Shown: piece after piece, positions 1 to 30,225 of the stretch
How the letters are laid out: the number at the start of each line of letters is the position of its first letter
Position numbering within the stretch: position 1 is the first letter of the stretch
From: a virus
Length of the DNA: 30,225 bases
Direction: 5' to 3' (one strand)
IMG/VR virus record: IMGVR_UViG_3300021363_000018
Span: 1 to 30,225 of that record
The notes under the pieces: generated by a model
Seen by the model: only the letters and a program-made list of their open reading frames with translations
Databases searched by the model: none
What the model was told of the DNA's origin: nothing
Translations under genes and position numbers: made by a program

Positions 1-189
1 GTCGAACTGCTGCTTCTTGATGTCTGCCATACCTTCGGTGTACGGGTACGCGTCCCGCGTAGCCGACAGGAAAGGAATGCCGGACAACGCGTAGTCGAAC
101 TCGTAGTCTTGAAGGTTGTACGAACCACCGACGCCAGTCCCACCGAAGTTGGAGAGCTGCCATGGGATCTTGTGGACGACGTCTGCCAT
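1..189 (-). CDS. Partial minor tail / structural protein (N-terminus only)
   Basis: The first 63 residues of a protein are present; the rest lies beyond base 1. The ATG at 187-189 follows TAAGGAGTAAC, a good ribosome site, and the gap to the preceding fibre gene is 9 bp. The N-terminus reads MADVVHKIPWQLSNFGGTG and continues with aromatic- and Gly-rich sequence (SYNLQDYEFDY, RDAYPYTEG). From memory, this kind of opening occurs in minor tail proteins of actinobacteriophages that continue into long beta-rich domains. That recall cannot be checked here. Position at the end of the tail module agrees. The domain that would define its function is outside the window. Confidence 0.6.
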   Translation of the reverse strand, partial: MADVVHKIPWQLSNFGGTGVGGSYNLQDYEFDYALSGIPFLSATRDAYPYTEGMADIKKQQFD

Positions 190-198
190 GGTTACTCC

Positions 199-1629
199 TT
201 AGTTGGTTGAGACTGCGGTCCAGTTGAACGGGATACCGGCGAACGTAGTAGACGCGCCATAGAAGAACGCAGTGAAGCCGGTAGTCGAGAGGCCGATCGC
301 CCGACAGTTCCAGCCTGACGTAGTACCAGCGCCGCTGGCGATGTTCACGTGCACGCTGGGCACCGAGTTGAACGGCGTAGCGAACGTCACGATAACGCTC
401 TGAGACGTAGCTGCCGTCACCGACACGGAGCCGGTGCCGGTCTGTGTGGCCCGGTACTCCATGAAGCCTTGCGACGTCTGTACTATCGAGCCGTTCACTT
501 CGATGTCGGAAGTGACCGAGAGGTTGCCCACGGTGTCGAAGCTGCCGTTAGCGGCAACGCTGGCAACGATAGCGTTGGAAGAGTTGATCCACTGCTGTAG
601 GTTGCCGGTCTGCGACGTGGTGTTAGCGAAGACCCTGAGCGGTACGGTAGCCGCTGTACCTGTGACGTTGCCGATGTCCGAAGACTCGGCTGCGATGAAC
701 CTGCCAGCGCTGTTCACCAGGATCAGAGACTTCGATGCGGAGTCCTGAACGTTGAGGAAGTTGGCAGACTGAGCGACTGCGCCTCTTACCCTGAACGCGA
801 TCTGTGCCGGTGACAGGTTGCTGATCGTGGTGTGCCCGTCGTTGAACACGGCGAGTCTCTCGTTGGCTCCGCCTGAGTCTGCGAGCCTGATGGCTCGCTT
901 GGTAGCGGAAGTGTCGGGGACTCCGATGTCGAGCGGCAAGAACGCCGTGGTAGACGTAGGCGTAAGCGCTAGCGTTCCACCTGCCAGCAGAGCCGCACGG
1001 TCAGTACCGCCAACGTCTTCTACTACCCTGACCTTGTACGTCGCATCGGTGTCGGTAACAGACTTCGCGAGGACCGCACCACCACTGGAGTTGAACGTGA
1101 TCATAGGAGTGAGGGAGACCTCATCCCGGAGCCAGTTCATACGTGAAGCGGTGAGGTTAGCGCTGTCACCGATCACCGAGGTAACAGCACCGGGTCCAGT
1201 GTTGAACAGGTCTACGTTCTCAAGGCTGCCATGCGCCTTTGTAAGCGTCTTGTTTGTCAGCGTCTGAGTATCGGTAGTCCCGACCACGGCAGAGCCTACA
1301 GCGAGGCCGTGTACGTTCGTGGAGCCATTGATGTGCTGCTGGAACTCGGTGAAGTCACGTGCCGAAGTCACGTGCCGAACGACAGCGCCAACGTTGTGCG
1401 AGCTGGCAGGAGTGCTGTCCACGCTTCGGGTGACCGTGAGCGAGAAGCCAGCGACCGCCGTGACGTCTACCAGCTCCTCGTTTGCGCCGCCGTAGTCCAG
1501 TGACAAGGTGTACGGAGTAGAGCCAGGGAAGCCCGTGGTAGCAGCGACGACGATAGTCGTGTTGGACGGTGTGATGCCTGCGGTAAGCGTCGTCTGGATT
1601 GCCGTCGAACTGTAGAAGCGGATAGCCAT
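199..1629 (-). CDS. Tail fibre protein with H-type-lectin-like tip
   Basis: A protein of 476 residues. The start is the ATG at 1627-1629 (MAIRFYSST), because TAGGAGAAG lies just upstream; the frame stays open further upstream but that part overlaps the previous gene and reads as non-coding. The N-terminal ~110 residues are a beta-rich module (repeated TTxxFPGS / VTRSVDSTPASSHNVGA-type strands) like those joining fibres to a tail. The middle is Ala/Thr/Ser-rich with TLTNKTLT, a phrase common in phage fibres. The last ~90 residues (from about GFMEYRATQTG, with VTFATPFNSVPSV and a final FNWTAVSTN) match the strand pattern of H-type lectin or fibre-tip domains. Host-surface binding is inferred from family and position. 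Confidence 0.8.
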   Translation of the reverse strand: MAIRFYSSTAIQTTLTAGITPSNTTIVVAATTGFPGSTPYTLSLDYGGANEELVDVTAVAGFSLTVTRSVDSTPASSHNVGAVVRHVTSARDFTEFQQHINGSTNVHGLAVGSAVVGTTDTQTLTNKTLTKAHGSLENVDLFNTGPGAVTSVIGDSANLTASRMNWLRDEVSLTPMITFNSSGGAVLAKSVTDTDATYKVRVVEDVGGTDRAALLAGGTLALTPTSTTAFLPLDIGVPDTSATKRAIRLADSGGANERLAVFNDGHTTISNLSPAQIAFRVRGAVAQSANFLNVQDSASKSLILVNSAGRFIAAESSDIGNVTGTAATVPLRVFANTTSQTGNLQQWINSSNAIVASVAANGSFDTVGNLSVTSDIEVNGSIVQTSQGFMEYRATQTGTGSVSVTAATSQSVIVTFATPFNSVPSVHVNIASGAGTTSGWNCRAIGLSTTGFTAFFYGASTTFAGIPFNWTAVSTN

Positions 1630-1637
1630 GACTTCTC

Positions 1638-2564
1638 CTAACTGTTGAAGGTCTGGTAGTTCTCGAACAGCCGGAAGAGTCGGTCTCGTTCCTCGTTCAG
1701 CCGCTTCGTGTAGAGCGACAGGTACAACTGAGCAGCCTGAGCACCGGCACCGGTAGGCACGAGCGGAGCCCGCTCGGTCGCTTCGATGTTCTGCTGCTGG
1801 AGTCGTGCTGCTTCGTATGCAGGAAGCAGACGCCAGCAAGCGCCGTACACGATAAGGTCTACCACTCGCTCGGGAAGCCCTGATACCAGCTCGAAGTCAT
1901 CGCTGTTGCTTGAGAGTGTCGACGGCTTGGTTGTGTACGACACACGGACATCCCGTCCAGGAACCACGAAGTCATACAGCTGGATAGACCGGCCCGTAGG
2001 GGCCGGAGTAGGAGCAACCTGAGAACCGGTAGAAGCGAGAGCGTTGAAGCGCCACTTCTGCGAAGGGAACCAGACGCGAGACGGACCGATGGTATTGATG
2101 ACCACCTTGTACACATCCTCCGCCTCAGCGGGGATCGGGTACTCGTAGCGAGCTGCCTGATACGGGAACTCGTACTCTCCGAACACGAACAGATCCGGAT
2201 AGACTCCGTTGATCGTGTCGTTGATCGCTTCCTTGATACGCGACCGAGGGAACCTTGGGTCGTTGGTGATGATGTCGTTCAGCGCATGAGCGCTAGCAGT
2301 AGTACCTTCGGTACCACGGCCATTGGTTCCTGCCATCACGGTGACAGTGCCAGAAGGCCTGTCGAACTTCTTGACGAGAATCATCTCGTCACCGATCTCT
2401 ACCAGCCCCCTGGACAGGTTGGTAATCGTTTCTCCGTCAGCCTGGAACGTGATGTCCGTCGGAGCCATGGCTACCGTGAGGTAAGAGATAGAAGCCTGAT
2501 CCTTGGTGTAGCCAAGAAGCTGCTGCTTCACTCGGTCTACGATCTGGTCGAACGTGGTAGCCAT
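1638..2564 (-). CDS. Probable tail adaptor / head-tail connector-like protein
   Basis: 308 residues; ATG at 2562-2564 preceded by AAGGAGAG. The N-terminus (TFDQIVDRVKQQLLGYTKDQ) is helical. It is followed by a short beta domain (EIGDEMILVKKFD, AGTNGRGTEGT) and then RSRIKEAINDTINGVYPDLF, an arrangement seen in tail-adaptor or tubular proteins that seat on the portal of short-tailed phages. The C-terminal part is alpha-helical with VVDLIVYGACWRLLP and a charged end. It lies between a 155-residue beta protein and the lectin-tipped fibre, which fits a tail-tube or adaptor role. The family assignment is by architecture only; a baseplate- or collar-type protein is the alternative. Confidence 0.6.
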   Translation of the reverse strand: MATTFDQIVDRVKQQLLGYTKDQASISYLTVAMAPTDITFQADGETITNLSRGLVEIGDEMILVKKFDRPSGTVTVMAGTNGRGTEGTTASAHALNDIITNDPRFPRSRIKEAINDTINGVYPDLFVFGEYEFPYQAARYEYPIPAEAEDVYKVVINTIGPSRVWFPSQKWRFNALASTGSQVAPTPAPTGRSIQLYDFVVPGRDVRVSYTTKPSTLSSNSDDFELVSGLPERVVDLIVYGACWRLLPAYEAARLQQQNIEATERAPLVPTGAGAQAAQLYLSLYTKRLNEERDRLFRLFENYQTFNS

Positions 2565-2573
2565 GAACTCTCC

Positions 2574-3041
2574 TTAGCTTGCCATCAGGCTGGCATCAAC
2601 GGTTCCGCCGGTCATGATCGTAGTAACGTTCCCTCGGGCGTAACGCCAAGCACCGGTGATAGTCGCAGACGTGACGCCAGGAGCGGACTGCGTCACGGGA
2701 GTTCCCCGGAACCAGTTGGTGTTGTCCTGTGAGACTTCGAGGGCAACGGCCCCAGCGGATACACCGACGTTCGCAGTGATAGCGATGGTCAGGTTGGTCT
2801 TAGCCGACCCGAAGTCGGCTACGGCGCCGGGGCCGGTAGCGCTCGCTCCGGTGAGCGCCTTGCTCGATACAAGAGCGCCGGTCGTAACGACCAGGCCAGC
2901 TCCGAGGTTCGGTCCAGGAACGGCGATGTTAGCCGTCTGGCCGCCCTGTGAGACGCTTACGAACGAAGGAGCTGCCGCAGTGCCACCGGTAGTACCAGCG
3001 GTCGTTACAGTGCCTTCTACGCGTACTGTCATTTCAGCCAT
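2574..3041 (-). CDS. Small beta-rich virion protein, unknown role
   Basis: 155 residues, rich in Gly, Ala, Thr and Val, with no charged helical stretches. Strands such as TVRVEGTVTTAG and ALEVSQDNTNWFRGTPVT suggest one or two beta-sandwich domains. SQDNTNWF..TPV resembles small phage tail or decoration proteins that sit on virion surfaces. The start MAEMTVRVEG overlaps the end of the preceding gene (ATGGCTGA) and has GAGGGAGG about 10 nt upstream. Location among tail genes supports a structural role. Nothing identifies a specific function. Confidence 0.7.
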   Translation of the reverse strand: MAEMTVRVEGTVTTAGTTGGTAAAPSFVSVSQGGQTANIAVPGPNLGAGLVVTTGALVSSKALTGASATGPGAVADFGSAKTNLTIAITANVGVSAGAVALEVSQDNTNWFRGTPVTQSAPGVTSATITGAWRYARGNVTTIMTGGTVDASLMAS

Positions 3042-3288
3042 GGGCTTCTGCCTCCCTCATTGCGGCATCTGTCTGATGCTGCTTGGTTCCAGCAGGCTCT
3101 ACGCCTTGCCTTCGAGCTGAGTCGTAACTGTCAAGCTCTCGATCCCACGCCTTCTGGACGTTGGTGTCAGACAGGTTCGGAGCCAGGTTGAGCCGCTTGC
3201 TTCGGAGGCACTCTCCGAAGGTGCGATGATCCTTGGTGACGCAAGCCGCGCTACAGCGTAGGCCCGGCTTGAATTGCTTAGTGCTCAC
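3034..3288 (-). CDS. Small Cys-containing phage protein, unknown
   Basis: About 84 residues from the GTG at 3286-3288 (reads VSTKQFKPGLRC). A TTG at 3298-3300 would add four residues and is the alternative; neither has a strong ribosome site, and both overlap the previous gene, suggesting translational coupling. The N-terminus carries C..AC...DHRTFGEC, three cysteines and a histidine in about 20 residues, which could bind a metal. The rest is hydrophilic and helical (QKAWDRELDSYDSARRQG). I recall similar small proteins of unknown role in the structural modules of actinobacteriophages. Confidence 0.7.
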   Translation of the reverse strand: MSTKQFKPGLRCSAACVTKDHRTFGECLRSKRLNLAPNLSDTNVQKAWDRELDSYDSARRQGVEPAGTKQHQTDAAMREAEAHG

Positions 3289-3535
3289 CGACCAGTCCAA
3301 TCGCCTCGATCTGAGCGTGAGGAATCAGTACGATCTCGGTCTGGGGAGCGACGTGGATAGAACCACGGAACTTCACATACACCTGATCGAAGTCCAGAAC
3401 CTCGTAGTTCTGGAGAGTCCTTCCACCGGAGACGAGGTTCACCAGAGCGCCGACCTTCAAGAACGACGGAGGGACGGGCGGAGGAAAGAAGTCTTCGGGC
3501 TTGGGCTCTACGTTGATCTTCTTGGTCGGCGGCAT
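3278..3535 (-). CDS. Small protein with possible Sm-like beta domain, unknown
   Basis: 85 residues. The start ATG at 3533-3535 sits just after the TAA of the preceding gene, whose last codons supply AGGAGC as the ribosome site. The first ~25 residues are Pro/Lys-rich (EDFFPPPVPPSFLKVG). The rest alternates hydrophobic and polar residues in five probable strands (ALVNLVSG, YEVLDFDQVYVKF, TEIVLIPHAQIEAIG). The closing pattern recalls Sm/Hfq-like barrels, but that is a fold guess from strand spacing, not a recognised family. Flanked by small genes in the tail region. Confidence 0.65.
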   Translation of the reverse strand: MPPTKKINVEPKPEDFFPPPVPPSFLKVGALVNLVSGGRTLQNYEVLDFDQVYVKFRGSIHVAPQTEIVLIPHAQIEAIGLVGEH

Positions 3536-3536
3536 G

Positions 3537-3749
3537 TTACTTGCTCCTAGCGATTGCGGCGTTGCCCCAGAACATGACTTCTTCCAGGTGCGTGATAGCG
3601 AGGGCCTTCTCTCGGCCCTCGGGAAGCTTCTCGTTCAGGAAGTCCGCAAGCTGACGACAGTTCTCACGAACCGAAGTGTGCTCGTTGCGCTTCTCTTCCG
3701 TTGTCGCGGCGTGAAACGCGAAGCGGTTAGTGATGTCGTCAGGACTCAT
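3537..3749 (-). CDS. Small helical protein resembling the Acb2/Tad1 anti-defence family
   Basis: 70 residues, predicted all helical. It begins MSPDDITNRFAFHAATTEEK and ends EGREKALAITHLEEVMFWGN followed by AAIARSK. The RF.[FY]H start, the central R..C..LA..L....P.GREK and the closing LAIT.LEE.MFW.NAAIAR form a pattern I associate with the phage family now grouped with Acb2/Tad1. Characterised members bind cyclic nucleotide signals and blunt CBASS or Thoeris immunity. The similarity is recalled, not searched, and it is strongest in the C-terminal helix. ATG at 3747-3749 overlaps the preceding gene's stop. Placement inside the virion block would give late expression. It could instead be an unrelated structural-module protein. 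Confidence 0.6.
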   Translation of the reverse strand: MSPDDITNRFAFHAATTEEKRNEHTSVRENCRQLADFLNEKLPEGREKALAITHLEEVMFWGNAAIARSK

Positions 3750-3994
3750 TAGTCGTTGTCTCCTACGGAATTGGTGCGGTAGATGCCCTGCTTCTGCGAG
3801 TCGTGGTCCGACCCGAGGTCGGCCATCTTCGGAGTGGTGAACGCAGCGAGGTGGGTCTCAAGGATTCCCTTCTCGTTGTGCTCTACGTTGGTCGTGGTCC
3901 CAGCAGGACCACAGAGGGAGCAGGTGCAGCCGAGGTTGTGCGTGAACGTAGTGTCGCCCTCGGTCTTCGCTGGGTCGTAGCTCTTGTAGGTCAC
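3749..3994 (-). CDS. Small CxCxxC protein, unknown
   Basis: 81 residues from the GTG at 3992-3994 (MTYKSYDPAK), preceded by AAGGAGTTCGAA. The central segment HNLGCTCSLCG has a histidine and three cysteines and may hold a metal. The rest is hydrophilic (TTNVEHNEKGILETH, DLGSDHDSQKQG) with no membrane segment. The stop overlaps the start of the Acb2/Tad1-like gene by one base, so the two are probably translationally coupled. No function recognised. Confidence 0.7.
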   Translation of the reverse strand: MTYKSYDPAKTEGDTTFTHNLGCTCSLCGPAGTTTNVEHNEKGILETHLAAFTTPKMADLGSDHDSQKQGIYRTNSVGDND

Positions 3995-4004
3995 TTCGAA
4001 CTCC

Positions 4005-5345
4005 TTAGGACTGCTTCAAAATGATCCACCTGACGACCGAGGTATCGGTGGCAGATGTGGACTTGAGTGTGAAACTGGTTCCGGCAGTAAGGGCGCTCAC
4101 GAAGAGCGCCCCTTGAGTTCCACCAGGAGTGATAGCACTAGCCACCACAACGCTGTTGGTCGTGATAGCGGAGGTGGAAACAGTAACGGTGCCAGCCACT
4201 AGAGTGGCCTGGCCCGCAGTCGGGGTTCCGGTGTTACCTATCACCGTAGAACCGGCACCACTCAGATCGAGAGCGGCGAACGACCAGGCTCCGTCTGTGA
4301 CGATCATGTTGTGGCTGATGTTGTTGTTGCCGCCACCACCACTGGAAGACTCCCGGATAGCATCACGAGAAACCCCAGCGCCTGGAGCGCTGGCAATCAT
4401 GTTGCCGACGATCACGTTGGCACTGGTGCCGAACTCAAGGTAGACGCCGCTGGCCTGGCCTGCCGTACCAGCGATACCAGGAGAGAAGAACGTGTTGTTA
4501 GAGACGATGCACCGCTGCCCAGCGATGAAGACGTTGTCTCCAGACAGCCCGTCGAAGTTGCAGTTCGTCACCTTGGTAGACTTGGCGTTCTGGATCCAGA
4601 TGCCCTTGGAGTTGTTGGCTCCGTTGACGAAGTTGCACGAGTTGATGAAGTTCGTACCAGACTCGTCGTAGATAGAAGCCGCATTGGAGCCAGCTCCACC
4701 GAGGAACTCGAAGTCACAGAAGATGATCTGGTTCTCATCGTTGGACGTCATGTGAACGCCACGGCCAGAACCGGCAGACCCCGTGGTCTGGTCGAACAGG
4801 CAACCGATCACTCGGTTGACGTGACCGAAAGCACCGCCGGTAAGACCGGCAAGGAGAAGCGACTCGTCTCGGCAGAACGTGAAGTGGATGTTGCTGAACA
4901 GGCAGGCGATAGCGCCTGCGCCGTTGATGCCGCCACTCACTCCGGACTGCTGGAGATAGTTGCCGTCGATCTCAAGGTCTCGGACGGTGATCCTGGTATC
5001 CGTTCCACCGAACGTCAAGGCGTACGTGTTGACGTTGTTGCCAAGCTTGAGGGAAGTTCCCCAGCCTGACCCTTGAATGGTCAGGCCTTCACCAGCAGGG
5101 ATGTTAAGGGTCTGGTTCAGGATGTACACCCCAGCAGGGATGTAGACGATTCCTCCACCAGCGATAGCGGCAGCGTTGATAGCTGCCTGAATGCCAGGAG
5201 CATCGTTGTTCGAGCCGTTGCCCAGCGCTCCATACTCTTTGACGTTGAAGCTGATCTGGGTAAGTCGAGTGTCGATGCTAGCCGTTGCGGCGTTGAGCGG
5301 GACGTCCCAGTTGAGGGTTCCCCTTGGGATTGCGTAGTTAGTCAC
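4005..5345 (-). CDS. Tailspike with pectate-lyase-type right-handed beta-helix
   Basis: 446 residues. I place the start at the GTG 5343-5345 (VTNYAIPRGTLNWD) because AAGGAGGATTTG precedes it; the frame extends 10 codons further but only into the previous gene. An N-terminal ~45-residue attachment segment leads into VKEYGALGNGSNNDAPGIQA and AGGGIVYIPAGVY, the hallmark of the pectate-lyase-3 superfamily. About 280 residues of N-rich beta-helix coils follow (e.g. NVFIAGQRCIVSNNTFFSPG). The C-terminal ~80 residues are a Thr/Val-rich beta domain, likely for trimerisation or receptor contact. The inferred role is cell-surface glycan binding or degradation; no catalytic residues are assigned. Confidence 0.85.
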   Translation of the reverse strand: MTNYAIPRGTLNWDVPLNAATASIDTRLTQISFNVKEYGALGNGSNNDAPGIQAAINAAAIAGGGIVYIPAGVYILNQTLNIPAGEGLTIQGSGWGTSLKLGNNVNTYALTFGGTDTRITVRDLEIDGNYLQQSGVSGGINGAGAIACLFSNIHFTFCRDESLLLAGLTGGAFGHVNRVIGCLFDQTTGSAGSGRGVHMTSNDENQIIFCDFEFLGGAGSNAASIYDESGTNFINSCNFVNGANNSKGIWIQNAKSTKVTNCNFDGLSGDNVFIAGQRCIVSNNTFFSPGIAGTAGQASGVYLEFGTSANVIVGNMIASAPGAGVSRDAIRESSSGGGGNNNISHNMIVTDGAWSFAALDLSGAGSTVIGNTGTPTAGQATLVAGTVTVSTSAITTNSVVVASAITPGGTQGALFVSALTAGTSFTLKSTSATDTSVVRWIILKQS

Positions 5346-5721
5346 CAAATCCTCCTTCGCCAAAGCCGCCTTCACCGAAGCCGCCCCCGGGTATCAGTGT
5401 GAAGTTCGATTCATCGACCAGACCTGAACCGATCAGGCAAGCCTTGGTTGCGTCGTCTACGATGTGCTCGTATCCTCCGCGAAAGTAGTGCAAGCCAGCC
5501 GAAGGGGCTGGCCAGAAGTCTGTGTCTGTACCGTTCGGGTTTGGGGGCAGGTTCACTGCCCCAATCTCGTTGGTGTAAGCGTCGTACCGAACTGCTTCGT
5601 ACTGGCAAGGGGCTATTTCCTGAATGGAAATAGCTCGGTCCAAGCGGAACCGTTCCATCAACGAGTTCCAGGCAAAGGGAGCCTCCGAGACGGTCGGTGT
5701 GGTGAACAGCCATGTAGCCAC
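5338..5721 (-). CDS. Virion-module protein with Gly-rich C-terminal repeat
   Basis: 127 residues. It starts MATWLFTTPTVSEAPFAWNS, continues with a compact aromatic-rich domain (FRLDRAISIQEIAPCQYEAVRYD), and ends in a glycine-rich tail with three GGFGE/D units (GGGFGEGGFGEGGFGD). The last codons overlap the tailspike start by 8 bp and supply its ribosome site, so spike synthesis is probably coupled to this gene. No family was recognised. A tail or connector role is inferred from position between the capsid genes and tailspike. A 9-bp perfect stem-loop lies inside the coding region at 5612-5634. Confidence 0.75.
   Translation of the reverse strand: MATWLFTTPTVSEAPFAWNSLMERFRLDRAISIQEIAPCQYEAVRYDAYTNEIGAVNLPPNPNGTDTDFWPAPSAGLHYFRGGYEHIVDDATKACLIGSGLVDESNFTLIPGGGFGEGGFGEGGFGD
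5612..5634. other. Perfect stem-loop inside a coding region
   Basis: GCTATTTCC (5612-5620) and GGAAATAGC (5626-5634) are perfect inverted repeats around a 5-nt loop, TGAAT. A-T content is high for this genome. It lies within the Gly-tailed protein gene upstream of the tailspike. It may tune translation or be a protein-binding site. Confidence 0.6.
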
Positions 5722-5737
5722 GAAGGCTCCCCTTTCA

Positions 5738-5786
5738 GATGCGTCGCAGCCGTAAGGCTGCTAGTTGTCGCATCGAGCTATGCTCG
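5738..5786 (-). promoter_or_regulatory. Nested stem-loops between two structural genes
   Basis: The 70-bp gap after the stop at 5792 holds GATGCG/CGCATC (5738-5743 with 5769-5774) enclosing CAGCC/GGCTG (5747-5751 with 5756-5760), plus CGAGC-TAT-GCTCG (5774-5786). There is no U-tract. This may be a terminator-like or RNA-processing element separating capsid-level from tail-level expression. Confidence 0.45.
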
Positions 5787-5791
5787 GATGC

Positions 5792-6115
5792 TCACTGCGA
5801 GTTGAGAGTGAACCATTGCGTACCATCGGAAACGATGGACGCGCGACCAGTAGAACCACCAGCAGTACCGGCGACCATGGCGAACGTAGCCGCACCATTG
5901 ATGGTCTCGGCCGCGTTGCCGTCGATCGTCAGAACGCCAGTGTTGTTACAGATCAGCTGGTACACACGACCCGGCTGGGTCGTAGCGACAGGCGGAAGCG
6001 TTACCGTCTTGGTCGCAGCGTTGGTGTAGATGGTGACGTAGTCGTTCGCGGTGAGCGTGTCAGTCACACCAGCGACGGTACGCGTAGTGAATGACGTGTT
6101 GTCGAAGCCGGACAT
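5792..6115 (-). CDS. Small decoration- or fibre-like protein next to capsid gene
   Basis: 107 residues from the ATG at 6113-6115, with CCTAGGAGG upstream. The sequence is all-beta in look: TANDYVTIYTNAATKTVTLP, then PGRVYQLICNNTGVLTIDGN, then AETINGA and a closing DGTQWFTLNSQ. This (D)YT..-TLP-PGR-Y-I-TI-G-ETI-GA pattern is a repeat seen in phage fibre and head-fibre proteins. Being directly downstream of the major capsid gene, it may decorate the head, but a tail-fibre component is equally possible from the sequence. Confidence 0.7.
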   Translation of the reverse strand: MSGFDNTSFTTRTVAGVTDTLTANDYVTIYTNAATKTVTLPPVATTQPGRVYQLICNNTGVLTIDGNAAETINGAATFAMVAGTAGGSTGRASIVSDGTQWFTLNSQ

Positions 6116-6136
6116 TGAACCTCCTAGGGATTGGAA

Positions 6137-6160
6137 GGGAGGGGCCGTTAAGCCCCTCCC
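6137..6160 (-). terminator. Strong hairpin just downstream of the major capsid gene
   Basis: GGGAGGGGC (6137-6145) and GCCCCTCCC (6152-6160) form a perfect 9-bp stem with a 6-nt loop, 7 bp past the capsid stop codon. On the minus strand only a weak T-run (TTCC) follows, so it may be a partial terminator or a 3' stabiliser that raises capsid mRNA over downstream genes. Confidence 0.6.
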
Positions 6161-6167
6161 GTTAGGA

Positions 6168-7193
6168 CTAGCTAGTCGGGCGAGCAGTCGAAGTAGACTG
6201 AGCCACGATCAGCGACTCCGGACGGTACAGGTTCCAACCAGCAACGCCGTACCAGCCGAGAGGCTGGAACCGGGTCAGCTTGTCAACGACCGGACCACGG
6301 ACCGTGTGGAACTCTTCGGCAACCGCCTCAGCAAGAGCCTGCTGACCCGTGAAGTACGTGTTGTAAACACGCGACGCGCCAGCCGGAGCGGACGGACCCG
6401 AGTACGCAGCACCGGACTGCACGTTCTGAGCGCGAGGAGTCTCGATGTAGCAAGCACCTTCGTACTCGCCGATCTCGCCAGCCCAGATGTTGCCAGCCGC
6501 ACTGTAGTTGTGCGGGTCGCGCCACGCCGCAGCACCAGTCTCACGGCGCAGGTCGTAAGAGACCTGCGGGTGGATGTACGCGGTGTAGTAAGAGCCCTTG
6601 TTCGGGTGGACCTTGTTCGTCCGGAGCTGGGTCACCGAGAGGCGAGCCATGTCCGAAGAGAACGTGGAGAACGCGATGTTAGCGTCAGCCGCTCCACCGA
6701 TCTGGTTGACCGCGACAGGGTTGGTCGGCGTAGTGCCGAAGCCGTAGCCGATCGCACCAGCAGTACCAGAACGCCGCAGCGTCTGAGTACCAGTCGCAAG
6801 GACGTTCTGAACCAGAAGGTCGACAGAGTCGACAAGGTTCCACGCGACCTGGTTGACGAGACCAGCGGTCACGTCGGTGAAGCTGAACAGGTCCAGCTTG
6901 TTCGAGACCAGGATCGCGTTACCGTACTCGTTGAGAGTGACGGACACCGTGGTCGGGTTACCGGCCGCAACAGCGTCCGGGTCGACCAGCTCGTTCAGCG
7001 GAGTGATCTGCTGAGCAAGGTCCTGGTACAGCTCGAAGACGACGCTGGAACCAGGCATGGCCTGCTGAACCGGTCGCTTGTCAGCGACCATGCGGAACAT
7101 GGGCTGCGCACGCAGAGCGAACTCAAGCGCGCGGTCGTACGTGGTCTGAACGAGGTTCGCCATTGCGGCGGAACCGGTAAAGGCGTTAGCCAT
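6168..7193 (-). CDS. Major capsid protein, N4-gp56 type
   Basis: 341 residues; ATG at 7191-7193 preceded by GTGAGAG. The sequence reads as an HK97-fold capsid protein of the N4-gp56 family: an N-terminal helix (YDRALEFALRAQPMFRMVAD), then PGSSVVFELYQDLAQ, a long helical spine (LVNQVAWNLVDSVDLLVQN), HPQVSYDLRRETG...W.DPHNY, and IWAGEIGEYEGACYIETPR. It ends in the usual beta region (VDKLTRFQPLGWYGVAGWNL). Length is normal for the family. The scaffold gene lies directly upstream and a strong hairpin lies directly downstream. This is one of the firmest assignments in the window. Confidence 0.92.
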   Translation of the reverse strand: MANAFTGSAAMANLVQTTYDRALEFALRAQPMFRMVADKRPVQQAMPGSSVVFELYQDLAQQITPLNELVDPDAVAAGNPTTVSVTLNEYGNAILVSNKLDLFSFTDVTAGLVNQVAWNLVDSVDLLVQNVLATGTQTLRRSGTAGAIGYGFGTTPTNPVAVNQIGGAADANIAFSTFSSDMARLSVTQLRTNKVHPNKGSYYTAYIHPQVSYDLRRETGAAAWRDPHNYSAAGNIWAGEIGEYEGACYIETPRAQNVQSGAAYSGPSAPAGASRVYNTYFTGQQALAEAVAEEFHTVRGPVVDKLTRFQPLGWYGVAGWNLYRPESLIVAQSTSTARPTS

Positions 7194-7222
7194 TTAGCTC
7201 TCACATCCATTCTTAAGGGGAC

Positions 7223-7705
7223 CTACTGAATGCTGCGACCAAACGCAGCAATGAGGTCTTCGATGTTGTTGGCGCTACCGACGGCAGCAGATGCAGACTC
7301 CATGTTCCCCATCGGGGTACCGGTCTGCCCGGCTTCGGTCATACGCTGGAACTGCTGCTGAGCCTGCTCATCAAGAGCAGGCGTTACATCGGCAGGCGGG
7401 GCCGAACCCTGTGCACTGCCGTTCCCGAAGACGCCCTGCATGGACTCTACCCACGCCTTGGCCTTCGCCGGGTCGGGCTCTCCCTGGTACACATCTGCTG
7501 CACCAGGAACGCCCAGGTTCTCGAAGACAGACGACAGCTTCTCCTTGGTACGCTCAGCTCGCTCGCTCGTGAGCTGCGACTGAATGTCCTCAAGGAGCTT
7601 CTGCTGTGCCTTGTACGCATCGCGGAGAGCCTTAGGGCCGGTGAGTTCGGTGTCGTTGCCCTGGCCCGCGTTGTCGTTGTCGTCAAAACCCCATGCGTCG
7701 TTCAT
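7223..7705 (-). CDS. Capsid scaffolding protein (probable)
   Basis: 160 residues from the ATG at 7703-7705 (MNDAWGFDDND). AAGGGAG lies 6 nt before it; an upstream in-frame ATG would add nine residues but has no ribosome site. The protein is acidic and helical, with a coiled-coil-like stretch (AYKAQQKLLEDIQSQLTSER and following residues), an Ala/Gln-rich middle and a short C-terminal helix (NNIEDLIAAFGRSIQ). Small, charged, helical and immediately upstream of the capsid gene are the usual marks of a scaffold. It contains no protease motif. Confidence 0.8.
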   Translation of the reverse strand: MNDAWGFDDNDNAGQGNDTELTGPKALRDAYKAQQKLLEDIQSQLTSERAERTKEKLSSVFENLGVPGAADVYQGEPDPAKAKAWVESMQGVFGNGSAQGSAPPADVTPALDEQAQQQFQRMTEAGQTGTPMGNMESASAAVGSANNIEDLIAAFGRSIQ

Positions 7706-7883
7706 TTGATCTCCCTTAGATGTGAGCGCCATACGTTCTAGCCAGGGGAGGCTAGTGCAGCTCGCTCGTTAGTTACCGGTCTTAGTACAAGTAAGAGGGC
7801 CGGTCGATCCCCTACTCGGCAACTGCGCTCGGCATCGAACCGAAGCCATGACCTGAGCCCCAACGCTCACGCAGCCGACATCT
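7706..7883 (-). promoter_or_regulatory. Non-coding gap upstream of scaffold/capsid genes
   Basis: A 178-bp gap, long for this compact block. It contains the stem-loop CTAGCC-AGGGGA-GGCTAG (7738-7755). On the minus strand TACTAA is a weak -10-like hexamer, but no good -35 was found. A T-arm-like fold lies at 7828-7844. The gap plausibly boosts or separates expression of the scaffold/capsid pair. Confidence 0.4.
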
Positions 7884-8978
7884 CTAGTGCTGGCCGCCCT
7901 TGCCTGCCAGGCCTGCCCTTGCTCCTCCGGTCGTGCCGCTGAACGCGCCACGCTCTTGCGACTGGAGCTTCCTCTTCTTCTCCGCTGCGGTACCGAGGCC
8001 TTCGAAGGTAGCCTCTTCCGATTCCCGCTGACCCCACTGCTCGCCGTAGATAGAACCGAGGTTCTTCATGGAACCGAGTTCGGATGCGATGTTCGCGTAG
8101 CCCTGTTGGGCTTCCGCGCCAGTGATGCCCTTCGTTGCCAGCTCGCCAGCATAAGCCTGATCGAACTGCAAGCCCTGAGCCAGAGCCTGGGCTCCGATCG
8201 CTGCGGTAGCAGCGCTCTTCTGCAAGTACGGGAGCGCCTTCGAGGAATCCAGGAAGTACGCTGTCATGTCGGTGTCCGAGATGCCCATAGAATTGAGCGC
8301 CTTGCGATAGTCCGGATTCGAAAGGATCGTCGCTTGAGTCGCCATGTCCACTCGCGACTGAACCTCGGTAGGACTGATGTCCTTCGTGAGGAAGTCGTTG
8401 AAGTCGGAAGGCTGGTCGTAGAAGCCGGGCGGCAGACCGGCTGACTGCATGATCTGACGGTAGCTGCTCTCTGCCGAGAGATATTCACCGGGCGAAAGTA
8501 CTGGTAGCCCGGCCTTCCTGCGAGTCTCATTCGCTGCGAAACGTTCCTTGTACTCTTTCGTATCCTGTAGCAGGATCGAGATGGTGTCGGCTCCGTAGCC
8601 GTTCTTCACGTAGTCGAAGATCTTCCCTGCCAGCGACTCCAGTCCGTAGTTCTTAAACAAACTGTTGATCGCCATGTAAGCGTCTCGCTCGGTGCCTTTG
8701 AGCAGGTTCTCGTACTGGCCGTTGGATTCCCAGACGGTGTTCTGGGCCTTTGCCTGAGCCGTCTTGAGACCGGCTAGCGGCTTCTGGTACGTAGCAAGCT
8801 GAGCGTTCAGCCTGAGCTTGGCCACTGCGTACTGAGCGTACGCAGCCGGGTTCTTAGTCCTGTCTGGAGCCTTGAGGGCCTTGATCTTCGCCTGGACGAT
8901 GCCGATGTTCTTGTTGGCTAGAGCGATCTGAGCGTTCAGCTTGTCCAATGCTGCCTGAGGGTCGATTGCTGTAGTCAT
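7884..8978 (-). CDS. Internal virion protein (third member of related set)
   Basis: 364 residues. The ATG at 8976-8978 overlaps the previous stop (ATGA). The N-terminal ~75 residues are a long Lys/Ala/Gln-rich helix or coiled coil (ALDKLNAQIALANKNIGIVQ). The middle carries ILLQDTKEYKERFAANETRR, which lines up with the LRNTKWWQETSDTRR-type segment of the two adjoining hydrolase-bearing proteins, followed by helical sequence. The C-terminus is Arg/Gly-rich (RGAFSGTTGGARAGLAGKGG). No enzymatic motif is visible. I infer a capsid-internal or ejection-channel protein co-delivered with its neighbours. Confidence 0.75.
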   Translation of the reverse strand: MTTAIDPQAALDKLNAQIALANKNIGIVQAKIKALKAPDRTKNPAAYAQYAVAKLRLNAQLATYQKPLAGLKTAQAKAQNTVWESNGQYENLLKGTERDAYMAINSLFKNYGLESLAGKIFDYVKNGYGADTISILLQDTKEYKERFAANETRRKAGLPVLSPGEYLSAESSYRQIMQSAGLPPGFYDQPSDFNDFLTKDISPTEVQSRVDMATQATILSNPDYRKALNSMGISDTDMTAYFLDSSKALPYLQKSAATAAIGAQALAQGLQFDQAYAGELATKGITGAEAQQGYANIASELGSMKNLGSIYGEQWGQRESEEATFEGLGTAAEKKRKLQSQERGAFSGTTGGARAGLAGKGGQH

Positions 8979-10258
8979 CAGTACTTCACCCCAAAGTCAG
9001 TAAGGACTTGATGCGCTACCTGCATGAGGCTGTCTTGCGCATTCTTCGTGGACTTCCACCTGTTGTCAGATCGCAGTTCGTTTTCGAACTGCCACATCGG
9101 CTTCACTGCGTTCGCTCCGGTCTGAGGGTCTTTGTACTGCAAGGCTTTCTTCATCGTCGGGTCGAACAGGTTGACGCTGCCAGAAGGCAGCTCAAGGATG
9201 TTGGCCATCGATTGCATGTACGGACTGGCAAGATCAGCGACAGACTTACCGCCATCGATCTCTTTCGACCAACCCGAGTACAGCGCCTTGGCGTTCCTGC
9301 GGATCTGGTCCTTGAAGTCCTGCTCCGTGGCCAAGCCACGGATGATGTTCCGGGCTCCGTTGGTATAGAAGCTGTCCGACATCTTCACGCCCATGTCGTA
9401 CGCGTACGACTGGAGAGCATCGATCTCCTGGCCACCCTGCCCCTGATGGATATCGCCAGCGAAGCTGACCGACTTGCCCATCTCGTAACGGAGGCGGGAC
9501 TCGTCCCAGCCGAGAGCGACCGAACCGTAAGCCCAGTCCTTCATCTTCTTGAGGAGTGCCGGTGTCTCTACCATGCCGATCTGGTTAGCGAGCTGACGGA
9601 CCTTGATGTACGCGTCATTCATGTCCTGCTTGGCTGTCGCGGGATCTCCGTACATCTTCGTCAGGTAAGTACGCTCCTTGTCGGAGCGTGTCTTGAACCA
9701 CTTCGTGTCGCGGAGGGAAGCTTGGAACTTCTCTGCCGTCCACTGTCCCTTGACTGCCTTGTTGAACAGCGCCTTCAACTCCGCGTTCGAGTCGAAGAGG
9801 GTCTGCACGAAGCCGTACTGTTCTGCTAGTTCCTTGGAGGACATCGGTGTGACGCTCCCTCCTGAACCGCTACTAGAACTCTTGCTGGACGATGAGACGG
9901 AGCCTCCGCCAGAGGCTCCTATCACCTTGTTCACGTACTGCCTGACGGTGTTGCCACCGTCCGACGCCTTGGAGTTCGGGTTCGGCTGGCCTGAGAACCA
10001 CATCGAAGCAGCACCCTCAGCGCCGTACTTCTTGTAGTAGCCTCCCAAGATCTTCCGGGCAACAGCGTCCTGAGCAGACGGACTGTCCCTGAACTGTTGC
10101 CATGTCATCGAGTGACCAAGGGCGGACTTCGTCCAGCCCGGGATGTTGGCCTTCATCACCTGGTACGCACCAACAGCGCCGATGCTGTTGACTACGTGAT
10201 AGTTGCCGCCGGACTCGATCTTCCGAATGCCGTAGAGGAGCTGGTCAAGAGTTGTCAC
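8978..10258 (-). CDS. Virion-associated transglycosylase-type protein (ejection protein)
   Basis: 426 residues from the GTG at 10256-10258, which overlaps the previous TGA and is preceded by GGAGGAAGT; an open frame further upstream lies inside the neighbour. Residues ~1-115 are a lytic-transglycosylase or lysozyme-like domain: IRKIESGGNYHVVNS with E15 as the likely catalytic acid, then GAVGAYQVM and an Ala-rich helix. A Ser/Gly linker follows (~116-136). Residues ~138-426 are helical and clearly paralogous to the C-terminal part of the NlpC/P60 protein (TAEKFQASLRDTKWF versus TPEKFQAELRNTKWW). Probable role: local cleavage of cell-wall glycan during DNA entry. Confidence 0.87.
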   Translation of the reverse strand: MTTLDQLLYGIRKIESGGNYHVVNSIGAVGAYQVMKANIPGWTKSALGHSMTWQQFRDSPSAQDAVARKILGGYYKKYGAEGAASMWFSGQPNPNSKASDGGNTVRQYVNKVIGASGGGSVSSSSKSSSSGSGGSVTPMSSKELAEQYGFVQTLFDSNAELKALFNKAVKGQWTAEKFQASLRDTKWFKTRSDKERTYLTKMYGDPATAKQDMNDAYIKVRQLANQIGMVETPALLKKMKDWAYGSVALGWDESRLRYEMGKSVSFAGDIHQGQGGQEIDALQSYAYDMGVKMSDSFYTNGARNIIRGLATEQDFKDQIRRNAKALYSGWSKEIDGGKSVADLASPYMQSMANILELPSGSVNLFDPTMKKALQYKDPQTGANAVKPMWQFENELRSDNRWKSTKNAQDSLMQVAHQVLTDFGVKY

Positions 10259-11565
10259 TGACTTCCTCCGGAGCTTACGAGGCCCATGTCCTTGAGGACT
10301 TTGAGGCCTGCCGACATGGTGGACGTCTGGGCCTTCGTAGTCTGACCCCAACGCGGGTCGTTCCGAAGCTGGGACTGGAAGTCGCTCAAGGTGAGTCCAA
10401 CGGGCTTCCCAGAAGCATCAAGGCCATTAAGAGCAGACTTGATGAGAGGGTCATCAAGTTGAATCGAGTTGTCCGGGAGTTCAAGTTCACCTGCCATCGT
10501 CTGGATGTACGGAGACGCGATGTCGCGCACCGTAGTTCCGGCGTCGATAGCATCGGCATAGGAAGGGTAAGCCGACTTGGCCATGTTCCTGATCTCCGAC
10601 TGGAAGTCTTGCGTTGTCGCTACCTTCTTGACCACAAGCTGTGCCTGGTTCTTGATCGCCTGGTCCGACAGGGATACGCCGTTGTTGTACGCGTACTCTT
10701 TCATCGTGAACTCGTGCATCCCAGCTTCACCCTTGAGCGTGCCTTCCTTCGTGAAGGTCACGTACTGAGCGAGAGCGTTACGCAGAAGGTCTTCGTCCAT
10801 GCCGCCTTCGATCGCGTTTTGCGCGATCTTCTTGAGCTTCGATGCTGGCACTGCTGCGCCCATCTCTGCTGCGAGCTGCTGGATCTTGATCTCCTGCGCT
10901 TGGATGCTGGCGTCCCACGTTGCCGGGTCTGTGGACTTCATGACCTGAGCCTGACGTCTGGTGTCAGACGTCTCTTGCCACCACTTCGTATTCCGAAGCT
11001 CGGCCTGGAACTTCTCAGGCGTCCAGGTCTCCGAGACCGCAGTCTTGAAGAGGCCTTTGAGCGTGGAGTTAGAGTTCATGAAGCCGTACGCCCAGCCGTA
11101 GCTAGCTGCCAGCTCTTCGGGCGTCATCTTCTTCGAGGCTTCTACGCTCATGTCAGACGCGCTAGAACCAACGGCCGAAGTTCCGTCGATACGCCTGCCA
11201 CCAACGAACGAGTCAGCGTAGTAACCAGACGTCATGTCTGCTATCTCCACGCCCTTGCCGGGGCGAGGAGCGTTAATCATCTTGCCATCACCGATGTAGA
11301 TACCAACATGGTCAGGGCCGGAAGTCTTGCCGTTGGTCTCGAAGAAGACCAGATCGCCAGGCTTGAGGCCTTTGATGCCGATAGGAGCACCCTGGCCGAT
11401 CTGGTCGTACGTCGTACGGGGAAGGCTGATGCCGAAGTGCTTGTACACCTGCTGTACCAGGCCCGAGCAGTCGATACCCCCGGTGAGGCTGTTGCCTCCC
11501 CAGACGTACTTCGTTCCTAGGAACTGCTGAGCGAACGCACCGATGTCGTTGCCTGATACCGTCAT
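10255..11565 (-). CDS. Virion-associated NlpC/P60 peptidase (ejection protein)
   Basis: 436 residues; ATG at 11563-11565, with GGAGGATAA from the previous gene's end as ribosome site. Residues ~1-110 form an NlpC/P60 domain: GGIDCSGLVQQVY with Cys33 nucleophile, LKPGDLVFFET, DHVGIYIGDGKMINAPRPG with His86; the third catalytic position is an Asn (N98) rather than the commoner His. Residues ~147-436 are helical and paralogous to the next gene's C-terminal region (ASPYIQTMAGELELP versus ASPYMQSMANILELP). The domain cleaves peptide stems of peptidoglycan. The fusion to an internal-protein module suggests use during entry, not final lysis. Confidence 0.88.
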   Translation of the reverse strand: MTVSGNDIGAFAQQFLGTKYVWGGNSLTGGIDCSGLVQQVYKHFGISLPRTTYDQIGQGAPIGIKGLKPGDLVFFETNGKTSGPDHVGIYIGDGKMINAPRPGKGVEIADMTSGYYADSFVGGRRIDGTSAVGSSASDMSVEASKKMTPEELAASYGWAYGFMNSNSTLKGLFKTAVSETWTPEKFQAELRNTKWWQETSDTRRQAQVMKSTDPATWDASIQAQEIKIQQLAAEMGAAVPASKLKKIAQNAIEGGMDEDLLRNALAQYVTFTKEGTLKGEAGMHEFTMKEYAYNNGVSLSDQAIKNQAQLVVKKVATTQDFQSEIRNMAKSAYPSYADAIDAGTTVRDIASPYIQTMAGELELPDNSIQLDDPLIKSALNGLDASGKPVGLTLSDFQSQLRNDPRWGQTTKAQTSTMSAGLKVLKDMGLVSSGGSQ

Positions 11566-11568
11566 GTC

Positions 11569-12534
11569 TTATCCTCCGCTGATCATCTGCATCATCGCGT
11601 TCCAATATGTCGTAGCCGACTGGAACTTGCCATACTCAGGACCCTGCGTAGCAGAGTCGGAGATGAGCTGCTGTCGAGCAGCGTCGGTAACACCGCCAGC
11701 ACTGACCGAACTGGTATTGCCTCCGGTGAACACGCTGCCGCCACCAGCGGCAGCCGCAGCGATAGACTCCGGAGTAGCCGTGGTCGTCGTAGTCTGGATC
11801 GCAGGGTTCTCGTTCTCGTAACCGTTGATGCTCGCACGGTACTGAGCGAGTTCCTTGTCGGTCGGTGCTCGACCGAGGAGCTGGCGGAGGGAATCAGTGA
11901 CGATCGCCTTCACCTGACCAGGATTCGACAGGTCGATGTTCTTCTGGGTAGAAGTCTGAGTCGTCTTGCCGACGTACTTGATCCGCTCTCCGGTGGCTAC
12001 GTCGTACTGCCAGCCGTCCTTCGTGATGGTCCCGAACTTGTTAGCCGGGTTGCCGTACGAATCGAGGATGTCCCAAGGCGACCACTTCTTGTCGTCGTTT
12101 TTCACGGACGAGTTGATGGTGAACGAGGACTTGACCATGTCATCCCAGGCCGCGAGGATCTCCGGCATTCCCATGCCGACATCGAAGCCAGGGACGTTCT
12201 TCATGATCCCGGTGTTGACGAACTTCTTGAGGGTTCCGGCATCCCATCGAGTGGGATCCGTTCGAGCCTCGCTATACGCTGACGTCTGCTCCGTGAGGGG
12301 CGGGTTGCCACCGACGAACCGGTCCTTGTAGGGACCGGGTCCGGTGTTCTGGTACTTGATCCCACCGGTCCTACCCATATAGATCGAGCTTTGGGGTGTC
12401 AGCGTGCCAGCATTAGCAGGGGCCGTCTTGCCGGTGAGTCCGGCAATGGCCTGCTGGTTCTGCGTGACGAACGCGTTAAGAGGGGCGTTGGGTGCATACG
12501 GATTGATGCCGCCCGTAGGGTCTGGGACTGCCAT
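11569..12534 (-). CDS. Internal virion protein, unknown
   Basis: 321 residues from the ATG at 12532-12534, preceded by AAGGAGGGGCG. The N-terminus is Pro/Ala-rich (MAVPDPTGGINPYAPNAP). A middle Trp-rich helical region (PTRWDAGTLKKFVNTGIMKN, AWDDMVKSS) is followed by VTDSLRQLLGRAPTDKELAQ, then a low-complexity Thr/Ala/Gly stretch and a short C-terminal helix. LLGRAPT..EL resembles a small helical unit found in virion proteins. No enzymatic motif. Its place between the giant protein and the NlpC/P60 protein points to the same ejection-protein set. Confidence 0.7.
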   Translation of the reverse strand: MAVPDPTGGINPYAPNAPLNAFVTQNQQAIAGLTGKTAPANAGTLTPQSSIYMGRTGGIKYQNTGPGPYKDRFVGGNPPLTEQTSAYSEARTDPTRWDAGTLKKFVNTGIMKNVPGFDVGMGMPEILAAWDDMVKSSFTINSSVKNDDKKWSPWDILDSYGNPANKFGTITKDGWQYDVATGERIKYVGKTTQTSTQKNIDLSNPGQVKAIVTDSLRQLLGRAPTDKELAQYRASINGYENENPAIQTTTTTATPESIAAAAAGGGSVFTGGNTSSVSAGGVTDAARQQLISDSATQGPEYGKFQSATTYWNAMMQMISGG

Positions 12535-12543
12535 CGCCCCTCC

Positions 12544-15500
12544 TTACTGTAGATCGTCGTTGGACAGGTACCGGTTGAACACCGAAGCGAACTTCGTGTT
12601 CTGGCTTACCAGTCCCGTCTGGAATGCACGCCAAGCATTGCCGACGTCAGCGTTCTCACCGATAGGAGCACCAGTGAGATCGAAGCTCAGCTTGCTAGAG
12701 CCCCGCGCCGAAAGCGCGGACTTGAACTGCTGACGCATCGCGAGGTACTGAGTCAAGGTCGGAATGTCCTGACGCATAGGATCGCTGTTCAGTCGCTTGT
12801 CCTGAACGAGGATCTCGAACGACTTGATACGTCGGGGCAGAGCCCCTCGGTCGGTCGTGTTGAAGTCCTCTTCCCATGACGGGAACATCTGACCCAGGCC
12901 TGCTTGCATGGCCTGCTTCTGTGCGAGGAAGTTCTCGGCACCGGCCTGCGTGTACGAAGTGAAGCCGGTCCTGATCAGCGATGCATCAAGTCCGTCCATC
13001 AGCTTCGTGTACGTAGCCCAGCCCTGTCGCTTCTGGTTGTCGGCTAGAGCCTGTTCGACGCTGACCTTCTCCCTGACCTTCTCTCCACCGATCGTTGATT
13101 CCATCTGGTCGTAGTACGCAGAGGAAGAGAACTTCCCCTGGTTGTACGTGTCTCCCACGATGAAAGCAGCAAGCGAAGAGTCACCAGCGATGAGGTCTTG
13201 CATCTCCCTGGACGTAGCCACGGCAGAAGCCGTGGGCGCTATGCCCATGGACTTGCTGAGGCTCGCAGTGAAGACGAAGTAGTCTTCGCCGTACTTAGCG
13301 AGGAACGCATCGTCAGCGGTCTTCGGGTCGACGTCCTTGAGCTTCTTGTACTGGTCCACGTAGAACTGATACGGAGTACCGGAGAGTGGAGTCTGCTGAG
13401 TCTGAGCTGGGCTTACCCAGCTCGTCAGAGCCTTGAGGTAGTAGAAGTTCCTGGCTTCCTTCTTGGCTCTGTTCATGTCCGGCGGCTCACCGCCGTTGTG
13501 ATACTCGGCAACCTGCTTCTGGTAGACCTGGAGAGTAGCGAGCTGGAATCCGTCGGAGTCTGTGTGGAAAGCGTCCCACACGTTCTTCATGTACTTCGGA
13601 GTGACCGAGTCCATGACTCCGTTCGGGCCGTAAGGAAGAACCTTGGCCCACTGCAAGAAGTCACCAGTTGCCGGAGACGCCTTGGCGATCTCCGAGCCAG
13701 CGATCTGCACGATAGGCCCCGTTCCCGGGTTCCACCAAGGGTCGCCGGGAAGGATGGTGTTCATCGCCTGAACCTTGATCGGGATACCCGAGCTGAGGCT
13801 CTTGAAGCTGGTAGAACCATCCGGGAGGCGGAGATGAAGAACCCGGTCCTGAATGCCTACGAACTTCTTGTGAGGCTTGCCCTTCTCGTCGTACACCGTG
13901 GCGTAGCCATCCTGGCCCACATGGTTTCCCTGAGCATCGGTCACCAGGTTAGCCGCGACAGGAGCGTTGTAGATCTTAGCTGCCTGCGTAACGAACTGCG
14001 GCTTCTCTGCTACCAGCCCTGCCCACCTTTCCAAGCCGTCTACATGGGCGGCGAGGAACGGAGTGATGAAGCGCAGAGCCTGAGTTGCCGTGGTCCTGGT
14101 CGGGTCGTAAACGATCTGGCTGATGTCCTTGCGGGCCAGCTTGTCCGACTTCTCCAGGAGTGCGTTCATCTGGTCGGGATGAATCTCATCCCCAACCTTG
14201 CCGACATGCTTCTGATAGCTCAGCTCCTGGTCGATCAGCTGACGCATCCGAGCCTCTTGGGCTCGGAGATAGACAGGATGCCTGGACATGATGTCCGTCG
14301 GGATGTTGCTCATCACGTTGAACGACTTCTGAATCAGGTTGTCAACCACACGGGCAGCCGTCTCGGTGTTCGAGTCAGCAACCAGGCCCTTGACCTCTTC
14401 GCCGTGAACGGCGGGGAAGTCATCATGCTGGATGCCTGAACGAAGTTCGGTCTCCGTGATCTCCTCGCCACGAGCAAGCTTCTGCTGGAGCGGAGCGAGA
14501 GGAAGGTACTGATCCAGCGTGGTCTTCACGCCGTTCAGCAGCCGGTCAGGGTCCTTGCCGTGACCACCGAGCTTCGCGCGGTGAGCGCGACCCTCAGGAG
14601 TCTTGAGCCAGTTGGATGCTGTCTTGAGCGTCGGGTCTTCTGCGACCAGGCGGAACAGCTTGTCCTGACGCCACTGCTTGTTCAGGGCGTCCAGCCAGGA
14701 CGCCATGTGAGTAGGCATGTCCTTGGTGACCTCGGTGTAGTTGCCAGTCTTGATCAGGCGAGCCGTATCGATTCCCTCACCACGCGCGAACATCGTCGCC
14801 ATGGCACCAGAAGAAGAGATCTGATCCCGAGCGATCGGGTTCTCCCACTCCTTGCTGAATGCCTGCGGAACCGTAATCCCGTTGTGGGTGATGGTCCCCT
14901 CACCAAGCCGACGTCCAGAGGAGTCGCTAGCGACACGAAGGATCTCGTGAGCATAGTCGACGTGCTCGTTCATGACGTTCGTGTGATCTACCGCCTTGGC
15001 ATGCAGATCGTCAAGCTTAGCCTGATCGAACTTCGGAGTGTTCCGGGCCTTCTCCATCTTGGCGATAGCCTTGTTGGTGTCGTCCAGCGCGGTCTTCTCG
15101 TTGGAGATCCGCTTCTGGACCAGAGGCCAAGCCTTAGATACTCTGACCCGAGTCACCTGAGGCTTCTCGCCCTTGGCGGTAGCCCTAGCGATCTCAGCAG
15201 CGATAACACTCTCATCGCCCAGTTTTACTATGGCGTGCGTAGAAGCGCCCATCCTGCCAGAGCCGGGAACGTAAGAACCCTTGCCGACGATAGCCGTCAT
15301 CTGCTGAGCGCGGTTGCGAATGAAGTTCGCACCGCCTACAGTCCCATCAAGCATCGACGCCAGCAGACCGGTCTTGACGACCGAAGCTACCATCTCCTCC
15401 GAAGGTGCACGCACAACGTACCCGGGACGAAGGAGGGTGGCGGCCTTCCAGATATTCGAGAAGGTGTCAGCCACAGAGGTGATGCCATCAGCGGCATTGC

Positions 15501-17808
15501 CGCCAGACTTCTTGATGGACTGGAGATAGCCGGAGCTACGGTCCAACGCCTTCTGGAGTTCCTTGACGTTGAGCAGGGGCTCAACGTACTTGAGCTGAGT
15601 GACCGCGTTAGGAGCGATCTTCCAGGCCCCATCGTCTTCGAACTTGTCAGCACGCTGGCCGGTAGCGCCGGGAGCCAGAGCGTTACCAGCTTCGTCCACC
15701 TTGGCCGCGTTGAACATCGGAGCACGAGGGGCACCGGCACCAGTCAGGTCGGCCATCGTCTGGCCGACTCCCACCTTGATCATGTCATCGATGTGCATCG
15801 CCGTTGCCGGATCAAGGTTCTTCATGTTCGAAGCCATGTGATGAACGATCGCAGTCTGGATGCCGTCGAGCGCTTTCGAGCGGGAGATCTTGTCTCCTGC
15901 CATCGAGTACTCGTTCAACATCCCGAGTCGCTGCTCCTGACCAAGGCCCGGAACCTGCTTGAGCATGTCGAGGAGCGCGTCAGGCGCTGCATCGTCGTTG
16001 TGGTTGATGAAGCCAGCGGGAACCCTGTCACCGAACGACTGGACAATCTTGAGCGGGACAGCGTAGTAACCCTGACGAACAGCCCGTACAACGAACCCGC
16101 CATCAGCCTTACGGCCGGTGCGATCTACCGTCTGGTTGAACATCCTCTTGTCGGCAGCCTTGCCGGTGTCACGCAGGGCCATGGGGCCCTGGCGGTACGC
16201 CTGCTTGACCGTGCCGAAGATGTTGGACTCTCCCGGGCTGTAGTCTTCCACGCCCTTCTCAAGCGAACCAAGGACTCCCTTGTAGAAGCCGTCCTTGGCG
16301 TCGAGACGGGCGAGCTGCCCGTCCATAGCGTCAAGCTTGTCTGTCTTCCAGGAGTCGAACTTGAGAGCGTCAGAAAACGACGGGCTGAACGGGATGGTAG
16401 TCATGGGACGAACGCCGTTGCCGGACTTGAGGATGTCGCCAGCGGCCTGACGGTACAAGGCGCCCTGCTCGGCAAGCTTCCCGTAGGTAGCGTCCCAGCC
16501 CTGCTGCTGAATCTTGATGCCAGGGCTATCGCCTACCGGCCTCGCGTGAGGCGGCTCCATGAGCTGCCCTGCGGCGGAGGTAGAAGGAGAAGTGCCACCG
16601 ATACCAGGACCAGCGATAGCGCCAGGAGCGTTGCGGCCCATCGCTTCCTCGTTGGAGAAGTGAGCGTAGATCGCAGGGTCGAACTTGGCAGAGTCAACGA
16701 GCTGACGGTTGTCGGCCATGCGGCCGATCTGAGACATCAGGTCTTGGTTCTTTGTGGCCAGCTCTGCCGCTGCGGCGTTGTCGCCCGCAGCGAACCGGAA
16801 GATCAGAGGCTTCTCAACCTCATCGGCCTGAGCGAAGATGTGCGACAGCTGGGGAGCTGCCGGGTTGATGCGACGACCGCTACCCCAGATGGGATGCTGG
16901 GCGATCTCTGCACCAGACTTGCCATCGCTCCACTTGAAGAAGTCTTCCATCTTCTTGGACTGCGAAAGCTCCTCGGGAGTCTTGGCGAACTTGTTGCCGA
17001 TCGCTTGCCCAGCCTTGTCGGCCAGGATGTTGACGCCAGAGATGGACTTCGACTTAGTAACAGCCTGCTCGCCCTCTTCAAGAACCTTGACAGACCGTGC
17101 GCCCTTCACTCCGCCAGCAGCAATCTTGACACCGGCGTAAGCCGGGTCAACGCCCATGGACAGCGCGAAGTCCAGGCTGCCAGTGCCGACCGTGTACTGC
17201 CAGCCGGTCTTCTCTCGCCAGTACTCCGAGTCGTACAGGAAGCGGTCGTACTGACGCTTGACCTGGTCACGCTCTTCCGGCTTGAGGTCGTCAGCGCCAC
17301 CACCGAACAGACCAGACAGAAGCGTCGGCTTGACGACTTCTGCGGTGTTCTCGTAGTTGGCGAAAGCCTGAGCCGGAGAGATGTGCTCGGCCTTGTGGTA
17401 AGCGTCGGACCACGTCTTGGCATCGAAGTAGCTAGCGCCACCAAGGTCGGCCTTAGCCGACGCGAGGAGAGCGGTAGACAGCGGCTGAGAGATGGCGTTC
17501 GAGTAGAGCCAGTAAGCTCCAGACGCGGCCTTGTCTACTGGATAGAAGGCAGTCTTGGCGACGGTCTTCGTGACGCCCCAGCCAGGGACGTGCGACAATG
17601 CACCATCGACAGACTTGCCGATAGCTCCGAGAGAAGACATGGTCTGCTGCATGAAGCCAGACTTCTGATCCCGTGCAGCCTTGTCGTAGTTGGCCTGCTG
17701 CTGAGCGAGTACCTGGTTGGGCATCGTTGCCGTCTGGAGAGCCAGAGAAGGATCAGCGAAGAGTCCCTGTCCCGCGTCGGACATGTCCTGCTGCCACCAC
17801 TTCGACAT
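12544..17808 (-). CDS. Giant internal virion / DNA-ejection protein (putative)
   Basis: 1754 residues, the largest gene here (5.3 kb). ATG at 17806-17808 (MSKWWQQDMSDAG), with AGGAG upstream. The sequence is mostly soluble and helical. A coiled-coil-like stretch lies near residues 890-950 (KTALDDTNKAIAKMEKARN). A hydrophobic region near 1225-1260 (TQALRFITPFLAAHVDGLER) recalls similar phrases in very large podovirus internal proteins. No Walker, polymerase or protease motif was recognised. It lies downstream of portal-proximal genes and upstream of two hydrolase-bearing internal proteins, as gp16-like proteins do in T7-type phages. It does not look like a tape measure: there is no long repetitive coiled coil and no tail chaperone pair nearby. 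Function is inferred from size and context. Confidence 0.8.
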   Translation of the reverse strand: MSKWWQQDMSDAGQGLFADPSLALQTATMPNQVLAQQQANYDKAARDQKSGFMQQTMSSLGAIGKSVDGALSHVPGWGVTKTVAKTAFYPVDKAASGAYWLYSNAISQPLSTALLASAKADLGGASYFDAKTWSDAYHKAEHISPAQAFANYENTAEVVKPTLLSGLFGGGADDLKPEERDQVKRQYDRFLYDSEYWREKTGWQYTVGTGSLDFALSMGVDPAYAGVKIAAGGVKGARSVKVLEEGEQAVTKSKSISGVNILADKAGQAIGNKFAKTPEELSQSKKMEDFFKWSDGKSGAEIAQHPIWGSGRRINPAAPQLSHIFAQADEVEKPLIFRFAAGDNAAAAELATKNQDLMSQIGRMADNRQLVDSAKFDPAIYAHFSNEEAMGRNAPGAIAGPGIGGTSPSTSAAGQLMEPPHARPVGDSPGIKIQQQGWDATYGKLAEQGALYRQAAGDILKSGNGVRPMTTIPFSPSFSDALKFDSWKTDKLDAMDGQLARLDAKDGFYKGVLGSLEKGVEDYSPGESNIFGTVKQAYRQGPMALRDTGKAADKRMFNQTVDRTGRKADGGFVVRAVRQGYYAVPLKIVQSFGDRVPAGFINHNDDAAPDALLDMLKQVPGLGQEQRLGMLNEYSMAGDKISRSKALDGIQTAIVHHMASNMKNLDPATAMHIDDMIKVGVGQTMADLTGAGAPRAPMFNAAKVDEAGNALAPGATGQRADKFEDDGAWKIAPNAVTQLKYVEPLLNVKELQKALDRSSGYLQSIKKSGGNAADGITSVADTFSNIWKAATLLRPGYVVRAPSEEMVASVVKTGLLASMLDGTVGGANFIRNRAQQMTAIVGKGSYVPGSGRMGASTHAIVKLGDESVIAAEIARATAKGEKPQVTRVRVSKAWPLVQKRISNEKTALDDTNKAIAKMEKARNTPKFDQAKLDDLHAKAVDHTNVMNEHVDYAHEILRVASDSSGRRLGEGTITHNGITVPQAFSKEWENPIARDQISSSGAMATMFARGEGIDTARLIKTGNYTEVTKDMPTHMASWLDALNKQWRQDKLFRLVAEDPTLKTASNWLKTPEGRAHRAKLGGHGKDPDRLLNGVKTTLDQYLPLAPLQQKLARGEEITETELRSGIQHDDFPAVHGEEVKGLVADSNTETAARVVDNLIQKSFNVMSNIPTDIMSRHPVYLRAQEARMRQLIDQELSYQKHVGKVGDEIHPDQMNALLEKSDKLARKDISQIVYDPTRTTATQALRFITPFLAAHVDGLERWAGLVAEKPQFVTQAAKIYNAPVAANLVTDAQGNHVGQDGYATVYDEKGKPHKKFVGIQDRVLHLRLPDGSTSFKSLSSGIPIKVQAMNTILPGDPWWNPGTGPIVQIAGSEIAKASPATGDFLQWAKVLPYGPNGVMDSVTPKYMKNVWDAFHTDSDGFQLATLQVYQKQVAEYHNGGEPPDMNRAKKEARNFYYLKALTSWVSPAQTQQTPLSGTPYQFYVDQYKKLKDVDPKTADDAFLAKYGEDYFVFTASLSKSMGIAPTASAVATSREMQDLIAGDSSLAAFIVGDTYNQGKFSSSAYYDQMESTIGGEKVREKVSVEQALADNQKRQGWATYTKLMDGLDASLIRTGFTSYTQAGAENFLAQKQAMQAGLGQMFPSWEEDFNTTDRGALPRRIKSFEILVQDKRLNSDPMRQDIPTLTQYLAMRQQFKSALSARGSSKLSFDLTGAPIGENADVGNAWRAFQTGLVSQNTKFASVFNRYLSNDDLQ

Positions 17809-17816
17809 CTGGTCTC

Positions 17817-18236
17817 CTAAAGCTGGGACTTCATCTGCCTCACGAGATTGCGGGCAGAATCGCTTGAGCCGGGCTGGTTAGCCATGAACTCAAGGGCTAC
17901 GAGGTACGCAGCCATGTTCTGGTTGTCAGGGTTCTGAGGCCCCGTAAGGGCCTCCGTGCCGGGGCCTGCTCCTGCGGCTGCGCCTGCGGTAACTGGTGTT
18001 CCAGGCTGAGCGCTAGGCTCCCCGAGTCCGGTAACCTGCGAAGCAGGGTTCCCGAACAAGTCGTTGAAGTTCATGCCGGTAACGTCTTGGCTCTTGGCCA
18101 TAGCCGCTCCGGACTTTAGATCCTGGTAGTCGGCGTTCTCGCCGTACTGAGCGTTGGGCAGTGTGGAGTTCGCAGCGCCGACAGCCTTGTCGGTGCGCTC
18201 GCTGAACTTGCCAGGCCCTCCTACGGGAGTTCCCAT
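17817..18236 (-). CDS. Small portal-proximal structural protein, unknown
   Basis: 139 residues from MGTPVGGPGKFSERTDKAV. It is low in complexity in the middle (Pro/Gly/Ala-rich, e.g. TAGAAAGAGPGTEALTGPQN) and ends in a helix (NMAAYLVALEFMANQPGSSD). The N-terminal phrase is one I associate with a recurrent small protein of actinobacteriophage virion modules, but its role is not known to me. It overlaps the previous gene by 16 bp and is followed after 8 bp by the giant protein gene. It could be a connector, internal or assembly protein. Confidence 0.7.
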   Translation of the reverse strand: MGTPVGGPGKFSERTDKAVGAANSTLPNAQYGENADYQDLKSGAAMAKSQDVTGMNFNDLFGNPASQVTGLGEPSAQPGTPVTAGAAAGAGPGTEALTGPQNPDNQNMAAYLVALEFMANQPGSSDSARNLVRQMKSQL

Positions 18237-18430
18237 GTCACTTCCTTAACCGAGAAGAGATTGACATCGTTCATGAGCCAGTTCCAGTTCCGCTCGTCCA
18301 GAAGTATCGGGGTGAAGGTCACCTTGTCAGGGGTCTGGAAGACCTGGTTCCCGACACCGATGGGCTCAACACCTTCTGGCGCACGCAGCTTGGCGAGCTT
18401 CTGCGTGGGCGCTATGAGGATGTGTCTCAC
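18221..18430 (-). CDS. Small protein in portal region, unknown
   Basis: 69 residues from the GTG at 18428-18430, overlapping the previous TGA (GTGA), with AGGGAGATAG upstream. Sequence MRHILIAPTQKLAKLRAPEG followed by VGNQVFQTPDKVTFTPILL suggests a small beta-containing domain. No motif recognised. The double overlap with both neighbours argues that it is translated. A role in the head or connector is possible from context only. Confidence 0.7.
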   Translation of the reverse strand: MRHILIAPTQKLAKLRAPEGVEPIGVGNQVFQTPDKVTFTPILLDERNWNWLMNDVNLFSVKEVTWELP

Positions 18431-18624
18431 TTCACTATCTCCCTGAACTTGTCATCGAAGTTCTTCTGCTTGGCGTGCTGAGCGGTCATCATCGCAGCAG
18501 AGCTTGTATAGTCAGCTACGACTCTCGCGATGTCGCCCACAAAGGCGACACCAAGAGTAAGAAGAGACCACCGATCGTGAAGCCGGGGCTCTACCGTGTA
18601 CTCGATGGTCTCTTCTTCACCCAT
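18427..18624 (-). CDS. Small protein in portal region, unknown
   Basis: 65 residues; ATG at 18622-18624 preceded by GAGGAGAATGAC. Acidic N-terminus (MGEEETIEYTVEPRLHDRWS), then a moderately hydrophobic amphipathic segment (LLTLGVAFVGDIARVVADY) and a basic C-terminus. The segment contains two Asp and one Arg, so it is probably a helix packing on a surface and not a membrane span; a holin role is therefore not claimed. Confidence 0.7.
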   Translation of the reverse strand: MGEEETIEYTVEPRLHDRWSLLTLGVAFVGDIARVVADYTSSAAMMTAQHAKQKNFDDKFREIVK

Positions 18625-18636
18625 GTCATTCTCCTC

Positions 18637-18855
18637 TTACTTGGCCATCGTTCCGCCGCCGCGAGTAAGACCCTCGCTCGGCTTGAGGCTGGCTTCCCAG
18701 CCCTGCGGACCGGTGATCTCACCATTGAAGCGAGCATCACCGGAGTTCTTGCCATCGAGCGGGGGCTCGATGTGAGGAGCGAGCATCCGCCCCTTGAGGG
18801 TGTTCCAGTCGCCTTCCGGACCGTGGTCACCTGCGAACATAGTGCCGTCACTCAT
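18637..18855 (-). CDS. Small protein after portal gene, unknown
   Basis: 72 residues; ATG at 18853-18855 preceded by CTAAGGAGACAAC. It is hydrophilic and Gly-rich (MSDGTMFAGDHGPEGDWNTL, DGKNSGDARFNGEITGPQGW) with no clear secondary-structure repeats, signal or membrane segment. It sits 9 bp after the portal gene and 12 bp before the next gene. No function recognised. Confidence 0.7.
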   Translation of the reverse strand: MSDGTMFAGDHGPEGDWNTLKGRMLAPHIEPPLDGKNSGDARFNGEITGPQGWEASLKPSEGLTRGGGTMAK

Positions 18856-18864
18856 GTTGTCTCC

Positions 18865-20673
18865 TTAGATTGGGGCTTGACGCTGACTGCGGACCGATGC
18901 TGTTGCTTGTCCCGAACTGGTCAAACCGCTAAGCAAGGTCTGTAGGTCCATACCTTGCGCTTGCTGAGGTGCACCGGGAACGCCCGCAGGAGCCCCCTGA
19001 GGGGCCCCGCCTGGTGCTGGTGCACCGCTACCACCCAGGAGAGCTTCTAGGCCGCCAGGGGCCTGCTGAGGCTGCTCCTTGGGCTTGAACACCTTGAGGA
19101 CGGCATCGTGAACCGGGTCGCCCTTCTCTCTGAGCCTGATGAGTTCAGCGATCTTGGAGATCGCGTCTCCCACGTCACCCTGGCCCTGCTGGGCCATGGG
19201 CAGGATCGACTGAGCGTAAGCCATGACGCCCTGCTTGAGGGAGTCGGTGAACTGCTCCACATCGATCTGAGACTGCATCTGCACAACGTCGATGTTCATC
19301 GGAAGCTGTCGCTGGAAGAAGTCTCGTGAGATGAGCTGATCACCACGAAGTTGGAGAAGACCCACGATCGCACGAGCGGGGTCCTGACCAGCAGCAAAAC
19401 CATAAGTGACATCCACGGTGTAGTCACCGTCAATGTCTTTAGCCGGAGTATACGTGTCCTCGAACGGAGTTCCCTGAACGGTGCCACGGACTGTCTTCTT
19501 CTCCTTCGGCCACAGCTTCTCGTCCATCTCGAAGCAGAGTTCAAGCGCTCCTGCGAGCGCTTCGGAGAGAACAGTCTGCCCTGTGGTGATGACCGTGTTG
19601 AATCCGCCCATCAGAGCCTGAACGCCTCGGCCCGTGATGACCGATGCGTCCATATTCCCGGAGCGGGCTTCTGGTGTACGCGTTCCTACGCGAAGCTCTT
19701 GTTCGAGCATCGCGCCTTCCTGGAAGGCTGCCGAAGGAACGTCGATCCCGACGCGCCGGATCTTCTCAGGACTGTCGGTACGGATGATCGCGTCGTCTCC
19801 GAACGTCATCTTCTGAACGTCCCTGGGGACGGCGAGAGGAGCGCGTACCGTCTTCTCTGTAGCTTCCAGTCCGAGCAAGGCCATGCGGGCCTTGGCGAGC
19901 TGAACCCAAATGGCGTCGTCGTAAGCGCCTCGGGTTTCCCTGTCGTAGCCGGGCCTGTGTCCGATGGACACGAAGACCTTCTTCATCGGGTTGGGCATCA
20001 TCGAGATGACCGTGTTGCCGTGGTTCGGCATGTACATGATGATCTGGTCGGAGTCGGTATACTTGATGACTTCGATCTCACGCTCTGCCCAGCCGACCTC
20101 TTCTCCACCAACTTCGTTGGACTGGAGGATTCGCATCAGCTCGGGGAACATCGCGGCGAGGTGGATAGCCTCTTCGCGCCAGACCTTCGTGTAGCTCTTG
20201 ATCCTGCCGAACATGTCGAACTCGGGGTAGACGCCCATAGGGTTCTCTACCCGGATGTGCGGACGCTTCTCCACGAAGTCCGGCTCGATCACATAGATCG
20301 CCAGACCGAACGTCGTGTAATGATCAGCGCAGACAACCTGCCGTCCGGCGTTGAGGCCGGACCGCTGTACGTAGTAGTTGGCTACCTTGGTCTTCTTGCT
20401 GGAGTACTTCTTCGCTCTATCCGTGGTAAGGATGCCAGTCGAGCAATTGATGCTCGGCATAGCTCCCATTACCTCCGCTACGTCCCTGGCCGAAGTGTCG
20501 ATCAGGTTGGCAACGATAGGCTTGGGCCATGCGTCAGGCATGGCTCCTGGAGTTACAGTCTCGATGTCGCCTGAGCGGACATCGTGAACGTCATTGAACC
20601 TCTGGTCACGACCAGCGGCAGCACGGCGCAGTGAGTCGACCTTCTGTGCGATGTTATCGATGAGCAGCGCCAT
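18865..20673 (-). CDS. Portal protein
   Basis: 602 residues from the ATG at 20671-20673, preceded by AAGGAGGTGACACC. The N-terminal ~300 residues have the mixed alpha/beta layout of portal wings (IVANLIDTSARDVAEVMGAM; RPHIRVENPMGVYPEFDMFG). The middle contains GAYDDAIWVQLAKARMALLG and then ARSGNMDASVITGRGVQALM, which fits the stem and crown helices. The C-terminal ~100 residues are Gln/Pro/Gly/Ala-rich and disordered. Length and position near the large terminase agree with a dodecameric portal ring through which DNA is packaged. The family is assigned by layout, not by a single diagnostic motif. Confidence 0.82.
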   Translation of the reverse strand: MALLIDNIAQKVDSLRRAAAGRDQRFNDVHDVRSGDIETVTPGAMPDAWPKPIVANLIDTSARDVAEVMGAMPSINCSTGILTTDRAKKYSSKKTKVANYYVQRSGLNAGRQVVCADHYTTFGLAIYVIEPDFVEKRPHIRVENPMGVYPEFDMFGRIKSYTKVWREEAIHLAAMFPELMRILQSNEVGGEEVGWAEREIEVIKYTDSDQIIMYMPNHGNTVISMMPNPMKKVFVSIGHRPGYDRETRGAYDDAIWVQLAKARMALLGLEATEKTVRAPLAVPRDVQKMTFGDDAIIRTDSPEKIRRVGIDVPSAAFQEGAMLEQELRVGTRTPEARSGNMDASVITGRGVQALMGGFNTVITTGQTVLSEALAGALELCFEMDEKLWPKEKKTVRGTVQGTPFEDTYTPAKDIDGDYTVDVTYGFAAGQDPARAIVGLLQLRGDQLISRDFFQRQLPMNIDVVQMQSQIDVEQFTDSLKQGVMAYAQSILPMAQQGQGDVGDAISKIAELIRLREKGDPVHDAVLKVFKPKEQPQQAPGGLEALLGGSGAPAPGGAPQGAPAGVPGAPQQAQGMDLQTLLSGLTSSGQATASVRSQRQAPI

Positions 20674-20685
20674 GGTGTCACCTCC

Positions 20686-21450
20686 TTAACTCTTAGGTAC
20701 CTTCAAGAGGGCCCAAGTCTTGGGGCCGAACTTACCGTCGGCGTCGCCCTTGAGTTCAGCCTTGGACTGCTGGAACCACTTGACGCCCTTCTCGTCGGCA
20801 GGGCCCCACGTAGTGGAAGGCCCGACCTTGTAACCCTTGTAACCGGCCTTGACGAGCGCCTTGCCCACAGCAAGGAACACCGGAGACTTCTTACCGAACT
20901 TGAAGTAGCTCGCACCCGGGAAGGGTGCGTACGACGGAGCGGGAACAGCTACGACCTTGTTGATCTCCTGCGCTCGGCGGAGGATAAGGGGGAGCTGGGC
21001 AACAATCTTGGAGCCAGGGCACGAAGTGTGCCCGCCCCACGCACTACCACCAAGAGCGTGGTAAGCGAGACCAGGATCACCAACCTTCTTTGCTAGCTGG
21101 AGCTTGAACCCGTACAGCTTGCTGGCCCAAGCCAGCACCTGCGCATTGTCCTCGATCTGCTGAGGTGTGAGGCTGTCGCCGCCACGTCCTTCGTTCTCAA
21201 CAGAGAGGTAAGTCCTGTTCCCACTTGCCTGCGCCCATGCTCGATCCTTTGTGTCGACCCACTGACGAAGATCCCCTGCACGACCAGTACCGAAGTGACT
21301 GGAAGCCTGGGAATCCGGGTTGTTGAACCATGCCTGGGACCCCAGAAGGGTCCCGTCCATGATGTGCACGACTACACCCAGAACCTTGTCCTGACCGTTG
21401 TTCGTGAAGTTCTTGACGCCATGCCACGACGCCTTGTTGAACCTGGCCAT
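20686..21450 (-). CDS. Endolysin: N-acetylmuramoyl-L-alanine amidase with C-terminal wall-binding domain
   Basis: 254 residues; MARFNKASWHGVKN. Residues ~20-155 are an Amidase_2/PGRP-like domain: LGVVVHIMDGT with His29, SVENEG around Glu86, and YHALGGSAWGGHTSCPGS with His131 and Cys144, the likely zinc-site residues together with His29. Residues ~170-254 form a peptidoglycan-binding module (PFPGASYFKFGKKSPVFLAV ... KYGPKTWALL-type ending), a form frequent in Streptomyces wall enzymes. It cuts between MurNAc and L-Ala at lysis. It has no signal peptide, so a holin is expected, but none is evident here. Its place between terminase and portal is unusual; the start is only 1 bp beyond the terminase stop. 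Confidence 0.93.
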   Translation of the reverse strand: MARFNKASWHGVKNFTNNGQDKVLGVVVHIMDGTLLGSQAWFNNPDSQASSHFGTGRAGDLRQWVDTKDRAWAQASGNRTYLSVENEGRGGDSLTPQQIEDNAQVLAWASKLYGFKLQLAKKVGDPGLAYHALGGSAWGGHTSCPGSKIVAQLPLILRRAQEINKVVAVPAPSYAPFPGASYFKFGKKSPVFLAVGKALVKAGYKGYKVGPSTTWGPADEKGVKWFQQSKAELKGDADGKFGPKTWALLKVPKS

Positions 21451-21451
21451 G

Positions 21452-23413
21452 CTATGCCCACCATTCCGCTGTTGATGCGCCGGTCGACGCCATGCTCAGA
21501 TAGTCGAGGTCGACTGTCGTCTGCTTGCTCTTGTCCCTTGGGGACTGGTACTCGTTGTTGACGTGGAACAAGCCTTCGATGTTGTTCACCATCTCGCGGG
21601 CTCTTGTCTCTGCGAACCACAGTGCCATCACGCAGTCCTGCTTAGCTTTGGACTGAGGGAACCACGTGCACAACTGCTCTACCAGAGACTTGATGCCTTC
21701 TGCCTGAGACCGGCTAGGGAGCCGGATCAGTCCCTTGCCTTCCTTCGAACCGTCGAAGAGCATCGACATAGAAGCAACGCCGAAGTCGACGTCGTTCTTG
21801 TTCGAGCCGGTAAAGTGCTCACGGAGCAAGCAGCCACGGGAACCCAGGAAGTTGCGTAGGTCACGGTTCTGCGTGACCATCAGGTTCATCGCGTTCTTCT
21901 CGATGGCCCACTCGTTTACGTGGTACTTGACTGTCCACTCTTTGATCTTGTCGAAGAGGTCGTCCGGCTTACAATTGGGCCTGGTCCAAACGTCCAGTAC
22001 CCACCGCACTCCCGACATTCGATCGACACCGATGATAACGGCGGCAGAGTGTCCGGTGATAGCAGGGTCAAACCCTCCGATGATGTACAGACCGTCCATA
22101 CCGTGTGCTCGGTGGCCTGGGGCACCGGGGGACATGAAGCCCGCCGCTCGCATGCCGTCGATTGAAGCGACAACCTTGTCGGTGGGGAATATGGCATCTT
22201 CTACGACCTGTTCCTGTTGATAGACCATGGCCCAGTTCTGAGGCGAGCTTGTGGCTCGCCGTCTGGCCAGAGACTTTCCGGAGTGCCAAGGATAGAGACC
22301 GTCCTCATTGGATACAACCAGCTTTCTTGCTCCAAGTGATACTGGTGGCCGGTTGGTCCAGGGTGCGAGAACATGCCAGTCGTCGGGATCGTCTGCGAAC
22401 TCAAGGACTGCTGGCTGAGTGAGGTAGGTCCAGGGGCTGACTTCGTCCTGTCCGTACCACTCTGGCTTCTGGATCTCTGAGTAGAGCTCCACGGGAGCCA
22501 GACGTGTTCCCACCAGTAGGAGAGTCCCGCCTGGGTAGGAGAGCCGGTTGATGACCTCTCGCTGAATCCAGTCGATCTGCTTGGCGAACTCATGAGCGTT
22601 CTTTCCTGTCACTGTGTCGTCAAGGATGATGAGGTCAGCTCGGTTGCCGTAGATCTGTCCGGTCATGCCCAGCGCCTGAACGGTAGGCGTAGCTTCACCG
22701 GAGTCACGAGTCTCAGCGTTGATGTAGATAGAGTCCGCTGTCCACGAAGCCGAGTTCGCATCGAACCCGCCCTCAGGAGCGAAGTCCATCTGGAGCTTAC
22801 GGTACGAAGGGTTGGCTCCAGAGAGCCGGTCCTTAACGGCCCGGAGGAATCGCTTCGCCATCTCCTGCGTCTGAGACACGATGATGATACGGATGTTCGG
22901 GTCTTGGCAGATCTTCCACGTCGTGTAGTTCACGGTGATCGTCGTAGACTTCGAGTGCTCCGGAGGTGTGTTCACGATGACCATGCCAGGGTCTCCCTGA
23001 ACGAAGACCTGGTTGGTATGCAGGTCCCTAGGGGGCCTGCCTTCGAGGATGTCGAACCACTGGAGCTGATGCCAGAAGAGCTGGGTGTCGAGGTACTTCA
23101 TGCAGAACTCAGGGAAGTCGGGGACTCCCTCGCGAACCTCAGCGGCGCCAGCGGCTGTCTTCAACAGCTTCAAGCGTTCGTACGACTCTTTGAAGTTCGG
23201 ATCGTTCTTTACGTAGTACGTTACCGTTTGCGGAGTGATACCTACGTCCCTGCAAGCCTGGGACATCGACAGGCCTTGCTTCATGTACGCAAGGATGCTG
23301 TCCTTCTTCTCTTGCATCGTTCGGTTCACTGGACGGCCGGGCTTCTTGCCCGGCGGCTTCTTCGGCTGAGACAGGAACGGCTTGCCGTCCTCGTCCACGT
23401 AGATTGTAGCCAC
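21452..23413 (-). CDS. Terminase large subunit with N-terminal helix-turn-helix
   Basis: 653 residues from the GTG at 23411-23413, 8 nt after AAAGGAGAG. Residues ~31-80 form a helix-turn-helix (ILAYMKQGLSMSQACRDVGI then TPQTVTYYVKND), normally found in a separate small terminase. The ATPase has a Walker-A-like TPPEHSKSTT (149-158) and Walker B ADLIILDD (259-266). The C-terminal RNase-H-like nuclease shows FDPAITGH (D449), WAIEKNA (E505) and QDCVMALWFAE (D593) as likely metal ligands. It powers packaging and cuts concatemers. No separate TerS gene is seen in the window. It is the first gene of the leftward block, next to the candidate promoter/operator. Confidence 0.93.
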   Translation of the reverse strand: MATIYVDEDGKPFLSQPKKPPGKKPGRPVNRTMQEKKDSILAYMKQGLSMSQACRDVGITPQTVTYYVKNDPNFKESYERLKLLKTAAGAAEVREGVPDFPEFCMKYLDTQLFWHQLQWFDILEGRPPRDLHTNQVFVQGDPGMVIVNTPPEHSKSTTITVNYTTWKICQDPNIRIIIVSQTQEMAKRFLRAVKDRLSGANPSYRKLQMDFAPEGGFDANSASWTADSIYINAETRDSGEATPTVQALGMTGQIYGNRADLIILDDTVTGKNAHEFAKQIDWIQREVINRLSYPGGTLLLVGTRLAPVELYSEIQKPEWYGQDEVSPWTYLTQPAVLEFADDPDDWHVLAPWTNRPPVSLGARKLVVSNEDGLYPWHSGKSLARRRATSSPQNWAMVYQQEQVVEDAIFPTDKVVASIDGMRAAGFMSPGAPGHRAHGMDGLYIIGGFDPAITGHSAAVIIGVDRMSGVRWVLDVWTRPNCKPDDLFDKIKEWTVKYHVNEWAIEKNAMNLMVTQNRDLRNFLGSRGCLLREHFTGSNKNDVDFGVASMSMLFDGSKEGKGLIRLPSRSQAEGIKSLVEQLCTWFPQSKAKQDCVMALWFAETRAREMVNNIEGLFHVNNEYQSPRDKSKQTTVDLDYLSMASTGASTAEWWA

Positions 23414-23428
23414 CTGCTGGCTCTCCTT

Positions 23429-23479
23429 TAGTCAAGCTTGACTAGTATGAACCAGTCTTACGTACATCGGAAAATCCGT
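23429..23479 (-). promoter_or_regulatory. Candidate promoter and 16-bp palindromic operator for the leftward block
   Basis: A perfect 16-bp palindrome TAGTCAAGCTTGACTA lies at 23429-23444, 15 bp before the terminase start. On the minus strand CATACT (23443-23448) could be a -10 with a weak TTCCGA 17 nt upstream, placing the palindrome at the transcription start. The palindrome also contains TTGACT on both strands. A repressor or activator site is inferred; the promoter itself is weakly supported. Confidence 0.45.
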
Positions 23480-23488
23480 GGGCGGATT
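23473..23488. other. Stem-loop AATCCG-TGGG-CGGATT
   Basis: A 6-bp perfect inverted repeat with a 4-nt loop, just upstream of the palindrome region in the gene-free gap. Function unknown. Confidence 0.45.
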
Positions 23489-23583
23489 GTCCGGAGGCTA
23501 GCTCCTCATCGCGGAGGGAAGATCCCGGGAAGGGGAAGGCAAAAGAAAAGGACAGGACTCTCCCTATCCCAGTAGCTTCGCCA

Positions 23584-23600
23584 GGGGCCCTCAAGGCCCC
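23584..23600. terminator. GC-rich hairpin
   Basis: GGGGCC (23584-23589) and GGCCCC (23595-23600) with loop CTCAA. There is no U-tract on either side, so terminator function is only possible. Confidence 0.4.
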
Positions 23601-23605
23601 CGTCC

Positions 23606-23745
23606 TACCAAGCTCCCCGTAGCTTGTCGTTCAGCCGGTGCCTCGCTGGGGGCTCGTCCCCGTCTGGTCTTACCAAGCTTACACATATAGTGTGCACCCT
23701 CCAGTGGGGGCATGGTGGAACGTACGTTACCAAGTCTTTACCAAC
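23606..23745 (+). repeat. Four TACCAA[G/C] short direct repeats
   Basis: TACCAAG occurs at 23606-23612, 23671-23677 and 23728-23734, and TACCAAC at 23739-23745, all in the same orientation. The first two are followed by CT. Spacing is irregular (65, 57, 11 bp). They could be binding sites for an initiator or regulator; short repeats can also arise by chance. Confidence 0.4.
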
Positions 23746-23762
23746 TATCGACGGAGCGTGAC

Positions 23763-23780
23763 GATACACTGGGGTGTATC
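23763..23780. other. Stem-loop GATACAC-TGGG-GTGTATC
   Basis: A 7-bp perfect stem with a 4-nt loop in the gene-free region. A-T content is higher than in the surrounding genome. Function unknown. Confidence 0.5.
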
Positions 23781-23842
23781 TCACTGAGCGTATACATGTG
23801 GAACCTTAGACTTCATTTACCGCAGGAATTTGGGGGAGGTCT

Positions 23843-23857
23843 CACACACACACACAC
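23843..23857 (+). repeat. CA dinucleotide run
   Basis: Seven tandem CA units plus a C. It opens about 400 bp rich in CA/TG steps and in ACATG words, unlike the coding DNA on either side. Confidence 0.8.
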
Positions 23858-23996
23858 GGCCCTGATTTAACAATGCCCGGGTCCACATGTCACTGTGTGT
23901 CGAGACATCGTGTCACATGGGTGAGCATGGTAGGACATGGGAGATGTGTCCGTGGTGTCCGAGTTTGCTGGCTCAGATGAGCAGGGTGCAGCTCAG

Positions 23997-24006
23997 GTGT
24001 GCACAC
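23997..24006. repeat. 10-bp palindrome GTGTGCACAC and related GTGTGCAC repeats
   Basis: GTGTGCAC occurs exactly at 23690-23697, 23997-24004 and 24175-24182, with a one-mismatch copy (GTGTGCAT) at 24038-24045. The copy at 23997 extends to a perfect 10-bp palindrome. Iteron-like sites are possible. Confidence 0.4.
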
Positions 24007-24060
24007 AGGGTGTTGCGGGCTGCATAGATATGTATGTGTGTGCATGATGATGCGATGTGC

Positions 24061-24108
24061 CTGCGTATGCAAGGTGAATCACGTGATATGGCTGCGTATC
24101 CATGGTGA
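24061..24108 (+). repeat. 17-bp imperfect direct repeat flanking palindrome ATCACGTGAT
   Basis: CTGCGTATGCAAGGTGA (24061-24077) and CTGCGTATCCATGGTGA (24092-24108) match at 15 of 17 positions. Between them lies the perfect 10-bp palindrome ATCACGTGAT (24078-24087). The spacing is 31 bp, about three helical turns. This is a plausible protein-binding array for replication or transcription control. Confidence 0.55.
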
Positions 24109-24329
24109 TGAGGCCTGTTTGCCTTGGATTCGGGGGAAGCGACAGTCTACTGAACGGCCACACAGTAAGGCTACGTGTGCACCACACGCTCATCCACACG
24201 CCTGTCTATCCGTTCTGTGTACCCACAGGGGGCATGAGCACAGACCAGACATCACGGGCATCCATGCTTAACGCTCGTCTAAGACGCTCGTAAGAAAGCG
24301 TTCGCACTCAGCCTCACGACAGCAAAGTT

Positions 24330-24358
24330 AGGGCCTTACAGAGGCCCTCAGGGGCCTC
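24330..24358. promoter_or_regulatory. Mutually exclusive hairpins
   Basis: AGGGCCT (24330-24336) can pair with AGGCCCT (24342-24348), or GAGGCCC (24341-24347) can pair with GGGCCTC (24352-24358). Both stems are 7 bp and share the central strand, as in an attenuator-like switch. Confidence 0.45.
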
Positions 24359-24469
24359 CTGGGAGGTGTTCTGTCCTGGTGTGTCCTGGCTTGGTAGCCT
24401 GAGATGTCCAGGTTTGGCTGCATCTTCCGAAGAGTTTCAAGATTCTTCTGTGTTTCTTCCTCCGCTGGT

Positions 24470-24488
24470 CAGGGCCTTGAGGGCCCTG
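24470..24488. other. Hairpin CAGGGCC-TTGAG-GGCCCTG
   Basis: A perfect 7-bp stem with a 5-nt loop in the gene-free region; no U-tract follows. Confidence 0.45.
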
Positions 24489-24510
24489 CCTTGGCGTCTG
24501 CCTTGTCCTG

Positions 24511-24548
24511 TTTCATCCTCCGCGTTCGCAGCTTCGCGTTTGATGAAA
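24511..24548. other. Two-part stem TTTCATC / GATGAAA enclosing CGCG / CGCG
   Basis: An outer 7-bp inverted repeat (24511-24517 with 24542-24548) brackets an inner CGCG pair. The 5' arm overlaps TTCATCCTCCGC, which recurs exactly at 25096-25107. Confidence 0.4.
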
Positions 24549-24659
24549 AGTAGAAGACCTGGCAATGTTCTGGGTGTCACCACAGCAACACAGCCGCTAG
24601 CACAGGGCAGAGGCGCTGGAAGCACTAGATGCGGCGTGACAGGTAATCCTTAACTGAAC

Positions 24660-25002
24660 AGTCTCCACACCAGGTGACCGTGCAAGCGGGTCACGTCGGT
24701 CCTCGTAAGAGGGGCGGCGGGCGTATCAGTCAGACGCCAGAACCAGCGACCTCGGGTGACTAGTGGACCTCGCAAGGGTCCTCGAAGGGAGGAGAACTGT
24801 TGTTCCTTGAGAACTCCATAGAGCGTAAAGACCCCCTGACAACACGGGGGCCGCACCGTAGTCCCTTAGCAGGGCGAGCGGCTGGCACATGCTGCAACCA
24901 CTGAGAATGGCTGGCCAACCCGCTACGTAAGGCTGCGACGGTGCGTTCTCTCTCTCCAACAGGCGCAAGTCTGTTGGGTTCAAGCACCGCTCAAGGTGCT
25001 TG
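24660..25002 (+). ncRNA. Candidate structured non-coding RNA or leader
   Basis: At least six hairpins occur within about 340 nt: GTGACC/GGTCAC (24674-24694), CCTC-GTAA-GAGG (24701-24712), GGACCT/GGGTCC (24765-24781), CCCCC/GGGGG (24832-24850), CCAACAG/CTGTTGG (24956-24977) and CAAGCACC/GGTGCTTG (24981-25002). The last two are adjacent, strong and near-terminator in form. Strand is assumed plus, toward the small-gene block, but hairpins read equally on either strand. No known RNA family recognised. Confidence 0.4.
24945..24957 (-). other. Orphan purine leader on the minus strand
   Basis: Reads GGAGAGAGAGAAC on the minus strand, nearly the same as the GGGAGAGAGAAC leader of the small plus-strand genes, but no start codon follows at the usual distance. 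Confidence 0.4.
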
Positions 25003-25116
25003 GATTTCCCTAACTCAGGGGCTCATGGTCATGCAAGTGGTCATGTGGCTCCTGAGGGTGGTGGGTGAGCCTGGCAGGCTTTCGCAGTTGCCTTGTTCAT
25101 CCTCCGCCCTGGACTT

Positions 25117-25154
25117 CCACGCTTCAGCGTGGCGGTACTGATGGGAGAGAGAAC
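25117..25154 (+). promoter_or_regulatory. Intergenic cassette A: hairpin plus GGGAGAGAGAAC leader
   Basis: CCACGC-TTCA-GCGTGG (25117-25132) is followed by GGGAGAGAGAAC (25143-25154), one base before the ATG. The leader serves as the ribosome site for the first small gene. Confidence 0.65.
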
Positions 25155-25155
25155 T

Positions 25156-25368
25156 ATGAGCATCGAACTGGACACCGACTACCGCGATCAGTCCAAGTGG
25201 TACGAGGTCAGCGTCTACCGATCGGGTACACGTACGATCATCGCCGACCTTGACACCACGGCAGAAGCGGAAGCGTGGGTAGAGCGAGCGGAAAGCCAGG
25301 ACGCTAAGAACGGCGTCCAGGTCGACTACTCGATCAGCCCGGTACGCGGCGAGAATGACTGCTCGTGA
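25156..25368 (+). CDS. Small acidic phage protein, unknown
   Basis: 70 residues starting MSIELDTDYRDQSKWYEVSV at the ATG directly after the purine leader; the frame is open upstream but that part crosses the hairpin and lacks a ribosome site. It reads as a compact alpha/beta unit: strands KWYEVSVYRSGTRTIIADL and a helix TTAEAEAWVERAESQ, then a strand VQVDYSIS. No family recognised. It is the first gene of the rightward block and so probably expressed early. Confidence 0.8.
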   Translation: MSIELDTDYRDQSKWYEVSVYRSGTRTIIADLDTTAEAEAWVERAESQDAKNGVQVDYSISPVRGENDCS

Positions 25369-25384
25369 ACACCAGGCAGACGCT

Positions 25385-25403
25385 ACGGGCCCTTAAGGCC
25401 CGT
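25385..25403 (+). terminator. Hairpin ACGGGCC-CTTAA-GGCCCGT (cassette B)
   Basis: A perfect 7-bp stem, 16 bp after the preceding stop. There is no U-tract. Equivalent in position to the hairpins after other genes of this block. Confidence 0.6.
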
Positions 25404-25441
25404 CAGATCCGGCATCTCAAGTGGGCAAGGCGGTACAGCTG

Positions 25442-25738
25442 GTGAACAACTTCTACTACGTCACTCTGTGGCTCTGTCAGGACTGCATGTTGCACCACGC
25501 CAACGGCGAGTGCAGCGGCTGTCACGACGGTCACGACGAGACGCCTCTCAACAAGACCGACCACACCAGCCTCACCATGGGGATTCCCCGTGATGGGCAC
25601 GAATGCGGTCGACAGGATGGCGAGGACGTCGATGAGTGCGACTGCGAGACGAACACGTTCAGCACTTCTCAGTGTGACGGCTGTGGCTCTTACCTGCATG
25701 GTGAGCGTCACGGCTTCACTGAGTTCGTAAAGGCTTGA
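25442..25738 (+). CDS. Small Cys/His-rich zinc-ribbon-like protein
   Basis: 98 residues from the GTG at 25442-25444 (reads VNNFYYVTLWLCQDC), chosen because AAGGCGG lies about 8 nt upstream; a GTG at 25421 would add seven residues. Two metal-binding-like regions are visible: LCQDCMLHHANGECSGCHDG near the start, and DVDECDCETNTFSTSQCDGC followed by GSYLHGERH near the end. The ending CDGCGS...G.RH resembles a recurring small actinophage protein of unknown role. It lacks the exact purine leader that its neighbours carry. DNA, RNA or protein binding is possible. Confidence 0.75.
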   Translation: MNNFYYVTLWLCQDCMLHHANGECSGCHDGHDETPLNKTDHTSLTMGIPRDGHECGRQDGEDVDECDCETNTFSTSQCDGCGSYLHGERHGFTEFVKA

Positions 25739-25739
25739 G

Positions 25740-25821
25740 CTACGGTCGGGGCGTTCGGTTCCCTTCGGGGAACCGTCGCTCTTCTCAGTCTGCTCAAGAC
25801 TGATCAACAGGGAGAGAGAAC
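25740..25821 (+). promoter_or_regulatory. Intergenic cassette C: 53-bp repeat copy 1, two hairpins, leader
   Basis: Bases 25740-25792 are an exact copy of 26168-26220. Inside is CGGTTCCC-TTCG-GGGAACCG (25756-25775), an 8-bp stem with a UUCG tetraloop. A second stem CAGTCT/AGACTG (25786-25802) and the leader GGGAGAGAGAAC (25810-25821) follow. Confidence 0.75.
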
Positions 25822-25824
25822 ATC

Positions 25825-26166
25825 ATGAGCTACGCATCGAGGGTCAATGCCGGAGCTGAGTTCCTGGATACTCTGGAGCCCGGTTGGTACGACCGCGTTG
25901 ACCTCAGGACGCTGGACATCAGGAACACGTACAACTGCATCCTGGGACAGTTGTTCAAGCACTTCGCCGAAGGTGAGAAGTACCTCCTGGACGCCGGAGC
26001 ACCGCAGCACGACGAGTACGGCGGTTGCGTTGAGCGTAAGTGGCTTGACGATCACGGCTTCGACCTCACGTTCCCGGAGTACATGAACGGCCCTCACGGC
26101 CACGCCCTGTGGCTTGAGAAGCGCTGGACGCAAGCGATCAACAAGCGCATCGCAGTACAAGCCTGA
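25825..26166 (+). CDS. Small protein of the CILGQ paralogue family
   Basis: 113 residues, MSYASRVNAGAEFLDTLEPG, starting 3 nt after the purine leader. The core W..RVDL..LDIRNTYNCILGQLFKHF matches the N-terminal part of the 239-residue protein at 27174 (GW..KIDVEKLDI...DVCILGQLF). It continues with an acidic middle and a helix (HALWLEKRWTQAINKRI). The C[IL][IVL]G[QRH].L element recurs in two further small proteins of this block. Function unknown; a conserved Cys followed by a helix could be an interaction core. Confidence 0.8.
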   Translation: MSYASRVNAGAEFLDTLEPGWYDRVDLRTLDIRNTYNCILGQLFKHFAEGEKYLLDAGAPQHDEYGGCVERKWLDDHGFDLTFPEYMNGPHGHALWLEKRWTQAINKRIAVQA

Positions 26167-26167
26167 A

Positions 26168-26245
26168 CTACGGTCGGGGCGTTCGGTTCCCTTCGGGGAA
26201 CCGTCGCTCTTCTCAGTCTGTTCAGACTGGCAAGGGAGAGAGAAC
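26168..26245 (+). promoter_or_regulatory. Intergenic cassette D: 53-bp repeat copy 2, two hairpins, leader
   Basis: The second exact copy of the 53-bp element (26168-26220), with the same UUCG hairpin at 26184-26203. The second stem is CAGTCT-GTTC-AGACTG (26214-26229), where the loop differs from copy 1 but the stem is kept. Leader GGGAGAGAGAAC at 26234-26245 touches the ATG. Confidence 0.75.
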
Positions 26246-26503
26246 ATGAGTGAGCGCGTAACACAGCAACAGCTGAACTTCGTGTTTCAGAGGTACGTGG
26301 ACTCTCTGGTGGAGCTTGGCGTGTCTGTCGAAGGCCTGTCCCTGATCTCGGGTGACAAGGTCAACGGCAACTCGTTCAAGCTCCGCCACAAGGACGGTAA
26401 GCGGCCTGTAGGCGTGGATTCGGACGGCTTCCTCGGCTGGACTAAGCGAGAAGCGTACGACACTCTCCAGACCATCTGCCGCACCATCGGAGACGTAGCA
26501 TGA
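26246..26503 (+). CDS. Small protein with GFLGWTKREAYDTL motif, unknown
   Basis: 85 residues from the ATG directly after the leader (MSERVTQQQLNFVFQRYVDS). An N-terminal helix leads to a small beta region (GLSLISGDKVNGNSFKLRHK) and a C-terminal helix preceded by GFLGWTKREAYDTL. I associate this last motif with small actinophage proteins of unknown function. Its stop overlaps the next start (ATGA), so the two genes are probably translated together. Confidence 0.8.
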   Translation: MSERVTQQQLNFVFQRYVDSLVELGVSVEGLSLISGDKVNGNSFKLRHKDGKRPVGVDSDGFLGWTKREAYDTLQTICRTIGDVA

Positions 26504-26889
26504 ATCGATACGAAGACGACGAGAAGTCCATCCGCCGTGCCGTTTCCTCCGCTAGAGATAGCGAGGAAGCGATTAGCGACGGGACCGCAAGGGCTATCGC
26601 GGCTCTGTTCTACGGCGACGCTGACACCTACTCGTTCCTGTCCTCGGGGTACTTCACCGGAGACGTGGACGAACTGATGGCAGCGTTCAAGAAGGACATC
26701 ACCACGTCAGACCTGCGGCTCTGGAAGGAGCCGCTGGACGCTCTTGAGGACTATCTCGCAGAGCGCCTCTACAACGGTGAGGTCAACGAGAAGATCGATG
26801 GCTGGGATGAGGGTTGGGTCCCGAAGCACATCGACTACCCTCACGACAACGGCCAGCTTCACGATTGCTGGTGCTACGACGGTGAGTAG
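26500..26889 (+). CDS. Acidic small phage protein, unknown
   Basis: 129 residues, MNRYEDDEKSIRRAVSSARD. Strongly acidic and helical: GTARAIAALFYGDADTYSFL, then DELMAAFKKDITTS and LWKEPLDALEDYLAERLYNG, ending in an aromatic/His tail (HIDYPHDNGQLHDCWCYDGE). The acidity and the recurring W/Y positions could suggest DNA mimicry, but no known antirestriction family was recognised. It overlaps the preceding gene by 4 bp; the next tiny gene begins inside its last codons. Confidence 0.8.
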   Translation: MNRYEDDEKSIRRAVSSARDSEEAISDGTARAIAALFYGDADTYSFLSSGYFTGDVDELMAAFKKDITTSDLRLWKEPLDALEDYLAERLYNGEVNEKIDGWDEGWVPKHIDYPHDNGQLHDCWCYDGE

Positions 26890-26983
26890 CTTCTGCATCC
26901 ATGACTGGACACCGCCTCATCCCTTAGGGGATGGGCGTTCGTTCAGGACGTGCACCAAGTGCGGAGCATCGGAGACGAAATGA
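26882..26983 (+). CDS. Tiny zinc-finger-like protein 1 (33 residues)
   Basis: A GTG at 26882-26884 begins MSSFCIHDWTPPHPLGDGRS then FRTCTKCGASETK. The Cys/His pair at the start and the CTKC knuckle at the end make a C..H....C..C set. The gene overlaps the previous stop and its own TGA overlaps the next ATG. The sequence pattern repeats in the next gene (C.H.W ... RTC.KCG..E.K), which argues that both are real. No strong ribosome site, so coupling to the preceding gene is likely. Confidence 0.6.
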   Translation: MSSFCIHDWTPPHPLGDGRSFRTCTKCGASETK

Positions 26984-27096
26984 AGAGGCGCGAAGGCCCG
27001 TGCGACCATCGTTGGTCGCTGTGGCGCTACATCCGCCGCACGAACGTAAGAACGTGCTGCAAGTGCGGGCAAGTCGAGCGTAAGAACCGAGTGTGA
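26980..27096 (+). CDS. Tiny zinc-finger-like protein 2 (38 residues)
   Basis: ATG at 26980 with GGAG five bases before it. The protein is MKRREGPCDHRWSLWRYIRR followed by TNVRTCCKCGQVERKNRV: very basic, with C.H.W and RTCCKCG like its upstream neighbour. The basic charge suggests nucleic-acid binding. ATGA overlap with the previous stop. A terminator-like hairpin follows at 27106-27126. Probably a duplicated pair that has diverged. Confidence 0.65.
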   Translation: MKRREGPCDHRWSLWRYIRRTNVRTCCKCGQVERKNRV

Positions 27097-27105
27097 CCAG
27101 TGTTG

Positions 27106-27173
27106 GCAGGCGTCTAGTACGCCTGCTTTCATGGCATCACAATCAGTGGAGCCAGACGCAAGGGAGAGAGAAC
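27106..27173 (+). promoter_or_regulatory. Intergenic cassette E: terminator-like hairpin plus leader
   Basis: GCAGGCG-TCTAGTA-CGCCTGC (27106-27126) followed by TTTC is the most terminator-like hairpin of the series. Leader GGGAGAGAGAAC at 27162-27173 touches the next ATG. Confidence 0.65.
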
Positions 27174-27893
27174 ATGAGTTCAGCAGAGCGGGCAACAAGC
27201 GCCGTACTCGATGGCGCAGCTTTCCTTGACCGTAAGGAGGGCCTCCTCGTTCAGCTTCACGGCTGGCGCTCGAAGATCGATGTCGAGAAACTGGACATCT
27301 CAGACGGAGACGTCTGCATCCTCGGACAGCTGTTCGACGGTTATTCCGACGGCGTCAACAAGTTGAGCATCGATCAGTCAGGCCAGAGCGAAGCGGCTTA
27401 TGGCTTCGCTGCCGGGCACGTCTACGGTGACCACATCGGTAGCCAACACCTGACCGACGCTTGGAAGGCGTACCTCAAGCCGTTCACGGCCACGATCCCT
27501 CCGGCGCTCAAGATGGACTCGGTCTACACCCACAAGACGTACGGTAACCAGTACGTCAAGCCCGTGGTCACGGTCAAGGATCATTACCTGGTGTACGAAG
27601 ATGGGCAGGTCGTAGACGGTCTCTTCGTGGCACACCAGTACGCTCCCGAGATGATGAGCATCTCGTTGTTCAACGAGACGTACAAGCCGTTCGTTCCGGC
27701 CAAGGTGTGGCCTATCGATACGCTGCTGATCGCCGACAAGGATGGCGCTACGCAAGCGTTCATCGTTAAGAAGCGGTCGTTCGGCAACGACATCACCATC
27801 TGGCGGCTTGACAACAGTCCTCAGTGGGGCGGAGAAGCCTCCTGGGAGAAGGAGGGCTACACGAACTTCCGCAAGGTCAATGTTGGCTTCTAG
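27174..27893 (+). CDS. CILGQ-family protein with C-terminal beta extension
   Basis: 239 residues from the ATG after the leader (MSSAERATSAVLDGAAFLDR). Residues ~1-100 parallel the 113-residue paralogue: GAAFLD, GW..KIDVEKLDI, DVCILGQLFDGYSDGVNKL, then AYGFAAGHVYGDH. After TDAWKAYLKPF comes a ~130-residue beta-rich domain absent from the shorter paralogue (YVKPVVTVKDHYLVYEDGQV; WPIDTLLIADKDGATQAFIV; ITIWRLDNSPQWGGE). The added domain may carry a distinct binding or catalytic job, but no family was recognised. It has its own hairpin-leader cassette and is followed by another. Confidence 0.8.
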   Translation: MSSAERATSAVLDGAAFLDRKEGLLVQLHGWRSKIDVEKLDISDGDVCILGQLFDGYSDGVNKLSIDQSGQSEAAYGFAAGHVYGDHIGSQHLTDAWKAYLKPFTATIPPALKMDSVYTHKTYGNQYVKPVVTVKDHYLVYEDGQVVDGLFVAHQYAPEMMSISLFNETYKPFVPAKVWPIDTLLIADKDGATQAFIVKKRSFGNDITIWRLDNSPQWGGEASWEKEGYTNFRKVNVGF

Positions 27894-27907
27894 CAGCAGT
27901 CCAGTTC

Positions 27908-27971
27908 CCGGGCCCTAAGGCCCGGTGATTGGCTCGGTTCGCTAGAACCGTACGAAACAGGGAGAGAGAAC
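27908..27971 (+). promoter_or_regulatory. Intergenic cassette F: two hairpins plus leader
   Basis: CCGGGCC-CTAA-GGCCCGG (27908-27925), then CGGTTC-GCTA-GAACCG (27935-27950), then GGGAGAGAGAAC (27960-27971) touching the ATG. Confidence 0.7.
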
Positions 27972-28208
27972 ATGGACTTCGACAACATCACCACGTCGCA
28001 GGATCTGGCAACAGAGCTTGGCGTGTCGGTGCAGACTGCTGTGGCCATCCTCAAGGATGTCCCCCGGAAGACTGTCAACCGTACGCATCTGTTCGATAAG
28101 GCTCTGGTTCGTCAGGCCGTGGCGGAGAAGAACGAGAAGGTTCTCCAGTTCCTGGGGTTCCCCGTCGACCTCTCCGCGTCGTACGACGTCCTCGTTGAGG
28201 CGGTCTGA
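27972..28208 (+). CDS. Small helix-turn-helix-like protein
   Basis: 78 residues, MDFDNITTSQDLATELGVSV then QTAVAILKDVPRKTVNRTHL. The TTSQDLATELGVSVQTAVAIL stretch reads as a helix-turn-helix (helix, turn at Gly-Val-Ser, recognition helix), followed by a helical segment DKALVRQAVAEKNEKVLQFL. DNA-binding regulation is inferred; it is the only obvious transcription-factor-like protein in the rightward block and could act on the palindromic sites in the central gap. The stop codon lies in the repeated junction GAGGCGGTCTGATATG leading to the next gene. Confidence 0.75.
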   Translation: MDFDNITTSQDLATELGVSVQTAVAILKDVPRKTVNRTHLFDKALVRQAVAEKNEKVLQFLGFPVDLSASYDVLVEAV

Positions 28209-28209
28209 T

Positions 28210-28383
28210 ATGGACATCGTCTCAACGTCGAAGGTGACCGCAGTCGGTTACACCTCCGCGCTTAACGCGGAGCACGTCCTTGCGCAACTTGATGCGGACG
28301 TCGACCTCTCAACGCAGCCGGGTGACTACAGCAGCGACTACTACCGTGACTTCAAGGTCACGATTACGATTGAGCAGGTCTGA
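28210..28383 (+). CDS. Small beta-rich protein (57 residues), unknown
   Basis: The ATG at 28210 follows the GAGGCGG ribosome site, which is encoded by the previous gene's last codons. MDIVSTSKVTAVGYTSALNA, then EHVLAQLDADVDLS and a C-terminal strand RDFKVTITIEQV. Reads as a small alpha/beta domain. It lies in a four-gene chain with matching junctions, which supports its being translated. No family recognised. Confidence 0.7.
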   Translation: MDIVSTSKVTAVGYTSALNAEHVLAQLDADVDLSTQPGDYSSDYYRDFKVTITIEQV

Positions 28384-28384
28384 C

Positions 28385-28552
28385 ATGAAGTCTGATATGC
28401 CAGACGACGATCTCGGTTCGCTGCTGGTTACCATCGGAGTAGCGCTGTTCGTCGTGGTGTTCCTTGTAATGGTAGCGTCGCTCTTCGCTGACGCCAGCTA
28501 CGTAGAGGATCACCAGCCCAAGCCCGCAGTAACATCTCCAGAGAAGGTCTGA
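28385..28552 (+). CDS. Small single-span membrane protein (55 residues)
   Basis: ATG at 28385 after GAGCAGG. MKSDMPDDDLGSLLVTIGVA then LFVVVFLVMVASLFA forms one hydrophobic span of about 22 residues, with an acidic N-terminus and a short hydrophilic tail ending SPEKV. The gene is the third of the coupled chain. Possible roles include holin-like, superinfection-exclusion or membrane anchor; none is shown by the sequence. Confidence 0.7.
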   Translation: MKSDMPDDDLGSLLVTIGVALFVVVFLVMVASLFADASYVEDHQPKPAVTSPEKV

Positions 28553-28553
28553 C

Positions 28554-28745
28554 ATGAGCAAGGAACTCAAGCCCCTGCTTGTCATCATCGCTATCATGGT
28601 TGTAGCGATAGTGGGCAGCACTTGGGCTATCCTCGCATCGGACAGTCGTCCCGAGGTCTACTCTCAGTGTGCGGGTCATCAGACCCGCGCGTTCATAACG
28701 GACACCGGCTCTATCAGTACGCAGTACGACCCTTCGTGCAAGTAG
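28554..28745 (+). CDS. Small single-span membrane / exported protein (63 residues)
   Basis: ATG at 28554 after GAGAAGG. MSKELKPLLVIIAIMVVAIV then GSTWAILASDSRPEVYSQCA: a basic N-terminus and one hydrophobic helix, then a ~35-residue domain with two cysteines (SQCAGH ... DPSCK) that could form a disulphide outside the membrane. N-in/C-out topology is inferred. It ends the four-gene chain and is followed by cassette G. Neighbouring another one-span protein, it may be part of a membrane pair. Confidence 0.7.
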   Translation: MSKELKPLLVIIAIMVVAIVGSTWAILASDSRPEVYSQCAGHQTRAFITDTGSISTQYDPSCK

Positions 28746-28754
28746 GTAGGGGAG

Positions 28755-28820
28755 CACGCCTCTTCGGAGGCGTGTTGCCTGGTCAACTTGGACCAAGAAC
28801 GTGAACATGGGAGAGAGAAC
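28755..28820 (+). promoter_or_regulatory. Intergenic cassette G: two hairpins plus leader
   Basis: CACGCCTC-TTCG-GAGGCGTG (28755-28774) has an 8-bp stem and UUCG loop. TGGTC/GACCA (28780-28795) is the second stem. The leader GGGAGAGAGAAC at 28809-28820 touches the ATG. Confidence 0.7.
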
Positions 28821-29216
28821 ATGAACACACTGGAAACGGTCAAGGCTATCGCTCTCGAAGTCATCGAAGAGGAGCCCCTCGGTCGTGACTTCGTGTACCA
28901 GCCTCACGTCGTCGCCGATGGCGGACCCCGTTGCCGTTACGCTGTGTCCACTGACGGTGGACCCGCGAAGCCCGACTGCATCGTTGGCCGAGTTCTGGCC
29001 AAGCTAGGCGTAGACCCCGAGATCATGGTCTTCACCAAGAGCGGCGACAACACCTTCTCCACCGGAGGGGCGGTGTACATGATTGACGACCTCGTTCGGA
29101 CCAGGAAGGTGGACGAGTTCGAAGAGGACGCGCTGTCCTTCCTCTCCTCGCTCCAGTACAAGCAGGACGATGAGGCCACGTGGGGCGACGCGTACGACGT
29201 CGCTAGCGACTTCTAG
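28821..29216 (+). CDS. CIVGR-type small paralogue family protein
   Basis: 131 residues, MNTLETVKAIALEVIEEEPL. The middle PDCIVGRVLAKLGVDPEIMV matches the PGCLIGHALVKLGVPMKTFL element of the gene at 29880 and is related to the CILGQ element of two earlier genes. The C-terminal part (EEDALSFLSSLQYKQDDEAT then WGDAYDVASDF) has an alternating helix with Q.KQD....W..A, a pattern I recall from repeated small actinophage proteins. Function unknown. Paralogue multiplication suggests a selectable accessory role. Confidence 0.8.
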   Translation: MNTLETVKAIALEVIEEEPLGRDFVYQPHVVADGGPRCRYAVSTDGGPAKPDCIVGRVLAKLGVDPEIMVFTKSGDNTFSTGGAVYMIDDLVRTRKVDEFEEDALSFLSSLQYKQDDEATWGDAYDVASDF

Positions 29217-29226
29217 AACGTCCCGT

Positions 29227-29245
29227 CCCTGGAGTCATTCCAGGG
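29227..29245 (+). terminator. Hairpin CCCTGGA-GTCAT-TCCAGGG
   Basis: A perfect 7-bp stem beginning 11 bp past the preceding stop; the counterpart of the first hairpin in the other cassettes. No U-tract. Confidence 0.6.
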
Positions 29246-29252
29246 CGGTTAA

Positions 29253-29338
29253 GGATGCACAGAGTTGCCGAACATGAGTAGGCACCGGGCCGTTGGAGGG
29301 CTTGTCACCCGAGGACTGGATCTTCACTCTGTGCATCC
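29253..29338 (+). ncRNA. Candidate structured leader RNA closed by a 13-bp stem
   Basis: GGATGCACAGAGT (29253-29265) and ACTCTGTGCATCC (29326-29338) are perfect inverted repeats 60 nt apart. The enclosed sequence can fold further (TGCC at 29266-29269 with GGCA at 29281-29284; CGGG/CCCG). It lies 38 bp before the start of the putative lipoprotein gene. The closed multi-branch form recalls cis-regulatory RNAs, but no known class is recognised and it is not a tRNA. Confidence 0.5.
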
Positions 29339-29376
29339 CTATCCGCAGAAGCGGAATACCTGAAACAGGGAGAGAT

Positions 29377-29805
29377 ATGAACGTGAAGCGTACGGCTGCC
29401 GCTATGGCGATGGTCGTTACCGTCGGGCTCGGTGCAACGGCATGTTTCGACGATGACGCAGACGTGGCATCCAAGAACGTGTCCAAGGCTGCCGACAACT
29501 TCGAGGTGAACCGCCGGATCGTCATGTTCAACGGCATCACGGACAAGTACCTTCTGGAGATCGTCGGAGCGTGCTCCATCAAGGCGGACTCAGCGGAACA
29601 TCAGCTCGAAGTCATCTGCAAGACGGGCAAGAACGAGTACATCAAGGACTTCTTCGGACTGTCCGACAACGTCTCGTACTTCGTTGAGCAGGGCGAGCCC
29701 GTCAAGGCGTCCGCGTACCACTACCGCAAGACGTTCAAGCCGCAGAGCATCCTTCCGGATGTAGACTTCCGGGGCAGCTCTGAGGATCTGCCGAAGTCCC
29801 AGTAG
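29377..29805 (+). CDS. Putative phage lipoprotein with beta domain
   Basis: 142 residues from the ATG after GGGAGAGAT, a variant leader. The N-terminus MNVKRTAAAMAMVVTVGLGA then TACFDDD looks like a lipoprotein signal: basic start, hydrophobic core, and ATAC as an imperfect lipobox with Cys23. The mature part is a beta-rich domain (NFEVNRRIVMFNGITDKYLL; QLEVICKTGKNEY; SDNVSYFVEQGEP; HYRKTFKPQSILPDVD) of a type I recall in several actinophages. An exported, membrane-anchored protein could act in superinfection exclusion, which is inference only. The 13-bp-stem RNA upstream may regulate it. Confidence 0.75.
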   Translation: MNVKRTAAAMAMVVTVGLGATACFDDDADVASKNVSKAADNFEVNRRIVMFNGITDKYLLEIVGACSIKADSAEHQLEVICKTGKNEYIKDFFGLSDNVSYFVEQGEPVKASAYHYRKTFKPQSILPDVDFRGSSEDLPKSQ

Positions 29806-29816
29806 GTAGCCTGGTG

Positions 29817-29879
29817 CAGGTTCCTTCAGGAACCTGTGCCGGACGGTTCACTGTGGGCCAAAGCCAAAGAGGAGAGAAC
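29817..29879 (+). promoter_or_regulatory. Intergenic cassette I: hairpin plus variant leader
   Basis: CAGGTTCC-TTCA-GGAACCTG (29817-29836), an 8-bp stem, then AGGAGAGAAC (29870-29879), a shortened form of the leader, touching the ATG. Confidence 0.65.
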
Positions 29880-30225
29880 ATGACTATCACCATCACGGGC
29901 GAGAGTGCCATGAAGGCACTCGAAGACTGCGTCGATGAGATGGGCCGCGAGTACGTGTACGAAGCCGAAGGGGCGGATACGGAGGACTCTTGCGCGTACA
30001 TCCATAACGTCAAGAACGAAGGGTTCGGCTCGGAGTTCGATACTTACTCCGTGACCCCGGACAGCGTTCCTGGCTGCCTGATCGGTCACGCTCTCGTGAA
30101 GCTCGGCGTTCCGATGAAGACGTTCCTGGACCTCGGACTGAACACCGGGCACGACGCCAGCGAGGCGCTCCTCAAGCTCAAGCAGGAGCGAATCGTAGAC
30201 TTCCCCAACGAGGTGCAGTTCCAGG
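29880..30225 (+). CDS. CLIGH-type small paralogue family protein (3' end missing)
   Basis: At least 115 residues; the reading frame is still open at the window edge. MTITITGESAMKALEDCVDE, then a tyrosine-rich acidic segment, then PGCLIGHALVKLGVPMKTFL, which is very similar to PDCIVGRVLAKLGVDPEIMV in the 28821 gene. The final visible part (ASEALLKLKQERIVDFPNEV) begins the C-terminal helix. Family membership is clear from within the window; biochemical function is not. Confidence 0.75.
   Translation, partial: MTITITGESAMKALEDCVDEMGREYVYEAEGADTEDSCAYIHNVKNEGFGSEFDTYSVTPDSVPGCLIGHALVKLGVPMKTFLDLGLNTGHDASEALLKLKQERIVDFPNEVQFQ

What the first reader, a model, noticed from the sequence alone, without database searches (positions are those of the whole stretch)
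3537..3749. Possible anti-CBASS/anti-Thoeris sponge protein inside the virion operon
The 70-residue product has the all-helical length and the closing GREKALAIT.LEE.MFW.NAAIAR pattern that I associate with the Acb2/Tad1 group. Studied members sequester cyclic nucleotide immune signals. Seen: the motif and the late-operon position between small tail-region genes. Inferred: a defence-evasion role. Late or virion-linked expression of such a protein would be notable.
Basis: partly seen in the sequence, partly recalled or inferred. Interest (0 to 1): 0.75.

Follow-up and report, generated by a model that had tools for sequence, protein, structure and literature searches.

The report
Acb2-type immune-signal sponge in phage capsid operon
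A phage of soil actinobacteria (probably Streptomyces) carries, among its capsid and tail genes, a small protein of a known family that soaks up the signal molecules bacteria use to trigger antiviral defence; the family is known, but relatives of this phage keep different versions of it at almost the same spot in their genomes.

Summary
The 70-aa ORF at 3537-3749 (minus strand) matches Pfam PF24729 (Acb2_Tad1_hairpin) with E 3e-21, 75.7 bits against a cut-off of 27. The founding T4 Acb2 (Vs.4) matches the same model. AlphaFold2 predicts a short helix plus a long antiparallel hairpin, and BFVD fold matches are nearly all Acb2/Tad1-hairpin proteins. Codon-position differences to homologues show it is a translated gene. 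The window is the virion operon of an uncultured relative of Streptomyces Beephvirinae podophages; acb2 overlaps the preceding stop codon (TAATG) 2.4 kb downstream of the major capsid gene. Best explanation: a cyclic-nucleotide sponge made together with the capsid. Ligand binding and expression timing could not be tested. The N-terminal aromatic and T4's Thr68 are conserved (F12, T53), but the base-stacking Phe82 is Ala67, so the ligand may differ. The position is not unique. Nine of 50 related virus records carry an Acb2 in the same cluster, in three adjacent gaps; ten cultured Beephvirinae-type phages lack it. Sponge identity does not follow capsid identity (83% sponge/76% capsid against 37%/90%), which points to repeated acquisition. 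New member of a known kind, with a modestly interesting recurrent slot.

The parts
3537..3749 (-). acb2-like gene, 70 aa, Acb2/Tad1 hairpin protein
   Evidence: Pfam PF24729 75.7 bits; phrog_1454; third-codon-position divergence; AF2 model
3546..3716 (-). stretch encoding the Acb2_Tad1_hairpin domain (residues 12-68)
3749..3751 (-). stop codon of the preceding gene, overlapping the acb2 ATG (TAATG; likely translational coupling)
   Evidence: sequence
3760..3764 (-). AGGAG ribosome-binding-site-like sequence for acb2
   Evidence: sequence
3749..3994 (-). 81-aa conserved gene (phrog_11906) upstream of acb2; one edge of the variable slot
3278..3535 (-). 85-aa gene downstream of acb2; predicted small five-stranded barrel resembling Hfq/Sm
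3034..3300 (-). 88-aa Cys-rich conserved gene (phrog_10483); other edge of the slot
4005..5375 (-). tailspike-like protein with K1-lyase C-terminal domain
6168..7193 (-). major capsid protein, 74% identical to that of Beephvirinae Streptomyces phages
1638..2564 (-). SU10-type adaptor protein downstream in the same operon
18865..20673 (-). portal protein, same strand
21452..23413 (-). large terminase, same strand

Best explanation
The gene encodes an Acb2-type nucleotide sponge. Shown: it is a genuine gene, a member of the Acb2/Tad1-hairpin family, predicted to fold as a short N-terminal helix plus a two-helix hairpin, placed 2.4 kb downstream of the major capsid gene on one strand and overlapping its upstream neighbour. 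Inferred from studied relatives: it assembles into an oligomer (hexamer in Acb2) and binds cyclic di- or trinucleotides made by CBASS cyclases, possibly Thoeris-type ADP-ribose signals, so that the death effector is not switched on. Inferred from position: it is made late together with the capsid proteins. Since some CBASS and Thoeris systems are set off by capsid or capsid-processing proteins, this would supply the sponge when the alarm is raised.
For: PF24729 75.7 bits against a cut-off of 27, and T4 Acb2 Vs.4 matches the same model with 71.4 bits. A profile of 36 homologues finds solved 'Acb2 homolog 43' (9ptq, E 2.6e-8) and Tad1 chains (E 2.5e-5) in the PDB. [quoted passage not shown] BFVD top matches are Acb2/Tad1-hairpin proteins at probability 1.00. 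T53 aligns with T4 Thr68, whose T68M change is reported to lower binding affinity. The gene is under coding constraint. Its mobility across unrelated phages and gaps is typical of an accessory counter-defence gene. Capsid or prohead proteins trigger some Thoeris and CBASS systems (PMC11312562).
Against: No binding or infection data for this protein. The CDN-stacking Phe82 of T4 is Ala67 here, so cyclic dinucleotide binding may be weaker or the ligand different. Foldseek against the PDB gave no significant match; T4 Vs.4 was only rank 4, E 3.1. Late expression is inferred from gene order; no sigma-70-like promoter was found near the gene, and that scan does not cover phage or actinobacterial promoters.
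Confidence: 0.8

Rival explanations
1. It is a sponge, but mainly for a non-CBASS signal such as Thoeris gcADPR (a Tad1-like specificity on the short Acb2 scaffold) or another nucleotide messenger.
For: The profile matches Tad1 chains in the PDB. The Phe82 equivalent that stacks CDN bases in T4 Acb2 is Ala67 here. The Pfam model spans Acb2 and Tad1.
Against: The protein lacks the N-terminal beta-sheet described for Tad1 and has the short N-terminal helix described for Acb2. Its best PDB hit is an Acb2 homologue.
Confidence: 0.25
2. The hairpin has been recruited as a small virion or assembly component and no longer acts as a sponge.
For: Position among structural genes, tightly coupled to its neighbours; other small conserved genes of unknown role flank it.
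Against: It is optional: 41 of 50 related records and all ten cultured Beephvirinae-type phages searched lack it. Close homologues sit in unrelated phages, and beside DNA-metabolism genes.
Confidence: 0.08
3. A passenger gene that is expressed but no longer useful.
For: None specific; patchy distribution would allow it.
Against: Strong bias to third-position changes against several homologues, intact frame and ribosome-binding site.
Confidence: 0.04

Closest known systems
Acb2 (T4 Vs.4, PDB 7uq2; PaMx33/PaP2-type Acb2, PDB 8h2j and 8ixz)
   Same: Same Pfam model PF24729; short N-terminal helix plus antiparallel hairpin; T53/W61 align with T4 Thr68/Trp76; aromatic F12 at the profile position of T4 Tyr8.
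   Different: 70 aa against 88-94 aa; T4 Phe82 is Ala67; direct sequence identity is very low; T4 vs.4 lies outside the structural genes.
Acb2 homolog 43 (PDB 9ptq, 76 aa)
   Same: Best sequence match among solved structures: 42-44 residues around LPEGREKS..T.LEE.MF.
   Different: Lacks the W61 equivalent in the aligned stretch (AMFFATKAAA); its biology could not be read here.
Tad1 (7uav, 8kbe)
   Same: C-terminal hairpin with SRENA.ALTHVEEALMWMN motif.
   Different: Tad1 has an extra N-terminal beta-sheet, absent here.
Putative Acb2 of Microbacterium phage Statler and other cluster EG phages (PMC13348362)
   Same: Actinobacteriophage Acb2 call made from sequence only.
   Different: Different phage type (EG siphoviruses), function also untested.
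phrog_1454 proteins of Mycobacterium, Gordonia and Streptomyces phages (e.g. Ibantik gp60, 77% identical)
   Same: Same family; mostly annotated 'hypothetical protein'.
   Different: Various genome positions: near thyX/DNA polymerase, ahead of terminase, after holin, next to portal.

Membership tests
Acb2/Tad1 hairpin family (PF24729) | Match to the curated model above its gathering score | tested here: met
   75.7 bits against 27; 35 of 35 aligned members also match
[quoted passage not shown]
   AF2 helices 3-9, 18-41, 46-68, mean pLDDT 87.6; BFVD matches to Acb2/Tad1-hairpin proteins at probability 1.00. PDB Foldseek E-values were not significant
Acb2 | Cyclic dinucleotide contact residues of T4 Acb2 (Tyr8, Thr68, Phe82) | tested here: inconclusive
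   Thr68 = T53; Tyr8 corresponds to aromatic F12 by Pfam coordinates; Phe82 corresponds to A67, not conserved. Roles of the T4 residues: PMC12657218, PMC12657230
Acb2 | Homohexamer assembly | not testable with these tools
   No multimer prediction or biochemistry available
Acb2 | Binds and releases intact cyclic oligonucleotides; blocks CBASS | not testable with these tools
   Needs purified protein and infection assays
Tad1 | N-terminal antiparallel beta-sheet fused to the hairpin | tested here: not met
   70-aa all-helical prediction, no strands; Tad1 architecture from PMC12043709
Beephvirinae (Streptomyces podophages), host genome | Shared capsid gene and gene order | tested here: met
   MCP 74% to Immanueltrevirus; same order of tail, MCP, g127, tailspike, g81, g88, adaptor genes

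The most novel reading that the evidence does not exclude
Beephvirus-like phages keep a fixed accessory slot a few genes downstream of the capsid gene that has been filled several times over, independently, with different Acb2-family sponges. The sponge is then translated together with the capsid proteins that set off CBASS or Thoeris: counter-defence timed to the trigger rather than to early infection.
Probability: 0.35. Interest if true: 0.55.

Novelty: new member of a known kind. Interest (0 to 1): 0.38.

Why it matters
It gives a function prediction to a gene family labelled 'hypothetical' in hundreds of actinobacteriophage genomes (phrog_1454). It also points to a capsid-operon slot where sponges come and go, which makes the timing of sponge production relative to capsid sensing testable: related podophages with and without the gene exist.

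Tried and rejected
1) Chance motif: rejected. 2) Overlapping plus-strand ORF 3501-3752 as the real gene: rejected, since constraint lies on the minus frame. 3) Tad1 proper: rejected for lack of the N-terminal sheet. 4) PADLOC and NCBIfam searches gave nothing. 5) Foldseek against the PDB was uninformative for such a short hairpin. 6) hhalign of the family profile against T4 Acb2 covered only 19 columns at low probability; the shared Pfam model is the better link. 7) A single origin of the beephvirus Acb2s: no bootstrap tree shows one, but the AU test does not reject it (p 0.10), so multiple origin rests mainly on the mismatch with capsid identity. 8) A second Acb2 elsewhere in these genomes: not found, one match per record.

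Full report
What is there. The ORF at 3537-3749 on the minus strand encodes MSPDDITNRFAFHAATTEEKRNEHTSVRENCRQLADFLNEKLPEGREKALAITHLEEVMFWGNAAIARSK. It hits exactly one Pfam family, PF24729 Acb2_Tad1_hairpin, over residues 12-68 at 75.7 bits with a gathering score of 27, and PHROG 1454, a family without assigned function. T4 Vs.4, the structurally solved Acb2, scores 71.4 bits against the same Pfam model. Homologues occur in 317 phage records at E<=1e-5 and 402 at E<=0.01, mostly of Mycobacterium, Paenibacillus, Gordonia and Streptomyces; nearly all of the records listed are annotated hypothetical. Compared with six close homologues, changes fall mainly at third codon positions, and an AGGAG lies 10 nt before the ATG, which overlaps the previous stop codon as TAATG. 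It is therefore a real, constrained, probably translationally coupled gene.

Fold. An AlphaFold2 model from 35 natural homologues has mean pLDDT 87.6, with helices at 3-9, 18-41 and 46-68. [quoted passage not shown] Against predicted viral structures nearly all of the top matches are named Acb2/Tad1 hairpin proteins at probability 1.00, although only two have E<=0.001. Against the PDB no match is significant, which is usual for a short hairpin; T4 Vs.4 with cGAMP appears at rank 4 with E 3.1. By sequence profile, the PDB entries found are 'Acb2 homolog 43' and Tad1 chains.

Ligand residues. hhalign pairs T53 and W61 with T4 Thr68 and Trp76 and A67 with Phe82, but covers only 19 columns at 32% probability. 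Pfam coordinates put F12 at T4 Tyr8 and give the same pairing of A67 with Phe82. T4 Y8A and F82C abolish or weaken binding (PMC12657218), and T68M is reported to lower affinity (PMC12657230). So part of the pocket is kept and one stacking residue is missing; which nucleotide is bound cannot be predicted.

Genome context. The window is a 30-kb IMG/VR virus record. From high to low coordinate on one strand it encodes terminase, endolysin, portal, a 1754-aa protein, tail proteins, major capsid protein, two small genes, tailspike, an 81-aa gene, the acb2-like gene, an 85-aa gene, an 88-aa gene, a 155-aa gene, an SU10-type adaptor and a lectin-like tail protein. The capsid protein is 74% identical to that of Beephvirinae, Streptomyces podophages such as Immanuel3 and Treat, and gene order agrees. 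The host is therefore probably a Streptomyces or related actinomycete. Bacterial contigs with close homologues of the gene belong to Streptomyces, Amycolatopsis and Nonomuraea.

A recurrent slot. In ten cultured Beephvirinae-type phages there is no PF24729 match anywhere in the genome, and in those inspected the 81-aa and 88-aa genes are neighbours or nearly so. I fetched the 80 best capsid-matched loci from IMG/VR and searched 50 of the underlying records for PF24729: nine have a match, one each, and all nine lie in this cluster (positions). Two more, L006 and L012, were found through the sponge itself. All lie on the capsid strand 0.6-3.4 kb downstream of the capsid gene, but in three adjacent gaps: between the 81-aa gene and the 85/88-aa genes (window, L006, L012, L062, L073, L088, L097, L106, L127), between the 85- and 88-aa genes (L100), and before the 81-aa gene (L098, L125).

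Repeated acquisition. Sponge and capsid identities do not run together: the window is 83% identical to L006 in the sponge and 76% in the capsid, but 37% to L073 in the sponge and 90% in the capsid. The window's sponge is also up to 86% identical to sponges of phages whose terminases are only 36% identical (L003, L005). In the protein tree the beephvirus sponges need about five changes of label, and no bootstrap tree puts them in one group. The short alignment does not formally reject one group, however (AU p 0.10), and some branches are long. Horizontal replacement is well supported; the number of events is not.

How it most likely works. By analogy with studied relatives, the protein sequesters nucleotide alarm signals so that CBASS or Thoeris effectors stay off. 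Acb2 and other sponges act by binding and not degradation (PMC12657218, PMC12043709). The position suggests synthesis with the capsid. Thoeris in staphylococci is triggered by the major head protein, E. coli CBASS can be triggered by a prohead protease, and capsid mutations let Pseudomonas and Staphylococcus phages escape CBASS (PMC11312562). A sponge made with the capsid would be present when the signal appears. This timing argument is inference: no transcript data were available, and the promoter scan found nothing usable. Placement at or within structural operons also occurs in other phages: ahead of terminase in Bernal13, Juliette, Jasmine and Ibantik, beside portal in Chidiebere, after holin in Bing. 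Others hold the gene next to thyX and DNA polymerase (LoneWolf) or thyX and tRNAs (Kudefre). So virion-operon placement is one of several arrangements and not a first.

Verdict. The protein is a new member of a known kind. The modest new element is a capsid-operon slot that repeatedly receives different Acb2-family genes.

Noticed in passing
window 3278-3535 (-), homologues in about 45 loci such as L051:11267-11479: The 85-aa gene directly downstream of acb2 is conserved in related phages and has no PHROG or Pfam match. It is predicted as a small five-stranded barrel whose best PDB matches are mostly Hfq/Sm proteins (probability 1.00, E 0.03-0.2). A phage-encoded Hfq/Sm-like protein in a virion operon would be unusual, but the E-values are weak.
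   Followed up: partly
window around 7732-7884: Cultured Beephvirinae carry an array of about 15-22 tRNA genes just before the capsid/scaffold genes. The window has the same gene order there but ARAGORN finds no tRNA anywhere.
   Followed up: partly
window 8978-10351 and 10255-11565 (-): Two neighbouring tail genes are paralogues: both match phrog_6654, and each cross-hits the other's orthologue in Treat.
   Followed up: no
window 21452-23413 (-): The 653-aa terminase has large-subunit matches over 58-620 and small-subunit matches at residues 19-80, suggesting a fused small and large terminase or a borrowed N-terminal domain.
   Followed up: no
L053 and L054, between the 85-aa and 88-aa gene homologues (about 12283-13660 in L053): A 439-aa ORF is inserted at the same junction where other relatives carry Acb2, so the cluster may accept other accessory genes as well.
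   Followed up: no
L150 (Gordonia phage Chidiebere) 3998-6289: An Acb2-like gene sits between the portal gene and genes annotated RNA ligase and VIP2-like ADP-ribosyltransferase, another virion-operon placement.
   Followed up: no
window 23600-30225: The five ORFs tested from this end of the window had no PHROG or PADLOC match, and what this region does is unknown.
   Followed up: no
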